NCBI RefSeq assembly: GCF_022695985.1
Contig: NZ_JAAPBF010000015.1
Coordinates: 1 to 64,000, forward strand
Length of the DNA stretch: 64,000 nt
Direction: 5' to 3'
DNA from: Streptomyces sp. NP-1717
GTDB taxonomy: Bacteria; Actinomycetota; Actinomycetes; Streptomycetales; Streptomycetaceae
The position numbers and the translations under genes are program-made. The notes under the pieces were generated by a model. That model was given only the letters and a program-made list of their open reading frames with translations, searched no databases and was not told the origin of the DNA. Below, piece after piece: positions 1 through 64,000 of this stretch (position 1 is the stretch's first letter; each line of letters opens with the position of its first letter).

Positions 1-2
1 CC

Positions 3-338
3 ACACCGTCGCCCCCGCCCCCCGTCCAGGCCCGGGCCCACGAGCCGTCCGCCGACGCCGCGCCGCCCGTGACCGACCCGTACCAGCAGCCGTCGCCGTA
101 CCAGCAGGAGTACCAGCGGCAGGAGACCTACCGGCGAGCTGAGACAAACCAGCGGTCCGACACGTACCTACAGTCGGCCCCCTACGCACAGACCGACGCC
201 GCCCCAGGGCCCGGCCCCTACCAACAAGCCGATCCGTACCGGCGGTCGGACGACACGTTCCAGCAGCCTCCCGCCGACGGCGGGGGAACCCCGAGTGCCG
301 GTGAACCCTGGTACCCACCCGCAGGAGACCGACAGTGA
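3..338 (+). CDS. C-terminal part of an unidentified protein with a Tyr/Gln/Pro-rich tail (partial)
   Basis: The reading frame is open from the first base of the window to a TGA at 336-338, so the start lies upstream and only about 111 residues are visible. They are low complexity, rich in Pro, Gln, Tyr and Arg, with repeated YQQ and PYxQ units such as PYQQPSPYQQ, and no membrane segment or catalytic motif. Tails like this are common at the ends of Streptomyces membrane proteins. The stop overlaps the GTG start of the next gene by 4 nt (GTGA), so the two are almost certainly co-translated. A membrane electron-transfer partner (for example a ferric-reductase/cytochrome b-like protein) would suit the NuoF-like neighbour, but that is inference from context only. 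Function not recognised. Confidence 0.6.
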   Translation, partial: TPSPPPPVQARAHEPSADAAPPVTDPYQQPSPYQQEYQRQETYRRAETNQRSDTYLQSAPYAQTDAAPGPGPYQQADPYRRSDDTFQQPPADGGGTPSAGEPWYPPAGDRQ

Positions 339-1930
339 ACGCCCCTCTCCCCGATGTCCCCGAAGTCCGTGTCGTCGGCCTTCCCCAGCTGACACAGGGA
401 TTCGACCTCGTCGAGCGGCTCGACCTCTCCATGCACCTGAAGGTGCACGGCCCGCTGGAGCCGCTGACCGGAGAACTGCTCGCACAGCTCGCCGAGAACA
501 TCACCCTGCGCGGACGCGGGGGCGCCGGCTTCCCCTTCGGCAAGAAGCTCCGCGCCGTCGCCAAGTCGTCGATCCGGCGCGGGGTGCGGCCCGTCGTCGT
601 GATCAACGGCAGTGAGGGCGAACCCGCCTGCCGCAAGGACACGGTGCTGCTCAACCGCGCGCCCCATCTCATCCTCGACGGCGCCCTGCTGGCGGCCGAG
701 GCGCTGGGCGCGCGCACCCTGGTCGTCGCCGTCACCCGCAACTCCACCGAGATATCGATGCGGGCGGCGCTCGCCGAACGCGGCCTGTCCGACCGGCGCG
801 GGCAGCAACTGCGGGCGCGGGTGATCCGTACGCCCGAACGCATGGTCTCCGGCGAGGCCTCGTCCGTCATCCGCGCGGCGAACGGCGGGCCGTCCCTGCC
901 GCCCGGCCGCCGCGTGCGCGCCGCCGAGTCGGGCGTCGGGGGCGCCCCGACCCTGCTGTCCAACGCCGAGACGTACGCGCAACTGGCCATCGGCGCCCGG
1001 ATCGGCGCGCGCCGCTACGGGCACACGGGGCTCGACGCGGAGCCCGGCACCGTCATGCTCACCATCTCGGGCGCCGTCGCCCGCCCCATGGTCGTGGAGG
1101 TGCCCACGGGGGTGCCGCTGCGGTACGTGCTCCAGCTCGCCGGGGCGCCGCCGCTCCCCCAGGGCGTGCTGACCGGTGGCTACCACGGCAACTGGATCGA
1201 CTCCGTGGCCGCGCACGACGCGGTCGTCTCGCGCGAGTCCCTCGCGGCGGTGGGCGGCTCGCTCGGCGCGGGCGCGATCCTGCCGATCGGCCCGGAGACC
1301 TGCCCGCTGGGTGAGGCGCTGCGCGTGGCCAACTGGCTCGCCGCCGAGACGTCCGGTCAGTGCGGGCCCTGCCGGCTCGGTCTGCCGGCCGCCGCGGGCG
1401 GTCTGAGCGACGTACTGAACGGGGGCGGCCCCGCGGCCCTGGAGGCCCTGCGCGAGGTCACCCAGGCGGTCCGGGGGCGGGGAGCGTGCAAGCACCCCGA
1501 CGGGTCCGCGCGGTTCTTCATGTCCACGCTCTCCGCCTTCACCGACGACCTCGCCGCGCATGTGCTGGACGGCGGCTGCGGTCGCGACACCACGGGTGTG
1601 CTGCCGCTGCCGGGCCCCGGCTACCAGACGGCGGAGGAGTCGATCCCGAGCGGCGAGAAGCTGGCCGTGGACTGGACGCTCTGCCAGGGCCACGGGCTCT
1701 GCGCGGACATCGTGCCCGAGCTGATCAGGCTCGGCCCCGACGGCTACCCCGCGCTCGCCGACGCCTCCGTACCGATGCATCTGCGGGGCCGTGCCCAGCG
1801 TGCCGTACGGCGCTGCCCGGCGCTGGCGCTCCGTATCGAGCAGCCGGCGCCGCAGCGCCCCGCACGGCAGGGAGGTCCGGCGGCCCTGCCGCCGGGCGGT
1901 GGCAGGAAGGCCCTCGGCATGGGGCGCTGA
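335..1930 (+). CDS. NuoF-like NADH dehydrogenase-type flavo/iron-sulfur protein with fused C-terminal ferredoxin domain
   Basis: 531 residues from a GTG that overlaps the previous stop. Residues ~55-260 carry the NuoF-type NADH/FMN fold, with the glycine-rich RGRGGAGFPFGKK at ~60-72. An SLBB-like segment follows (~235-300) and then the iron-sulfur region near 338-390 (SGQCGPCRLG, later GACKHPDG). Residues ~447-510 form a small ferredoxin (C-x5-C and a later RRCP), which NuoF of complex I lacks. No nuoE or nuoG neighbours are present, so this is not complex I itself. The likely role is oxidising NAD(P)H and passing electrons to the fused ferredoxin and a membrane partner encoded upstream; the partner is inferred. 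Odd: the first Cys of the usual ESCGxCxPCR motif is Ser here (ETSGQCGPCR). Confidence 0.8.
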   Translation: MNAPLPDVPEVRVVGLPQLTQGFDLVERLDLSMHLKVHGPLEPLTGELLAQLAENITLRGRGGAGFPFGKKLRAVAKSSIRRGVRPVVVINGSEGEPACRKDTVLLNRAPHLILDGALLAAEALGARTLVVAVTRNSTEISMRAALAERGLSDRRGQQLRARVIRTPERMVSGEASSVIRAANGGPSLPPGRRVRAAESGVGGAPTLLSNAETYAQLAIGARIGARRYGHTGLDAEPGTVMLTISGAVARPMVVEVPTGVPLRYVLQLAGAPPLPQGVLTGGYHGNWIDSVAAHDAVVSRESLAAVGGSLGAGAILPIGPETCPLGEALRVANWLAAETSGQCGPCRLGLPAAAGGLSDVLNGGGPAALEALREVTQAVRGRGACKHPDGSARFFMSTLSAFTDDLAAHVLDGGCGRDTTGVLPLPGPGYQTAEESIPSGEKLAVDWTLCQGHGLCADIVPELIRLGPDGYPALADASVPMHLRGRAQRAVRRCPALALRIEQPAPQRPARQGGPAALPPGGGRKALGMGR

Positions 1931-1976
1931 CGCCTCCTCCGCGGGAAGGCCGGTCCGCGCCTCCCGGACACAGGTG

Positions 1977-2876
1977 TCAGCGCGGCCGGTAGACCGAGAC
2001 GAGGAAGGAGACGGTCACCGGGAGCGGTGTGCCGAGCGACGCGACGCTCCGGTGCACTTCCTCTGCACCGAGGTGGTGGGCGCTCGGTCCCATCAGGATC
2101 AGATGGCGTACGTCGTCGTCGGTCATGGTGACCTCGCGCTCCACGACGTCCGTGCGCTCCTGCCGGAAGTGGCCGGACAGCGTGCGGTGCAGCCGGTCCT
2201 CCTTCGCGGCGTCGACGGACAACATGCCGAGGCTCGCGGGCAGTTCCGCGAGGTGGCGCGCGGTCGGGGTGACGACGACGAGGGCACCGTCCGGCCGCAG
2301 GACGCGCCGGAACTCCGGGCCGTTGCGGGGTGCGAAGACGTTGGTCACGACATCGGCGGCGCCGCTCACGACGGGCAGCGGCTTCCAGATGTCGCCGGTC
2401 GCCGCACCGGCCCGCGGATGGGCGCCGGCGGCCCGGCGCAGCGCGAACTTGGACGCGTCGAGGCCGAGTCCCACGGCGTCGGGCAGGGCGTCGAGGACGG
2501 CCGCCAGGTAGTAGCCGGTGCCCGCCCCGGCGTCCACGACGGTGCCGTCCGGCGGGCACAGCTCCGCGACGGTGTCGGCCAGCGCGCGGGCGAGCGGCTC
2601 GTAGTGGCCGGCGTCGAGGAACAGCGTCCGGGCGCTCACCATGGCCGCGTTGTCGGCGTTGGCCGTGTTCGTGTTGCCGGTCAGCAGGCTGAGGTAGCCC
2701 TGGCGGGCGACGTCGAAGGAGTGGCCCGCAGCGCAGCCGAGGGACTTGACGCCCCGGAGGGTCCCGACGGGTGCCGGGACGCCGTACGGGGTTGCGAGCG
2801 GTCCTTCGCACAGCGGGCACCTCAGCACATCGAGCAGCCGGTGCCAGAGGCCGGGCGCGGCGGGCGAGTTGGACAC
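1977..2876 (-). CDS. RlmA-type 23S rRNA (guanine-N1)-methyltransferase
   Basis: 299 residues from a GTG with GGAGGA 5 nt upstream; the frame is open further upstream into the tRNA, but that part is not credible as protein. The N-terminus has the RlmA zinc site (CPLCEGPL, then CAAGHSFDVARQGYLSLL). A class I SAM-binding domain follows, with VVDAGAGTGYYL at ~105. The end is a beta-rich segment typical of the family. RlmA enzymes methylate N1 of G745 or G748 in helix 35 of 23S rRNA; the G748 enzyme TlrB confers tylosin resistance in S. fradiae. Which guanine is modified here cannot be read from sequence. The gene lies immediately downstream of a tRNA-Ala with its own terminator, so it is probably transcribed separately. 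Confidence 0.8.
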   Translation of the reverse strand: MSNSPAAPGLWHRLLDVLRCPLCEGPLATPYGVPAPVGTLRGVKSLGCAAGHSFDVARQGYLSLLTGNTNTANADNAAMVSARTLFLDAGHYEPLARALADTVAELCPPDGTVVDAGAGTGYYLAAVLDALPDAVGLGLDASKFALRRAAGAHPRAGAATGDIWKPLPVVSGAADVVTNVFAPRNGPEFRRVLRPDGALVVVTPTARHLAELPASLGMLSVDAAKEDRLHRTLSGHFRQERTDVVEREVTMTDDDVRHLILMGPSAHHLGAEEVHRSVASLGTPLPVTVSFLVSVYRPR

Positions 2877-2911
2877 GGCGTTCCTCCGCGACGGGCTGTC
2901 AACGAGAAGAA

Positions 2912-2938
2912 CCCGCCCGGACGTGGCGTCCGGACGGG
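2912..2938 (-). terminator. Terminator of the first tRNA-Ala gene
   Basis: On the minus strand a 12-bp stem (one G-T wobble) with a CCA loop is followed by TTCTTCTCGTT, 12 nt after the tRNA 3' end. It sits just upstream of the methyltransferase start and separates the two transcripts. Confidence 0.75.
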
Positions 2939-2950
2939 AACTTCGAGATG

Positions 2951-3023
2951 TGGAGCTAAGGAGAATTGAACTCCTGACCTCCTGCATGCCATGCAGGCGC
3001 TCTACCAACTGAGCTATAGCCCC
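2951..3023 (-). tRNA. tRNA-Ala(GGC), copy 1
   Basis: A 73-nt cloverleaf on the minus strand. The acceptor stem is GGGGCTA/TAGCTCC with discriminator A, the D arm GCTC..GAGC, the anticodon stem CCTGC/GCAGG with loop ATGGCAT (anticodon GGC, reads GCC), and the T arm AGGAG/CTCCT. The 3' CCA is not encoded. It is identical over all 73 nt to the copy at 4957-5029. A possible promoter -10 (TAATGT on the minus strand, 3068-3073) lies about 45 nt upstream. Confidence 0.97.
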
Positions 3024-3142
3024 TTGCGATGTGCCGCACTCCGGGCATCCCCTCGGCGGCGGTGCCAACATTACACGGTCCCTCGGGCCCTCCGCCAAAT
3101 CGTTTCCGGTATGCACCGATAGGACTGCTACTGTCACCCTTC

Positions 3143-4372
3143 GTGACCGTATCCACTCCCGTGCTCACGCGAGTGACCGCCGTCCGGCGGTCCGTCCTCG
3201 CAGGCGCCGGTGTCTGTCTCTTGTCCTTCGCGGGGTTCTGGATCGCGCAGCGTCTCGCCGCGGTCTCGATGATCGACCTGATGGTCTACCGGGCCGAGGG
3301 CCGTACGGTGCTCGACGGGCTCGACCTCTACGCGATGCGCGCGACCCGGGCGGGTCTCCCCACGACGTATCCGCCGTTCGCCGCGCTGCTGTTCACGCCG
3401 CTGACGCTGCTGCCGGTCCCGGAGATGCGCACGCTCGCGACGGTGGGCAATCTCCTGCTCCTCGTGGCGTTCGTCCACCTCTCACTGAGGCTGACGTTCC
3501 GGGACGCGGTCCGGCCCGGCGCCGCCCTGTGGGTGGCCGCGGTCGCCGTCTGGTGCGAGCCGGTGTGGACGACCCTGCGCTACGGGCAGATCAACCTGCT
3601 GATCGGCGTGGCCGTCCTGTGGGACCTCACCCGGCGCGGCGGCCACCGCTGGGCGGGCGTCGGCATCGGTCTCGCGGCGGCGATCAAACTGACGCCGGCG
3701 CTGTTCGCCGTCATGCTGCTGATCACCGGTCTGCTGCGGTTCCGCGAGGCCGGCTGGAACCCCTGGCTGCGGCAGGCGGCCGTGGCGGTGGGCGCGTTCC
3801 TCGCCGCGACAGCCGCTTCGGCGGTCGTCCTGCCGTCCGACTCCCTCCGCTTCTGGACCGAGATCGTCTTCCGGGCGGACCGGGTGGGGCGGGTGGAGGG
3901 CGCCGCGAACCAGTCGCTGCGCGGTGTGTTCGCGCGGGTTCTGCACACCGTCGATCCCTCGCACTGGTGGCTCCCCGTGGCCACGGTGGTCGCCGTGGCG
4001 GGGCTGGCCGTCGCGGTGACCGCGGCCCGTCGCGGGCGGACGGCGGAGGCCACCGTCGCCTGCGCGGCGACGGCACTGCTGATCAGCCCCATCTCCTGGT
4101 CGCACCACTGGGTGTGGTGCGTGCCGATGGTGCTGCTCCTGATGGCGCACGGCAGGACGGAGTGGGCGGTGGCGGTGGGGGTGGGCTTCTGGTCGTACGC
4201 GCTGTGGCGGGTACCGCACGGTGCGGTCGAACGGCTCGAACTGGCCCAGAACCGCTCGCAGATGGTGCTCACGGCGATCTATCCGACGATGGCGCTGGGG
4301 ATGCTGGTGTATCTGGCGGTCGCCGACCGCAAGGAGCGGGCGCCCGCGGATTACGCGGTGGCGAAGGAGTAG
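3143..4372 (+). CDS. Glycosyltransferase family 87 (DUF2029) multi-pass membrane protein
   Basis: About 409 residues from GTG 3143; in-frame GTGs at 3161 and 3173 are alternatives and none has a convincing Shine-Dalgarno. The protein is almost entirely hydrophobic, with around ten membrane segments. An early extracytoplasmic Asp follows the first helix (SMIDLMVYRAEG). The TTYPPFAALLF and AAIKLTPALF segments are typical of GT87 enzymes, which transfer mannose or other sugars from polyprenyl-phosphate donors on the outer face of the membrane (the family includes mycobacterial PimE). Donor and acceptor here are unknown. The 3' end overlaps the convergent zinc-ribbon gene by 22 nt, so the two transcripts are antisense at their ends. 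Confidence 0.8.
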   Translation: MTVSTPVLTRVTAVRRSVLAGAGVCLLSFAGFWIAQRLAAVSMIDLMVYRAEGRTVLDGLDLYAMRATRAGLPTTYPPFAALLFTPLTLLPVPEMRTLATVGNLLLLVAFVHLSLRLTFRDAVRPGAALWVAAVAVWCEPVWTTLRYGQINLLIGVAVLWDLTRRGGHRWAGVGIGLAAAIKLTPALFAVMLLITGLLRFREAGWNPWLRQAAVAVGAFLAATAASAVVLPSDSLRFWTEIVFRADRVGRVEGAANQSLRGVFARVLHTVDPSHWWLPVATVVAVAGLAVAVTAARRGRTAEATVACAATALLISPISWSHHWVWCVPMVLLLMAHGRTEWAVAVGVGFWSYALWRVPHGAVERLELAQNRSQMVLTAIYPTMALGMLVYLAVADRKERAPADYAVAKE

Positions 4373-4584
4373 AAGCGCTTGAGCGTGCAGTGCTCGTCCA
4401 GGAGGCGGCCGTAGATGGGCTCGCCCTCCAGCTCCCGGTAGGTCTCGATGGGGTCGCCTTTTATGATGAGCGCGCGGGCGCACTCCTCGCACCAGTACTG
4501 GAACGAGGCGTTGAGCGGGTCCATGTCCCGGACGATGGGCGTACCGCTGCCGCACCAGTCGCATTTTCTCCTGTGCGCACCCAT
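4351..4584 (-). CDS. Small zinc-ribbon protein, conserved in streptomycetes, unknown function
   Basis: 77 residues from ATG 4584 (GGAG 8 nt upstream, inside the previous gene); the adjacent in-frame GTG at 4587 is an alternative. Two CxxC knuckles, CDWCG near residue 8 and WCEEC near 31, should bind one zinc ion. The C-terminal half is acidic and aromatic, with no enzymatic motif. It starts directly after the stop of the 54-residue zinc-ribbon gene at 4588-4752, so the pair is a translationally coupled operon. The 3' end overlaps the convergent GT87 gene. Rare AT-rich codons occur (ATA AAA in LIIKG). Function not recognised. Confidence 0.75.
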   Translation of the reverse strand: MGAHRRKCDWCGSGTPIVRDMDPLNASFQYWCEECARALIIKGDPIETYRELEGEPIYGRLLDEHCTLKRFYSFATA

Positions 4585-4587
4585 CAC

Positions 4588-4752
4588 TCAGCTCCAGCTG
4601 TGGCCGCAGGCCGTGCACACGTAGGAAACTCCGCCGTTGTCGCCGAGTACTTGGGCCACATGGAACGAACCGCACGACGGACAGCTCAGGCCGGTGGCCG
4701 ACTCCGTCGCCGCGAGCAGATCACCGACCTCGTCGATGCTGCTGGCGGGCAT
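4588..4752 (-). CDS. 54-residue zinc-ribbon protein
   Basis: A small gene of 54 residues. ATG 4752 is preceded by GGAGGAGAG with good spacing, and the TGA at 4588-4590 is directly followed by the GTG/ATG of the next zinc-ribbon gene. The sequence has an acidic, helical N-terminus (SSIDEVGDLLAAT) and then two CxxC pairs, CPSC at 24-27 and CTAC at 46-49, ending GHSWS. This is the layout of a rubredoxin-like or TFIIS-like zinc ribbon. With its neighbour it forms a two-gene unit of tiny zinc proteins between two identical tRNA genes. Function unknown; nucleic-acid or protein binding is the usual role of such folds. Confidence 0.7.
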   Translation of the reverse strand: MPASSIDEVGDLLAATESATGLSCPSCGSFHVAQVLGDNGGVSYVCTACGHSWS

Positions 4753-4910
4753 CGCGCTCTCTCCTCCCCGTCCGGGCCGTCGTCCCCCTCCGGCGGTCCG
4801 ATTCTGTCATGGCATCGCGAGGAGGGCAGCACGATCAGGCGGGCCGTTACCTTCCGGGGGAGGAGCGGGCGGCGGACGGCCGCGCCGCGGGAGCCGCGCC
4901 CGTAACGAGA

Positions 4911-4939
4911 AATCCCGCCCTCTTGAGGAGGACGGGATT
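4911..4939 (-). terminator. Terminator of the second tRNA-Ala gene
   Basis: Minus-strand hairpin with a 12-bp stem (AATCCCG..CGGGATT outer part, one wobble) and a 5-nt loop, followed by TTCTCGTT, about 17 nt past the tRNA 3' end. Confidence 0.8.
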
Positions 4940-4956
4940 CGCGGTGTGGGGATGTG

Positions 4957-5029
4957 TGGAGCTAAGGAGAATTGAACTCCTGACCTCCTGCATGCCATGC
5001 AGGCGCTCTACCAACTGAGCTATAGCCCC
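4957..5029 (-). tRNA. tRNA-Ala(GGC), copy 2
   Basis: A 73-nt cloverleaf identical to the gene at 2951-3023, with anticodon GGC in loop ATGGCAT and no encoded CCA. It has its own promoter-like sequence upstream and its own terminator downstream, so the two copies are independent units. Confidence 0.97.
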
Positions 5030-5065
5030 TCATGTTCTTCGCGCTCCGCGCTGTGAACAGGATGA

Positions 5066-5095
5066 ACTTTAGCCTGCGATCTGCCGGAAAGTGAA
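5066..5095 (-). promoter_or_regulatory. Possible promoter of the second tRNA-Ala gene
   Basis: On the minus strand TTCACT (5095-5090) and TAAAGT (5071-5066) are separated by 18 bp. This resembles a housekeeping-sigma -35/-10 pair and lies about 37 nt upstream of the mature tRNA. A match by eye only. Confidence 0.35.
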
Positions 5096-5169
5096 ATCCC
5101 CTCCGCCGAGGTCCGACGGCTCCCGGCCGCCGTCGCCCCGCCGCCGTTCGACGGCCGCCCGGACCTCGC

Positions 5170-5823
5170 TCAGTCGTCGTCGCCGAGCACCGGCTCGGGG
5201 AGCGTCCCCGCGTTGTGCTCCTGAAGACGCCAGCCCCGCGCGCCCTCGCCCAGGACGGACCAGCAGCAGTTGGAGAGCCCGCCGAGACCTTCCCAGTGGT
5301 GCGCTTCGAGACCGAGCAGCCGGCCGATCGTCGTGCGGATCGTGCCGCCGTGGCTGACCACGACGAGCGTGCCTCCGTCGGGAAGCTTGTCCGCGTGGCG
5401 GAGCACGACGGGCGCGGCCCGGTCGGCCACCTCGGTCTCCAGCTCGCCGCCTCCGCGCCGTACGGGCTCACCGCGCTTCCACGCCTGATACTGCTCGCCG
5501 AACCGCTCCACGATCTCTTCGTGGGTCAGACCCTGCCAGGCGCCCGCGTAGGTCTCGCGGAGCGCGGAGTCGTAGCTGACGGTGAGCCCGGTCAGCGAGG
5601 CCAGCTCGCCGGCCGTGGCCACGACCCGCTGAAGGTCCGAGGCGACGATCGCGTCCGGCCGCAGTGAGGCGAGCAGCCGGGCGGAGCGACGGGCCTGCGC
5701 GACGCCGTCCGCCGTCAGCTCGATGTCCGTGGTGCCCTGGAAGCGGCGCTCCAGGTTCCAGGACGTCTGGCCGTGCCTCCACAGGATGACGCGGCGGCCT
5801 CTGCCGCCCTTGCTGCCGTTCAG
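5170..5823 (-). CDS. Histidine phosphatase family protein (probable glucosyl-3-phosphoglycerate phosphatase), CTG start
   Basis: 217 residues. The RHG signature (ILWRHGQTSWN) lies at ~14-24, the second catalytic His in VVVSHGGTIRTTI, and the family's central Glu in LRETYAGAWQGLTHEEI. No ATG, GTG or TTG occurs in frame before the RHG motif. The start is most likely CTG 5823, which overlaps the rsfS stop as CTGA and has GGTGAG 5 nt upstream. The order nadD - (LCP) - rsfS - phosphatase matches mycobacteria, where the phosphatase (Rv2419c, GpgP) removes phosphate from glucosyl-3-phosphoglycerate in methylglucose polysaccharide synthesis. The substrate is inferred from synteny; a general phosphoglycerate-mutase-like phosphatase is the alternative. 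Confidence 0.85.
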   Translation of the reverse strand: MNGSKGGRGRRVILWRHGQTSWNLERRFQGTTDIELTADGVAQARRSARLLASLRPDAIVASDLQRVVATAGELASLTGLTVSYDSALRETYAGAWQGLTHEEIVERFGEQYQAWKRGEPVRRGGGELETEVADRAAPVVLRHADKLPDGGTLVVVSHGGTIRTTIGRLLGLEAHHWEGLGGLSNCCWSVLGEGARGWRLQEHNAGTLPEPVLGDDD

Positions 5824-6251
5824 CTCAGCTCACCGTCCATGGAACCGTTCACCTCGGCGTGCTCCGCGCCCTTGCCACGGGTCTTGACGGCGTCCTCCGG
5901 CAGCGGCAGCTCCGGGCAGTCCTTCCAGAGGCGTTCGAGCGCGTAGAAGACCCGCTCCTCGCTGTGCTGGACGTGGACCACGATGTCGACGTAGTCCAGC
6001 AGGATCCAGCGGGCGTCACGGTCGCCCTCGCGGCGCACCGGCTTGGCGCCGAGTTCCTTGTTGAGACGCTCCTCGATCTCGTCCACGATCGACTTGACCT
6101 GACGGTCGTTGGGAGCGGAGGCGAGCAGGAACGCGTCGGTGATCGACAGCACGTCACTGACGTCGTACGCGATGATGTCGTGCGCGAGCCGGTCTGCTGC
6201 CGCCTGCGCGGCGGTATTGATGAGCTCGATGGCGCGGTCCGTGGCGGTCAC
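5820..6251 (-). CDS. rsfS: Ribosome silencing factor RsfS
   Basis: 143 residues from GTG 6251 (VTATDRAIELI), where homologues usually begin; the frame is open to 6308 but that stretch is not RsfS-like. The single RsfS/DUF143 domain covers ~1-115 (AHDIIAYDVSDVLSITDAFLLAS; RREGDRDARWILLDYVDIVVHV). It ends in a charged tail that overlaps the next gene. RsfS binds L14 on the 50S subunit and blocks subunit joining when cells are starved. It lies 75 nt after the LCP-like gene in the nadD operon, an order widely conserved in actinobacteria. Confidence 0.93.
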   Translation of the reverse strand: MTATDRAIELINTAAQAAADRLAHDIIAYDVSDVLSITDAFLLASAPNDRQVKSIVDEIEERLNKELGAKPVRREGDRDARWILLDYVDIVVHVQHSEERVFYALERLWKDCPELPLPEDAVKTRGKGAEHAEVNGSMDGELS

Positions 6252-6326
6252 AGGCGATGCTTTCGTCGGCGGTCTGGAGACCCCCAGGGTCTCACGGACC
6301 GCCGACAAGCAGGCGCAGCCTTTTGA

Positions 6327-8036
6327 TCAGCCGCTTTCGTAGTCCCCACCGAGGGTGACCGAAACGTCGGCGTTGGGCGCGGCCTTGCCCTTCTTGACCA
6401 CGCTCACCGGCAGTCCGAGGGTCTTGGCGACCTCTTCCGCCTGCGCCTTGTTCTTCGCGTCACCGTAGGTGACCTGCGACGACGCGGCGAGATCGGCCGT
6501 ACCGGCGTCGACGAAGGTGTAGCCGCCGTTGATGATCGAGACCCGGGCGGCGTCCCTGTCCGCCTTGTCGCCCGTGGCGTTCTTCACACCGACCCGCAGG
6601 GCGGCGCCCTGCTCGGGAGCGCTGACGGTGCCGCCGAGGATGTCCTTGACGACGGTCTCGGTCGCCTCTTCACCGAGGCTGCCGTCCTCGGCGACCGGCA
6701 GGACCGTCGTCTTGTAGTCGCCGACCTTGGCGTGCGCCGCGAGGCTGGCCAGGGCCGCGCCCAGGTCCTGCTCGGTCATCGGCGGTTCGAGGATCTGCGC
6801 CAGGGTCTCGACGGTGATCGTCGCGCCCTTCGGGTCCTCCGAGATCTTCCGCAGGACGCCCTGCATGACCGCGCCGAAGCGCTCCAGCTGCTTCACCTCG
6901 GACTCACCGGTGCCGAGGTGGGTGGCGTACGCGACGGCGGCGGGCCCGTTGAGCGACTGTTCCTCGCCCTTGGTGACCAGCGGGTCCTCGCCCTTCTTGG
7001 CGGCGGGGACCTCGGCGTTCGTGGTGATGTCGATGTTGCCGACCAGCTCGACGAGGTTCTCCAGATACGGGGTGTCGAGCCGCCAGGTCCCGGAGATCTT
7101 GGTGCCGAGCAGGGTGTCGACGGACTCGCGGGTGCTCTGGGAGCCGCTGTCGGAGATGGACTTGGCGAGGGTGCCGGTGGTGCCGGTCTCCCCGTCGGCC
7201 ACGGCGAGGGAGTTGGGCAGCAGGACGGTGGTGCCCTGCTTGGTCGTCGAGTTGTTGACGAGCAGCGCCGTGGAGGTGTCCTTGTTCTTGGTGTTGTGCA
7301 GATTCACCATGATCACGTCGCGCTTCTGCGGCCCGGTCGCGGTGTTCTCCTTCTTCTCGTCCGCCGGGAAGCCGGGCAGCTTGCCCGCGTACCAGAGGTA
7401 GCCGACGCCCCCGGCGACCACCAGCGCCATGACGACCACCAGGGCGACGACGCGGCTGCGGCCTCGGCGACGGGCCTCCTCGCGGCGCTCGGAACGGCTT
7501 TCGGTGAACTTGAGCCAGTCGATGACGTCTTCGGAGTCGGCGTCCGGCTCTTCTATGAAGGAGAACTGCTCGGTCTTGTACTCACCGTCGGGCGCGGACC
7601 GCCGCTGCCCGGGCACGGCACGCTCGGGAGCGGGGGCGGAGGGGGCCGGGGGTGCGGGCGCGGGCTCTTCGACCGGCGCGGACTGCTGTTGCTGCTGATG
7701 TTGTTGTTGCTGCTGCTGCTGCTGCGGGATGTTCCACTGCGTGGTGTCGACGGCCGCCTGCTGCTGGCCGGTGTCGTAGCCGTAACCCTGTTGCTGTTGC
7801 TGTTGGGCGTACGGGTCGTACGGAGCCTGCTGGCCGCCGTACGGGTCGTAGCCGTAACCCTGTTGCTGCGTGTACGGGTCGTACTGCTGTGCCTGGGGCT
7901 GCTGTTGGTGCTGTGGCTCCTGCTGCTGTTGCTGTTGTTGCTGCTGGTACACCGGTTGCCCGTACTCGTCGTAGCCCACGATCTGCGGCTGCTGGTAATA
8001 CGGGTCGTACGGGTCGTACGGCTGCTGGTCGTTCAC
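6327..8036 (-). CDS. LCP/LytR_C family membrane protein with Gln-rich cytoplasmic tail; LCP active site looks degenerate
   Basis: 569 residues from GTG 8036, with a GAGAGGGG-type Shine-Dalgarno. Residues 1-~120 are Gln/Tyr/Pro repeats (PYDPYYQQP, runs of up to nine Gln). One membrane helix (VVALVVVMALVVAGGVGYLWY) lies at ~200-220, followed by an extracellular LCP-like domain and a C-terminal LytR_C domain (ARVSIINGGYTF to VTLGG). LCP enzymes attach teichoic acids or other glycopolymers to peptidoglycan. Here the usual catalytic Asp/Arg residues appear missing: NTKNKDTSTALL replaces the normal D-R-x-D segment, and AYATHLG replaces AYxRxR. It may be non-catalytic. It lies between nadD and rsfS in one operon. 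Confidence 0.8.
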   Translation of the reverse strand: MNDQQPYDPYDPYYQQPQIVGYDEYGQPVYQQQQQQQQQEPQHQQQPQAQQYDPYTQQQGYGYDPYGGQQAPYDPYAQQQQQQGYGYDTGQQQAAVDTTQWNIPQQQQQQQQHQQQQQSAPVEEPAPAPPAPSAPAPERAVPGQRRSAPDGEYKTEQFSFIEEPDADSEDVIDWLKFTESRSERREEARRRGRSRVVALVVVMALVVAGGVGYLWYAGKLPGFPADEKKENTATGPQKRDVIMVNLHNTKNKDTSTALLVNNSTTKQGTTVLLPNSLAVADGETGTTGTLAKSISDSGSQSTRESVDTLLGTKISGTWRLDTPYLENLVELVGNIDITTNAEVPAAKKGEDPLVTKGEEQSLNGPAAVAYATHLGTGESEVKQLERFGAVMQGVLRKISEDPKGATITVETLAQILEPPMTEQDLGAALASLAAHAKVGDYKTTVLPVAEDGSLGEEATETVVKDILGGTVSAPEQGAALRVGVKNATGDKADRDAARVSIINGGYTFVDAGTADLAASSQVTYGDAKNKAQAEEVAKTLGLPVSVVKKGKAAPNADVSVTLGGDYESG

Positions 8037-8055
8037 CGGTGCCCCTCTCCGCGGC

Positions 8056-8685
8056 TCATTCGCCGCGGTACAACTGGCGCTTGTCGATGTAGCGCACCAC
8101 ACCGTCCGGCACCAGATACCAGACCGGATCGCCCTGCGCGACCCTTCCCCGGCAGTCGGTCGACGAGATCGCGAGCGCGGGCACCTCCACCAACGAGACG
8201 CCGCCCTTGGGCAGTCCGTCGTCCGTCAGATCGTGTCCGGGCCGGGTGACACCGATGAAGTGGGCCAGCGCGAACAGCTCTTCGGCGTCCCGCCAGCTGA
8301 GGATCTGGGACAGCGCGTCCGCCCCGGTGATGAAGAAGAGATCCGCGTCGCCGTGCAGGGAGTGCAGATCCCGCAGCGTATCGGTGGTGTAGGTCTTGCC
8401 GCCACGGTCGATGTCGATACGGCTGACCGAGAACTGCGGGTTGGAGGCCGTCGCGATGACCGTCATCAGATAGCGGTCCTCCGCCGGAGAGACCGCCGTC
8501 TGGCTCTTCTGCCACGGCTGTCCCGTCGGTACGAACACCACCTCGTCGAGATCGAACAGCGCGGCCACCTCGCTGGCCGCCACCAGGTGTCCGTGGTGGA
8601 TCGGATCGAACGTCCCGCCCATCACGCCGAGACGGCGTCTGGCGCCGCCTTTCGCGCCGGCGGCCGGCACTTCCTGCTCTCCCAT
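8056..8685 (-). CDS. nadD: Nicotinate-nucleotide adenylyltransferase NadD
   Basis: 209 residues from ATG 8685; the Shine-Dalgarno is weak, but homologues begin near here. The nucleotidyltransferase motif [12 protein letters not shown] (~20-31) binds ATP with its histidines, and ISSTDCR near the end is the second ATP-binding ISSTxxR motif. The enzyme joins nicotinate mononucleotide and ATP to make deamido-NAD in NAD synthesis. It begins an operon with the LCP-like gene (19-nt gap), rsfS and the phosphatase; the small membrane gene 8724-8888 lies 38 nt upstream and may belong to the unit. Confidence 0.95.
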
Positions 8686-8723
8686 GGCTGCGGAGCCTAC
8701 CGGCACGGCGTTACGGCTCCGTC

Positions 8724-8888
8724 TCAGCGATCGCGGTTGAAGCGGGTGGTGATCCACAGCATGAGAAGCAGCGCGAACAGGGCGCCGCCGCCCGTGAGGT
8801 AGGCATTGAGGCTCTCGTGGCCGCCGCCGTGCTCGCCGCCCTCGGCGGCGACGGTGACCAGGTTGGCTGCGGTGCTGTAGAGGCTCAT
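8724..8888 (-). CDS. 54-residue single-helix membrane protein, unknown function
   Basis: 54 residues from ATG 8888. The N-terminus is short and polar with a GGEHGGGH patch. One hydrophobic helix ([18 protein letters not shown]) follows and the protein ends FNRDR, giving an N-out, C-in topology by the positive-inside rule. The Shine-Dalgarno is weak. Its position just before nadD and divergent from the M48 protease gene suggests it could serve either. Function not recognised. Confidence 0.6.
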
Positions 8889-9084
8889 CTTCGGCAGGAC
8901 CCATTCGAATCGGGGGCGGAGACTTCGCGCACATCGTATGCGGGCCGTTCGGGCACCCTCACGCCGACTCGGACGTTGTTGTCGACGACGGCGCACCGCG
9001 GCCCGGCCATAACCGTATCCGCAGCACATACGGTGGGGCCTGTCAGGGGGACGAGCCGACGACTCGTACGAACAGGGGATTTCC

Positions 9085-10218
9085 ATGACCGAAGACAGCC
9101 ACGAGGCAGCCAGTCACGAGAATGTGCCGAGCCGGCAGCGCAAGCGCTTCCCCGGTATCTCCTCCCGGGCGTACGAACATCCCGCGGACCGCTCGGCCCT
9201 GGTCGCGCTGCGCAAGCTGAGCGGTTTCGACACGGTCTTCAAGGCGATGAGCGCCCTGCTGCCGGAGCGCAGCCTGCGCCTTCTCTTCCTCTCCGACTCG
9301 GTGCGGGTCAGCGACGTGCAGTTCGCGCATCTGCACACGATGCTGCTGGACGCCTGTTACATCCTGGACCTGGAGAAGGTCCCCACGATGTACGTCGCGC
9401 AGAACCCGATGCCCAACGCGATGTGCATCGGTCTCGACGAGCCGATCATCGTGGTCAACACGGGTCTCGTCGAGCTGCTGGACGAGGAGGAGATGCGGGC
9501 GGTCGTCGGTCACGAGGTGGGCCACGCGCTGTCCGGGCACTCCGTCTACCGCACGATCCTGCTCTTCCTCACGAATCTCGCGCTCAAGGTCGCCTGGATC
9601 CCGCTCGGCAATGTCGCGATCATGGCGATCGTGTCGGCGCTGCGCGAGTGGTTCCGCAAGTCGGAGCTGTCGGCGGACCGGGCGGGCCTGCTGGTCGGCC
9701 AGGACCCCCAGGCGTCGATGCGCGGTCTGATGAAGATCGCGGGCGGCAACCATCTGCACGAGATGAACGTGGACGCGTTCCTGGAGCAGGCGGCGGAGTA
9801 CGAGGCGGGGGGCGACCTGCGCGACTCCGTGCTCAAGATCCTCAACGTCCTGCCGCGTACGCACCCGTTCACCACCGTGCGCGCCGCCGAGCTGAAGAAG
9901 TGGGGCGAGAGCCGCGACTTCCAGCGGATCATGGACGGGCACTACCCGCGTCGTTCGGAGGACAAGGACACCTCGGTCAGCGACTCGATCCGGGACTCCG
10001 CCTCGCACTACGCGGACACGGTCCGCACCAGCAAGGACCCGCTGATGAAGCTGGTCGGCGACATCGCGGGCGGCGCGGGCGATCTGGGCGGCAAGCTCCG
10101 GGACAGGTTCACGGGCAACGGCGGTGGCGGCGGAAACACCGGCGGGGGCAACCGCGGGAGCAACGGCGCGGGCTCCGAGGGCAGCGGCGGCAGGCCGGCG
10201 GACGACGACGGCAAGTAG
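9085..10218 (+). CDS. M48-family membrane-associated zinc metalloprotease
   Basis: 377 residues from ATG 9085. The zinc motif HEVGHALSGH is at ~142, with the third ligand and following Asp in ELSADRAG at ~193. Hydrophobic stretches (TILLFLTNLALKVAWIPLGNVAIMAIV, ~155-180) anchor it to the membrane. The last ~50 residues are a Gly/Ser/Asn-rich tail. M48 enzymes related to HtpX and YfgC degrade damaged or misassembled membrane and envelope proteins; the substrate here is unknown. It is monocistronic, with an upstream gap shared with the divergent small membrane gene and a convergent neighbour downstream. Confidence 0.85.
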   Translation: MTEDSHEAASHENVPSRQRKRFPGISSRAYEHPADRSALVALRKLSGFDTVFKAMSALLPERSLRLLFLSDSVRVSDVQFAHLHTMLLDACYILDLEKVPTMYVAQNPMPNAMCIGLDEPIIVVNTGLVELLDEEEMRAVVGHEVGHALSGHSVYRTILLFLTNLALKVAWIPLGNVAIMAIVSALREWFRKSELSADRAGLLVGQDPQASMRGLMKIAGGNHLHEMNVDAFLEQAAEYEAGGDLRDSVLKILNVLPRTHPFTTVRAAELKKWGESRDFQRIMDGHYPRRSEDKDTSVSDSIRDSASHYADTVRTSKDPLMKLVGDIAGGAGDLGGKLRDRFTGNGGGGGNTGGGNRGSNGAGSEGSGGRPADDDGK

Positions 10219-10444
10219 CCGCCGCGGGGCCACCGGCCGTACGTATCCGCCGGAGAGGGCCTGGGGCCGTGCCTGACACATGGCGCCGTCCGCCCGCAGG
10301 GCCGGGGCCGGCGGCGGCTGGTGCGGTGCAGCCCGAGGCGGAGGGCCGGCGTTGTGGATGGACCTGCCGCACTCGGCCGTCCCGACAGCGCGGCGAGGTG
10401 CCGTGCCAGGCGCCGCCGGCCAGGCGGGATGTGCCGGACACGGC

Positions 10445-11563
10445 CTAACCGCCGGGCTGCGCGCCGCTGTCCAGCACGCCGCACAGCCCGGCGGTGGGTG
10501 GTCCCGTCGCGTACGGATCGGTGCCGGCCGGGCCCGCGGGCTTCGCCCTGGCGCCCGCCAGCAGCGGTGTCAGGGTGCTCGACGCCTCCGTCGAGCACGC
10601 CTGTGGTCCCGCCTGGACGTGGCTGGTCAGCAGTTCGGCCCGGTGTCCGGGCAGATCGTCGCGGTCGAAGCGGAAGTGCAGTGTCCGGCGGACGGTGAAC
10701 AGCGAGGCGTCCCGCTTCGCCTTCTCCCCTTCGCCCTCCCCCGCCGACCGCCCGGCGGGACGCAGCGCGTAGACGAAGGTGTGGTCCGACATCACGTCGA
10801 TCGTGCCGGGCGTCGACTCCGCGAACCGGAGTGTGCCCCGGACGTGGACCGCCGAGTCGGCGAGCGCCACCTTCTCCGGGTCGAAGCGCACCAGCCAGCC
10901 CTCCGGCGCGTGTCTGCCGTCGTCGGCCGGATCGGCGAAGCTCGCGTCGAACTGGGCGAGCTGCTGGGGGTCGAGCAGCGACCGTACCGGGAGCCGCTCG
11001 GCACCGGTGAGGACGTCCGGGTCGACGGACGAGGCGACGAGGTAGTCCTTCGCGGTGGTCAGCGCGGTCATCACCTCGTTCTCCGTGAAGTGCGGTGTCC
11101 GGCGGGCCAGCGGCAGGGGGATGCCCGAGGCTCCGGTGGGGAATTTCGCCGCCGGGCTCTGCCGCAGCAGTCTCTCGGGGTCGTCGCCCGGCACCACGCC
11201 GGCCGGCGCGAGCGGAATGACCGTCATACGCAGCGGTTCCGCCGATCGGGTGACGGCCGGCCGGTACGGGGGCCGGACACCGACGTAGACGGCGGTGCCG
11301 AAGGCCACGGCGATCACCAGCACCAGCAGCAGGACCTGGAGCGATCCGCGCCGGGGGGTCAGCGAGCCAGCGGCGGGCTTCTCGGCGGGGTCCCGGCGGC
11401 GTACCGCGTGGGAGTGGTCGCCCATGCGCTCCTTGGCGGAGAACTCCTGGAGACGCGCAGCACGGACGAACGATTCGTCGAAGACGACGGACCGGTACTC
11501 GTCATCGCCACCGCCGGGTGTTCCCTCAGGCGTGCCCTCGGGTGGGTCTCCGCGCGCTGCCAT
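10445..11563 (-). CDS. Single-pass membrane protein with SVVFDE motif, unknown function (paralogue-like to 11668-12264)
   Basis: 372 residues from ATG 11563. The N-terminus is acidic and cytoplasmic, carrying YRSVVFDESFVRAARLQEF at ~23-41, and leads to a helix (LQVLLLVLVIAVAFGTAVYV) at ~75-95. A ~270-residue extracytoplasmic domain contains FDPEKVALADSAVHVRGTL and HTFVYALRP and two cysteines (ACSTE, LCGVL) that could form a disulfide. No enzyme motif is visible. The next gene upstream has the same N-terminal motif and one-helix topology, so the two probably share a cytoplasmic partner. Conserved in streptomycetes next to proA by my recollection; function unknown. Confidence 0.75.
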   Translation of the reverse strand: MAARGDPPEGTPEGTPGGGDDEYRSVVFDESFVRAARLQEFSAKERMGDHSHAVRRRDPAEKPAAGSLTPRRGSLQVLLLVLVIAVAFGTAVYVGVRPPYRPAVTRSAEPLRMTVIPLAPAGVVPGDDPERLLRQSPAAKFPTGASGIPLPLARRTPHFTENEVMTALTTAKDYLVASSVDPDVLTGAERLPVRSLLDPQQLAQFDASFADPADDGRHAPEGWLVRFDPEKVALADSAVHVRGTLRFAESTPGTIDVMSDHTFVYALRPAGRSAGEGEGEKAKRDASLFTVRRTLHFRFDRDDLPGHRAELLTSHVQAGPQACSTEASSTLTPLLAGARAKPAGPAGTDPYATGPPTAGLCGVLDSGAQPGG

Positions 11564-11667
11564 ACCTTCAGGTTAGGTCGGCGGGGCCGAACATAAACGC
11601 GGGCGGCGTCCTCAGGAGCGACCCCCGCCACGGAGCGTCACAGCGCTCGACGGCGGGGGCACGGGGC

Positions 11668-12264
11668 TCATGGAGTGCTGCGTGGCACGGCCGAGACCGC
11701 GGGGACCGAGTACTCCGTCGAGGACGCGGATCCGTCCGCGCCCCGCGAGGAGTCCAGGCCGGTCGTGGCGGGCGGTGGCACCCGGTCCTGGCGGTTGCCC
11801 GAGGCGCCGCGGTAGACGGCGGTGAACGCGAGGGCGACCATGCCGATGCCCATCACCACGGCGAGGATCCAGGCGACGGGCCGGTGCCAGCGGGCGCTGC
11901 CCCGGTAGGGGCGCAGAGCGCCGCCGTGGCGTCCGTACGGGCCGAAGTCGCCGTCCGGGTCGTCCGGGTCGTACGCGGCGCCGTAGGGCCGTTGGTCGCC
12001 GTACTCGCCCGCCGGGCCGAAACCGTCCTCGTAGCGGTCGTCGTCGGACCGGCCGCCGTAGGAGCGCGCGCGGGCCGCCTCGGCGTCGGCGCGCGCCTGT
12101 GCGGCGGCCAGCAGCCGCTCGACGGCGGTCGGTTCATGAATGGGAGCGGACCGGATGAAGTCCTCGTCGAACACCACGGAGGCGAAGTCCTCGTCCGCGC
12201 CTCCGCGGTCGTCGTCGGGCTCCCAGCCGTCCGGGAACGGCTTGCCCCCCACGTCGTCCGGCAC
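11668..12264 (-). CDS. Short single-pass membrane protein with SVVFDE motif, unknown function
   Basis: 198 residues from ATG 12264. FASVVFDEDFIRSAPIHEP lies at ~28-45 and matches the motif in the downstream protein at 10445-11563. A helical Ala/Arg stretch, a Tyr/Asp/Gly-rich linker, one membrane helix (VAWILAVVMGIGMVALAFTAV, ~130-150) and a ~45-residue Ser/Pro-rich tail outside follow. It has no extracytoplasmic domain comparable to its partner. It lies 70 nt from the proA stop and 104 nt before its partner, in the same direction, so proA and the pair may be co-transcribed. Function not recognised. Confidence 0.7.
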   Translation of the reverse strand: MPDDVGGKPFPDGWEPDDDRGGADEDFASVVFDEDFIRSAPIHEPTAVERLLAAAQARADAEAARARSYGGRSDDDRYEDGFGPAGEYGDQRPYGAAYDPDDPDGDFGPYGRHGGALRPYRGSARWHRPVAWILAVVMGIGMVALAFTAVYRGASGNRQDRVPPPATTGLDSSRGADGSASSTEYSVPAVSAVPRSTP

Positions 12265-12334
12265 CTTCTCAGAGTAGACCGGGGAGGCCGTTTTCGGCAG
12301 GGACAGCGGAGATTCCGCCGGATTCCGCCCTCGG

Positions 12335-13627
12335 CTACCGTGTGTGACCGTCGCCTGTCACGATGTACTTGGTCGACGTCAGTTCCGGCAGTCCCATCGG
12401 TCCGCGCGCGTGCAGTTTCTGCGTGGAGATACCGATCTCGGCGCCGAAGCCGAACTGCCCGCCGTCCGTGAACCGCGTCGACGCGTTGACCGCGACGGTC
12501 GTGGAGTCGACCAACTGGGTGAAGCGGCGGGCCGCCGCCTGCGAAGTGGTGACGATGGCCTCGGTGTGACCGGAGGACCAGAGCCGGATGTGGGCGACGG
12601 CCGCGTCGAGCGAGTCGACCACGGCGGCGGCGATGTCGTACGACAGGTACTCGGTCTCCCAGTCCTCGGCGGTGGCCGCCACGACGGTGGCCTTCGTGCC
12701 GCCGGCCGTCTCCGCCAACTCCAGCACCCGCTCGTCGGCGTGCACGGTGACCCCGGCCCCGGCGAGCGCGTCGAGCGCGCGCGGCAGGAAGGCGGCGGCG
12801 ACGTCCTGGTGGACGAGGAGCGTCTCGGCGGCGTTGCAGACGCTGGGGCGCTGCGCCTTGGAGTTGAGGAGGATGTCGACGGCCATGTCGAGGTCGGTCT
12901 CGGCGTCCACGTAGACGTGGCAGTTGCCGGTGCCGGTCTCGATGACGGGGACGGTGGACTCCTCCACGACGGTGCGGATCAGCGAGGCGCCGCCGCGCGG
13001 GATCAGCACGTCGACCAGTCCGCGGGCGCGCATCAGTTCGCGTACGGAGTCGCGGTTCTCGCCCGGCACGAGCTGGACGGCGTCGGCCGGCAGCCCGGCC
13101 CCGCCGACGGCGTCGCGCAGCACGCGCACGAGCGCGGTGTTGGAGGAGTACGCGGAGGACGAGCCGCGCAGCAGTACGGCGTTGCCGGACTTCAGGCAGA
13201 GCGCCGCCGCGTCCACGGTGACGTTGGGGCGGGCCTCGTAGATGATCCCGACCACGCCCAGCGGGACGCGCACCTGGCGCAGGTCGATGCCGTTGGGGAG
13301 CGTCGATCCGCGGACGACCTCACCGACCGGATCGGGCAGCGCGGCCACGTCGCGTACGTCGGCGGCGATCGCCCGCACCCGCTCGGGTGTGAGGGTCAGC
13401 CGGTCGATGATCGCCTCGCTGGTGCCCGCTTCCCTGGCCCGCTCGACGTCCTCGCCGTTCGCCTTGATGATCTCCTGCGTACGGACTTCCAGGGCGTCGG
13501 CGATCGCCAGCAGCGCGTCGTCCTTGACCGAGCGCGGCAGTGGGGCGAGGTCCGCGGCTGCGGAGCGGGCGCGGTAGGCGGTCCTGGTGACCGGTGTCAG
13601 GTTGTCGTACGGCGAGAGGGAGGTCAT
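12335..13627 (-). CDS. proA: Glutamate-5-semialdehyde dehydrogenase (gamma-glutamyl phosphate reductase)
   Basis: 430 residues from ATG 13627, full family length. The aldehyde-dehydrogenase fold is seen with the catalytic Cys in [11 protein letters not shown] at ~262, preceded by [15 protein letters not shown], and the NADPH-binding region around [18 protein letters not shown]. It reduces gamma-glutamyl phosphate, made by ProB, to glutamate semialdehyde, the second step of proline synthesis. proB is about 0.8 kb upstream in the same direction with one small gene between them. Confidence 0.96.
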
Positions 13628-13722
13628 GCCCGCAGGGTAATGCGCGCGCCGCGGGCACTTCCCCCGTATCCCGTACTCCGAGACGGCCGCGACCTCTCCG
13701 GTGCGGGCCGCGGCCCCTTCGG

Positions 13723-14064
13723 TCAGAACGGATGGACGCCCACCGGCGCGGCAGGCGGCGGGCCGTAGCCCTCCGCGATGCGCAGGTGGTAGGTCTCCCG
13801 GTCGATGACTTCGAGACCGACGATCTCCCAGGGAGGCAGCCTGGCGCTCGACCGGTGCTCGCCCCAGAGCCGCAGCGCGACCGCCGCCGCGTCGTGCAGA
13901 TCCCTGGCCTCTTCCCAGTACCGGATCTCCGCGTGATCGTTCGCGTATCTGCTGGTGAGCAGGAAGGGATGGTCGTGGGCGAGCTGTTCTAGGCCCCGTC
14001 TGACCTCGGTGATCGGCGCCTCGGGACCGGAAACGCTGAGCGTGATGTGCCAGAGCTTCGACAC
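13723..14064 (-). CDS. Small conserved protein between proB and proA, unknown function
   Basis: 113 residues from GTG 14064, which has GGGGAGGA 7 nt upstream. It begins [12 protein letters not shown] and continues with alternating beta/alpha segments ([26 protein letters not shown]), ending in a Pro-rich [14 protein letters not shown]. No catalytic motif or membrane segment is visible. A second plausible start is TTG 14199 with AGGAGGAGG 4 nt upstream, which would add 45 residues including the acidic DFDDFDDVQ. It probably belongs to the proB-proA transcription unit. Function not recognised. Confidence 0.7.
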
Positions 14065-14395
14065 CGCGCGGTCCTCCCCGCGCGCCTGTGCCCGCCGGGA
14101 CGTGCCCGGATCCTGCACGTCGTCGAAGTCGTCGAAGTCCGGTCCCGCTTCGACGCTGGTCAGCGTCCGCTCTTCCCCCGCGGCCCTCCGGGCGTGCAAA
14201 GTGCCTCCTCCTGACCCGAGGGACCCCGCCCCCGGGCGCGTTCGTCTCACCGGCGGCCTCCTGTTGCTGCGTCGTCCTACTGCTACCCCGCCTCGTACCC
14301 CTGAGACAAAGTTGACCAGCCCGGGAGGGGGCATGGGGTGCTTTCGGTAAAGGTCCCTTCCAAAAAACCGGACTTTCAGCCGTTTCAGGGGAGGG
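14065..14395. other. Gap between proB stop and the small conserved gene
   Basis: 331 nt without a certain gene. The minus-strand frame of the neighbouring small gene stays open through it, and a TTG at 14199 with a strong Shine-Dalgarno may make 14065-14199 coding. Close to proB (14340-14380) there is an imperfect repeat AAAGTCC..GGACCTTT around a T-run, possibly a weak terminator. Nothing else is seen. Confidence 0.4.
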
Positions 14396-15523
14396 TCATG
14401 GATGCAGGATGACCAGATCGTCCCTGTGTACGACCTCCCGCTCGTAGGCGGGCCCCAGATCCCGCGCCAGATCCCGGGTGGAGCGGCCGAGTAGCTGGGG
14501 AATCTCCTTGGCGTCGAAGTTGACCAGTCCACGGGCCACGGCACGGCCTGCCGTGTCGCGCAGTTCGACCGGGTCCCCCGCGCTGAACTCGCCCTCCACC
14601 GAGGCGATCCCGGCCGGCAGCAGTGAGGTGCGGCGCTCCACGACGGCCCGTACGGCGCCTTCGTCGAGGGTCAGCGCGCCCTGCGGCGTGGACGCGTGGG
14701 CGAGCCAGAGCAGCCGGTCGGCCGACCGGCGCCCGGTTCGGCCGAAGTACGTACCCGTGTCGCGGCCGGCGAGGGCGTCGCCCGCGCGGCCGGCCGAGGT
14801 CAGTACGACGGGGATGCCCGCGGCGGCGGCGATCCTGGCCGCCTCGACCTTGGTGACCATGCCGCCGGTGCCGAGTCCGGCCTTGCCCGCGCTTCCCATG
14901 GAGACGCCGATCAGATCGGCGGGACCGTCGACGCGTGCGATCCGGGAGGTGCCGGGTTTGGCGGGATCACCGTCGTACAGGCCGTCGACGTCCGAGAGCA
15001 GGACGAGGAGGTCGGCGCGGACGAGATGGGCGACGAGCGCGGCCAGCCGGTCGTTGTCGCCGAAGCGGATCTCCTCGGTGGCGACGGTGTCGTTCTCGTT
15101 GACGACCGGGACGGTGCCCATGGTGAGCAACTGGTCGAGCGTGCGGTAGGCGTTGCGGTAGTGGGAGCGGCGGCTGGTGTCGTCGGTGGTGAGCAGGACC
15201 TGGCCGACGCGCAGCCCGTAGCGCGAGAAGGACGAGGCGTAGCGGGCGACGAGCAGTCCCTGTCCGACGCTGGCCGCCGCCTGCTGGCGGGCGAGGTCGC
15301 GGGGGCGGCGGGCGAGGCCGAGCGGGGCGAGGCCGGCGGCGATGGCGCCGCTGGAGACGAGGACGATCTCCTTCTCGCCGCCGCCGCGGGCCTTGGCGAG
15401 TACGTCGACGAGGGCGTCGACGCGGTCCGCGTCGAGCCCGCCGGAGGCGGTGGTGAGCGAGGAGGAGCCGACCTTGACGACGATCCTGCGGGCTTGCGTT
15501 ACGTACTGCCTTGCCACTGTCAC
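14396..15523 (-). CDS. proB: Glutamate 5-kinase
   Basis: 375 residues from GTG 15523. The amino-acid-kinase domain covers ~10-260 (VVKVGSSSLT; SSGAIAAG; NENDTVATEEIRFGDNDRLAALVA; TGGMVTKVEAARIA). A C-terminal PUA domain (~285-365) carries VNFDAKEIPQLLG. ProB phosphorylates glutamate with ATP to gamma-glutamyl phosphate, the first and feedback-controlled step of proline synthesis. It is preceded by a 278-nt gap with hairpins, so it likely has its own promoter; obg, its usual neighbour in actinobacteria, is separated here by block 1 of the glycopolymer genes. Confidence 0.96.
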   Translation of the reverse strand: MTVARQYVTQARRIVVKVGSSSLTTASGGLDADRVDALVDVLAKARGGGEKEIVLVSSGAIAAGLAPLGLARRPRDLARQQAAASVGQGLLVARYASSFSRYGLRVGQVLLTTDDTSRRSHYRNAYRTLDQLLTMGTVPVVNENDTVATEEIRFGDNDRLAALVAHLVRADLLVLLSDVDGLYDGDPAKPGTSRIARVDGPADLIGVSMGSAGKAGLGTGGMVTKVEAARIAAAAGIPVVLTSAGRAGDALAGRDTGTYFGRTGRRSADRLLWLAHASTPQGALTLDEGAVRAVVERRTSLLPAGIASVEGEFSAGDPVELRDTAGRAVARGLVNFDAKEIPQLLGRSTRDLARDLGPAYEREVVHRDDLVILHP

Positions 15524-15690
15524 GGGCCGAATCTATGCCAGCGGGCCTCGTCGGCGCGCGGTCGTTTCACGCGCTGGACAGCGCCCGGGCCGGTGTCCGG
15601 GGCCGCGACCTCGCACGGGCGGGGCGCCCCCGCGCGGGACTCCGCAGGCACCACGCGCACGGGCCCCCGCGGCCCCGGGGACGGGTGTGG

Positions 15691-15727
15691 CACCGCGCCG
15701 CGGTGCGCACCCGGGGCAATGCCCCGG
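15691..15727 (-). terminator. Paired hairpins after the TagF-like gene
   Basis: Two perfect small stems, CACCGC/GCGGTG with a 3-nt loop (15691-15705) and CCGGGGC-AAT-GCCCCGG (15711-15727), lie 75-111 nt past the TagF-like stop in a gap with no T-run. Terminators without U-tracts are usual in streptomycetes. The rest of the gap (15524-15801) is very GC-rich and shows nothing else. Confidence 0.45.
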
Positions 15728-15801
15728 CACGGCACGCTCGTACGCGTACGGCCCGGGCCGCCCCCCACACGGGGTCGTCCGGGCCGTGGGCGTGGTGTCC
15801 G

Positions 15802-17946
15802 TCAGCGCGCGACCGGGGCCTGCGCGCCGTTCGGCTCCGTGGCGTCGGCCGCGACCGACGCCGCCTCGGGGTCGGCGGCGGGCTCGCGCTCCGGCTCCGT
15901 GCCGGGCTGCTCCTGGGCGCTCAGCCGCTGCTGGACGCCGACGTTACGGGCCTCGGCCTTGGCGCCCAGGGCGGTGACGGCGGCGTTGAACTGCTGGATC
16001 GACGTCGGCTCGTCGGGCCCGAGCAGATACGTCTTCAGCTCGCGCCTGGCGGCGGCCAGCCGGTCGGCCGCCGGATCGGCGACCGCCTTCAGCAGCTCGT
16101 CCAGCTCCACCGCGCTGTTGGACAGGACGACGGCGGCCCGCACGGCGGTGTTCTGGCGCTTGAACTCCTCCACGCCGAGCTGGGCGGAGTCGGTCACGGC
16201 GTACGGCTTGCCGCTCGCGATGAAGTCCGACACCACGCTGGAGATGTCCGAAACCATGCCGTCGGACTGGTTGAAGCAGTCGTACAGCTTGGGCTCGGCG
16301 CCCGTGACGACCTTGTGCTCCCACCAGCCGAAGGTGCGCCAGTACGCGTCGTTCCATTCGGCCCGCAGCGCCTTCGCGCGGTCCAGGCGCTCCGGGTCGG
16401 CGAGCGAGACGCGCGACTCCTCCGACTCGTCGCCGCCGGAGCGGCCGGGGGCGGTGAGCGCGGCCAGTTGGCCCTCGATACGGGTCAACTCGGCGCGGGC
16501 GGCGGCCTGTCCGGCCTGCGCGTCGGCGGATTCCTTGGTCCAGCGCGGCTCGGCGGCGCGTGCCACGTTCGCGGCGTTCACCATCGCGGTGATCCGGTCG
16601 TGGACCGCCTTGGCCTTCTTGTCACGGATGCCGGTGAAGGGGTGGGGCTTGTAGATGACCCGGACGGGCTTCTCGGCCTTCAGCAGCCGCTTGACGATGT
16701 TCTCGCCGGCCAGCAGCAGCGAGGTGTTGCCGGGGTTGTCGTCCCAGCCCTCCCAGGTGGGGGCGTACAGGATCGTCGGTACGGGCTGTCCGGGCGTGCC
16801 CGAGCCGGTTTTGATCGGCGCGAGCTGCGGGCGGCCCACCTCGACGATGTCCTCGTCACGGACGCCGACGTCGGCTAGCGCGTACCGGTCGCGGCCGGCC
16901 CGCCCGGCGGTCCACACCTCGTCGTACACCTTGCTGAACGGGTTGACGCTGGCGATCTTGTCGCTGTCGCCGTGGCCGATGAAAACGTGCTTCATGGTCG
17001 GCACGCGCAGCAGGTGGATGTTCTTGCCGACGTTGGCGGCGTAGAGCGCGACCCGGACGGACGACAGGTCGAGGTTCATCAGGTGCGTGCCGCCGGGGAC
17101 GCAGAGCACCGGCAGCCAGGTCGGGGCGAGTTGGGTCATGATGGCCCGCTCGCGCAGCACGACCAGCGGCCGGCCCTCGGACTGCTCCAGGGTCTCCAGC
17201 CACATGTTGACCTGGTAGGCGGACTCCTTGGAGCCGGAGAAGTACAGGACCACCGAAGGCTGGTACTCCCGCAGCCAGTTGTCGACTGCGCCGAGGACGG
17301 CGGGGGCCGTGGGCACGCGGCGGCTGCGGCGCAGGTACGGCACGAGCAGCAGGATGTAGACCAGGCCGAGGACGAGGGTGATGCCGAGTCCCGCGTAGCC
17401 GTAGGCGTCCGTGCCGGTCTCGGCGGCGGCGAGCAGTCCGGCGATCGCGAACACGTCGAGGTGGAGCATCTTCTCGGCGGAGCGGTTCACCAGATAGTTG
17501 GGCGGGGCGTCCGGGATGCGCAGGGCGTGGAGGTCGACGTTGCGCGCGACGACCGGCATGCCGCGGCGCAGCCGGATGAGGGTCGCCAGCGCGCCCTGGG
17601 GTGCCTGGAGACCGTAGAAGAGCAGGAAGCCGGCGACCGCCGCGTAGAACAGGGGCTGTTCGGCCAGGTCCATCCGCGCCAGGAGCAGCACGAGGAGCAA
17701 CTGGCGCACCAGGAAGCGGATCGACAGCCCGGCCCGGACCTTGTTGAGCCGGTTGATGAGATAGCTGTTGCGCTGATGCAGGAATCGGTCCGCGCCGTAG
17801 GTCACGGCACAGGCAGCCGCGAAGAACCAGAGGTTCGGGATCAGCGCTGCGAGCATGACGCACGGGTATCCGAGCCCCAGCAGGGCGGCGGCGGCCAGCT
17901 CGGCTCGGCTGCCCACACGGGCCAGGCGGATGGCGGTCGAAATCAC
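15802..17946 (-). CDS. CDP-glycerol/CDP-ribitol:poly(polyol phosphate) transferase, TagF/TarL family, with membrane N-terminus
   Basis: 714 residues. The first ~220 hold about six membrane helices (LLGLGYPCVMLAALI; LLLVLLLARM; LGITLVLGLVYILLLVPYL). The rest is the TagF-type GT-B domain with VFIGHGDSDK, TILYAPTWEGW, VIYKPHP and the signature SDISSVVSDFIASGKPYAV. An inserted Ala/Glu-rich segment (~470-530) looks coiled-coil, and the C-terminal ~50 residues are a Glu/Pro/Ala tail. The family polymerises glycerol- or ribitol-phosphate from CDP-polyols onto lipid-linked teichoic acid. The next gene upstream makes CDP-ribitol by homology, so ribitol-phosphate is the likely unit. It lies 141 nt after that gene, with a large hairpin between. 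Confidence 0.8.
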   Translation of the reverse strand: MISTAIRLARVGSRAELAAAALLGLGYPCVMLAALIPNLWFFAAACAVTYGADRFLHQRNSYLINRLNKVRAGLSIRFLVRQLLLVLLLARMDLAEQPLFYAAVAGFLLFYGLQAPQGALATLIRLRRGMPVVARNVDLHALRIPDAPPNYLVNRSAEKMLHLDVFAIAGLLAAAETGTDAYGYAGLGITLVLGLVYILLLVPYLRRSRRVPTAPAVLGAVDNWLREYQPSVVLYFSGSKESAYQVNMWLETLEQSEGRPLVVLRERAIMTQLAPTWLPVLCVPGGTHLMNLDLSSVRVALYAANVGKNIHLLRVPTMKHVFIGHGDSDKIASVNPFSKVYDEVWTAGRAGRDRYALADVGVRDEDIVEVGRPQLAPIKTGSGTPGQPVPTILYAPTWEGWDDNPGNTSLLLAGENIVKRLLKAEKPVRVIYKPHPFTGIRDKKAKAVHDRITAMVNAANVARAAEPRWTKESADAQAGQAAARAELTRIEGQLAALTAPGRSGGDESEESRVSLADPERLDRAKALRAEWNDAYWRTFGWWEHKVVTGAEPKLYDCFNQSDGMVSDISSVVSDFIASGKPYAVTDSAQLGVEEFKRQNTAVRAAVVLSNSAVELDELLKAVADPAADRLAAARRELKTYLLGPDEPTSIQQFNAAVTALGAKAEARNVGVQQRLSAQEQPGTEPEREPAADPEAASVAADATEPNGAQAPVAR

Positions 17947-18000
17947 GAAGAACCTGCTCCAGGAGAGGGTGCCGGTTATTTCACAGTTGGCGGGAATTGT

Positions 18001-18065
18001 GAAGCCGGGGCTTCACGCACACGGGCCTCTGCAATTCACCGAATAGGTGAACGCAAAGGCCCGTG
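18001..18065 (-). terminator. Tandem hairpins between the CDP-ribitol synthase gene and the TagF-like gene
   Basis: A 46-nt hairpin (18020-18065) pairs CACGGGCCT with AGGCCCGTG (9 bp), then TGC/GCA and TTCACC/GGTGAA around a 5-nt loop. A second 14-nt palindrome, GAAGCC-GG-GGCTTC (18001-18014), follows on the minus strand. It begins 22 nt after the synthase stop and may terminate or attenuate read-through into the TagF-like gene. Confidence 0.5.
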
Positions 18066-18087
18066 AATGCAAACTTGTGGAGAATTA

Positions 18088-19590
18088 TTACACATCTTCC
18101 TGACGGTCAAGGACCGAGGCCAGTGCCTGCTCGAATCCCGAGCCGGCGGCGGAGGCCTCGCGGGTCGGGTCCTGCTGGCGTACATCGATCACATGGCCGG
18201 TGAGTTCGGACAGCAGCACGTCGAGCGACGTACGGGCCACGGCCTCGGAGGAGAGCAGCGAGCCCGCGGGCTCGGTGCCGAACGCCTTGGTGCGCATGGG
18301 GGTCGCGGTGCGTTCCGGATTGACGCAATTCACCCGGATGCCGTCGGCGGCCCATTCGTCCGAGAGGGCCTGGGTGAGATTCACCATGGCCGCCTTGGTC
18401 GACGAATAGAGGCTGTATTCCGCGCGGCCGCGCGTGTAGCTGCTGGATGTGTAGAGCAGGAGCTGGCCCTTGGTCTCGGCCAGATACTTGTACGAGGCGC
18501 GGGCGATCTGGACGGGCGCCAGGTAATTGACGTTCAAGGCTTCCTGAATCGTCGTGTTGTCCGTCTCGGCCAGCTTGCCGATACGCAGCACGCCCGCGGT
18601 GTTGATCACGTAGTCGATGCGGCCGGTCGCCGAGTACGCCTTCGACAGCGCGTCGTCGACGTGCTCCGGGTTCTCGACGTGGGTGCCGGTGGTGGAGCGG
18701 CCCAGCGCGTACACCTTCGCGCCGTACTGCTCGGCGAGGGCGGCGATGTCGGCGCCGATGCCGTACGAGCCGCCGAAGACCACCAGCGTCTTGCCGGAGA
18801 GCAGTTCGCGGTAGGCCGCCTCGTCCGCCTGCACGGGGGCGGCGGTGGAGGCGAGCTGGAACAGCTTGTCGGCGATGAAGACGTCGACCGGCTGCGTGAC
18901 CTTCATGTTGTACTCGTCGCCCGCGACCACGTAGATCGGCACGTCGGGCAGATAGCGCAGAACCACGGAACAGTCGTCGGTGGCCTGGAAGTTGGGGTCG
19001 CCCGCGGCGATCTCGTACGCCTTGCGGATCGTGGAGAGCTTGAACGCCTGGGGCGTCTGGCCGCGCCGCAGCCGTGAGCGGTCGGGGACCTCGGTGATGA
19101 ACTCGCCGTCACCGCCGTGGGTGCGGGTCACGATGATGGTGTCGGCGGAGGGGATCGCGACGTCGACGGCCTCGTAGCGGTCGAGCGCGTCCACGCAGTC
19201 CTTGATGACACGCTGTGACAGAAGCGGACGGACCGCGTCATGGAACAGGACGTTGCGGTCCTCACCCTCGGCGAGGCCCTCGCCGAGGGCGGAGATCGCA
19301 CGCTCGGTGGTCTCGTTCCGGGTCTGGCCGCCCTCGATCACCTTCGTGACCTTGGTGAGACCGGCCTTGGCGACGATCTTCTCCACGTCGGGCACGAAAC
19401 CCGGTGCCATCAGCACGATCACGTCGTCGATGGAGTCGGACTGCTCGAAGATCGACAGAGTGTGCTCGATGACAGCCTTCCCCGCGATCTTCAGCAGCTG
19501 CTTGGGGATCGACAGGCCCACGCGCTGACCGGTACCACCGGCGAGCACGACTGCCGTGGTGCGGGGATGGGCTGCATGCGGCACAGACAC
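18088..19590 (-). CDS. Bifunctional CDP-ribitol synthase: IspD-like cytidylyltransferase fused to short-chain reductase (Bcs1/Acs1-like)
   Basis: 500 residues from GTG 19590 (GGTAGGT 6 nt upstream). Residues ~10-245 are an IspD/TarI-type cytidylyltransferase (VLAGGTGQRVGLSIPKQLL; HDAVRPLLS; DRSRLRRGQTPQAF). Residues ~255-490 are a classical SDR (VVFGGSYGIGADIA; TSSSYTRG; catalytic YSSTK). This domain order is that of H. influenzae Bcs1/Acs1, in which the reductase converts ribulose-5-phosphate to ribitol-5-phosphate and the transferase makes CDP-ribitol. The reductase domain and the link to a TagF/TarL homologue argue against a plain IspD of isoprenoid synthesis. A 295-nt AT-richer gap upstream probably holds the promoter. 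Confidence 0.8.
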   Translation of the reverse strand: MSVPHAAHPRTTAVVLAGGTGQRVGLSIPKQLLKIAGKAVIEHTLSIFEQSDSIDDVIVLMAPGFVPDVEKIVAKAGLTKVTKVIEGGQTRNETTERAISALGEGLAEGEDRNVLFHDAVRPLLSQRVIKDCVDALDRYEAVDVAIPSADTIIVTRTHGGDGEFITEVPDRSRLRRGQTPQAFKLSTIRKAYEIAAGDPNFQATDDCSVVLRYLPDVPIYVVAGDEYNMKVTQPVDVFIADKLFQLASTAAPVQADEAAYRELLSGKTLVVFGGSYGIGADIAALAEQYGAKVYALGRSTTGTHVENPEHVDDALSKAYSATGRIDYVINTAGVLRIGKLAETDNTTIQEALNVNYLAPVQIARASYKYLAETKGQLLLYTSSSYTRGRAEYSLYSSTKAAMVNLTQALSDEWAADGIRVNCVNPERTATPMRTKAFGTEPAGSLLSSEAVARTSLDVLLSELTGHVIDVRQQDPTREASAAGSGFEQALASVLDRQEDV

Positions 19591-19885
19591 AGAACGACCT
19601 ACCTTGAGATGAGTGGGGGACGCTGTGATGGTCGCACTCTCCGTGACCGTCTCGCAAGGCGGACGCCGGATGCCCCTCACCCACAGGAAACCATCCGTTC
19701 ACCCTCTGGCCAGCCACATTGGGTCGTCATCCGGCCAAGTACGGCGTGACCGACACCACATCGGCACGCCGGACCGGTATGTACCTCCACGGGACCTCTA
19801 CTTCGCGTCCGCTATTTCGCGATCGCGGTGTAAGTACTACGTAAGGGAAATCCCCTGCTCGTCAGCCCACTACGCGGTTTCCGCG

Positions 19886-21922
19886 CTATTTCCGCGGTGC
19901 GTCCGCGACGTTGACGATGAGGTCGTTGGTCCCCATGTACATGATCCGCACCCGCACCCACTGCGCCGGCCGGCTCCTCAGTTTACGGACCACTCTGCGC
20001 AACGGTCCCCAGGGCCTGCTCTTGCGCACCTCCGTAACCGGGTACTCGTAGATCGGGCGCTTCTCCACGACGTCGTCGAGGACCCGCGCGACCTTCACCG
20101 GGGCCGCGTCCGGGGCGTACTTGAGCAGCAGGTCCCACGACTCCGACCTGGCGATCTGCCGCCCGGCGGGTCCCGACACGGGGAAGGTGAAACGGAATCC
20201 CCGCTCCCCCTGGCGGCTGCCCGCGTACGTCAACTCCTCGGCGGGCTTGCCCCGTCGGCGTACCACCAGTGACGGGTCCTGGGCCATCACGCCGGCGCCG
20301 AACAGCTCGCCCGCGACCGTGATGCGCTTGCCGTCGACCCGGATGTCACCGGCCTCCGCGTGGATCGGCCGGACCCATGAGCGGAGCGCGAGCTGCTTCT
20401 GGGGCCGGGTCGCGTAGGGGACGAGATTGTGGACGGGCTCGCCGTCGCGCGCGCGTTCGCAGGCGCTCATCGCGCCGCGCTGGTCGACGGAGCGGGCGGC
20501 GATCCGTACCCGCCGTCCGGATTCCGGGAGTTCGGCGAAACACTCCCAGACACCCTCGGTGAACGCGGCGTCCGCCGGAATCGTGACCGTGCCGTTGCCG
20601 GACATCGGGAAGACACGCTCCTGGGTACGGATGTCGGAGCGCACACAGACCAGCTTCAGGCCGTCGTGGACGACGGCCGCGGCCTGCGGGGCGACGAGCG
20701 AGAAGGCCACCGCGCCGCCGGACTCCACCACGCAGTCGGCGACCGGCGCGAAGTCGCCGACGGCCGCGCGCTGGGCCGAGACGGTCCGCAGCTCGCCGAA
20801 GAGTTCCTCGTACTTCTTGGCGACCTGGCCGGGGTCGAACCGTGAGGCGTTCTTCACGGCCGCCGCGCTCATCCGGCGGCGCAGCGGCTCGTCGTCGATG
20901 AGGGTGAGCAGCGCCCGCGCGACGGCGTCGGGGTCCGAGACGGGCACCAGCAGGCCGTCCACACCGGGCTGGAGGATCTCCCGGGGGCCGTAGTCGCAGT
21001 CGCTGCTGACGACGGGCAGGCCGCAGCGCATGGCCTCCACGAGGGTCATGCCGAACGACTCGTGGCGCGAGGTGGACGCGGCGATGGCGCCCTTCGCCCA
21101 CTCGGGCTCGATGGGCGAGACTGAGCCCATGAGCCGCACGCTGTTGTAGAGGCCGAGCTTGTCGATCTGCTGACGGAGGTTCTCCTTCTCCGGGCCCCCG
21201 CCGTAGATCCTCAGGTCCCACTCCGGGCGCTCGGCGACGACCTTGGCGAAGGCGTCGACGAGCACGCTGTACTGCTTCTCGGCGGACAGCCGGCCGGCGG
21301 CGACGATCGTGGTGCCGGAGCCCGTGGAGGGCTCGATCGACGGCTCGGGCACGCTGTTGGAGATGGCGAGCACCCGGGTCGCGGGCAGCGGCATCTGCGC
21401 GCGGTAGACGGCGGCGTCGCCCTCGGAGACGGTGACGTAGGCGTCGAGCGCGTCGATGTGCTGGTACATCTCGTTGCGCAGCGCGGGCTTGTGGTGGTTG
21501 TACGTCATGTGTTCCTGGCCGATGAGCACCGCGCTCGCCGGGGCGAACTGGGCGACGTACGCGGCGAGTCCGGGTCTGGTCCCGATGACGACGTCGGCGT
21601 CCGAGTCCGCGTAGTGGTCCCTGACCCGCTGGTCGGTCAGCTTGCTGTACTCGCGGTAGCGCGCCTCGTTGCGCGGGAAGTACTCGGCGGGCTGGAGATG
21701 GAGCGGATGGTCCTTCTCGTACGCCGGGGACTCCTTCCAGGTGTGGATGAGCGGCACGAGGGTGATGCGGGGGTCGACGTCGAAGAGCGGGACGGGCCGG
21801 TGCCGGAAGACCGAGACGATCTCCACCTCATGCTGCCCGGCGAACTCCTCCGCGAGGTTCAGCGTGGTGCGGATGGTGCCGCCGATGCCATAGATGGTGT
21901 GGATGAGGAAGGAGATCTTCAT
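19886..21922 (-). CDS. GT4-family glycosyltransferase with extra C-terminal region, glycopolymer block 1
   Basis: 678 residues from ATG 21922 (GGAGCG 6 nt upstream). Residues ~1-385 form a GT-B fold of the GT4 family (MKISFLIHTIYGIGGTIRTTLNLAEE; AAGRLSAEKQY; HESFGMTLVEAMRCGLPVVSSD, the EX7E motif). Residues ~400-678 are an extra beta-rich region ending in a basic stretch (RKSRPWGPLRRVVRKLRSR), without a recognised domain. Similar C-terminal appendices occur on transferases that decorate or build teichoic acids, so it may glycosylate the polyol-phosphate polymer made by the neighbours. Donor and acceptor are unknown. Confidence 0.75.
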   Translation of the reverse strand: MKISFLIHTIYGIGGTIRTTLNLAEEFAGQHEVEIVSVFRHRPVPLFDVDPRITLVPLIHTWKESPAYEKDHPLHLQPAEYFPRNEARYREYSKLTDQRVRDHYADSDADVVIGTRPGLAAYVAQFAPASAVLIGQEHMTYNHHKPALRNEMYQHIDALDAYVTVSEGDAAVYRAQMPLPATRVLAISNSVPEPSIEPSTGSGTTIVAAGRLSAEKQYSVLVDAFAKVVAERPEWDLRIYGGGPEKENLRQQIDKLGLYNSVRLMGSVSPIEPEWAKGAIAASTSRHESFGMTLVEAMRCGLPVVSSDCDYGPREILQPGVDGLLVPVSDPDAVARALLTLIDDEPLRRRMSAAAVKNASRFDPGQVAKKYEELFGELRTVSAQRAAVGDFAPVADCVVESGGAVAFSLVAPQAAAVVHDGLKLVCVRSDIRTQERVFPMSGNGTVTIPADAAFTEGVWECFAELPESGRRVRIAARSVDQRGAMSACERARDGEPVHNLVPYATRPQKQLALRSWVRPIHAEAGDIRVDGKRITVAGELFGAGVMAQDPSLVVRRRGKPAEELTYAGSRQGERGFRFTFPVSGPAGRQIARSESWDLLLKYAPDAAPVKVARVLDDVVEKRPIYEYPVTEVRKSRPWGPLRRVVRKLRSRPAQWVRVRIMYMGTNDLIVNVADAPRK

Positions 21923-22281
21923 CAACGCTCCGTTCGGTGTTCGGAATCCCGGGCGGTCATTCCCAAGTTCCCCTTCAGGTCCGGACGGGTTCACGCGGCC
22001 CCTGGCCGCCCCCACATGCAAGACGGGCGAAGCCGACCGACGGTTGTGCGAGCACTTGAAAAGAAACCGCATGACTCATTATTCCGCCCATATCGCTCAA
22101 TACCCGTAGATGGCTTTCGGTCAACCGGCGCGTCGCGCGGTGCGCGCACGAGAAAGCCGCGGCCCGCTCCCGGTGGAGCGGACCGCGGCCCTGTCGCGTG
22201 CGGTGCGTGACGCTTCGATCACTGATCGAAATCGACCCTTACGGAGGCGGGTCCGAGCGGGACGGAAGCCGCCCGGAACCG
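21923..22281. other. Gap between the GT4 gene and obg
   Basis: 359 nt without a gene. It holds the obg terminator (22156-22189) and, at 22060-22110, an AT-rich patch for this genome (minus strand GGAATAATGAG, TTTCTTTTC) that is the most likely place for the GT4 gene promoter. I could not place a -35/-10 pair with confidence. Confidence 0.5.
22156..22189 (-). terminator. Intrinsic terminator of the rplU-rpmA-obg operon
   Basis: On the minus strand a 15-bp stem (GCCGCGGUCCGCUCC with its partner, one U-G wobble) and an ACCG loop are followed directly by TTTCT, 92 nt past the obg stop. Confidence 0.8.
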
Positions 22282-23718
22282 CTAGAACGGCTTGAAGTCG
22301 TCGTACTCCTTGTCCGCTTCGTCCCGCTCCGCGTCCCGGTCCCTGCGCCGTACGGCAGCCGGCCGCGGCGCGTCGAGCCGGTGGTCCTCGCCCCGCCGCC
22401 CGAGCATCTCGGCACCGGCCATCACGGTCGGCTCCCAGTCGAAGACGACCGCGTCGTCCTCGGGGCCGATCGCCACGCCGTCGCCGGAGCGGGCCCCGGC
22501 CTTCATCAGCTCGCCCTCGACGCCGAGCCGACTGAGCCGGTCCGCGAGGTAGCCGACCGCCTCGTCGTTGTTGAAGTCGGTCTGCCTGACCCAGCGTTCG
22601 GGCTTCTCGCCACGTACGCGGTACAGGCCGTCCTCCTCCAGCGAGACGGTGAAGCCCGAGTCGTCGACCGCCTTCGGCCGGATGACGACCCTGGTCGCCT
22701 CCTCCACGGGCTTCGCGGCGCGCTGGGCGGCGATGATCTCGGCGAGCGCGAAGGAGAGCTCCTTGAGGCCGGTACGGGCCACGGCGGACACCTCGTACAC
22801 CCGCAGGCCGCGCGCCTCCAGCTCGGGACGGATCATCTCGGCCAGATCCAGGCCGTCCGGGATGTCGATCTTGTTGAGGACCGCGATGCGCGGGCGGTCG
22901 CCGAGGCCGCCGTACTGCTTCAGCTCCTCCTCGATCGTGTCGAGGTCGGAGATCGGGTCGCGGTCCGACTCCAGCGTGGCGGTGTCCAGGATGTGCACGA
23001 GGACCGAGCAGCGCTCCACGTGGCGCAGGAACTCCAGTCCGAGGCCGCGGCCCTGGCTGGCGCCCGGGATCAGGCCGGGGACGTCCGCGATGGTGTAGAC
23101 GGTCGAGCCCGCGGTGACGACGCCCAGGTTGGGGACGAGCGTCGTGAACGGGTAGTCGGCGATCTTGGGCTTGGCGGCGGAGAGCACGGAGATCAGCGAC
23201 GACTTGCCGGCGCTCGGGTAGCCGACGAGCGCGACGTCGGCGACGGTCTTGAGCTCCAGGACGATGTCACCGGAGCGGCCGGGCTCGCCGAGGAGCGCGA
23301 AGCCGGGGGCCTTGCGGCGGGCGGAGGCGAGCGCGGCGTTGCCGAGACCGCCGCGGCCGCCCTCGGCGGCGACGTAGGTGGTGCCCTGGCCGACGAGGTC
23401 GGCGAGCACGTTGCCCTTCTTGTCGAGGATGACCGTGCCGTCCGGGACGGGCAGGACGAGGTCCTGGCCGTCCTTGCCGGAACGGTTGCCGCCCTCGCCG
23501 GGCCTGCCGTTGGTCGCCTTGCGGTGCGGCGAGTGGTGGTATTCGAGCAGCGTGGTCACCGACTGGTCGACGACCAGGATGACGTCGCCGCCCCGGCCGC
23601 CGGTACCGCCGTCGGGACCGCCGAGGGGCTTGAACTTCTCACGGTGGACGGAGGCGCAGCCGTGGCCTCCGTTACCCGCGGCGACATGCAGCTCGACGCG
23701 GTCCACGAAGGTGGTCAT
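22282..23718 (-). CDS. obg: GTPase Obg/CgtA
   Basis: 478 residues. The glycine-rich Obg fold covers 1-158 ([32 protein letters not shown]). The G domain follows with P-loop GYPSAGKSS at ~168, switch [16 protein letters not shown] and NKID. A C-terminal OCT domain (~345-430) and an acidic/basic tail ending EYDDFKPF close the protein. Obg binds the 50S subunit and links GTP/(p)ppGpp levels to ribosome assembly; in S. coelicolor it also controls the onset of aerial growth. It is third in the conserved rplU-rpmA-obg operon. Confidence 0.97.
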
Positions 23719-23779
23719 GGTGGTGCCTCCAGTAAGTACGGAAAGTCTTGCGTCTGCTTCACCGGTTGCAACAAGCGAA

Positions 23780-23818
23780 GGGCGGACCCGCTTCCCCTAC
23801 GGGAAGTGAGGTCCGCCC
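23780..23818 (-). terminator. Hairpin between rpmA and obg (possible attenuator)
   Basis: A 9-bp outer stem GGGCGGACC/GGTCCGCCC with an inner CTTCCC/GGGGAAG stem lies 40 nt after the rpmA stop and 61 nt before obg, with no T-run. It probably reduces read-through so that obg is expressed less than the ribosomal proteins. Confidence 0.5.
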
Positions 23819-23857
23819 TCGCGAGAAACCGATCGAATTCGCTCTACGGGTACCGAG

Positions 23858-24115
23858 TTACTCGGCGACCGGAACGATGTTCACGACCTTGCGGCCACGG
23901 CTCTTGCCGAACTCGACCGCGCCGGGGGCGAGGGCGAACAGCGTGTCGTCGCCACCACGGCCCACACCCGAACCGGGGTGGAAGTGGGTGCCACGCTGAC
24001 GGACGAGGATCTCACCGGCGAGCACGATCTGACCGCCGAAGCGCTTCACACCGAGCCGCTGAGCGTTCGAGTCGCGCCCGTTACGGGTGGACGATGCGCC
24101 CTTCTTGTGTGCCAT
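23858..24115 (-). CDS. rpmA: Ribosomal protein bL27
   Basis: 85 residues from ATG 24115, full length. It starts [16 protein letters not shown], the basic N-terminus that reaches the peptidyl-transferase centre, with no cleaved extension as found in Firmicutes. The core contains [20 protein letters not shown]. It lies 14 nt after rplU in the standard order. Confidence 0.98.
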
Positions 24116-24129
24116 GTCTCCTCAGTCCC

Positions 24130-24453
24130 TTACTTCTTCGCGGCCGCGGGAATAGCGGTGACCTTGATCGCCGTGTACTGCTGGCGGTGGCCCTGACGAC
24201 GGCGGTAGCCGGTCTTGTTCTTGTAGCGAAGGATGTCGATCTTCGCGCCCTTGTGGTGGTCCACGACCTCGGCGGTGACCTTGATGCCGTCCAGGACCCA
24301 CGGGTCGCTGGTCACGGCGTCGCCGTCGACCACGAGCAGGGTCGAGAGCTCGACCGTGTCGCCAACCTTGGCAGTGGGAATCTTGTCAACCTCAACGATG
24401 TCGTCAACAGCAACCTTGTGCTGACGACCACCGCTGCGCACGATGGCGTACAC
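24130..24453 (-). CDS. rplU: Ribosomal protein bL21
   Basis: 107 residues from GTG 24453 ([14 protein letters not shown]), matching the usual start; the longer open frame upstream is leader. The C-terminal signature [17 protein letters not shown] is present. It is first of the rplU-rpmA-obg operon, with an unusual upstream neighbour (a divergent acyltransferase gene instead of rne). A TTGACC on the minus strand at 24605-24600 is a possible -35 for its promoter, leaving a leader of roughly 100 nt or more. Confidence 0.97.
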
Positions 24454-24742
24454 GCGGATCTCACTCTCGCTCGGAACGGAACTCCTGAAGCCAGCCGCCG
24501 CAACCGGATGGTGACGAGCGGCCTCCGCCGACGGCGTCGAGGACAGCCACCGGCAGGTGAGGTGCTCAGGAGAGTTGACGCGCACAGAAACACGCCGACG
24601 GTCAAGAGTACGGGGCGGCCGGGTGGGGGGTCAAACCAGGTGGGGGCGGGGCCGGAAGCCCGGCAACCCGTTCCCTCTCTTCAGTGTCCGCGGCGGTGGG
24701 ACGCCCGCGGGTGCGAGACCGTCGTGGGTCTAGGGTGTCGTG

Positions 24743-25819
24743 ATGGTCTCACCCCTGTCGCCGGCCCGGACCGGGACCCCGTCGTCCGACACCGCTCCCA
24801 TCGGTGCCCGCGGCGTGGAGCGGGATCCGTTCTTCGACAACGCGAAGTACCTGGCCATCGTCCTGGTCGCCGTCGGGCACTCGTGGGAGCCGCTGCCGGG
24901 CAGTGGGCGGGTGGTCGAGGCCCTCTACACCTTCGTGTACGCGTTCCACATGCCCGTCTTCATCGTGATCGCGGGCTACTTCTCGCGCGGCTTCGACATG
25001 AGCCCGAAGCGGGTGTGGCGGCTGGTCACCGGGGTCCTGGTGCCGTACGCCGTCTTCGAGGTGGCGTACACGCTCTTCCACCGCGCGGTGGACGACCCGG
25101 GCTTCCCGCTCACGCCCGCCGACCCGTACTGGATCCTGTGGTTCCTGCCCGCCCTGTTCCTGTGGCGGATCACCACGCCGTTCTGGCAGCTGGTCCGGTG
25201 GCCGGTGCCCCTGTCCCTGGCCGTGGCCGCGCTGGCGTCGATGTCGACCGGGATCGGCGACGACCTGCAGCTCATGCGCGTCCTTCAGTTCCTGCCGTTC
25301 TTCGTCCTGGGTCTGTGCCTGCGCCCCGAACACTTCGCGTATCTGCGCCGCACCGGGGTGCGGATCGCGGCGCTGCCCGTCGCTCTGGTCGCCCTGCTGG
25401 TGGCGTACTGGTCGGTCCCGCGCGTCACCACTTCGTGGCTCTTCAGGAGCTACAGCGCCCGCGAGCTCGACGAGCCGGTCTGGACGGGCGCGGCGATGAC
25501 CCTGCTGATGTTCGCCGCGGCGCTCGTGCTGGGCGCGTGCTTCCTGGCCTGGGTCCCGCGCCGCCGCCTGTGGATGACCGCGCTGGGCGCCGGGACGCTC
25601 TACGGCTACCTGCTGCACGGCTTCTTCGTCCGCGGGGCGCGGTATCTCGGCGGCTACGACCACCCCTTCCTGGAGACCCAGGCGGGCCGCGTCGCGGTGA
25701 CGCTGACCGCGGCGCTGCTGGTGACTGCGCTGTGCACGCCGCCCGTGCGGCAGGTGTTCCGTTTCGTCGTGGAGCCGAGGATGCGGTGGGCGCTGCGCCG
25801 GGGCGAAACCAAGGCGTAG
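24743..25819 (+). CDS. Acyltransferase 3 family membrane protein
   Basis: 358 residues from ATG 24743. TAGGGT at 24731-24736 sits at -10 distance, so the mRNA may be leaderless; the GTG at 24740 is an alternative start. About ten membrane helices are seen. The N-terminal FFDNAKYLAIVLVAVGHSWEP has the catalytic-type His of the family, and YAFHMPVFIVIAGYFSRG follows. The ending YGYLLHGFFVRG is also typical. The family transfers acetyl or other acyl groups to extracytoplasmic sugars (OatA, WecH, fungal O-acetyltransferases). It is the first gene of block 2 and likely O-acylates the glycopolymer; the acceptor is inferred. Confidence 0.8.
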   Translation: MVSPLSPARTGTPSSDTAPIGARGVERDPFFDNAKYLAIVLVAVGHSWEPLPGSGRVVEALYTFVYAFHMPVFIVIAGYFSRGFDMSPKRVWRLVTGVLVPYAVFEVAYTLFHRAVDDPGFPLTPADPYWILWFLPALFLWRITTPFWQLVRWPVPLSLAVAALASMSTGIGDDLQLMRVLQFLPFFVLGLCLRPEHFAYLRRTGVRIAALPVALVALLVAYWSVPRVTTSWLFRSYSARELDEPVWTGAAMTLLMFAAALVLGACFLAWVPRRRLWMTALGAGTLYGYLLHGFFVRGARYLGGYDHPFLETQAGRVAVTLTAALLVTALCTPPVRQVFRFVVEPRMRWALRRGETKA

Positions 25820-25940
25820 GCCCACATCGACGGGCTCGGCCCGCGCACCGTCGCACGGCCCGTGCTCGCCGTCGGGGGCCGCGCGCCGCGACGTATGCTC
25901 AACCGTCGGAAACGTGCACGGAAATCCGAAAGGCAGCAGC

Positions 25941-26552
25941 GTGAACTACAGGGTCCAGCCAACCGCCCAGGTCGACGAGACCGCGGTGGTCGGTGACGGC
26001 AGCAGCGTCTGGGAGCTCGCGCAGATCCGGGAGAACGCGCGCCTGGGGGAGAACTGCGTGGTCGGGCGTGGTGCCTACGTCGGGACCGGGGTGCGGATCG
26101 GTGACAACGTCAAGATCCAGAACTACGCGCTGGTGTACGAGCCCGCCGAGCTGGCCGACGGTGTCTTCATCGGACCCGCCGTCGTCCTCACCAATGATCT
26201 GAACCCCCGCTCCGTCGACCCGGACGGCAAGCTCAAGCGCGGCTCCGACTGGGAGGCGGTGGGGGTGAAGATCGCGGAGGGCGCCTCGCTGGGCGCCCGG
26301 TCGGTCTGCGTCGCGCCCGTGCGTATCGGCCGCTGGGCGATGATCGCCGCCGGGGCCGTCGTCACCCAGGACGTGCCGGACTTCGGGCTGGTCGTGGGTG
26401 TCCCGGCCCGCCGGATCGGCTGGGTCGGGCGGGCCGGTGTGAAGCTCGTGGAGCGTGCCGGGGAGCCCGGGGTGTGGGAGTGCCCCCGGACCGGCGCACT
26501 GCACGACGAGAAGGACGGCGTGCTCACGGAGCGGCTCACGCGCACCGTCTGA
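25941..26552 (+). CDS. Left-handed beta-helix N-acetyltransferase, WbpD/WlbB-like
   Basis: 203 residues from GTG 25941. Hexapeptide repeats cover ~10-170 (VGDGSSVWELAQIRENARLG; RIGDNVKIQNYALVYEPA; GVFIGPAVVLTNDLNPRS; GVKIAEGASLGARSVC). The TNDLNPR segment is characteristic of the WbpD/WlbB group. These enzymes acetylate the 3-amino group of UDP-2-acetamido-3-amino-2,3-dideoxy-glucuronate with acetyl-CoA. The aminotransferase that would make the substrate is the DegT gene at 35072-36190 in the same block. wecB follows 69 nt downstream. Confidence 0.8.
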   Translation: MNYRVQPTAQVDETAVVGDGSSVWELAQIRENARLGENCVVGRGAYVGTGVRIGDNVKIQNYALVYEPAELADGVFIGPAVVLTNDLNPRSVDPDGKLKRGSDWEAVGVKIAEGASLGARSVCVAPVRIGRWAMIAAGAVVTQDVPDFGLVVGVPARRIGWVGRAGVKLVERAGEPGVWECPRTGALHDEKDGVLTERLTRTV

Positions 26553-26621
26553 ACCGCACGCACACGAAGAACCCGTCACACATCAGACCGCCACCACCGT
26601 GGCCTTGCAGAAGAGTGTTCG

Positions 26622-27743
26622 ATGAAAGTCATCAGCATCGTCGGTGCCCGTCCACAGCTGGTCAAGCTCGCGGCCGTCGCGGCGGCGTTCGCGCGCACCG
26701 AGCACCAGCACGTCATCGTCCACACCGGACAGCACTACGACGCCGACCTCTCGGACGTCTTCTTCTCCGGCCTCGGGATACCCGACCCCGACGTCCACCT
26801 GGGCGTCGGATCCGGCAGCCACGGTGTCCAGACCGGGGCGGTCCTCTCCGCCCTCGACCCGGTCCTCGAAGCGGAGCGGCCCGACTGGGTGCTGGTCTAC
26901 GGGGACACCAACTCCACCGTCGCCGGCGCGCTCTCCGCGGTGAAGCAGCATCTGCCGGTCGCCCATCTGGAGGCGGGCCTGCGGTCGTTCAACCGCCGGA
27001 TGCCCGAGGAGCACAACCGCGTCCTCACCGACCACTGCGCCGATCTGCTGCTGGCCCCGACCGCCGAGGCCATGCGCCACCTCGCCAACGAGGGCCTCGC
27101 CAAGCGCTCGGAGCTGGCCGGCGACGTGATGGTCGACATCTGCCTGCGCATCCGCGACGCGGTGCTCGCCGGTGAGTTCCCGGCCCCGGCGCTGCCCGAG
27201 GGCATCGATCCCTCCGAGCCGTTCCTGCTCGCCACCCTGCACCGTCCGGACAACACGGACGACCCGGCCAGGCTCGCCGCGATCCTCAAGTCGCTGGCCG
27301 AACTGCCGGTCCCGGTGGCGCTGTTGGCACACCCGCGCCTGGTGGCCAAGGCGCAGCTCCACGGTATCGAGCTGAACCAGGGCGCGGTGCGCGTGGGCCG
27401 GCCGCTTCCGTACGCGGGGCTCGTCGCCGGCGTCCTGGCGTCCACCGGTGTGGTCACCGACTCGGGCGGCCTCCAGAAGGAGGCGTACCTTCTGGACCGC
27501 GTCTGCACCACGATCCGCCCGGAGACCGAGTGGGTCGAGACCCTTGAGGACGGCTGGAACCACCTGGTCCCGGACCCCCACGAGCTGGCCCCCGAGAAGT
27601 GGGCGGCGCTGGCCGTACGGCCGGCCCCGACGGCCCCGCACGGCGCCCCGTACGGCGACGGCACGGCCGCGCGGCGCGTCGTCGAGCTGATGGAGCAGGC
27701 CACGGAACGGATGCGGGTGCCCGCCCAGGCCGTCCACGCCTGA
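26622..27743 (+). CDS. UDP-N-acetylglucosamine 2-epimerase family (WecB/WbpI-type)
   Basis: 373 residues from ATG 26622. The epimerase GT-B-like fold is complete: SIVGARPQLVKLAAV, HTGQHYDADLSDVFF, YGDTNSTVAGAL, HLEAGLRSFNRRMPEEHNR, TLHRPDNTDD, TDSGGLQKEAYLL and TIRPETEWVETLEDG. It inverts C2 of UDP-GlcNAc or of its diacetamido-uronate derivative, giving the manno form. The gene set around it (WbpA, B, E and D homologues) favours the WbpI role, that is UDP-GlcNAc(3NAc)A to UDP-ManNAc(3NAc)A. A plain ManNAc/ManNAcA pathway is the alternative. It is the last of the three plus-strand genes and ends at a 15-bp bidirectional terminator. Confidence 0.88.
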   Translation: MKVISIVGARPQLVKLAAVAAAFARTEHQHVIVHTGQHYDADLSDVFFSGLGIPDPDVHLGVGSGSHGVQTGAVLSALDPVLEAERPDWVLVYGDTNSTVAGALSAVKQHLPVAHLEAGLRSFNRRMPEEHNRVLTDHCADLLLAPTAEAMRHLANEGLAKRSELAGDVMVDICLRIRDAVLAGEFPAPALPEGIDPSEPFLLATLHRPDNTDDPARLAAILKSLAELPVPVALLAHPRLVAKAQLHGIELNQGAVRVGRPLPYAGLVAGVLASTGVVTDSGGLQKEAYLLDRVCTTIRPETEWVETLEDGWNHLVPDPHELAPEKWAALAVRPAPTAPHGAPYGDGTAARRVVELMEQATERMRVPAQAVHA

Positions 27744-27758
27744 CGGGCAGTCGTACGA

Positions 27759-27793
27759 GGAGGGCCCACCCGCGCCGTGCGGGTGGGCCCTCC
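27759..27793. terminator. Bidirectional terminator between wecB-like and GT4 genes
   Basis: A perfect 15-bp stem (GGAGGGCCCACCCGC and its complement) with a 5-nt loop stands between two convergent stop codons, 16 nt from one and 27 nt from the other. Confidence 0.85.
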
Positions 27794-27819
27794 TTCGTCA
27801 ACGGCGTCGACGGCGGCCG

Positions 27820-29394
27820 TCAGCCGAGGTGCTTCAACAGCCGCTCGTACAGTGCCACATACTTCTCCGTCTGCGCTTCCCAGCTCCACTCGTCGAGCAT
27901 CCCCGGCCGGTCGTACGGCGCGGTGTACCGGTCGCGGTCGCTGAGCACGGCGCCCACCGCCCGCGCCAGGTCCTTGCCGTTCTCGGACCGGAAGACCTCG
28001 CCGTTGCCGACCCGGTTGACCTCGTCCGACATGGCCTTCACATCGCTGACCACGACGGGCAGCCGGGCCTGCATGAACTCGAAGAACTTGGTGCTGAGGG
28101 CGACTTCGTGGTTCACCGGCCCCTTGCGCAGCGGGTGGATGCCCACGTCCGCCGTCGACAGGAACCGCACCAGCACGTCGTACGGCACGTACGGCATGAA
28201 GTGGACGCGGTCCGCGGCGCCGATGCTCTCGGCCAGCTCCCGCAGCGAACCGACGTAGTCGCCGTCCAGGTTGTTGATCATGAAGGCGGCGTGCAGGTCG
28301 TCCGAGAACGCCAGCGACTCCACGATCGTGTGCAGGCAGCGCTGCGGCGCCGCCCCGCCGCAGTACACGGCGAGCGGGGTGTCCGGTCCGAGTCCGCACG
28401 CCTCGCGTACGTCCCTGGCACCGTCCTCCGTGGTCCAGTCCGAGGCCCCCTCCTCGCCGGGTACCAGCCTCGGCGGCGCGTTGAGGGTGACGACCGGCAG
28501 CTCCGTCAGACCGTGCGACGTCTGGAGCATCTCCGCCAGCGCCGGCGAGACGGTGACCACCGCGTCGACGTAGGGGATGTGCTCGCGCTCGTACGCGATC
28601 TGCGAGGCGAGCCACTTCTTCGAGGTGACGGCCTGCGCGAGTCCCGGCACGAACTCGTGCGCGTCGTAGACGACCCGCACATCACGGCCCGCCGCGCGGG
28701 CGCGCACGCCCGCGCGCGCCGCGACACCGATCATGCGGTAGTCGTGCGCGTGGATGAGATCGGGCTGGAGCTCCTCGATCTTGTCGCGGTAGCTGAGCTC
28801 GTAGCGCAGGGGCAGCGGATCCAGCCGCCGCCACGCCCTGTCCCCCATCGTGGCGCCCCAGAAGGCCGTCTCCAGGCCCTCAAGCGCACCGTTCTTGTCG
28901 CCCCAGGCGGCTGCCGCCGCCTTCGTCTGACGGGTCCTGGCCTGGATGGCGCTGCGCCGGACCTTGCCCGCCAACCGGGCCGCGATGAGCGGCAGTTGCT
29001 TGGTGTTGGGACCCTTCGCGATACCGGTACGGGCGGCCGCGCGCCCGGCGCGCACCTCCAGTTCGGCCCAGTCGACCTTGATACGGCGGCTCTTGAGCAG
29101 CGCCATGTCCTGGTTCTCGTACGCCAGCGGGTAACGGATGCCCGTCACCCGGCGGCGCAGCGACTTGCGCGGGGGCAGCCGCCGGAGCATCAGCCGGTGG
29201 ATCCGGGCGCCACCGAGTTCGTAGCTGTCCGCGCCGGTCGCCGGCGCGCGGCCTATGAGGTGGACCTCCCACCCCTCGTCCGCCATGGCCCGTGCGTGCT
29301 TCTGGACACGTGAGTCGCCGTCGATGGTGTTGTCGACGAGCATCACGACTCGTCCGGGGCGACGCTCTGGCATCTGACTCGTTCCTCTGCTCAC
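27820..29394 (-). CDS. GT4-family glycosyltransferase, block 2 (paralogue of 32312-33922)
   Basis: 524 residues from GTG 29394, four nt after the dehydrogenase stop; ATG 29373 is an alternative start. The N-terminal GRVVMLVDNTIDGDSRVQKHARAMA and later PDLIHAHDYRMIGVAARAGVRA are nearly the same in the paralogue three genes upstream. A donor-binding half follows with AVYCGGAAPQRC, HFMPYVPYDVLVRFLSTADVGIHPL and STKFFEFMQARLPVVVSD. A basic, helical ~120-residue insertion (~80-200) separates the first strands from the rest. It probably adds one sugar of the polymer repeat. Donor unknown. Confidence 0.8.
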   Translation of the reverse strand: MSRGTSQMPERRPGRVVMLVDNTIDGDSRVQKHARAMADEGWEVHLIGRAPATGADSYELGGARIHRLMLRRLPPRKSLRRRVTGIRYPLAYENQDMALLKSRRIKVDWAELEVRAGRAAARTGIAKGPNTKQLPLIAARLAGKVRRSAIQARTRQTKAAAAAWGDKNGALEGLETAFWGATMGDRAWRRLDPLPLRYELSYRDKIEELQPDLIHAHDYRMIGVAARAGVRARAAGRDVRVVYDAHEFVPGLAQAVTSKKWLASQIAYEREHIPYVDAVVTVSPALAEMLQTSHGLTELPVVTLNAPPRLVPGEEGASDWTTEDGARDVREACGLGPDTPLAVYCGGAAPQRCLHTIVESLAFSDDLHAAFMINNLDGDYVGSLRELAESIGAADRVHFMPYVPYDVLVRFLSTADVGIHPLRKGPVNHEVALSTKFFEFMQARLPVVVSDVKAMSDEVNRVGNGEVFRSENGKDLARAVGAVLSDRDRYTAPYDRPGMLDEWSWEAQTEKYVALYERLLKHLG

Positions 29395-29397
29395 CGC

Positions 29398-30681
29398 TCA
29401 GCCGCCGATGACGACACGGCGGACGCCACGCCAGGCGTCCGGGTCGGTGGTACGCCGGCCGTCGACGAGCACGGTGACGTCCGGCAGGTCGGCCGGCTTC
29501 AGGTCGCGGTACTCGGCGTGGTCCGCCTGGAGCACCGCCGCCGTGACCTTCTCGCCCTCGTGCGGCGGCAGGCCGTGCGCGGTCAGCTCCTCGGAGGTGT
29601 ACATCGGGTCGGAGACGTACGGCACGGCGCCGCGCGCCCGCAGGGCTTCGACGGTCGGGAAGACACCGGAGAACGCCGTCTCCTTCACGCCGCCGCGGTA
29701 GGCCGCGCCGAGCACGAGCACGTTCACGCCGGTGAGGTCGCCGTACGCCGCCGCCAGGAGGTCCACCGCGTACTCGGGCATCGCCGCGTTCGCCTCGCGC
29801 GCCGAGCGCACGACGGTCGCCGCCGGGTCGTTCCACAGGTACATCCGCGGGTAGATCGGGATGCAGTGGCCGCCGACGGCGATGCCGGGCTGGTGGATGT
29901 GGCTGTACGGCTGGCTGTTGCAGGCCTCGATGACCTTCTTGACGTCGATGTCGTTCTGGTCGGCGAAGCGCGCGAACTGGTTGGCCAGGCCGATGTTGAC
30001 GTCGCGGTACGTGGTCTCGGCGAGCTTCGCCAGCTCGGAGGCCTCGGCGGTGCCGAGGTCCCACACGCCGTTGTCGCGCGGCAGGTCCTCGCGTACGTCG
30101 AAGTCGAGCACGGCCTCGTAGAAGTCGACGCCGTGCCTGGCCGACGCCTCGTCGATGCCGCCGACGAGCTTGGGGTAGCGGCGCAGGTCGGCGAAGACCC
30201 GGCCGGTCAGGACGCGTTCGGGCGAGAAGACGAGGTGGAAGTCCTCGCCGGGGGTGAGCCCGGAGCCCTCCTGGAGCATCGGCGCCCAGCGGGTGCGGGT
30301 GGTGCCGACGGGCAGGGTGGTCTCGTAGCTGACGAGGGTGCCGGGCTTGAGGCCCTTGGCGATCGCCTTCGTCGCCGCGTCCATCCAGCCGAAGTCGGGC
30401 ACGCCCTCGGCGTCCACGAAGAGCGGGACGACGACCACCACGGCGTCGGACTGCGCGACGGCGGCGGCGGTGTCGGTCGTGGCCGTCAGCAGTCCGGCGT
30501 CGACGGTTTGCTTGAGCTTGACGTCGAGGTCGTGCTCGCCGGGGAAGGGCTCTGTGCCGGCGTTGACCAGCTCGACGACCTTCTCGTTGACGTCGGCGCC
30601 GAAGACGCGGTGGCCCTTGGCGGCGAACTGCACGGCGAGCGGCAGACCGATCTTGCCGAGCGCGACTACACAGATATTCAT
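29398..30681 (-). CDS. Nucleotide-sugar 6-dehydrogenase (WbpA/WecC-type UDP-GlcNAc or UDP-ManNAc dehydrogenase)
   Basis: 427 residues from ATG 30681, overlapping the GT2 stop as ATGA. An N-terminal NAD-binding Rossmann fold begins NICVVALGKIGLPLAVQFAAKGH. The central domain has SPERVLTGRVFADLRRYPKLVGG, and AVGGHCIPIYPRMYL is a His-containing variant of the usual GGHCI(P) segment. The catalytic Cys is in this GGHC. The C-terminal domain has VLGAAYRGGVKETAFS. It oxidises C6 of a UDP-hexose to the uronate with two NAD+. In context it should make UDP-GlcNAcA, the first step of the diacetamido-mannuronate route. Confidence 0.85.
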   Translation of the reverse strand: MNICVVALGKIGLPLAVQFAAKGHRVFGADVNEKVVELVNAGTEPFPGEHDLDVKLKQTVDAGLLTATTDTAAAVAQSDAVVVVVPLFVDAEGVPDFGWMDAATKAIAKGLKPGTLVSYETTLPVGTTRTRWAPMLQEGSGLTPGEDFHLVFSPERVLTGRVFADLRRYPKLVGGIDEASARHGVDFYEAVLDFDVREDLPRDNGVWDLGTAEASELAKLAETTYRDVNIGLANQFARFADQNDIDVKKVIEACNSQPYSHIHQPGIAVGGHCIPIYPRMYLWNDPAATVVRSAREANAAMPEYAVDLLAAAYGDLTGVNVLVLGAAYRGGVKETAFSGVFPTVEALRARGAVPYVSDPMYTSEELTAHGLPPHEGEKVTAAVLQADHAEYRDLKPADLPDVTVLVDGRRTTDPDAWRGVRRVVIGG

Positions 30682-32315
30682 CGGATTACTTTCCTCTTGA
30701 ACCGGGGCAGCAGGCTTCGTACCCGCGCCCGGAAGGATGGTGTCGGCTCCCACAGCGGAGCCGTGGTGATCACCAGTCGTCCCTTGGGATTCACATTGGC
30801 CGACGCGCGGTACGGGACGGCGTCGCCCCACCGGCGGGCCAGCGGCATCGGCAGACCCCGGGTACGGATCGGGATCTCGTAGGTGGATCCGGCGACGTCG
30901 ACGTAGACGCGGGCACCGGCCTTGATCCGGGCCGCCGTGAGCGGGATCCGGGCGGTCAGGACGGTGCCGCCACCGCCGTCGGGCTCCGGCACGCGGGTGA
31001 ACTCGCCGACCGGGTCGGCGAGTTGGTGCCCGGCGGGCAGCCGGCGGGCAGCCGCCTTGTCCGCGCTGTTCGGCATCGCGGTGCGGGCCAGCCGGATCAC
31101 GGCGGAGTCGGTCTGTCCGGTGACGCCGATCCGTACGGTGAACACGGCGAAGAGCGTGTCGCCGGTCCGCTCCCACCCCGCGGAGATCAGCCGGGTGCCG
31201 TTGGCGAGCCGGCCGGGGACGGCTTCTCCCACCAACTCGTAGCCCCGGTCGGGGAGTCGGAGGATCGGGTCGCGCAGACCGGGGTAGGCGGCGTACGCCC
31301 GCCCGTCTTCGAGCAGGAACGGCGGCGCGCCGTGCTCGGTCTCGTCGGCGATGGCCTTGGTGAGTTCGGCCACAGCGCCACGCTGGGCCAGCATTATCCG
31401 TACCCGCCGTTTGACGTCGAGCGAGTCACGCAGCGCGTCCGTCAGATAGTCGTCGGCGAGTTCGGCGACCCCGGCGCACAGCTCGCGCTGCGTCGCGGGG
31501 GCGAGGGTCGGGAAGTCGTCCTGGACGAGCTTGGCCAGCTCCCAGGTGAAGTGCCGCTTGAGGACGGCGTCGCGCTGGGGTCCCGCCTCGATCAGACCGG
31601 CCGTGTGCCGCATGATGCGGGCGGTGCAGTGCAGCCTGGACAGGTGGTCGGCCCGGTAGGTGATGTTGCTCGCGTCGCCGCGCTTCACCGCGTAGTAGTA
31701 CGTGTAGTCACCGAGGACGGAGATCCGGCCGGCCCGGACGCACGCCTCGATGGTGAACGGCTGGTCGCTGCCGACCGGCAGGTCCTCGGGGAAGCGGAGC
31801 TTGTGCCGCTCCACCAGCTCACGCCGGAAGAGCTTGGTGTTGGCGAGGGTGAACGGCAGGTCGGAGCCGTACAGACTCACATCGGGATCGTTCTTCTTGT
31901 ACATCGCCTGGCGCACGTAGCGGCCGTTGGTGCCGACCATCTTGCCGATCACCACGTCCGACCCGTGCTCGTCGGCGCAGGCCACCATGCGCTCCAGGGC
32001 CTCTTCGCCGAGGTAGTCGTCGGAGCCGACGAAGTAGACGAAACGGCCGGTGGCGATCTCCAGGGCGCGGTTGCTCGGCGCCGCCGGGCCGCCGCTGTTC
32101 TCCTGGTGGATCACCTTGACGGTGTCCGGGTACTCCTTGGCGAACCGGTCGAGCTCGGCGCCGCTTTCGTCGGTCGAGCCGTCGTCGACGGCCACGACCT
32201 GGAGTCGCTCCAGGCCGATGGACTGGCCGACGAGCGAGTTCAGGCACTGGGTCAGGTAGGGCATCGTGTTGTACACGGCCACCACGACCGTGACATCGGG
32301 AGTGGTCGTCGTCAT
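30678..32315 (-). CDS. GT2-family glycosyltransferase with C-terminal extension, block 2
   Basis: 545 residues from ATG 32315, overlapping the upstream GT4 stop as ATGA. The longer open frame to 33614 is a shadow of that gene. The GT-A domain (~8-230) contains VTVVVAVYNTMPYLTQCL, VVAVDDGSTDES, ENSGGPAAPSNRAL and the DxD-like FVGSDDYL. A helical middle (~240-350) and a beta-rich C-terminal part (~370-520: AVFTVRIGVTGQTDSAVI; RVYVDVAGSTYEIPIRTRG) follow. GT2 enzymes with such additions (TarS, TarP) work on teichoic acids, which suits a wall-polymer role. The donor is not predictable. Confidence 0.8.
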   Translation of the reverse strand: MTTTTPDVTVVVAVYNTMPYLTQCLNSLVGQSIGLERLQVVAVDDGSTDESGAELDRFAKEYPDTVKVIHQENSGGPAAPSNRALEIATGRFVYFVGSDDYLGEEALERMVACADEHGSDVVIGKMVGTNGRYVRQAMYKKNDPDVSLYGSDLPFTLANTKLFRRELVERHKLRFPEDLPVGSDQPFTIEACVRAGRISVLGDYTYYYAVKRGDASNITYRADHLSRLHCTARIMRHTAGLIEAGPQRDAVLKRHFTWELAKLVQDDFPTLAPATQRELCAGVAELADDYLTDALRDSLDVKRRVRIMLAQRGAVAELTKAIADETEHGAPPFLLEDGRAYAAYPGLRDPILRLPDRGYELVGEAVPGRLANGTRLISAGWERTGDTLFAVFTVRIGVTGQTDSAVIRLARTAMPNSADKAAARRLPAGHQLADPVGEFTRVPEPDGGGGTVLTARIPLTAARIKAGARVYVDVAGSTYEIPIRTRGLPMPLARRWGDAVPYRASANVNPKGRLVITTAPLWEPTPSFRARVRSLLPRFKRKVIR

Positions 32316-33922
32316 GGTCTGGGCTCCGACTTCTTCCGCTCCGTGACCAGCTTCGAGTACAGCTCGTCCAGCACTTCGGCCTGCGCTTCCCACGTCCACG
32401 CGTCCAGCAGCCCCGGCTTGTCGTAGACGGCCCGGTACGGTTCCGGGTCGGCGAGGACCTGCTTGATCGCGCGGGCCAGGTCGTCCGTGTCCTCGGCGGT
32501 GAAGACCTCGCCCTGGCCGGTGGACCGGGTGACCTCCGACATCGTTCTCACGTCGCTGACCACCAGCGGCAGCCGCGCGTGCGAGTACTCGAAGAACTTG
32601 GTGATCAGCGCGATCTCGTGGTTCGGCCAGTGGTGGATCGGGATGCAGCCCGCGTCCGCGGCCGACAGGAAGCGCACGACCTGCCAGTGCGGCACGTACG
32701 GCACCGTGTGCAGACGGTCGCCCGCCCCCAGCTCCGCGGCGCGCGCCAGCAGGGTCTCCATGTAGGCGGACGTGGGGTTGGGCACCACGAACGCGATGTG
32801 GACGCCGTCGAGCTTCGGCAGCGTCTCGACCAGGTCGCCGAGGCCGCGCTGCGGTCCGGGCGAGCCGCTGTAGACGATCAGCGGGACGTCGGGGCCGATG
32901 CCGCACAGCTCGCGCAGGTCCGGCGTCGGCTCCGGCTCGCCGTCGGCGGTGACACGGGTGATCGCGTGCGCCTCGGCGTCCGCCGGGCGGTCCGGCGCGT
33001 TCAGGACGACCGTCGGCCGCTCCGTCAGCCCGTGCCGCTCGATCAGCAGGTCGGAGAGCCCTTCGGAGACCGTGACCACCGCGTCGGCGTACGGCGCGTA
33101 CTCGCTCTCGTGCGCCGTGTTGCCCGGGATCCAGTGGGCGTTGTCCTCCCAGGGGCGTACCCCGGGCAGGAACTCGTGCGCGTCCCAGACCAGCTTGACC
33201 GAGCGGCCGGCGGCCCTGGCGCGGACCGTGGCCCGCGCCCCGACGCCGAGCATCCGGAAGTCGTTGGCGTGGATGAGGTCGGGCTTGAGCGCGTCGATCT
33301 CCGGACCGTACGTCAACTCGTAGTCCCACAGGGCGGGTTCGAGTCTGCGCCAGGCGCGCTTGCCCTTGACGGCCGTCCAGGCCGCGGTGAACAGCCGGTC
33401 CAGCGGGCCGCGCAGCCGGCGGCCGGCCTGCTGGGCCGCCGTGCTGTGCCGCGAGCGCAGGCCCACCCAGCGCTGCACGATGTTGGAGACCGGGCCGGCC
33501 ACCCGGAGACGGACGCCTTCGACCCGGCGGAACAGCGGGGTGCCGACCGCCTTCGGTGCCACCTTGAGCGCGGCCCGGCGCGTCGCGACGTCCGCCCGCC
33601 ACGCCTTGGCCCACTGCCGCCGGTACGCGGCGACCGGGCCGGGCGGGTAGGCGAGCGGGCGGCGCAGCAGGGAGCGGTGACGTTCGGCGTGGCGCTTGGC
33701 GAGCGGGGCCTTCAGCGGCAGCAGCCGTACCTCCGCGTCACCGAGCTTCCAGCTGCGGCCCTTGCCGGTGCGGACCAGCCCGAGCAGGGTGACGTCCCAG
33801 CCGGCCGCCGCCGCGGACTCGGCGGCCTTCTGCACCCGTGAGTCGCCGTCGACCTTGTTGTCGACGAGCATGACGACGCGCCCCTTGCCGGTCATCTCAC
33901 CACCGGCACTCTGCGTATCCAT
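32312..33922 (-). CDS. GT4-family glycosyltransferase, block 2 (paralogue of 27820-29394)
   Basis: 536 residues from ATG 33922 (AGG 6 nt upstream); GTG 33946 is an alternative start. It shares the layout and many segments of the GT4 at 27820-29394: GRVVMLVDNKVDGDSRVQKA, PDLIHANDFRMLGVGARATV, LVWDAHEFLPG, LHTVPYVPHWQVVRFLSAAD and ALITKFFEYSHARLPLVVSD. It has the same long basic insertion after the first strands. The two probably arose by duplication and add different sugars. It is the first of a tightly overlapping run (GT4-GT2-dehydrogenase-GT4) and lies 139 nt after the Gfo/Idh gene. Confidence 0.8.
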   Translation of the reverse strand: MDTQSAGGEMTGKGRVVMLVDNKVDGDSRVQKAAESAAAAGWDVTLLGLVRTGKGRSWKLGDAEVRLLPLKAPLAKRHAERHRSLLRRPLAYPPGPVAAYRRQWAKAWRADVATRRAALKVAPKAVGTPLFRRVEGVRLRVAGPVSNIVQRWVGLRSRHSTAAQQAGRRLRGPLDRLFTAAWTAVKGKRAWRRLEPALWDYELTYGPEIDALKPDLIHANDFRMLGVGARATVRARAAGRSVKLVWDAHEFLPGVRPWEDNAHWIPGNTAHESEYAPYADAVVTVSEGLSDLLIERHGLTERPTVVLNAPDRPADAEAHAITRVTADGEPEPTPDLRELCGIGPDVPLIVYSGSPGPQRGLGDLVETLPKLDGVHIAFVVPNPTSAYMETLLARAAELGAGDRLHTVPYVPHWQVVRFLSAADAGCIPIHHWPNHEIALITKFFEYSHARLPLVVSDVRTMSEVTRSTGQGEVFTAEDTDDLARAIKQVLADPEPYRAVYDKPGLLDAWTWEAQAEVLDELYSKLVTERKKSEPRP

Positions 33923-34061
33923 CAACTGCCTTTCTGAACCGGTCACTTGAGGAAGCTGCTGCGGACCTGCGGTCCGGTGCGGTCCCCGGGCTCCCCACCG
34001 CCGGTGTCGGCGTCGGAGAAGCGGCGGGGACCGGTCGGGAGAAAACCGTCGGCGCCGGGTC

Positions 34062-35075
34062 TCAGCCGGGGCTGTACTCCGAGTCGAGCCGTACGGTCGT
34101 GCCGTTGGCGGCCGACTCCAGCAGGGACGCTGCCACCTCGACGGTGCGCAGACCTTGCCGCAGTGTGCAGATGTCGTGCGACTCGCCGAGCACGGCGTCG
34201 CGGAACAGCTCGTGCTCCACCAGCAGCGGCTCGCGCTTGGGGATGGCGTAGCGGATCATGTCGCCCTCGGCCACACCGCGGAACGCGCGCAGCGCCTCCC
34301 ACTCGGTGGTCACCGCCGCGTTGGAGTAGAAGGTCAGGTCGGCGGTCAGCGTGTCGGCGATGAAGCAGCCGCGCTCGCCGGTGACGGAGGTGAAGCGCTC
34401 CTTGAGCGGGCTCAGCCAGTTCACCAGGTGGTTGACCATGGTGCCGTCGGAGAGCCGGCCCACGGCGGAGACCATGTCCTCGTGCGGGCGGCCGCTCTTG
34501 GACACCGTGTGGGCGGAGATCGAGGTGTACGTCTGGCCGGTCACCCAGCCGGTCAGGTCGATGTCGTGGGTGGCGAGGTCCTTGACCACGCCGACATCGG
34601 CGATCCGGTGCGGGAACGGTCCCTGACGGCGCGTCACCACCTGGTACACGTCGCCGAGTTCACCGGCCTCCAGCCGGGCGCGCAGGCTGCGCAGCGCCGG
34701 GTTGCAGCGCTCGATGTGGCCGACGCCGGCGACGAGGCCGCGCGATTCGAACGCCTCCACCAGACGGCGCGCGCCGTCGACGGTGTCGGCCAGAGGCTTC
34801 TCGATGAGCGCGCCGACGCCGGCCTCGGCGAGCTGGAGGCCGACCTCCTCGTGCAGGGCGGTCGGGCAGGCGACGACGGCGTAGTCGACGCCGATCGCGA
34901 GCAGTTCCTCGACGGTGGCGAGGACGGGCGCGCCCTGGGCGAGTCCGTTCTTGTCGCCGAGCGGGTCGACGACACCGACGAGCGTGACGCCGTCGAGCCC
35001 GGCGAGTACACGTGCGTGGTGGCGCCCCATCGAGCCCAGGCCGATCAGCCCGGCGCGCAGTCCCCCGGTGGTCAC
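34062..35075 (-). CDS. Gfo/Idh/MocA-family oxidoreductase, WbpB/WlbA-like
   Basis: 337 residues from GTG 35075, overlapping the DegT stop by 4 nt. The Rossmann fold begins RAGLIGLGSMGRHHARVLAG. EKPLADT contains the family's EKP lysine (ALIEKPLAD). The later VKDLATHDIDLTGWVTG holds the conserved HD(I/L)D pair. WbpB/WlbA enzymes oxidise C3 of UDP-GlcNAc-uronate to the 3-keto sugar. The tight coupling to a DegT aminotransferase, which would aminate that ketone, supports this role; other sugar 3-dehydrogenations are possible. Confidence 0.82.
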   Translation of the reverse strand: MTTGGLRAGLIGLGSMGRHHARVLAGLDGVTLVGVVDPLGDKNGLAQGAPVLATVEELLAIGVDYAVVACPTALHEEVGLQLAEAGVGALIEKPLADTVDGARRLVEAFESRGLVAGVGHIERCNPALRSLRARLEAGELGDVYQVVTRRQGPFPHRIADVGVVKDLATHDIDLTGWVTGQTYTSISAHTVSKSGRPHEDMVSAVGRLSDGTMVNHLVNWLSPLKERFTSVTGERGCFIADTLTADLTFYSNAAVTTEWEALRAFRGVAEGDMIRYAIPKREPLLVEHELFRDAVLGESHDICTLRQGLRTVEVAASLLESAANGTTVRLDSEYSPG

Positions 35076-36190
35076 AGGTTCTCTCCCAGCTCGTTCACGG
35101 CGGAAACGATTCGCTCCAGGTCCGACTCGGAAAGCGAGGGGTGCACGGGCAGCGAGACGACCTCGGCGGCGGCCCGCTCGGTCTCCGGCAGATCCCAGTT
35201 CCGGCCGGCCTTCTGGTCCGGCTCCCAGAACGGCCGCAGCCGGTGGATGGGGGTCGGGTAGTACACGGCGTTGCCGACGCCCGCCTCGGTGAGCCTGGCC
35301 ATCGCGGCGTCGCGGTCACCGGTGATCCGGACGGTGTACTGGTGGTAGACGTGGTACGCGCCTTCGGCGACCGGCGGCGTCACCACACCGGGCGCGGTGA
35401 TGTGCTCGCTCAGGTACGCGGCGTTGGCGCGGCGCTGCTCCGTCCAGCCGGCGAGCTTGGTGAGCTGCACCCGGCCGACGGCGGCGGCCACGTCGGTGAG
35501 GCGCATGTTGGCGCCGACGATCTCGTTCGCGTACCGCTGCTCCATGCCCTGGTTGCGCAGCAGGCGCAGGGTGCGGGCGACCTCGGCGTCACCGGTGGAG
35601 ATCATGCCGCCTTCGAGGGAGTGCATGTTCTTCGTCGGGTAGAAGCTGAAGGTGCCGCCGGAGCCGAAGGCGCCGACGGGCGTGCCGTGCAGTGACGCGG
35701 CGTGCGCCTGGCAGGCGTCCTCCACGACGGCGAGCTTGTGCTTGTCGGCGATGGGCATCAGCCTGTCCATCGACGCCGGGTTGCCGTAGAGGTGCACCGG
35801 CATGATCGCGGCGGTGCGCGGGGTGATCGCGGCCTCGACGGCCGCCGGGTCGAGACCGAAGTTGCCGGGCTCGATGTCGGCGAAGACGACGTCGGCGCCG
35901 ACGAGGCGAACGGCGTTGGCCGACGCGGCGAACGAGAACGACGGCACGATCACCTCGTCGCCCGGGCCGATGCCGAGGGCGAGCAGCAGGAGATGGAGTG
36001 CCGAGGTGCCCGAGTTCACGGCCACGCAGTGGCGGCCGGCGACGAGCTCGGCGAAGCCTTCTTCGAACGCGGCCACCTCGGGGCCCTGGACGACCCGGCC
36101 GGTGCGCAGTACGCGTACGGCGGCCTCGATCTCTTCCTCCCCGATGACCGGGCGGGCAGCGGGGATGGGCTGCGCTTCACTGCTCGACAT
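35072..36190 (-). CDS. DegT/DnrJ/EryC1/StrS sugar aminotransferase, WbpE/WlbC-like
   Basis: 372 residues from ATG 36190. Fold-type I PLP motifs are present: NSGTSALHLLLLALGIGPGDEVIVPSFSF, VVEDACQAHAASLHG and the PLP lysine in SFYPTKNMHSLEGGMI at ~190. LRNQGMEQRYANEIVGANMRLTDVAAAVG is also typical. It should transfer the amino group of glutamate to the 3-keto group of UDP-GlcNAc(3-keto)A made by the oxidoreductase it overlaps. It starts the minus-strand half of block 2, so the promoter lies in 36191-36460. Confidence 0.85.
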   Translation of the reverse strand: MSSSEAQPIPAARPVIGEEEIEAAVRVLRTGRVVQGPEVAAFEEGFAELVAGRHCVAVNSGTSALHLLLLALGIGPGDEVIVPSFSFAASANAVRLVGADVVFADIEPGNFGLDPAAVEAAITPRTAAIMPVHLYGNPASMDRLMPIADKHKLAVVEDACQAHAASLHGTPVGAFGSGGTFSFYPTKNMHSLEGGMISTGDAEVARTLRLLRNQGMEQRYANEIVGANMRLTDVAAAVGRVQLTKLAGWTEQRRANAAYLSEHITAPGVVTPPVAEGAYHVYHQYTVRITGDRDAAMARLTEAGVGNAVYYPTPIHRLRPFWEPDQKAGRNWDLPETERAAAEVVSLPVHPSLSESDLERIVSAVNELGENL

Positions 36191-36540
36191 GGACGTCGTC
36201 CTCCTTGAACACCGCGAAAGCTCTCTGTGGCAGAGGCCAGGAGTGCAGCGGGCGTCTCACGAGGCCGCGTGCACTCCTGCGGCACGATTGGCCGACGCCC
36301 TGCCGAGGAATGTGGGACCGCTGTCCCTGGACGGGCCGGTCTCCGACCGCGGGTTCCGGGCGGAGACTGTCGACGGCGGGGACCGCCAGTCACATTATCA
36401 GGGATTTCCGACCGAATTTCGGCGCTGTTAACCGCCAATCGCATCAATTCCGAAACAAAAGAGCCCGTGCCCGTCACTGGATTCCCAGAGACGGGCACGG
36501 GTCGTTCAACCGGTTGTCACCAAGTGTTCAGCTCAACGGC
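36191..36540. other. Gap between DegT gene and rne
   Basis: 350 nt without a gene. It holds the rne terminator (36464-36501) and the presumed promoter of the DegT-led operon. A TGATAAT on the minus strand near 36400 resembles a -10, but I find no good -35. Confidence 0.5.
36464..36501 (-). terminator. Intrinsic terminator of rne
   Basis: Minus-strand stem of 12 bp (CCCGTGCCCGTC and complement) extended inside by CTGG/CCAG, then CTCTTTTGTTT, 40 nt past the rne stop. Confidence 0.85.
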
Positions 36541-39500
36541 TCAGCCATCCGTGGGGACCGACACGGCCGGGGCCGTCGGCTGCTCGGCCGCCGATGTCTT
36601 CTTGGTCACGGACTTCGTGGCCGCCTTCTTGGTGGTGGTCTTCTTCGCGGCGGTCTTCTTGGCGGCCGTCTTCTTCGCCGCCGCCTTCTTGGCCGGGGCC
36701 TTCTTGGCGGTCTTTCGAGCCGCCTTCTTGGCCGGAGCGGAGGATTCCGCATTGTCGTCGCCGTCGGACCGATCGGCGTGTCCCGCGGAATCGGCCGATT
36801 CCGCGGAGACCGTCGCGGGCTCCGGCGCCGAATCCACCACGAGGACCGCCGCCTCCTCGGCACCCGCCGGCGAACCGGCCGGGGCCGACGCCTTACGGGT
36901 CGCCCTGCGACGTGCCCGGGGCGGCGCCGCCTCGGGCGTGTCGCCGGCGGGCTCGGCCTGTACGGCCTCCGGCTCCGCCGCGACGGGCGCCGCCGGCTGC
37001 TCGACGACGACCTCGGCCGTCTGCTCGGTGGCCTCGTCGGACGCGGCCGCCTTCGGCGAACCGGCCGGAGCCGACGCCTTGCGGGTGGCCCGGCGACGGG
37101 TACGGCCCTGCGGGGCCGCCTCCTCCACGATCTCCTCGGGCTCGGCCACCGGCACGGACGAGGCGACCGGGACGGGCACCTCCGCCGGCTCGTCGGCCCG
37201 GACCTTCTGCTCCGGCTCGGCCGAACGCGGCGAACCGGCCGGAGCCGACGCCTTGCGTGAGGCCCGGCGGCGCGAACGCCCGCCACGGGCGGCCGTCTCG
37301 GCCTCCGCGACGCTGCTGTACAGCTCCTCGTCCGGCACGAACTCCGGCGCGGGCAGCGCGACCGGGGCGGCGGCCTCCGCCGCCACCTCGGCCTCGGACT
37401 CGGTCTCCGAGTCCGCCGGCCCCTCGGCCGTCTCGTGGTCGTGGTCGTGGCTGTGGTCGTGGTCCGCGCCGGACCCGCCGCGCCGCTTCTTCGCGCGCTT
37501 GCCGCTGCCGCCACCGGCGCCGTTGCCACCGCCACCGGAGCTGGTCGGCTGCTCCATGTGGACGATCACGCCGCGCCCGTTGCAGTGGACACAGGTCTCG
37601 GAGAACGACTCCAGCAGACCCTGGCCGACCCGCTTACGGGTCATCTGGACCAGGCCCAGCGACGTCACTTCGGCGACCTGATGCTTCGTACGGTCCCGGC
37701 CCAGGCACTCCAGCAGTCGCCGCAGCACCAGGTCCCGGTTCGATTCGAGGACCATGTCGATGAAGTCGATGACGACGATGCCGCCGAGGTCGCGCAGCCG
37801 CAGCTGACGCACGATCTCCTCGGCCGCCTCCAGGTTGTTCCTCGTGACGGTCTCTTCGAGGTTGCCGCCCTGACCCGTGAACTTCCCGGTGTTGACGTCG
37901 ACCACGATCATGGCCTCGGTCTTGTCGATCACCAGCGAGCCACCGCTCGGCAGCCAGACCTTGCGGTCCAGCGCCTTCATCAGCTGCTCGTCGATCCGGT
38001 AGGAGGCGAAGACGTCGACCTCGCTCGTCCACCGGTTCAGCCGGTCGGACAGGTCGGGCGCCACGTGCGCCACGTAACCGTGGATGGTCTGCCACGCCTC
38101 GTCACCGCTGACGATGACCTTGGTGAAGTCCTCGTTGAAGATGTCGCGCACGACCCGGACGGTCATGTCGGGCTCACCGTAGAGAAGGGTCGGGGCGTTG
38201 CCGCTCTTCGCCTTCTTCTGGATGTCCTCCCACTGCGACTGGAGGCGCTCGACGTCGCGGCGCAGCTCGTCCTCGCTCGCGCCCTCGGCGGCCGTACGGA
38301 CGATGACGCCCGCGTCCTCGGGGACGATCTTCTTCAGGATGGTCTTCAGCCGCGCCCGCTCGGTGTCCGGGAGCTTGCGGCTGATGCCGGTCATCGAGCC
38401 CTCGGGGACGTACACGAGGTAACGGCCGGGCAGCGAGACCTGGCTGGTGAGACGCGCGCCCTTGTGGCCGATCGGGTCCTTCGTCACCTGGACGAGGACC
38501 GACTGGCCGGACTTGAGCGCGGTCTCGATACGGCGCGGACCGTTGGCCATGCCCAGCGCCTCGAAGTTGACCTCACCGGCGTACAGGACGGCGTTGCGTC
38601 CCTTGCCGATGTCCACGAAGGCGGCCTCCATGGACGGCAGTACGTTCTGCACCTTGCCCAGGTAGACGTTGCCGACGTAGCTGGTGGCCTGCTCCTTGTT
38701 GACGTAGTGCTCGACGAGCACGTCGTCCTCGAGGACGCCGATCTGGGTGCGCTCGCCGCTCTGCCGGACGACCATCACACGCTCGACGGCCTCGCGGCGC
38801 GCCAGGAACTCCGCCTCGGTGATGATCGGCACGCGGCGGCGGCCCTGCTCGCGCCCCTCGCGGCGGCGCTGCTTCTTCGCTTCGAGACGGGTCGAGCCCT
38901 TGATGGACTGGACCTCGTCCACGCCGGTGCCGGGCTCGGTGTCCTTCGTACGGCGTTCACGCGGCTCGCGGACCTTGACGACCGTACGCTCCGGGTCGTC
39001 CACGCCGTTGTTCTCGGTGTCGGAGCCACCGTCGCCGCTGCGACGGCGCCTGCGGCGACGCCGGCGGCTGCTGCTGCTCCCCCCGCCCGACTGACCGGCG
39101 GAGTCGTCGTCGTCCTGCTCGTCCAGGTCACCCTCGACAGCGGTGTCGGCGTCCTCCGGGGAGACCTGCTTCTTGCCACGCTCCCGGTTCCGCTCCTCGG
39201 ACGCGTCGTCGGACTGCTCGTCCGGCTGCTCGTCGGTCTCGGCGGACTCGCCGCGGCGACGGCGGCGGCCACCCCTGCGGCGGCGGCGCGACGGACGGTC
39301 GTAGTCGTCGGACTCGTCCGCGTCGGACTCGTCGCCCTCGGCGGACTGCTCCGTGTCGGGCTCGTCGTCGGCGTCGCGCTCGGCGGCGGCGGGAGCGGGC
39401 TCGACCGCTTCGGCGGGCTCACCGCGGCGGCGGCGCCGGCGGCGGCCCGAGGGCTCGGGAGCGGGCGCGGGCTCGGCCGTCGTCTCGTCCTCGATGTCGA

Positions 39501-40590
39501 GGTCCTCGTCGTCCTCGACGTCACCACCGGCGGCGGCCATCGCGGCGGCCGTCTCGGGGGTCTGGAACATCGGCTCGGCGAAGACGGGCGCCTGGAAGAC
39601 GGCCACGGCGGGCCGGTTGGCGCGCCGGCGCGACCGCTCGGGCGCGTCGGTCTCGCTGTCCTTCGCGGCGGCGGGGGCGGAGCCGTTGCGCTGCTCGGCC
39701 TTCCTGCTCCGGGGCTCGGCCTTCGACTCGGTCTTCGGCTCGGGCGCGGGCTCCGTCCCGGACTCGGCCTTCGGCTCCGCGGTGAGCTCCGGCGAACCGC
39801 CGGCCCTGCGGCGCGTACGGCCACGGGTCGCGGCCTTCTCGGCGGCCTCGACCCGCTCCTCGTCGGCGGCGATCTGCGTGACGGTGTTCGCGGGCAGCGT
39901 CTCGCCCTGCGTGGTCTCGTCGTCCGCCTCGGCGGAGGCGGGGGCGGTGGCCGGTGCGGTCACCTTCCGGGTCGCCCGGCGGCGGGCGCGCGGCGGCGCG
40001 GCCTCGTCGGCGGCGGCCACCGGCTCGGCGACGGGCTCGGGAGCGGTCTCGGCGACCTGCTCCGGCACGCTCTCGGCGGGAGCGGCGACCTTACGGGTCG
40101 CGCGACGGCGCGCACGCGGCGGCGCGGCCTCGTCGGCCACGGGCTCGGCGGCGGGCTCCGGGGAGGCGACGGCGGCGGGAGCGGCGGCCTCGACAACGGG
40201 CTCGACGACCGGTTCGGCGGCGGTCTCGGCGGGAGCGGCGACCTTACGGGTCGCGCGGCGGCGGGCACGCGGCGGCGCGGCCTCGTCGGCGGCGGCCACC
40301 GGCTCGGCGAGCGTCTCGGCAGCGGCGACCTCGGGAGCGGGCTCGGCCACGATCTCCACGGGAGCGGCGGTGGCCTTACGGGTGGCGCGGCGGCGGGCGC
40401 GCGGCGGCGCGGCCTCGTCGGCCACGGGCTCGGCCGCGTCCTGTGTCACGTCGGCGGCCTCGGCCGCTGCGGCGGGCGGCCCCGCCGGTCGCGACGCGGC
40501 GCGGCGCCTGCGGCGCGGCGGCAGCGTGTCGCTGGGACTGCTCAGTTCTTCTTCGGTCTCCCGGTTCGTACCGGGCTCGTTCTGGGACAT
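36541..40590 (-). CDS. rne: Ribonuclease E/G with long arginine-rich and H1-like extensions
   Basis: 1349 residues, larger than E. coli RNase E (1061). The catalytic half is at ~600-1010: S1 domain (YVGNVYLGKVQNVLPSMEAAF), DNase-like domain with metal-binding VVDVNTGKF, and zinc-link CVHCNGRG at ~999, which joins subunits. The N-terminal ~600 residues hold four EAAPPRARRRATRK repeats and acidic tracts (EDDEDLDIEDE). The C-terminal ~330 hold three RRATRKASAPAGSP-type repeats and an AKKxAAKKT tail like histone H1. The enzyme starts mRNA decay and processes rRNA and tRNA precursors; in Streptomyces (RNase ES) the extensions scaffold PNPase. It ends at a strong terminator, so rplU is not co-transcribed. 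Confidence 0.95.
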   Translation of the reverse strand: MSQNEPGTNRETEEELSSPSDTLPPRRRRRAASRPAGPPAAAAEAADVTQDAAEPVADEAAPPRARRRATRKATAAPVEIVAEPAPEVAAAETLAEPVAAADEAAPPRARRRATRKVAAPAETAAEPVVEPVVEAAAPAAVASPEPAAEPVADEAAPPRARRRATRKVAAPAESVPEQVAETAPEPVAEPVAAADEAAPPRARRRATRKVTAPATAPASAEADDETTQGETLPANTVTQIAADEERVEAAEKAATRGRTRRRAGGSPELTAEPKAESGTEPAPEPKTESKAEPRSRKAEQRNGSAPAAAKDSETDAPERSRRRANRPAVAVFQAPVFAEPMFQTPETAAAMAAAGGDVEDDEDLDIEDETTAEPAPAPEPSGRRRRRRRGEPAEAVEPAPAAAERDADDEPDTEQSAEGDESDADESDDYDRPSRRRRRGGRRRRRGESAETDEQPDEQSDDASEERNRERGKKQVSPEDADTAVEGDLDEQDDDDSAGQSGGGSSSSRRRRRRRRRSGDGGSDTENNGVDDPERTVVKVREPRERRTKDTEPGTGVDEVQSIKGSTRLEAKKQRRREGREQGRRRVPIITEAEFLARREAVERVMVVRQSGERTQIGVLEDDVLVEHYVNKEQATSYVGNVYLGKVQNVLPSMEAAFVDIGKGRNAVLYAGEVNFEALGMANGPRRIETALKSGQSVLVQVTKDPIGHKGARLTSQVSLPGRYLVYVPEGSMTGISRKLPDTERARLKTILKKIVPEDAGVIVRTAAEGASEDELRRDVERLQSQWEDIQKKAKSGNAPTLLYGEPDMTVRVVRDIFNEDFTKVIVSGDEAWQTIHGYVAHVAPDLSDRLNRWTSEVDVFASYRIDEQLMKALDRKVWLPSGGSLVIDKTEAMIVVDVNTGKFTGQGGNLEETVTRNNLEAAEEIVRQLRLRDLGGIVVIDFIDMVLESNRDLVLRRLLECLGRDRTKHQVAEVTSLGLVQMTRKRVGQGLLESFSETCVHCNGRGVIVHMEQPTSSGGGGNGAGGGSGKRAKKRRGGSGADHDHSHDHDHETAEGPADSETESEAEVAAEAAAPVALPAPEFVPDEELYSSVAEAETAARGGRSRRRASRKASAPAGSPRSAEPEQKVRADEPAEVPVPVASSVPVAEPEEIVEEAAPQGRTRRRATRKASAPAGSPKAAASDEATEQTAEVVVEQPAAPVAAEPEAVQAEPAGDTPEAAPPRARRRATRKASAPAGSPAGAEEAAVLVVDSAPEPATVSAESADSAGHADRSDGDDNAESSAPAKKAARKTAKKAPAKKAAAKKTAAKKTAAKKTTTKKAATKSVTKKTSAAEQPTAPAVSVPTDG
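36590..36735 (-). repeat. Coding repeat: Lys/Ala (AKK) tail of RNase E
   Basis: Tandem KKxAAKKTAAKKT units, about 45 residues, histone-H1-like, at the C-terminal end of rne. They probably bind RNA or DNA non-specifically. Confidence 0.7.
39961..40425 (-). repeat. Four dispersed arginine-rich repeats in the N-terminal part of RNase E
   Basis: Near-identical ~50-nt units encoding EAAPPRARRRATRK lie at 39961-40010, 40087-40137, 40241-40290 and 40372-40425, separated by Ala/Glu/Val-rich linkers. Related boxes recur in the C-terminal part at about 36870-36935, 37050-37115 and 37225-37290. Confidence 0.75.
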
Positions 40591-40834
40591 GCGGGGGGTT
40601 CTCCCGTCACGCTCCCGGGCGCCACGCCGGATCCGGTCCGGCCGCGGCTCGCGCCAGTGCGCGAATGCCGCCGTCCGGGGCGCGGGCGCCGCACAGGAGC
40701 TCTTATGTCTGAGTCGCCGGTTCCGTACCTACGCGTTCGCAGGTACGGCCTGGCGAAAGTCTTCGTGGTCAGCGCGCCGCCCGGCCCAGGTGGCTCCCGA
40801 GGCGGTTTCGAGGGCAGCGCTACAACAACCGTCC

Positions 40835-41659
40835 CTACGCGGAACCTGCACCTTCCGGCGCCTTCGCGGCGGCGGGTCCGGCGGCCGTGGACAGGCCTGC
40901 CGTGACTGCCTCGCGGTCGGGCGCGAGCGGGTCGGTCACCGTTCCGGACTCCTCGTCGAAGAGCCCCTGCGCCAGCCTGGTCACCGCTGCGGGGACCGGC
41001 GGCGCCAGGTCGGCCACAGCTCGGAGACCGGAAAGGACGTCGTCGGGTCGTACGGCGGGTGTCACGTGCCGAACAACCAGCCGCAGTATCGCACAGCGCT
41101 CGCCCCGCGGACCATCGGCCTGTGGAGGAAGCGTCCGCAGGTCGACGACGGCTTCCCGGGCGTCGAAGGTGCGCAGGCCGTTCTTCGCGCGCCGCTCGAC
41201 CTCCACCACCTCGGCGGCGAGGAAGGCGGTCACGGCGCGCTCGGCCTGTTCGTGCTCCACCCCGTCGAGCCGCAGCTCCCACTCCGAGGCGGTCAGCCGG
41301 TCGGCGAGGCCCGATGTACGGGCCTCGACGGCGTCGACGATGTCGAGCCCGGTGGGCAGTGACTCGTCGAGCAGCTCGCGCAGTGTGTCCGGGTCGCGGG
41401 GCGCCGCGAGGGCGATCTCCAGGTACTCGGCCTCGCTGCCCGTGCCGGTGGGTGCGGCATTGGCGTAACTCACCTTCGGGTGCGGGGTGAATCCGGCCGA
41501 GTACGCCATGGGGACGTCGGCGCGGCGCAGTGCCCGCTCGAAGGCGCGCTGGAAATCGCGGTGGCTGGTGAACCGGAGGCGGCCACGCTTGGTGTAACGC
41601 AGTCGGATGCGCTGCACCGCCGGCGCGGGCGGTGGGCCTTCGGGCTGTCGCTTGCCCAG
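40835..41659 (-). CDS. TIGR03936-family radical SAM-associated protein (DUF2344), probable CTG start
   Basis: 274 residues from CTG 41659 with GAGGAG 8 nt upstream. The nearest in-frame GTG (41701) lacks a Shine-Dalgarno. The DUF2344 domain begins IRLRYTKRGRLRFTSHRDFQRAFERALRRADVPMAYSAGFTPHPKVSYANA. It is found alone or fused to the C-terminus of the TIGR03960 radical SAM protein, here encoded separately at 43021-44949. Together they presumably form one enzyme; its substrate is not known. Proximity to rne and the ribosomal operon suggests an RNA or translation role. The last ~60 residues (after VRPDDVLSGL) are less conserved. Confidence 0.75.
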   Translation of the reverse strand: MGKRQPEGPPPAPAVQRIRLRYTKRGRLRFTSHRDFQRAFERALRRADVPMAYSAGFTPHPKVSYANAAPTGTGSEAEYLEIALAAPRDPDTLRELLDESLPTGLDIVDAVEARTSGLADRLTASEWELRLDGVEHEQAERAVTAFLAAEVVEVERRAKNGLRTFDAREAVVDLRTLPPQADGPRGERCAILRLVVRHVTPAVRPDDVLSGLRAVADLAPPVPAAVTRLAQGLFDEESGTVTDPLAPDREAVTAGLSTAAGPAAAKAPEGAGSA

Positions 41660-41748
41660 TGGTTCTTCTCCTCGGTGCGGGGTGCGCGCGGTGGCGCACA
41701 CCCTCGAAAACGCGCGGCCGACCGGGCGGTCGGCCCCGGAACCCCGGC

Positions 41749-42921
41749 TCACACCTGCTTGCGCAGGGAGATCTCGGGTGCGGGTACCGCGCCGGGGACG
41801 GTTGTTGTACTACCCAGCGTACGCGCCCCGTCGACCGGCGCCGCCACAGGCTCGGCCGGGCGGGGAGCGCCGACCAGCGCGCGCCACGCGTCGCGGCGGG
41901 CCTGCCGGACCGTTTCCCGGGCGGAGCGCAGCGCGCCGCGGACGGCCCGGCCGGTCTCGGCGGCGGCTTTCCTGGCCGGGGCCCAGACACTGTCGCGCAG
42001 GATGTGGCCGACCGGGGTGCAGACGGAGCGGTAGAACCAGCTCACGGGCTGCCCGATCAGGATCCGGGCCAGCCATTTCAGCGCACGGCCCACGGCCCGG
42101 GAGATCTGTCCGGCGATCCGCCAGGCGACGCCGAAGGCGGCGGCGATCTCCCGGCCGACGGGGGTGAGGACCGCGCGGAAGAACCAGCCGAGCGGGGTGA
42201 TCAGCAGGGTGACGACGAGCCATACGAGCGCGGTCCGGATACCGACGGCGGTCAGCGCGATGCCCCTGCCGAGCCAGGTGAGCGACCAGAGGGTGCCGTG
42301 GCCGATCGGGGTGAGCACGTACCGGTACAGCCATACGACCGGTACGACGAGCCCGTAGTAGACCACCGGCACCAGCACATACCGCCACAGCGCCACCCAC
42401 GGCCACACGAACAACGCCCGGAACACCCACCCCAGCACCACGCCCAGCACATGTCCGGTCGGCGTGAGCAACGTCTCGTACACCCATGAGCAGACGTGGG
42501 CGACGCCGTGGCCGATCGGAGTCAGGACGCTCGCATACAGCCAGACCACCGGCACGACGAGCCCGTAGTACACCACCGGCACCAGCACATACCGCCACAG
42601 CGCCACCCACGGCCACACGAACAACGCCCGGAACACCCACCCCAGCACCACGCCCAGCGCACGCCCGAGCGGGGCGAGCAACGTCTCGTACACCCACGAG
42701 CAGAGGACGCCGATGCCCCGTCCGAGCGGCCGGAACACCGAGCGGTGCAGCGCCCGCGCCCCGGCGGCGAGCAGATCCCAGACCATCCGCACCGGGACGA
42801 CGAGAACCAGGACGACGATCCGCACCGGAATCCGGATGGCGGTGGTCAGACAGCCGTCGCCCGGCTCGTACCGCTCGGGTGCCGGCGGCGCCGGCCTCTT
42901 GTCCAGATCCATGCCCCCCAT
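41749..42921 (-). CDS. Membrane protein with internal 70-residue tandem duplication, unknown function
   Basis: 390 residues from ATG 42921 (ATG 42912 is an alternative). It contains a stretch of long hydrophobic, aromatic helices: VYETLLAPLGRALGVVLGWVF, then ALFVWPWVALWRYVLVPVVYYG, then VPVVWLYASVLTPIGHG. This 70-residue unit occurs twice in full, and partial copies (VLTPIGHGTLWSL, VLTPVGREI, VCTPVGHIL) continue to ~330. An Arg/Ala-rich cytoplasmic C-terminus follows. The regular TPxGH spacing suggests amphipathic, re-entrant helices. It lies between the two radical-SAM-system genes, so a membrane-tethering role is possible but unproven. Function not recognised. Confidence 0.7.
   Translation of the reverse strand: MGGMDLDKRPAPPAPERYEPGDGCLTTAIRIPVRIVVLVLVVPVRMVWDLLAAGARALHRSVFRPLGRGIGVLCSWVYETLLAPLGRALGVVLGWVFRALFVWPWVALWRYVLVPVVYYGLVVPVVWLYASVLTPIGHGVAHVCSWVYETLLTPTGHVLGVVLGWVFRALFVWPWVALWRYVLVPVVYYGLVVPVVWLYRYVLTPIGHGTLWSLTWLGRGIALTAVGIRTALVWLVVTLLITPLGWFFRAVLTPVGREIAAAFGVAWRIAGQISRAVGRALKWLARILIGQPVSWFYRSVCTPVGHILRDSVWAPARKAAAETGRAVRGALRSARETVRQARRDAWRALVGAPRPAEPVAAPVDGARTLGSTTTVPGAVPAPEISLRKQV
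42344..42658 (-). repeat. Tandem DNA duplication inside the membrane protein gene (210-bp period)
   Basis: Bases 42344-42448 recur at 42554-42658 with a single difference in 105 nt (G versus C at 42361/42571). Flanks on both sides are similar but more diverged. The period is 210 nt (70 codons). Confidence 0.9.
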
Positions 42922-42963
42922 GACGCCCCCGGCGCCCGCCCGGATCCCGGATCCGGGCACGGG

Positions 42964-43004
42964 ACGGCGTTCGTGCCCGATTCGAGACCGGGCACGAACG
43001 CCGT
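42964..43004 (-). terminator. Terminator after the TIGR03960 radical SAM gene
   Basis: Perfect 16-bp stem (ACGGCGTTCGTGCCCG and complement) with a 9-nt loop, 17 nt past the stop codon at 43021. No T-run. Confidence 0.75.
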
Positions 43005-43020
43005 GCCGCGTTTCGGGGCC

Positions 43021-44949
<1,929 letters not shown>

Positions 44950-45053
44950 CACGGCGACTTTCGTGGGCTGACGGGGTGACCATCCAGGCTACCTTGACGG
45001 CAGCCCGCCCCCGACCCCGCGAGCGGTGCCGCTCGCGGGGCGCACGCCGGTGC

Positions 45054-46649
45054 TCAGTCGAAGAGCGCCGTGCGCAGCTTCCGCTTCGCCGACTTCCGCC
45101 AGATTCGCGGCAGTTCGCGCTCCCGGTCCGCCGCCCGCGACTCCTCCTCGCCGTACAGCAGCCCCCAGGTGAAGGCGGACTCGCCGGCCGCGTGGGCCTG
45201 GACCGCGAGATCGCGCAGGGTGTCGCGGGCCACCACGCTGTCCTGGTGGTCGCCGAGCACGCTCTGCACGGCCTTCATCCGCTTCGAGAAGCGCTTCGCG
45301 GGCTTGCCGAGGGCGGGCTCGGCCGCGTCGGCGGCGTAGCGGGCACGCTTGGCGGCCTTGCGGGCGTCGTGCAGCGCCAGGTCGCGCTCCTCCCCCGGCG
45401 CGAGTCCCAGCGCGTGATCGACGCGGCCCGCGAGCCGGTCGTAGTCCTTGACGACCGCCCGGGGCAGCACCTTGGCCGGTTTCCGGTGGGCCGCGTCCAG
45501 CAGGGGCGGATCGGCGAGCAGTGCCGCCACCGACTCCAGCAGGCGCAGATAGCGCGCGCTGTCGAGGACGGCGAGCGTCCTGGTCCGCGCGTCGGTGCGG
45601 CCCGCGGCGTCCCAGATCCGCAGCCGGGCGTGCACGGGGCCGAGCAACAGGGTCGTGTCGTGCGCGTCGACGCCCGCCGTGAGCCGCTCGGCGAGGACCT
45701 CCTGGTCCCGGTCGACGCCCAGCTCCCCGGCGAGCCATTTCAGCTCGGCGCCGATGGGCCGGGTGGCGTCGCGGTCGAGCACTTTCTTGTACGTGCGGAA
45801 CGCGGAACGCATCCTGCGGGTGGCGACCCGCAGTTGGTGCACCGAGTCGGGCAGGTCGCGGCGGACGGCCGGGTCGTAGGAGACGATCGCCTCGGCCTGC
45901 TCGCGCACATAGGCCAGCACATGGTCCCCGGCGGTGACGGGCGCGCGCTTCGAGGCGGCAGGGGCCCGCTTGCCCGGCCCGGCCCCCTTCGTGGTGGCCG
46001 GCGCCGTCTCGGCGAGGGCCCTGGCGAGCTTGGACCCGGCGGACGCCGGGCGCATTCCCGCCTTGCGGAGGACCTTCTCCACGGCGTCGAGCAGCGCCGG
46101 GTCGCCGTCGTCGGCCAGCTCGACCTCGATCTCGGTCCACTCGGCGGTCCCGGTGCCGGTATGAGCCCCCGCGGGCCGCCGTTCGGCGCGGACGGTGTCG
46201 ACGGCCACCTCGGCGAGCGTCCGGCCCGCCTCGTCGACCAGCAGGCTGGTGTCGCGGGAGGTCCGCAGCCGTACGACGGGGGTCAGTTCGGCGCCGCGGA
46301 CCCGTGAGCGCACCAGCGCCGCGAGTTCGTCCGGGAGGGTGTCGGAGAGCGGTGCCTGGATCTCGTCACGGACGCCGTCCCCGACGGGGAACTTGAGGTG
46401 CCAGCCCTCGTCGGCGCCGCCGGTGCGGCGCCGCAGGGTGAGAGAGCCGGCGGTCAGCCGGAGGTCCGGCGTGTCGTGATAGACGGCGTCCAGTTCGGTG
46501 ACGCCCCGGGCCGAGACGGCCGAGACGGCGCGGACCTTGGTGAGGTCCGGCAGAGGAGAAGGGCCGTCGGGCCGCGAGCCGCTGTCGCCACCGTCCGGCC
46601 GCACCGGGAGTTCGTACTTGCGTTCGATCTCTCGCTTTGTGTCCGCCAT
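45054..46649 (-). CDS. CYTH-CHAD domain protein
   Basis: 531 residues from ATG 46649. The N-terminal CYTH domain (~3-200) carries the metal-binding EIERKYELP (ExExK) and repeated acidic strands (TEIEVELADDGD). A Lys/Ala-rich linker leads to the CHAD domain (~235-520) with conserved HxxRVxxRRMRSAFRTYK, LRLLESV and HDARKAAKRARYAAD, many His/Arg on helices. CYTH enzymes process triphosphates or make cAMP, and CHAD domains bind polyphosphate, so the likely substrate is inorganic polyphosphate or a related triphosphate. The exact activity is not predictable. It is a single gene, 105 nt upstream of the radical SAM gene. Confidence 0.88.
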   Translation of the reverse strand: MADTKREIERKYELPVRPDGGDSGSRPDGPSPLPDLTKVRAVSAVSARGVTELDAVYHDTPDLRLTAGSLTLRRRTGGADEGWHLKFPVGDGVRDEIQAPLSDTLPDELAALVRSRVRGAELTPVVRLRTSRDTSLLVDEAGRTLAEVAVDTVRAERRPAGAHTGTGTAEWTEIEVELADDGDPALLDAVEKVLRKAGMRPASAGSKLARALAETAPATTKGAGPGKRAPAASKRAPVTAGDHVLAYVREQAEAIVSYDPAVRRDLPDSVHQLRVATRRMRSAFRTYKKVLDRDATRPIGAELKWLAGELGVDRDQEVLAERLTAGVDAHDTTLLLGPVHARLRIWDAAGRTDARTRTLAVLDSARYLRLLESVAALLADPPLLDAAHRKPAKVLPRAVVKDYDRLAGRVDHALGLAPGEERDLALHDARKAAKRARYAADAAEPALGKPAKRFSKRMKAVQSVLGDHQDSVVARDTLRDLAVQAHAAGESAFTWGLLYGEEESRAADRERELPRIWRKSAKRKLRTALFD

Positions 46650-46710
46650 CTTCACAAACGTAGTCGCAGGGGCCGCCGAGTGGCAGCCCCCGCGACGCCG
46701 AACGGGCGGA

Positions 46711-47910
46711 TCACGCCGACATGGGCCGCTGCACCCTGATCGACTGGAGCAGCCCGACCGCGATCCAGACCGCGAACATCGAGGTGCCTCCGTAGGAGAC
46801 GAACGGCAGCGGCAGCCCCGCCACGGGCATGATGCCGAGCGTCATCCCCACGTTCTCGAAGGACTGGAAGGCGAACCAGGCGATGATCCCGGCCGCCACG
46901 ATCGTCCCGTACAGCTCCGTCGTCTCACGGGCGATCCGGCAGGCGCGCCACAGCACCACACCGAGCAGCAGCAGGATCAGCCCGGCGCCGAGGAAGCCCA
47001 GTTCCTCGCCCGCGACGGTGAAGACGAAGTCGGTCTGCTGCTCGGGGACGAACTGCCCGGTGGTCTGGGAGCCCTTGAAGAGGCCGGTGCCGGTGAGTCC
47101 GCCCGAACCGATCGCGATCCGCGCCTGGTTGGTGTTGTAGCCGACGCCCGCCGGGTCGAGCTCCGGGTTGGCGAAGGCGGCGAAGCGGTTGATCTGGTAC
47201 TCGTCGAGCACTCCGAGGGCGGCGACCGCGACGGCGCCCGCGACCCCGGCACCGACGAGCCCGAAGATCCACCGGTTGGAGGCCCCGGAGGCGAGCAGGA
47301 CGCCGAGCACGATCACCGCCATGACCATGACCGAGCCGAGGTCCGGCATCATCATGACGACCAGGATCGGGACGACCGCGAGCCCCAGGGACTTGGCGAC
47401 CGTCCGATGGTCCGGATGGACCTGATCACCCGCGTCGACTCTGGCCGCGAGCAGCATCGCCATGCCCAGGATGATCGTGATCTTCACGAACTCCGAGGGC
47501 TGGAGGGTGAAGCCGCCGCCGAGCACGATCCAGGCGTGCGCGCCGTTGATGGTGGCGCCGAGCGGGGTGAGGACGAGCAGCACGAGCGCGACGGAGACGC
47601 CGTAGAGGACCGGCACCGCGCCGCGCAGGGTGCGGTGGCCGAGCCAGATCGTGCCGATCATCAGGGCCAGCCCGATACCGGTGTTCAGTATGTGGCGGAA
47701 GAAGAAGTGATACGGATCGCCCTGGTTGAGATCCGTACGGTTGCGGGTCGCCGACCAGACCAGCAGCGACCCGACCGCCGAGAGCGCGACCGCGGAGAAC
47801 ATCAGCGGCCAGTCCAGCCTGCGCGCCATCGAGTCACGCGCGGCGAGCGTCGCCCAGAGCCCGCGCTCGGGACCGTATCCGGAGACGGAGAAACCGCCTG
47901 TGCCGGCCAT
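46711..47910 (-). CDS. rodA: RodA peptidoglycan glycosyltransferase (SEDS family)
   Basis: 399 residues, about ten membrane helices. SEDS features are present: VWSATRNRTDLN and a long periplasmic loop with NQARIAIGSGGLTGTGLFKG, followed by SQTTGQFVPEQQTDFVFTVAGEELGFLGAG. The catalytic-type Asp (QTDFVFTVAGEE) and the C-terminal LPLPFVSYGGTSMFAVWIAVGLLQS are conserved. It polymerises lipid II for cell elongation or spore-wall synthesis with PBP2, whose gene ends 3 nt before. In streptomycetes, where growth is apical, this Mre/PBP2/RodA set acts mainly in sporulation. Confidence 0.95.
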   Translation of the reverse strand: MAGTGGFSVSGYGPERGLWATLAARDSMARRLDWPLMFSAVALSAVGSLLVWSATRNRTDLNQGDPYHFFFRHILNTGIGLALMIGTIWLGHRTLRGAVPVLYGVSVALVLLVLTPLGATINGAHAWIVLGGGFTLQPSEFVKITIILGMAMLLAARVDAGDQVHPDHRTVAKSLGLAVVPILVVMMMPDLGSVMVMAVIVLGVLLASGASNRWIFGLVGAGVAGAVAVAALGVLDEYQINRFAAFANPELDPAGVGYNTNQARIAIGSGGLTGTGLFKGSQTTGQFVPEQQTDFVFTVAGEELGFLGAGLILLLLGVVLWRACRIARETTELYGTIVAAGIIAWFAFQSFENVGMTLGIMPVAGLPLPFVSYGGTSMFAVWIAVGLLQSIRVQRPMSA

Positions 47911-47913
47911 GGG

Positions 47914-50217
47914 TCAGTCCCTCCGCGCGGGCGGCCCCGCGAGTGGTCCGTTGTCGTCCGGCGCCTGCCCCGGATCGGCCGGGACCTGCCCTGCGTCGTC
48001 CGGTGCCCGGCCGGTGCCGGGCGCCTGGCTCGCGTCGCCGGGCGTCTGCGGCACCTGTCCGTTGTTGTCACCGGCCGGTGCGATCTCGTTGCCGTCCAGC
48101 GGCGTCTTGTCCGGCACGTACGGCTTGACGGGCGGCGCGTCGATCGAGCCGTCGGGCTGGATCTTGGGCAGCGACTTGCGCGGCTCGGGCAGCAGGGCCT
48201 TCTTGAGGTTCTGCCCGCCCTTCGCGTCGAGGCCGTACATCGCCTCGTAGATCTTGCGGACGGCGGGGCCCGATGCTCCGGAGCCCGTACCACCCTGGGA
48301 GATCGTCATGACGATCGTGTAGTCCTCGGTGTACGAGGCGAACCACGAGGTCGTCTGCTTGCCGTAGACCTCGGCCGTACCCGTCTTGGCGTGCATCGGG
48401 ATCTTGTCCTGCGGCCAGCCGCCGAACCGCCAGGCGGCCGAACCGGACGTCGCCACTCCCGCGAGGGCCTTGTCCAGCTGGTCGCGCAGCTTGCGGTCGA
48501 CCGGCAGCTTGCCGTGCGACTGGGGCTTGATCTCCTCGACGCTCTTGCCGTCGGGGCTGACGATCGCCTTGCCGACGCTCGGGGTGTACATCGTGCCGCC
48601 GTTGGCGATCGCCGAGTAGATGGTGGCCATCTGGATCGGGGTGACGAGTGTGTCGCCCTGGCCGATCGAGTAGTTGACCGCGTCACCGGCGCGCATCCGG
48701 TTGCCTTCGAGGCAGCCCTCGTAGGCCAGTTGCTCGACGTAGGTGCCGCCCTTCTTGCCCTGCTTGCACCAGCCGTCCTTGTTGGCCTCCCAGAAGTTCT
48801 GCTTCCACTGGCGGTCCGGGATGCGGCCCGCGGTCTCGTTGGGGAGGTCGATCCCGGTCTCCTTGGCGAGACCGAACTCCTTGGCGGTCGTGTAGAAGTA
48901 GTCGTTGGCGCCCTTCTTGGGCTTGTTGCCGCCGTCCTTCTGCCACTCCTTGTGCGCGAGCCCGTAGAAGACGGTGTCGCAGGAGACCTCCAGGGCGCGG
49001 CCGAGGTCGATGTTGCCGTAGCCCTGGGACTCGAAGTTCTTGAAGACCTGGTTGCCGATGGAGTACGAACTGGGGCACGGGTAGCTGCCGTCGAAGTCGT
49101 AACCGGCCTTGACCGCCGCGGTCGAGGAGATGACCTTGAAGATCGATCCGGGGGCGGCCTGCGACTGGATCCCGCGGTTCAGCAGCGGGAAGTTGGACTT
49201 CTTGCTGGTGAGCTTGGAGTAGTCCTTCGCGGAGATCCCGCCGACCCAGGCGTTGGGGTCGTACGTCGGCTGGGAGGCCATCGAGACGACGCGGCCGGTC
49301 TTGGACTCCAGGACGACCACGGCGCCCGCGTCGGCCTTGTAGTTCTCGTTGGTGTTGCGGTCCATCTCCTTGCGCGCCGCCTTCATCGCCTCGTCGAGCT
49401 CGTACTCGGCGACGGCCTGCACGCGCGCGTCGATGGAGGTGATGATGTTGGAGCCGGGCTCGGCCTGGTCGCTCCTGGCCTGGCCGATGACCCGGCCGAG
49501 GTTGTCGACCTCGTAGCGGGTGACGCCCGCGTCACCGCGCAGGTACTTGTCGTACGTGCGCTCCAGACCGGAGCGGCCGACCTGGTCGGAGCGCAGGAAC
49601 GGCGAGTCGGTGTCCTGCGCCTTGGTGATCTCCTCGTCGGTGACCGGCGAGAGATAACCCAGCACCTGGGCGGTGTTGGCCTTGGCGGGCGCGGCGTAGC
49701 GGCGCACGGCGGTCGGCTCCGCGGTGATGCCGGGGAAGTCCTCTGCGCGCTCACGGATCTGGAGCGCCTGCTGGGTGGTGGCCTCGTCGGTGACGGGGAT
49801 CGGCTGGTAGGGCGAGCCGTTCCAGCAGGGCTGCGGCGTCTTGTTGTCGCAGAGCCTGACCTTGTCGTGGACGTCCTTGGGCTTCATGCCGAGGACGCCG
49901 GCCAGGCGGGTGAGGACCGCTCCCCCGCCGTCCTTCATCTTCATCAGTTCGGTGCGGCTGGCGGAGACGACGAGACGGGTCTCGTTGTCGGCGAGCGGCA
50001 CGCCCTGCGAGTCGAGGATGGAGCCCCGGACGGCGGGCTGGACGACCTGCTGCACATGGTTGTTCTTGGCCTCGTCCGTGTACTCGGCGCCGTTGCGGAC
50101 CTGGAGGTACCAGAGCCGTCCGCCGAGCGTCAGCAGGAGTGAGAAGACCAGCACCTGGATGACGACGAGCCGGATCTGGACCCGCGGTGTCCGTCCGGTC
50201 TCCGGAATGTTGCTCAC
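47914..50217 (-). CDS. mrdA: Penicillin-binding protein 2 (class B, elongation/sporulation)
   Basis: 767 residues from GTG 50217, overlapping the mreD stop by 4 nt. One N-terminal membrane anchor (VVIQVLVFSLLLTLGG) is followed by the dimerisation domain (RGSILDSQGVPLADN) and the transpeptidase domain. The active-site SxxK is in AAPGSIFK at ~357, the SxN-type motif is YSIGQGD, and KTGT is at ~610. It ends in a ~90-residue Pro/Asp/Gly tail. It crosslinks peptidoglycan with RodA, encoded 3 nt downstream. Confidence 0.95.
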   Translation of the reverse strand: MSNIPETGRTPRVQIRLVVIQVLVFSLLLTLGGRLWYLQVRNGAEYTDEAKNNHVQQVVQPAVRGSILDSQGVPLADNETRLVVSASRTELMKMKDGGGAVLTRLAGVLGMKPKDVHDKVRLCDNKTPQPCWNGSPYQPIPVTDEATTQQALQIRERAEDFPGITAEPTAVRRYAAPAKANTAQVLGYLSPVTDEEITKAQDTDSPFLRSDQVGRSGLERTYDKYLRGDAGVTRYEVDNLGRVIGQARSDQAEPGSNIITSIDARVQAVAEYELDEAMKAARKEMDRNTNENYKADAGAVVVLESKTGRVVSMASQPTYDPNAWVGGISAKDYSKLTSKKSNFPLLNRGIQSQAAPGSIFKVISSTAAVKAGYDFDGSYPCPSSYSIGNQVFKNFESQGYGNIDLGRALEVSCDTVFYGLAHKEWQKDGGNKPKKGANDYFYTTAKEFGLAKETGIDLPNETAGRIPDRQWKQNFWEANKDGWCKQGKKGGTYVEQLAYEGCLEGNRMRAGDAVNYSIGQGDTLVTPIQMATIYSAIANGGTMYTPSVGKAIVSPDGKSVEEIKPQSHGKLPVDRKLRDQLDKALAGVATSGSAAWRFGGWPQDKIPMHAKTGTAEVYGKQTTSWFASYTEDYTIVMTISQGGTGSGASGPAVRKIYEAMYGLDAKGGQNLKKALLPEPRKSLPKIQPDGSIDAPPVKPYVPDKTPLDGNEIAPAGDNNGQVPQTPGDASQAPGTGRAPDDAGQVPADPGQAPDDNGPLAGPPARRD

Positions 50218-50879
50218 AGTCGTTTGACCCCCTTGATCCGTCCGGCCCGCGCCGCGCGGGAGCGGGCCGTCTTCAGCCGCAGTCCGCCGCGCTGGTTCCC
50301 GATCTTCAGTCCGGTCCCCGCCGCCAGCCAGCCGGAGGCGACGTCGCTGCCGCCGCTGGACTTCTCGGCGAGCGGATCGTTCTCCGCGCGTCTGGCCAGG
50401 GCCATGATCAGCGGCACGGTGAACGGGGCGAGCAGCAGGTCGTAGATGGCCGCCGTGACGACCAGGTTGGTCAGACCGACATGGCGCGCGGCGGTGTCAC
50501 CGACGAGAGCGCCGACTCCCGCGTACAGCAGGGTGGTGGTGACGGCCGCGCCGACCACGACGACCATCGGGCCGAGCGCGGTGCGCAGTTGGCCGGTGTC
50601 GGGCTTGGCGAGTCCGGCGAGGTAACCGATCAGGCAGAGCACCAGCGCGTAGCGTCCGGCGGCGTGGTCGGCGGGCGGTGCGAGGTCGGCGAGGAGCCCG
50701 GCGCCGAAGCCGATGACCGCGCCGCTGGTGTGCCCGTACACGAGGGCGAGCGCGACGACGACGAGTAGCAGCAGATCGGGTACGGCTCCGGGGAGTTGGA
50801 GACGGGCGAGTACGGAGACCTGGACGACCAGCGCGACCACGACCAGGGTGATGGAGAGCAGCGTCCGGTTGAAGCGCAT
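50214..50879 (-). CDS. mreD: Rod shape-determining protein MreD
   Basis: 221 residues from ATG 50879, 11 nt after mreC. Five or six membrane helices cover ~1-165 (LLSITLVVVALVVQVSVL; LLLLVVVALALVYG; IGFGAGLLADLAPP). A basic C-terminal tail is unusually long for MreD and rich in Arg/Gly. It links MreC to the PBP2-RodA synthase. Confidence 0.93.
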   Translation of the reverse strand: MRFNRTLLSITLVVVALVVQVSVLARLQLPGAVPDLLLLVVVALALVYGHTSGAVIGFGAGLLADLAPPADHAAGRYALVLCLIGYLAGLAKPDTGQLRTALGPMVVVVGAAVTTTLLYAGVGALVGDTAARHVGLTNLVVTAAIYDLLLAPFTVPLIMALARRAENDPLAEKSSGGSDVASGWLAAGTGLKIGNQRGGLRLKTARSRAARAGRIKGVKRL

Positions 50880-50890
50880 GGGGATCAGCT

Positions 50891-51850
50891 CTACTCCTGC
50901 TCGTTGACCTGGCCGTCGCCCGGGGCGGCCTGGCCGTTCGGCGACGGGGTCACCGTGACGGTGACGGTCGGTGTGGGCTTGGGCTTGGCGGGCTTCTTCG
51001 GCAGGACCATGTCGCGCGGGTCGTCGCGGGGTGCCTGGACGACGACGCCGACGATGTCGAGCTTGCTGAAGCCGACGTACGGGCGGACGTAGATGTCGCG
51101 CGTGAGGCCGCCGGCGGCGGGGTCGACGCGTACGACCTGGCCGACGGGCACTCCGGGTACGAACGGCCGGTCCTTGCTGGAGCCGAACGTGACCAGCCGG
51201 TCGCCGTTCTTCACCTTGGCCTTGCCGTTGAGGAGTTGGACGTTGAACGGCTGGTCGCCCTGGCCGGTGGCGAAGCCCAGTTCGTCGGACTTCTCCATCC
51301 GGGTGCCGACGGTGAAGTCCGGGTCGTTGGCGAGCAGTACGGTCGCGGTGTTCGGCCCGACGGTGGTCACGCGGCCGACGAGCCCGTCGCCGTTCAGTAC
51401 GGTCATGTCGCGCTTGACGCCGTCGGCGGCGCCCGCGTCGATGGTGACGGTCCAGGAGAAGCCCTGGGCCGCTCCTATGGCGATGACCTCGGCGGCCTTT
51501 ATGCCGTACTGGCCGGCGCCCGCGGTCTTGAGGAGCTTGTCCAGCTCTCTCACCCGGCTGCGGTTGCGGTCGTCGCTGCCGAGCCTCTGTTTGAGCGCCG
51601 CGTTCTCCCGCTCCAGGGCGGTCACACGGTCGTGCCGCCCACCGGAGTCCCGTACGGCGCCGATGGCGTTGCCGACCGGGTCGACGGCTTTGGCGACACC
51701 GTTCTGCACGGGTCCGAAGACCGTGGCCGCGGCCTGCCGGGCACTGTCGACGGGTGACGCCTCTCCCCCGCGGATATCCACCGTGATCAGTGCGAACGCG
51801 ATGGCGATCAGCAGCACCAGGAGCAGCCGGCTCTCTCGTGTGTCCCTCAC
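50891..51850 (-). CDS. mreC: Rod shape-determining protein MreC
   Basis: 319 residues from GTG 51850 (RDTRESRLLLVLLIAIAFALITV). One N-terminal helix, a coiled coil with heptads (VTALERENAALKQRL, ~80-110) and the MreC beta-barrel domains (~120-270: EVIAIGAAQGFSWTVTIDAG; RVTTVGPNTATVLLANDPD) follow. The tail is Pro/Thr/Val repeats (TPTVTVTVTPSP). It lies 259 nt after mreB with a strong hairpin in between, so its expression is probably uncoupled in part from mreB. Confidence 0.94.
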   Translation of the reverse strand: MRDTRESRLLLVLLIAIAFALITVDIRGGEASPVDSARQAAATVFGPVQNGVAKAVDPVGNAIGAVRDSGGRHDRVTALERENAALKQRLGSDDRNRSRVRELDKLLKTAGAGQYGIKAAEVIAIGAAQGFSWTVTIDAGAADGVKRDMTVLNGDGLVGRVTTVGPNTATVLLANDPDFTVGTRMEKSDELGFATGQGDQPFNVQLLNGKAKVKNGDRLVTFGSSKDRPFVPGVPVGQVVRVDPAAGGLTRDIYVRPYVGFSKLDIVGVVVQAPRDDPRDMVLPKKPAKPKPTPTVTVTVTPSPNGQAAPGDGQVNEQE

Positions 51851-52011
51851 GTGCGGCGGCCGTGCCTTCCTCGTTGGAATGCCTCGTCGGAAAGTTTCGC
51901 GCGAATCGCGGGAATCACCGGGAAGGGATTCGTCGCAATTGGCGCATCGGATTGGTCTTGTCTGTATATCAACGATCCACCGGCGGGGACGTCAGCGTTC
52001 CATATGGGGTG

Positions 52012-52039
52012 TCCCCCGGGCCCGTTGGGGCCCGGGGGA
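52012..52039 (-). terminator. Hairpin between mreB and mreC
   Basis: 12-bp perfect stem TCCCCCGGGCCC with a 4-nt loop, 71 nt past the mreB stop and 162 nt before the mreC start; no T-run. It may be a partial terminator setting mreB above mreCD-pbp2-rodA expression. The remaining gap (51851-52011) has an AT-rich patch that could hold a second promoter. Confidence 0.55.
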
Positions 52040-52109
52040 TATTCGCCCTTTTCATGATCTGTTTCATGCTCTGCCTCGTGATCCGCGGATCAGGCCGGGC
52101 GGCGATCGG

Positions 52110-53141
<1,032 letters not shown>

Positions 53142-53414
53142 GAGGATGCGTCTGGCCTTCCCAAATAGAGCATTGACGGCTTTTCAGGATGGCGAGGTGG
53201 ATGCTGTGGCGAGGAGGCTTCCATCGTAGTGCCGCCTGTACCGACGCGGCGCGGTAGATCCACCTCATATAAAGGTGACGATGTGTCGAAGCCATGCGTT
53301 CCCGATCTGGCTCCGCATATGCCGGGGGTGGCCGAATTCCGTCGGTCGCCGCAGGCGCGCTCAGCGCTGTATGGCTGACGTGTGGTCAGGAAAGACCAGC
53401 GTAAGGGGTGTCTT

Positions 53415-53825
53415 TCAGTGCTCGGGAAAGAAAAGTTTCAGTTCCCGAATGGCGGACTCCTCGGAGTCCGAAGCGTGGATCAGGTTCTCCCGGACAATGG
53501 TTCCGAAGTCCCCCCGAATGGACCCCGGCGCTGCGGCGATCGGGTCAGTGGGGCCCGCCAGGGCCCGTACGCCCTCGATGACGCGCTCGCCCTCGACGAC
53601 CAGCGCGACGACCGGGCCGGACGCCATGAACTCGATCAGCGGCTCGTAGAAGGGACGGCCCTTGTGCTCGCCGTAGTGCTGCTCCAGCGTGCTGTCGTCG
53701 AGCGTACGCAGCTCCAGCGCGGTGATGCTCCAGCCGGCCTTGCGCTCGATACGGCCGATGATCTCTCCCACCAAAGAGCGGCGGACTGCGTCCGGCTTGA
53801 GGAGGACGAGAGTGCGCTGGGTCAT
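53415..53825 (-). CDS. ndk: Nucleoside-diphosphate kinase
   Basis: 136 residues from ATG 53825 with AAGGAG 9 nt upstream. The catalytic His is in ENLIHASDSEESA at ~115. The N-terminal TLVLLKPDAVRRSLVGEIIGRIE and GPVVALVVEGE are typical. It transfers phosphate from ATP to NDPs through phospho-His. The start chosen excludes an upstream extension (MYPYRVRHGPR) that is not kinase-like. Confidence 0.97.
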   Translation of the reverse strand: MTQRTLVLLKPDAVRRSLVGEIIGRIERKAGWSITALELRTLDDSTLEQHYGEHKGRPFYEPLIEFMASGPVVALVVEGERVIEGVRALAGPTDPIAAAPGSIRGDFGTIVRENLIHASDSEESAIRELKLFFPEH

Positions 53826-53928
53826 GGTGTGCGGCTCCTTGCGGGCATTCGCTGCGGGCAAACGGGTGAAGTGGTGTGAGGCTACAGGTGCGCGGGGGCC
53901 GTGCCGTACCCGGTACGGGTACAAACCC

Positions 53929-54294
53929 TCAGGTCGTCCCCGGCTCCGCCGACGGCTGCGCGGCGGCCTGCTCGGCCCATCGCGCCTTCGCCGTGTCGAT
54001 CTTGCGCCCGAAGTGGACCGAGGCCCACCACAGCCCTCCGAAGAGCACCCCCAGGAAGAACATCGCCGGCACCACGAAACCGCCCGCGATCAGCGCGACC
54101 TGGAACGCCCAGCCGAGCTGGACCCCGCCCGGCCTGGTGATCATGCCGCACAGCAGCAGGGACAGCAGCATCGCGGCGCCGCAGACCGTCCACACCGTCG
54201 TCATCGAGTGGTCGTCCGACTTCATGGCGACGAGCCCGGCGAAGCCGATCACGAAGAACTCGCCGATCAGCGTCGACGCGCAGAGCGTACGCAT
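53929..54294 (-). CDS. DUF4233-family membrane protein, folC partner
   Basis: 121 residues with four membrane helices (TLIGEFFVIGFAGLVAM; TVWTVCGAAMLLSLLLCGMI; WAFQVALIAGGFVVPAMFFLGVLFGGLWW) and a cytoplasmic Ala/Glu/Pro tail. It begins 6 nt after the folC stop. This family follows folC in most actinobacteria, but its function is not known. Confidence 0.85.
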   Translation of the reverse strand: MRTLCASTLIGEFFVIGFAGLVAMKSDDHSMTTVWTVCGAAMLLSLLLCGMITRPGGVQLGWAFQVALIAGGFVVPAMFFLGVLFGGLWWASVHFGRKIDTAKARWAEQAAAQPSAEPGTT

Positions 54295-54300
54295 GCGGAA

Positions 54301-55824
54301 TCAGCCCTTTCCCAGAAGCAGCCGGGCCTCGCCGACCGTGATCACCGAACCGGTCACCAGCACCCCGGCGCCCGCGTACTCGTCACCCTCCTCGGCGAGG
54401 GTGATCGCCGCCTCCAGCGCGTCGTCCAGCCGCGGCTCGACCTGTACGCGCTCGTCGCCGAACAGCTCGACCGCGACGGCCGCCAGTTCGTCCGCGCCCA
54501 TCGCACGGTCGCTGGAGTTCTCCGTGACGACGATCTCCGCGAAGACCGGTTCCAGGGCTTCGAGAAGCCCGCGGACGTCCTTGCCGGCGCTCGCGCCGAC
54601 CACCCCGATCAGTCTGCTGAAGCCGAACGCCTCACCGACCGCCGCGGCGGCGGCCCGGGCCCCCGCCGGATTGTGCGCCGCGTCCAGGACGACCGTCGGC
54701 GAGCGCCGTACGACCTCCAGACGGCCCGGCGAGACCACGGAGGCGAACGCCGCGCGCACCGTCTCCAGGTCCATCGGGCGGGCGTGTTCGGCGCCGACCC
54801 CGAAGAACGCCTCGACGGCCGCCAGCGCCACCACCGCGTTGTGCGCCTGATGGGCGCCGTGCAGGGGGAGGAAGATCTGCTCGTACTCACCGCCGAGGCC
54901 GCGCAGCGTCAGCATCTGCCCGCCGACCGCGACCTCGCGGGAGACGATGCCGAACTCCATGCCCTCGCGCGCCACCGTGGCGTCCACGTCGACGGCCTTC
55001 TTGAGCATCACCTGCGCCGCGTCCACGGGCTGCTGCGCCAGGACGACCGTCGCGCCCCGCTTGATGATCCCGGCCTTCTCCACGGCGATCTCGCCCGGTG
55101 TGGAGCCGAGCCGGTCGGTGTGGTCCAGGTCGATGGGGGTGACGACGGCGACGGTGGCGTCGATCACGTTCGTCGCGTCCCAGGTGCCGCCCATGCCCAC
55201 CTCGACCACCGCGGCGTCCACCGGCGCGTCCGCGAAGGCCGCGTACGCCATGCCGGTGAGCACCTCGAAGAAGGAGAGCCGGTACTCCTGCGCGCCGTCC
55301 ACCATGTCGACGTACGGCTTGATGTCTCCGTACGTCTCGATGAACCTCTCCGGGGAGATCGGTTCGCCGTCGAGGCTGATCCGCTCGGTGACCGAGGAGA
55401 CGTGCGGGCTGGTGTAGCGGCCGGTGCGCAGATCGAAGGCGCCGAGCAGCGCCTCGATCATGCGGGCCGTGGACGTCTTGCCGTTGGTGCCGGTGAGGTG
55501 GATCGAGGGATATGCCCGCTGGGGGTCCCCGAGCACGTCCATCAGCGCCTCGATGCGCCTGACCGACGGCTCCAGCTTCGTCTCGCCCCACCGCCCGGCC
55601 AGCTCCTGCTCGACGGCGCGCAGCGCCCTGTCGACCTCGGGGTCGGCGGGCCGGGCCGGGACGCCGTCACCCTGCGGGGGGCCCGCCTGGGCGCGCAGCG
55701 TGCGGCTCCCGGCCTCGATGACGGCGAGGTCGGGGTCGCGGGATGTCTCGGCGTGGACGATGTCGTCGAAATCGTCGTCGTACTCGCCGGGCTGGTCTGG
55801 CTGGTCGGGCTGCTGCTCGCTCAC
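54301..55824 (-). CDS. folC: Bifunctional dihydrofolate synthase/folylpolyglutamate synthase
   Basis: 507 residues from GTG 55824. An acidic N-terminal extension (~1-75, EYDDDFDDIVHAE) precedes the Mur-ligase-like fold. The P-loop is HLTGTNGKTSTARMIEALL, the Mg/folate loop is TSPHVSSVTERISLDGEPI, and GVVGASAGKDVRGLLEALEP belongs to the C-terminal domain. It adds glutamate to dihydropteroate and to tetrahydrofolates. It lies 70 nt downstream of valS, probably in one operon. Confidence 0.95.
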   Translation of the reverse strand: MSEQQPDQPDQPGEYDDDFDDIVHAETSRDPDLAVIEAGSRTLRAQAGPPQGDGVPARPADPEVDRALRAVEQELAGRWGETKLEPSVRRIEALMDVLGDPQRAYPSIHLTGTNGKTSTARMIEALLGAFDLRTGRYTSPHVSSVTERISLDGEPISPERFIETYGDIKPYVDMVDGAQEYRLSFFEVLTGMAYAAFADAPVDAAVVEVGMGGTWDATNVIDATVAVVTPIDLDHTDRLGSTPGEIAVEKAGIIKRGATVVLAQQPVDAAQVMLKKAVDVDATVAREGMEFGIVSREVAVGGQMLTLRGLGGEYEQIFLPLHGAHQAHNAVVALAAVEAFFGVGAEHARPMDLETVRAAFASVVSPGRLEVVRRSPTVVLDAAHNPAGARAAAAAVGEAFGFSRLIGVVGASAGKDVRGLLEALEPVFAEIVVTENSSDRAMGADELAAVAVELFGDERVQVEPRLDDALEAAITLAEEGDEYAGAGVLVTGSVITVGEARLLLGKG

Positions 55825-55894
55825 ACGACCAGTCTACGGAGCGGGTACGACACGTTCGCCGCCCCGCCCCGCCGACCCGGTACGGGCCCCGGTC

Positions 55895-58516
55895 TCAGCT
55901 CTCCGGGAGCGCCGTGAGCTGCGCCGTGATGCGCTCGATGTCCGCCTCCGCCTTGGACAGCCGGCCACGGATCTTGTCGACCACGTTGTCCGGCGCCTTG
56001 GCCAGGAACGCCTCGTTGCCGAGCTTGGCCACGGCCTGCTGCTTCTCCTTCTCGGCGGCGTCCCGGTCCTTCGTCAGCCGCTTGCGCTCCGCCTCGACGT
56101 CGATCGTGCCGGACAGGTCGAGTTCGACCGTCGCACCCGCGACCGGCAGGGTCGCGGTGGCGTGGAAGCCCTCGCCCGCCGCCTGGAGACGCAGCACCTG
56201 CCGGATGGCCGCCTCGTGCGCGGCCAGCGGCGTCGCGGACAGGTCGAGCCGTCCGGGGACCTTCTGGCCCGACTGGAGGCCCTGGTCGGCGCGGAACCGG
56301 CGGACCTCGGTGACGACCTGCTGGAGGTGCTCGATCTCACGCTCGGCGGCCGGGTCCCGGAAGCCGGAGTCGGCCGGCCAGTCGGCGACGACCACCGACT
56401 CCTTGCCGGTCAGCGTGGTCCACAGCGTCTCGGTGACGAAGGGGACGATCGGGTGCAGCAGACGCAGGGTGACGTCCAGGACCTCGCCGAGGACCCGTCC
56501 GGAGACGCCTGCCTGCTCGCCGCCCGCGAAGAACGTCGTCTTGGACAGCTCGACGTACCAGTCGAAGACCTCGTCCCACGCGAAGTGGAAGAGGGCGTCG
56601 CTGAGCTTCGCGAACTGGTAGTCCTCGTAGAGGGCGTCGACCTGGGCGACGGTCTCGTTCAGCCGCGAGAGGATCCAGCGGTCCGTGGCGGACATCCGCT
56701 CGGCGTCGGGCAGCGGGCCCTCGACCGTCGCACCGTTCATCATGGCGAAACGGGTCGCGTTCCAGACCTTGTTGGCGAAGTTCCGCGAGCCCTGGACCCA
56801 GTCCTCGCCGATGGGCACGTCGACACCGGGGTTCGCGCCTCGGGCGAGGGTGAAGCGGACCGCGTCCGCGCCGTACTTGTCCATCCAGTCCAGCGGGTTG
56901 ACGACATTGCCGAAGGTCTTCGACATCTTCTTGCCGTGTTCGTCGCGGACCATGCCGTGCAGCGCGATGGTGTGGAAGGGCGGTGTGCCGTCCATCGCGT
57001 ACAGACCGAACATCATCATCCGGGCGACCCAGAAGAAGAGGATGTCGTAGCCGGTGACCAGGACCGAGTTCGGATAGAACTTCTCCAGGCTCGGGGTCTG
57101 TTCGGGCCAGCCGAGGGTGGAGAACGGCCACAGCCCGGACGAGAACCAGGTGTCCAGGACGTCCGTGTCCTGGTGCCAGCCCTCACCGGTCGGCGGCTCG
57201 TCGTTCGGGCCGACACAGACGGTCTCGCCGTTCGGGCCGTGCCAGACCGGGATCCGGTGGCCCCACCACAACTGCCGTGAGATGTTCCAGTCGTTGAGGT
57301 TGTCGATCCACGCGAAGTAGCGGGACTCCATCTCCTTGGGGTGGATCGTGACGCGGCCGTCACGGACTGCGTCACCGGCCTCCTTGGCGAGCGTTTCGAC
57401 CTTGACCCACCACTGGAGCGAGAGACGGGGCTCGACGGTCGTCTTGCAGCGCGAGCAGTGGCCCACGGAGTGGACGTACGGCCGCTTCTCGGCGACGATC
57501 CGGCCCTCGGCGCGGAGCGCGGCGACGATGGCGGAGCGGGCCTCGTAGCGGTCGAGTCCCTGGAAGGGACCGGGGGTCGTGATCACGGCCCGCTCGTCCA
57601 TGACCGTGACGTTCGGCAGGTCGTGGCGGCGGCCGATCTCGAAGTCGTTCGGGTCGTGCGCGGGCGTGACCTTGACGGCGCCCGTGCCGAACTCGGGGTC
57701 GACGTGGGTGTCCGCGACGACCGGGATCGTCCGGTCGGTCAGCGGCAGTTTGATCCGCCTGCCGACCAGGTGCGCGTAACGCTCGTCGTCGGGGTGGACG
57801 GCGACGGCGGTGTCACCCAGCATCGTCTCGGCGCGGGTGGTGGCGACGACGAGCGTCTCGTCCCCGTCCCCGTACTTGATGGAGACCAACTCGCCGTCGT
57901 CGTCCTGGTACTCGACCTCGATGTCGGAGATGGCGGTGAGACAGCGCGGGCACCAGTTGATGATGCGCTCGGCGCGGTAGATCAGCCCGTCGTCGAAGAG
58001 CCGCTTGAAGATGGTCTGGACGGCGGCGGAGAGCCCGTCGTCCATCGTGAACCGCTCACGGGACCAGGCGACGCCGTCGCCGAGGCGCCGCATCTGCCCG
58101 GAGATCTGGCCGCCGGACTCCTCCTTCCACTGCCAGACGCGCTCGACGAACGCCTCGCGCCCCAGGTCGTGCCGGGACTTGCCCTCCTTCGCCAGCTCCC
58201 GCTCGACGACGTTCTGCGTGGCGATACCGGCGTGGTCCATGCCGGGCTGCCACAGCGTCTCGTACCCCTGCATGCGCTTACGGCGCGTCAGGGCGTCGAT
58301 GATCGTGTGCTCGAAGGCGTGCCCGAGATGCAGGCTGCCGGTGACGTTCGGCGGCGGGATGACGATCGTGTACGGGGGCTTGCCGCTCTTCTCGTCAGCC
58401 TCGAAATAGCCGCGTTCCACCCAGCGCTCGTACAGCTTCCCCTCCACCTCGGCCGGCGCGTACTGGGTCGGCAGTTCAGGGTTGGCTGCGGGCTGCGCTT
58501 GAGAGTTCTCGGTCAC
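55895..58516 (-). CDS. valS: Valyl-tRNA synthetase
   Basis: 873 residues from GTG 58516 ([18 protein letters not shown]); the weak Shine-Dalgarno leaves the start uncertain by up to 11 codons. Class I signatures: HLGH in [12 protein letters not shown] at ~58 and KMSKT ([12 protein letters not shown]) at ~528. The editing domain has [22 protein letters not shown]. The anticodon domain is followed by a C-terminal coiled coil ([20 protein letters not shown]). It charges tRNA-Val. No T-box or other leader element is seen in the short upstream gap. Confidence 0.97.
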
Positions 58517-58653
58517 GGTGGACAGTTTAGAGCCGTCACAGCTCCGCACTGAAACGGGATAGTTCGGTAACGGTGCGCCCCCCGATGGTCCATGTCTCCG
58601 GTCCTTCAGTCAGGATGTCGGGAACGCATAAATATCTGGAGGGGACAGAGCAC

Positions 58654-59604
58654 ATGAGTTACAACCAGCCGGGCCCGTACGGTGGGCAGCAGCCGCAGGG
58701 CCAGCCCGGACCGTACGGACAGCAGCCGCCGCAGGGCCAGCCCGGCTACGGCTACCCGCAGCAGCAGCCGCAGGGGCAGCCCGGTTACGGGTATCCGCAG
58801 CAGGCGCCGCAGGGAGTCCCGCAGCAGGGTTACGGCCAGCCGCAGCAGCCGGGCCCGTACGGGCAGCAGCCGCAGCAGCCCCCGTACGGCGGAGCCCCGG
58901 GGTTCCCGCCGCCGCAGGGTGGTGCTCCCAAGAAGAAGACCGGCCTGATCATCGCCTCGGTCGTCGTGGCACTCGCCGTGATCGGTGGTGGGGCGTACTT
59001 CCTGGTGGGCGGAGGCAGCAGCGACGTCGCCGACGACGGTCCGCACAAGCTGACCACGCCCGCGACGGTGATCGGCGGCGAGTACAAGAAGGGGGAGGGT
59101 GAGGGCGACACCGGTGGCATGACTAAAGACGACCTCAAGGACGCCGAGAAGTGGGGCGTGACCAACCCCAAGGACGTCAGTGCTGCCTACCAAGCGGGCT
59201 CGGAAGACAACCCGCTGGCCCAGAAGCTGATCCAGTTCGGTGGCGTCTATGGTGAGATCGACGACCCGGAGAAGGCCGTGGACGCGATGTTCAACTACCT
59301 CAAGTCGCAGGCCGCCAAAGAAGAAGGCGGTGACACACCCACATTCGAGGGAGACGCCGAGTCCTTCGAGCCTGCGGGCCTCGACGGCGCCATCCTGAAG
59401 TGCCAGTCGGGCAAGATGAAGCTGCCGGAGGGCGAAGGGCCGTCCGAGATGAACTTCCCGATCTGCATCTGGGGCGACTACAGCACTCTGGGCTTCACGA
59501 TGCCGATCGACATGGCGACCGCAATCACAGGCAAGGCCAGCTCCCTCGAAGATGCCGCGAGCACAACTGCCAAGCTGCGCAACGACGTTCGCGTCAAGCT
59601 CTGA
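58654..59604 (+). CDS. Pro/Gln/Gly-rich single-pass membrane protein, unknown function
   Basis: 316 residues from ATG 58654 with GGAGGGG 9 nt upstream. Residues ~1-85 are repeats of GQPGYGYPQQ and PYGQQPQ. A KKKTGLII..AVIGGGAYFLV helix (~92-112) follows, then a ~200-residue extracytoplasmic domain with two Cys (LKCQSG and FPICIWGD) that probably pair, and conserved ICIWGDYSTLGF. The domain is of the kind found in many streptomycete surface proteins of unknown role. It stands alone between valS and a small secreted gene and ends at a 14-bp terminator. Confidence 0.7.
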   Translation: MSYNQPGPYGGQQPQGQPGPYGQQPPQGQPGYGYPQQQPQGQPGYGYPQQAPQGVPQQGYGQPQQPGPYGQQPQQPPYGGAPGFPPPQGGAPKKKTGLIIASVVVALAVIGGGAYFLVGGGSSDVADDGPHKLTTPATVIGGEYKKGEGEGDTGGMTKDDLKDAEKWGVTNPKDVSAAYQAGSEDNPLAQKLIQFGGVYGEIDDPEKAVDAMFNYLKSQAAKEEGGDTPTFEGDAESFEPAGLDGAILKCQSGKMKLPEGEGPSEMNFPICIWGDYSTLGFTMPIDMATAITGKASSLEDAASTTAKLRNDVRVKL

Positions 59605-59628
59605 CGCGTAGGCAGCATGCGTAGCAAA

Positions 59629-59661
59629 GGGGTGCCGACCAACTCGATTGGTCGGCACCCC
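59629..59661. terminator. Bidirectional terminator after the Pro/Gln-rich protein gene
   Basis: Perfect 14-bp stem (GGGGTGCCGACCAA and complement) with a 5-nt loop; TTTG follows on the minus strand. It lies between two convergent stop codons (59604 and 59667). Confidence 0.8.
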
Positions 59662-59666
59662 TCCGC

Positions 59667-59936
59667 TTACGGTCGTCCGGCTAGGCGACACGCCTCGCTG
59701 GCATGGTTCGGTCGAACACCAATCTTAATCATGGTGGAGATGCAGAGCGGCTGCGTCCAAGCGGTCTGGCCTCTACAAGCCGCCATCAGCCTCTCACCAA
59801 CGGTGTATATGCCCGTATCTTCCAGGTACACCATGCAGTCTATCGAGTCGGCTTGCGCTGGCGCGGCGGTCGCAACGGGAACAAAAGTGGCAGCGGCAGC
59901 GACACACACCGCACCCACCAGCCGTCGAATCTTCAC
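59667..59936 (-). CDS. Small secreted cysteine-containing protein
   Basis: 89 residues from GTG 59936, GGAG 7 nt upstream; the longer frame to 60041 lacks protein-like features. The signal peptide is MKIRRLVGAVCVAAAATFVPV..APAQA with cleavage before DSIDC (residue ~31). The mature ~59 residues hold four Cys (DSIDC, AACRG, PLCIS, EACRL), enough for two disulfides. The first base and third positions are less GC-rich than in neighbours, suggesting a recent arrival. Two GATCACA boxes 21 bp apart lie upstream. Secreted peptides like this may be toxins, inhibitors or surface factors; function not recognised. Confidence 0.65.
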   Translation of the reverse strand: MKIRRLVGAVCVAAAATFVPVATAAPAQADSIDCMVYLEDTGIYTVGERLMAACRGQTAWTQPLCISTMIKIGVRPNHASEACRLAGRP

Positions 59937-59990
59937 GGAAAGACTCCTGTTCGTTCGGTTCGAAAGTTCCCCGTGAGCATGCCATCTTTC

Positions 59991-60018
59991 GATCACAGCG
60001 AGCAATAACTTGATCACA
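59991..60018 (-). promoter_or_regulatory. Direct repeat GATCACA upstream of the secreted protein gene
   Basis: GATCACA at 59991-59997 and 60012-60018 are 21 bp apart (two helical turns), 55-82 bp upstream of the gene, and the second is part of a TGATCA palindrome. A candidate operator; no regulator is known. Confidence 0.3.
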
Positions 60019-60160
60019 TTTGGCTGGATCCCCCAAGCCATCTGGCTAACTGCTACTTGACCCTCAGAGTCGGAACTCTGGAGGTCATCGGACCTTGGTG
60101 CCCTAACCGCAACAGCTCACGGTGCTGACTTCAGACGGCCGAAGGCTTTATGCACACGAA

Positions 60161-60201
60161 GAGGGGCGCCCCGGCCGGTTCGACCGGCCGGGGCGCCCCT
60201 C
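60161..60201 (-). terminator. Terminator of clpX
   Basis: A perfect 19-bp stem (GAGGGGCGCCCCGGCCGGT and complement) with a TCG loop, 20 nt past the clpX stop. Confidence 0.8.
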
Positions 60202-60220
60202 CTGGTGTGGGTGAGCGGCG

Positions 60221-61513
<1,293 letters not shown>

Positions 61514-61667
61514 GAGGTGCTTCCCCTTCGCCTGGGAGCAGCCTGGTTCAGCGGCTCCTGTGCCTCATACCCGACGGTACCTTGCCTGGCCCCCCGTTCG
61601 GGCCCCCCTTGGCGCGGTTGAGGCTGTACGTGCGACCACCAGGGCCGCGCCAAGGGCACCGGACGGG

Positions 61668-62336
61668 TCAGGCCGCTGCCGCCGCCGTCGTCTTACGGGT
61701 CGAGACGATCTGGTCGACCAGACCGTACGCCAGAGCGTCCTCGGCGGTCAGGATCTTGTCCCGCTCGATGTCGTCGCGGACCTTCTCGATCGGCGTCGTG
61801 GAGTGCTTGGCCAGCATCTCCTCCAGCTGCGCGCGCATGCGCAGGATCTCGTTGGCCGCGATCTCCAGGTCGGAGAGCTGCTCACGGCCGGTCTGGCTGG
61901 ACGGCTGGTGGATCAGGACGCGCGCGTTCGGCAGGGCCAGGCGCTTGCCCGCCGTGCCGGCCGCGAGCAGGACCGCCGCCGCGGAGGCGGCCTGTCCCAT
62001 GCAGACCGTCTGGATGTCCGGCTTCACGAACTGCATCGTGTCGTAGATGGCCGTGAGGGCCGTCATCGAGCCGCCGGGGCTGTTGATGTAGATCGAGATG
62101 TCACGGTCGGGGTCCATGGACTCCAGGCACAGCAGCTGCGCCATGACGTCGTTGGCCGACGCGTCGTCGATCTGGACGCCGAGGAAGATCACGCGCTCCT
62201 CGAACAGCTTCGCGTACGGGTCGTACTCGCGCACGCCCTGCGACGTGCGCTCCACGAAGCGCGGGACGACATAGCGGTTGTCCACCTGCGGGCCGGTGTA
62301 GAGGCCGCTCGCAGAGGCGCCGGGGTAGTTGCTCAT
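61668..62336 (-). CDS. clpP2: ATP-dependent Clp protease proteolytic subunit ClpP2
   Basis: 222 residues from ATG 62336 ([21 protein letters not shown]); ATG 62351 and GTG 62348 ([10 protein letters not shown]) are alternatives. The catalytic triad fits: Ser in [12 protein letters not shown] (~115), His in VLIHQPSS (~140) and Asp in the following SDLEI/RDD region. The hydrophobic docking loop and N-terminal gate extension are longer than in ClpP1, as usual for ClpP2. It forms a mixed tetradecamer with ClpP1. Confidence 0.95.
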
Positions 62337-62466
62337 GTGGGTGTTCACCATCCTGGTGGCGTTCGATGGGCTGACGTGGCCGGTCCGGGGCGTGACTTCC
62401 GCCCCAGGCCGGGTTTTGGAAGTCCCGCCTGCCCCGCGGCGTCCGGCGCTACTTCCACAACACGGC

Positions 62467-63084
62467 CTAGGCGCCGGTGCCGCCGCCGCCCGGAACACCC
62501 GAAGCAGCGGAGATGATCTCGTCGATGATGCCGTAGGACACGGCCTCCTCGGCGGTGAACCAGCGGTCGCGGTCACCGTCGCGGATGATGGTCTCCTCGG
62601 TCTGACCCGTGTGGCGCGCGGTGATCTCGGCCATGCGCTTCTTCGTACGGAGCAGCTGCTCGGCCTGGATCTTGATGTCGGAGGCGGTGCCGCCGAGGCC
62701 CGCGGAGCCCTGGTGCATGAGGATGTCGGTGTTGGGCAGCGCGAAGCGCTTGCCGGCGGTGCCGCCGGTCAGCAGGAACTGGCCCATGGAGGCCGCCATG
62801 CCCATGCCGATGGTCACCACGTCGTTCGGGATGTACTGCATGGTGTCGTAGACCGCCATGCCCGCCGTGACGGAACCACCGGGGCTGTTGATGTAGAGGT
62901 AGATGTCCTTCTCGGGCTCGGCCGCGAGGAGAAGGAGCTGCGCGGTGATCTTGTTGGCGATGTCGTCGTCGACCTGCTGGCCGAGGAAGATGATCCGCTC
63001 ACCGAGCAGTCGGCTGTAGACCTGGTCGCCGAGGCCACCACCGAGGGACGGCTCACCGGCGGCGTAAGGCATCAGATTCGTCAC
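62467..63084 (-). CDS. clpP1: ATP-dependent Clp protease proteolytic subunit ClpP1
   Basis: 205 residues from GTG 63084. Ser is in [10 protein letters not shown] (~98) and His in ILMHQGSAG (~123). [24 protein letters not shown] is the family signature. It ends in a Gly-rich tail ([11 protein letters not shown]). First gene of the clpP1-clpP2 operon; in S. lividans/coelicolor this operon is activated by ClgR. Confidence 0.96.
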
Positions 63085-63174
63085 GTATCCACCTGCTCGT
63101 CTCTGACGGCTCCGGCCGTCTCAGCGTCTTTCGTTCCGGGGGACGGGGGTAGACCCCAGCCCTCGTATTCATGG

Positions 63175-63180
63175 ACCCTA
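63175..63180 (-). promoter_or_regulatory. Possible -10 of the clpP1P2 promoter
   Basis: TAGGGT on the minus strand, 91 nt upstream of clpP1 and just downstream of the ClgR-like box. The -35 is unclear. Confidence 0.3.
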
Positions 63181-63217
63181 ACGCGCTGGTCGGCGGGCGC
63201 CATCCCGCTTCCTGGAC

Positions 63218-63236
63218 TGTTCGCTGGCAGCGCAAG
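63218..63236 (-). promoter_or_regulatory. ClgR-like operator upstream of clpP1
   Basis: Contains CGCTGGCAGCG (63222-63232), a palindrome around one central base that fits the actinobacterial ClgR core CGCYNANRGCG with one mismatch, flanked by TT and CAA. ClgR activates clp genes in related species, so this is a strong candidate activator site. Confidence 0.65.
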
Positions 63237-63308
63237 GTAGTTGGGTCGTCGCAGGGCCTGGGGAGGGAGTGTCCTCCGGGTCGGGCCGGACGACACCCCC
63301 TACGGGAA

Positions 63309-63342
63309 CGGGCCCCGGGCGCGAGTCGCGTCCCGGGGCCCG
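63309..63342 (-). terminator. Terminator of tig
   Basis: 11-bp outer stem CGGGCCCCGGG/CCCGGGGCCCG with an inner CGCG/CGCG stem, 24 nt past the tig stop. No T-run. Confidence 0.65.
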
Positions 63343-63365
63343 GAGATCCGGTCGAGCGAGGGCGC

Positions 63366-64000
63366 TCAGCCCTCGTTCTTCGCCTCGGCCTTGTCACCGG
63401 CCTTGTCGTCCGCCGCGGCTTCCGCGGGGGCGTCGGCCTCGTCGGAGGACGCCTCGACCGTCTCGGCGGTCGTGTCCTCCTCCTCGTCCTCCAGGTCGAC
63501 GACCTCACCGTTGGTGTCGACGACCTTGGCGGCCTCGACGACCACGGCGAGCGCCTTGCCGCGGGCGACCTCGCCGACGAGCATCGGCACCTGGCCGCCC
63601 TCGACGACGGCCTGCGCGAACTGGTCGGGCGACATGCCGGAGGACTGCGCGCGACGCATGAGGTGCTCGGTGAGCTCCTCCTGGTTCACGTTCAGCTTCT
63701 CCTTGTTGACCAGCTCGTCGAGGATGAACTGGGTCTTGATGCCCTTGACCGCCTGCTCCTTGGTCTCCTCGTCGAACTCCTCCTCCGTCTTGCCCTGGAT
63801 CTCCAGGTACTTCGGAAGGTCGAGGCCCATCTGACCGAGCTGGTGGTGCTCCAGGTTGTGCTTGCGGGTCTTGATCTCGTCCTCGAGGAGCTTCTCGGGG
63901 ATCGGCACCTCGGCCAGCTTCAGCAGCTCGTCGAGGACGCGCTCCTGGGCCTGGGTGGCCTGGTCGTACTGCTTCATGCTGCCGAGGCGCTTGCGGCTGT
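63366..64000 (-). CDS. tig: Trigger factor, 3' (C-terminal) part, gene continues beyond the window
   Basis: The frame is open to the right edge of the window (minus strand), so about 211 C-terminal residues are visible. These are the helical substrate-binding domain ([84 protein letters not shown]). An acidic Glu/Asp/Ala tail of ~45 residues ends AKNEG. Trigger factor folds nascent chains at the ribosome exit; the PPIase and ribosome-binding domains lie outside the window. It is upstream of clpP1, the standard tig-clpP-clpX order. Confidence 0.93.

Follow-up and report, generated by a model that had tools for sequence, protein, structure and literature searches.

The locus analysed here lies in a window of 64,000 nucleotides (the whole stretch of Streptomyces DNA that was studied) and, judged from its genes, belongs with the utr loci of Streptomyces published in 2025 (PMC13274773). 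On sequence comparison its enzyme set is a mosaic: the epimerase and the N-acetyltransferase are WbpI- and WbpD-like, whereas the 3-dehydrogenase falls outside the WbpB family and the aminotransferase and the 6-dehydrogenase outside the Wbp clades. We consider it reasonably probable that the locus supplies UDP-GlcNAc3NAcA and UDP-ManNAc3NAcA for polymerisation on a ribitol-phosphate wall teichoic acid, that amination at C3 precedes oxidation at C6, and that one glycosyltransferase, GT4b, adds ManNAc3NAcA.

Layout of the locus and its place in the utr family

The locus is bounded by the ribosomal L21/L27 genes on one side and by rne on the other, and it holds each of the five types of enzyme required for UDP-ManNAc3NAcA, together with an O-acyltransferase and three glycosyltransferases (Table 1). 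The gene set reported in a preliminary description of this DNA is present, and all of its named genes are real, with the codon-position GC of real genes and Pfam scores over the cut-offs. As described there, the Gfo/Idh oxidoreductase gene overlaps the DegT aminotransferase gene (by 4 bases), the three glycosyltransferases (one GT2 and two GT4) share the region with an O-acyltransferase (Acyl_transf_3), and the two GT4 enzymes are paralogous, with 46% identity. The acetyltransferase gene placed at 25941 also exists, but its open reading frame (ORF) opens at 25914. A 592-aa ORF considered as the 6-dehydrogenase was replaced by 29398-30681, and the Pfam scores of the GT2 enzyme were obtained on a longer ORF (30678-33614), the start of which was revised to give 30681-32315. 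The hairpin, which lies where the epimerase and GT4b genes converge, is a possible two-way terminator; having no T run, it was not listed by the terminator scan, which found three terminators versus 4.2 in shuffled sequences, in other words no excess. The promoter scan gave one promoter-like match.

Table 1. Features of the locus and its surroundings, in window positions
Feature	Positions	Strand	Evidence
UtrA-type DegT aminotransferase (predicted C3 amination of a UDP-3-keto sugar)	35072..36190	-	PF01041 398 bits
UtrB-type Gfo/Idh 3-dehydrogenase	34062..35075	-	best NCBIfam model NF040723
GT4a, family-4 glycosyltransferase in the utrB-utrC interval position	32312..33946	-	Pfam GT4 domains
UtrC-type GT2 with TarS linker	30681..32315	-	PF00535 96 bits; PF22181 TarS_linker 38 bits
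UtrD-type UDP-sugar 6-dehydrogenase	29398..30681	-	TIGR03026 279 bits; ATG start
GT4b, predicted retaining family-4 glycosyltransferase, GT4a paralogue	27820..29394	-	model pLDDT 79.6
Hairpin, 14-bp perfect, between convergent genes	27760..27792	.	read from sequence
UtrH, UDP-GlcNAc3NAcA 2-epimerase, WbpI type	26622..27743	+	Pfam epimerase 280 bits; 321 bits to 8sxy
Block of epimerase, hairpin, and GT4b, missing in sister locus L098	26534..29397	.	blastn
UtrJ, WbpD/WlbB-type N-acetyltransferase (hexapeptide)	25914..26552	+	146 bits to WlbB 3mqg
UtrI-like membrane O-acyltransferase (predicted chain-end O-acetylation)	24740..25819	+	PF01757 (Acyl_transf_3) 81 bits; 87% in sister locus L098
obg, L27 (23858-24115), L21 (24130-24585), fixed locus flank	22282..24585	-	order kept in relatives
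TarIJ-like fusion (IspD and short-chain dehydrogenase), predicted CDP-ribitol supply	18088..19680	-	PF01128 153 bits; PF00106 104 bits
TagF-like polyol-phosphate polymerase candidate	15802..17946	-	PF04464 26 bits, barely over cut-off 22
LytR-CpsA-Psr wall-polymer ligase candidate	6327..8102	-	PF03816 27 bits and PF13399 29 bits, barely over cut-off

In the published account, the product of the S. griseus utr locus was identified by NMR as a polymer of ManNAc3NAcA carried by ribitol-phosphate teichoic acid, with GlcNAc3NAcA-ribitol-P at its reducing end, and it is lost when utrC is deleted (PMC13274773). In the same account, L21/L27 serve as anchors of the locus, the UtrH 2-epimerase is a variable member that is missing from S. 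antibioticus, and UtrF of S. griseus is proposed to add GalNAc; in both species the polymers serve as receptors of umbrella toxins, and their structure varies by species. In the window, the aminotransferase, oxidoreductase, TarS-like glycosyltransferase, dehydrogenase, and N-acetyltransferase are present as one core, which is placed at L21/L27 with TarIJ and TagF close by, and UtrH is present as well. This likeness is to the published description of the S. griseus locus. The variable members UtrE, UtrF, and UtrG were not found at the window locus (in the relatives they were assigned by gene order and Pfam rather than by S. griseus sequence), and a UtrG query gave no match in the window's own genome, while the same protein matches another locus, L100, at 64%. 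The earlier prediction of a teichuronic-acid-like wall polymer with ManNAc3NAcA is supported through this homology; it is sound but, on the available part of that account, already known in kind, and it is the mosaic enzyme set and the epimerase-GT4b block that go beyond it. Among the papers listed by a literature search there was no further report of this locus in Streptomyces beyond PMC13274773. That the genes serve to make some other exopolysaccharide, or a natural-product sugar, instead of a wall polymer seems to us very improbable: related utrA-utrB pairs do occur in a cluster on a plasmid that also has carrier-protein, TauD, and NUDIX genes, but the present set includes a TarS-like transferase and has its anchors and teichoic neighbours in common with S. 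griseus utr.

The grouping of these genes is not due to chance, because it recurs across genomes. A scan with the epimerase gave at least 80 loci, 61 of them with full flanks; when a match means 40% identity or more across 20% or more of the query, all five enzymes were matched within about 21 kb in 52 of the 61, and the aminotransferase, oxidoreductase, dehydrogenase, and epimerase in 57. Among 121 genomes of the genus (window included; E limits of 1e-90, 1e-100, 1e-40, and 1e-100), the dehydrogenase is present in 26, every one of which has the aminotransferase, oxidoreductase, and acetyltransferase too, and the epimerase occurs in 13, adjoining the locus genes in 12. One locus with the same UtrA and UtrB and a 35% dehydrogenase, L046, was considered as a counter-example and dropped, since a true relative (85%) lies on the same contig just beyond the stretch.

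A mosaic enzyme set and the proposed order of the steps

The epimerase had been described as WecB/WbpI-like, and it is the WbpI type that it resembles, with 321 bits to the Thermus thermophilus enzyme (8sxy) versus 121 to E. coli WecB. In its specific pocket Trp and Tyr are retained, and Leu replaces Ala18, as in 22 of 22 actinobacterial rows (Ala in all seven others). UtrJ is WlbB/WbpD-like as expected, with 146 bits to WlbB and 37-42% identity to the enzymes of Wbp sets; the haloarchaeal acetyltransferases form a separate clade (100/100).

The claim that homologues of all five WbpA-B-E-D-I steps are present fails for WbpB. UtrB gives 25.6 bits against the WbpB chain 3o9z, whereas a true relative from Sulfitobacter scores 357 and 411 bits, and P. 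aeruginosa WbpB (3oa2) is absent among the best 60 of 85 structure matches of UtrB. By these scores UtrB is outside the WbpB family and belongs to a different Gfo/Idh branch. Its top NCBIfam model is the UDP-GlcNAc 3-dehydrogenase NF040723, at 188 bits under a curated cut-off of 450, and two haloarchaeal relatives are likewise under it (212 and 230 bits); the name is therefore a lead only. Residues of note are K93 (EKP) and H170, and the predicted structure is poor (pLDDT 51).

Nor do WbpE and WbpA have their supposed counterparts here, as UtrA and UtrD fall outside the clades of the Wbp-type sets. UtrA, with K187 as the likely PLP lysine, is 44-49% identical to six haloarchaeal enzymes versus 33-43% to seven Wbp-type ones; its tree places it outside the Wbp clade (100/100), and WbpE structures match it at 233 bits, ranking under DesV-like and perosamine-type enzymes. 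UtrD, in which we take Cys273 of GGHCIP to be the catalytic residue of the family, is 42% identical to a Priestia enzyme, 37-41% to haloarchaeal enzymes, and 28-34% to those of Wbp sets (PAO1 WbpA being represented by a wbpA-annotated gene of P. frederiksbergensis, 33%), and it is excluded from the Wbp clade (100/99). Beside the general TIGR03026 match, UtrD scores 238 bits on NF040825 (archaeal UDP-ManNAc dehydrogenase), 186 on the enterobacterial UDP-ManNAc dehydrogenase model, and 92 on TviB; the two UDP-ManNAc equivalog models rank first among the named ones, both under cut-off. With these as its nearest named models, UtrD might use a UDP-ManNAc-type substrate. The preliminary description had named grouping with plain WecB/WecC as evidence against itself: the dehydrogenase does lean that way, but the epimerase does not, and its scores rule out a plain ManNAcA reading for that enzyme. 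A Bacillus-type teichuronic acid was also rejected, as the TuaD UDP-glucose dehydrogenase equivalog scores 73 bits versus a cut-off of 700.

Checked by scores and trees, the comparison with the Wbp types bears out WbpI and WbpD/WlbB, and not WbpA, WbpB, or WbpE. It should be mentioned that the trees contain three separate groups with midpoint roots and no outgroup, that the actinobacterial rows were thinned by hand to 8-10 loci, and that in the UtrD tree L046 and L083 were assigned to no group. A reading of the trees as joining UtrA, UtrB, and UtrD to archaea was rejected, since with such groups and roots they show exclusion from the Wbp clade alone; the nearness of UtrA and UtrD to haloarchaeal (or Priestia) enzymes is a matter of pairwise identity.

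In the order that we favour, UtrB would oxidise C3 of UDP-GlcNAc, UtrA would aminate the C3-keto product, and UtrJ would acetylate it to UDP-GlcNAc3NAc; UtrD would then oxidise C6 to give UDP-GlcNAc3NAcA, part of which UtrH would epimerise to UDP-ManNAc3NAcA. UtrC would place the first GlcNAc3NAcA on the ribitol phosphate made by TarIJ and TagF, GT4a would attach further GlcNAc3NAcA units, and GT4b the ManNAc3NAcA units; acetylation of the end of the chain would fall to UtrI. We infer amination before C6 oxidation from the position of UtrB outside the WbpB family, from that of UtrA and UtrD outside the Wbp clades, and from utrA-utrB pairs that have no 6-dehydrogenase nearby (L096, L104, and L105). 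The genome of L105 (G075) has only a relative at 32%, on a different contig; L104 lies in a genome (G065) whose utr locus does include a utrD, which tempers that example. The NF040723 lead for UtrB, the closeness by identity of UtrA and UtrD to haloarchaeal or Priestia enzymes, and the UDP-GlcNAc start of the GnnA/GnnB route (PMC8036547) point the same way.

The positions of UtrB, UtrA, and UtrD and the pairs that have no 6-dehydrogenase nearby also stand against the Pseudomonas order, in which UtrD would act first to give UDP-GlcNAcA, and UtrB, UtrA, and UtrJ would work on the acid in the same locus and towards the same product. This order is given as likely in PMC13274773, the acetyltransferase and epimerase are of Wbp type, and the T. 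thermophilus 2-epimerase acts on the acid sugar (PMC10622841); a Gfo/Idh enzyme of a different branch could also act on UDP-GlcNAcA. On balance we regard it as unlikely. If amination does come first, the re-ordered pathway would be a second route to a sugar listed from Gram-negative O-antigens (PMC10622841).

The epimerase-GT4b block

The sister genome, which is 95-97% identical in the neighbouring enzymes, is without exactly the 2.9-kb block of epimerase and GT4b. By blastn, the flanks match its locus L098 at 86% (24726-26533) and 83% (29398-33883), 76 nt separate the two matches in L098, and the sole cross-match inside the block is that of GT4b to the sister's GT4a gene (67%). GT4a itself is 60% identical in amino acids and 73.6% in nucleotides to its L098 counterpart, where utrA, utrB, utrD, and utrJ are at 92-94.5% in nucleotides, and 80-84% identical in amino acids to enzymes of seven genomes less related than the sister.

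The relatives of GT4b at 69% or more (in G053, L002, and L028) each adjoin an epimerase, so that the link covers four loci, the window included. Relatives of GT4a at 60% or more occur in 13 other genomes of the 121, in 12 of which there is no epimerase at the locus (G053 is the exception, and G110 has one elsewhere); in G107, an epimerase lies alongside a GT4a relative at 52%. Taken together, the sister locus, the company kept by GT4b, and the mostly epimerase-free GT4a loci suggest that the block is a chemotype cassette that adds ManNAc3NAcA.

The GT4 enzymes may use other UDP-sugars. GT4 folds are typically retaining. The published utr chains contain beta-linked uronates (PMC13274773), which counts against our assignment of roles to GT4a and GT4b. 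It is possible, though we would not call it probable, that one GT4 adds to the repeat a second sugar of neutral or N-acetyl kind, either GlcNAc or, via a distant 4-epimerase, GalNAc, as proposed for UtrF and GalNAc in S. griseus. A UtrE-like 4-epimerase at 66% is encoded elsewhere in the genome (C460:7615-8595), for which reason we dropped an argument that GalNAc is impossible with utrE missing, and the best PDB folds for the predicted GT4b structure are sucrose-phosphate synthase, MshA, and BshA, the last solved with N-acetylglucosaminyl-malate. On the other hand, the locus has no 4-epimerase gene, and the GT4b relatives stay with the 2-epimerase. A candidate for the catalytic Asp of the GT2 enzyme is D184, in SDQPF (unaligned to the published D181). 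Kinship of UtrG with the GT4 pair was rejected, there being no BLAST match over 29 bits, and a profile comparison giving nothing more than 80% probability across 159 columns.

Returning to amination before oxidation with ManNAc3NAcA added by GT4b, we tentatively extend it as follows: actinomycetes may have combined an archaeal-like module for 3-amination of UDP-GlcNAc with a Wbp-type acetyltransferase and epimerase, C6 being oxidised last but one, and in this strain an epimerase-GT4b cassette that sister species can exchange might convert a chain of GlcNAc3NAcA to an all-uronate copolymer of GlcNAc3NAcA and ManNAc3NAcA, as a wall chemotype switch. With a correct order and a defined cassette, the polymer type, and perhaps the target range of toxins, would be predictable from genomes.

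Comparison with known systems

The Wbp-Wlb sets of Pseudomonas, Bordetella, and Thermus have in common with the window a WbpI-type epimerase, a WbpD-type acetyltransferase, and the five reaction types; the window differs in the Gfo/Idh branch of its 3-dehydrogenase, in UtrA and UtrD outside the clades, and in Leu for Ala18 in the epimerase. The plasmid sets of Haloferax, Haloterrigena, and other haloarchaea (L084, L085, and L092-L095) have an aminotransferase, Gfo/Idh enzyme, and dehydrogenase that exceed the Wbp ones in identity to those of the window, but their acetyltransferase is in its own clade, the epimerase is present in three of the six, and no teichoic genes are annotated in the stretches. 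We know of no 6-oxidation in the GnnA/GnnB route of lipid A. That route starts from UDP-GlcNAc (PMC8036547) and, by its description, shares the two-step logic of 3-oxidation and 3-amination. With the utr loci of S. griseus and S. antibioticus, the window has in common the UtrA, B, C, D, H, I, and J types, the L21/L27 anchors, and the nearby TarIJ and TagF; compared with S. griseus, it is without UtrE at the locus and, in the genome search, without UtrG, and it has a pair of GT4 paralogues, one of them in the epimerase block.

Gene layout and distribution of the locus

The locus consists of two convergent gene groups lying between L21/L27/obg and rne, and the genes that the preliminary description had listed for the five Wbp-type steps are indeed present, each of them supported by Pfam. 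The nearest relatives with a name are Streptomyces, S. niveus ranking with the top matches (97%). The letters A to J follow the published UtrA-J scheme, and GT4a and GT4b are two paralogous family-4 glycosyltransferases. A and B overlap by 4 bases, as do GT4a and C; the C/D overlap is 1 base, and 3 bases separate D from GT4b. On the far side of obg lie TarIJ-like (IspD plus SDR) and TagF-like genes, with a LytR-CpsA-Psr gene farther out.

Positions of the genes and regions discussed
Feature	Position	Strand	Support
aminotransferase A	35072-36190	minus	Pfam
Gfo/Idh 3-dehydrogenase B	34062-35075	minus	Pfam
GT4a	32312-33946	minus	Pfam
GT2 C	30681-32315	minus	Pfam
6-dehydrogenase D	29398-30681	minus	Pfam
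GT4b	27820-29394	minus	Pfam
O-acyltransferase I		plus	Pfam
N-acetyltransferase J		plus	Pfam
2-epimerase H		plus	Pfam
epimerase, hairpin and GT4b block	26534-29397
728-aa GT4	19886-22072
A-B region, L096	3424-9020
A-B region, L105	2839-8798
A-B region, L104	5643-13321
4-epimerase region, L110	3553-8613
third GT4 region, L111	39-7092

The 728-aa GT4, which has a long C-terminal part, adjoins obg. It was found in some relatives (L011, L016, L017, L030 and L098) and was not seen in others that have an obg flank; as another variable glycosyltransferase, it may be a teichoic acid decorator.

Genome contigs were searched with the epimerase, and the best 80 of the loci listed were used, 61 of them with full flanks. 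With a match defined as at least 40% identity across at least 20% of the query, all five enzymes were matched in 52 of these 61 loci, and A, B, D and H in 57. Besides Streptomyces, all five are held, among the loci listed, by Actinoplanes, Micromonospora, Actinomadura, Glycomyces, Nocardioides and Kribbella. Within the genus (121 genomes, the window's own counted), A and B occur in the same 27 genomes, D in 26 (all of these except G075), and J in 40, including all 26 with D. H occurs in 13 genomes, adjoining locus genes in 12 and lying elsewhere in one (G110); therefore, the epimerase belongs to 12 of the 26 core loci. In 14 of the 121 genomes, a UtrJ-like acetyltransferase occurs although A, B and D are missing.

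Mixed affinities of the five enzymes

The comparison set comprised seven Wbp-type loci, six haloarchaeal plasmid loci and one Priestia locus, some of which were without some of the genes. Identity to A is 44-49% for the archaeal and 33-43% for the Wbp enzymes; B is 31-35% identical to the archaeal enzymes across its length, its Wbp matches being short or absent; and for D the values are 42% (Priestia), 37-41% (archaeal) and 28-34% (Wbp). J is 37-42% identical to the Wbp enzymes and 33-40%, over shorter stretches, to the archaeal ones, and H is 45-50% and 45-47% identical, respectively. In trees with three groups, whose midpoint roots and long branches do not tell which two groups are sisters, the window's A, B and D fall outside the Wbp clade (100/100, 100/100 and 100/99, in that order) and its J falls outside the archaeal clade (100/100). 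The H enzymes of actinobacteria stand apart on a side of their own (100/100).

B matches WbpB (3o9z) with 25.6 bits; for comparison, a Gfo/Idh enzyme from a Wbp-type cluster in Sulfitobacter reaches 357 bits against 3o9z and 411 against P. aeruginosa WbpB. The top named model for B, NF040723 (UDP-GlcNAc 3-dehydrogenase), gives 188 bits, under its cut-off of 450; it gives 230 and 212 bits on two haloarchaeal relatives and no match on the Sulfitobacter enzyme. A scores 233 bits against WbpE structures, and other transaminases score higher (298 and 273); J scores 146 bits against WlbB. The analogy with the Wbp route was only half right: it stands for J and for H, which scores 321 bits against the T. 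thermophilus UDP-GlcNAc3NAcA epimerase versus 121 against E. coli WecB, and it does not extend to A, B and D, which lie outside the Wbp clades.

For the T. thermophilus epimerase, PMC10622841 gives three changes in the pocket: Trp307, Tyr96 and Ala18. The window epimerase retains the Trp307 and Tyr96 equivalents and has Leu at the Ala18 position (residue 16, codon 26667-26669). In the alignment, Leu occupies this position in all 22 actinobacterial rows and Ala in all seven Wbp, archaeal and Priestia rows. S. griseus, whichever residue its own epimerase carries there, makes ManNAc3NAcA (PMC13274773).

A-B pairs and the order of the pathway

A-B pairs 58-70% identical to those of the window occur at L096, L104 and L105, and a D homologue was not found in the stretches around them (by annotation for L096, a Streptomyces plasmid). 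The L104 genome has D at a separate utr locus, and the sole D relative in the L105 genome (32%) is on another contig. This distribution fits a module that would work without 6-oxidation. UDP-GlcNAc is the starting substrate of GnnA/GnnB (PMC8036547). The order of C3 amination and C6 oxidation may differ from the Wbp route, the substrate of A-B being predicted.

L096 and L105 also hold TauD dioxygenase and NUDIX genes, and L096 additionally an FAD oxidoreductase and a phosphopantetheine-carrier (PP-binding)/hexapeptide-transferase fusion. From their gene content, they look like natural-product clusters in which a 3-amino sugar nucleotide would be acylated from a carrier protein; there are five further Streptomyces plasmid matches (H62-H66). 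The L104 pair, the second of its genome, is flanked by two Stealth-family proteins and a GT4.

A possible epimerase-GT4b cassette and the published utr locus

The sister locus (L098, genome G044) is 95-97% identical to the window in A, B, D and J proteins (DNA 92-94.5%), 87% in C and I, and 60% in GT4a (DNA 73.6%). The block of epimerase, hairpin and GT4b is absent from L098, and no epimerase match was obtained elsewhere in G044 at E 1e-90; the difference could be a gain or a loss, in either direction. GT4a is 80-84% identical in seven genomes (G065, G110, G057, G082, G013, G019 and G098) whose core enzymes resemble those of the window less than the sister's do, which suggests that GT4a has been exchanged between lineages. 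GT4b relatives of at least 69% identity occur in one of the 120 other genomes (G053) and at L002 and L028, all adjoining the epimerase. GT4a relatives of at least 60% occur in 13 further genomes, and G053 is the only one of these in which the locus includes the epimerase; G107 combines the epimerase with a 52% GT4a relative. Among the GT4 folds that the GT4b model (pLDDT 79.6) matches is MshA, which its entry title calls retaining.

A UtrG relative was not found in the window's own genome at E 1e-5. That genome does have, on a separate contig (C460, L110), a 4-epimerase sharing 66% identity with the UtrE candidate; its neighbours include a CDP-alcohol phosphatidyltransferase/DUF5941 protein as well as an iron-alcohol-dehydrogenase-like gene. 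On C171 (L111), near the contig end, a third GT4 paralogue (45% to GT4b, 59% to GT4a) adjoins two methyltransferases and a 1172-aa GT2-TagF fusion, possibly a second wall-polymer locus. The sister genome also has a 60% GT4a relative outside its utr locus.

In PMC13274773, which assigns the UtrA-J roles, the S. griseus utr locus has the same genomic anchors as the window locus. Since anchors and gene types match, the window locus is of this published kind, and the product predicted earlier, a teichuronic-acid-like polymer with ManNAc3NAcA, was correct in kind and already had its precedent there. By NMR, the S. griseus polymer is a GalNAc and ManNAc3NAcA repeat with GlcNAc3NAcA at the reducing end, on ribitol-5-phosphate; S. 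antibioticus has no UtrE, F or H, and its polymer is a homopolymer of GlcNAc3NAcA. The same text considers that the S. griseus precursor route likely resembles the P. aeruginosa pathway. Against this published system, two proposals are new and testable: a re-ordered route and an epimerase-GT4b block that would act as a chemotype cassette.
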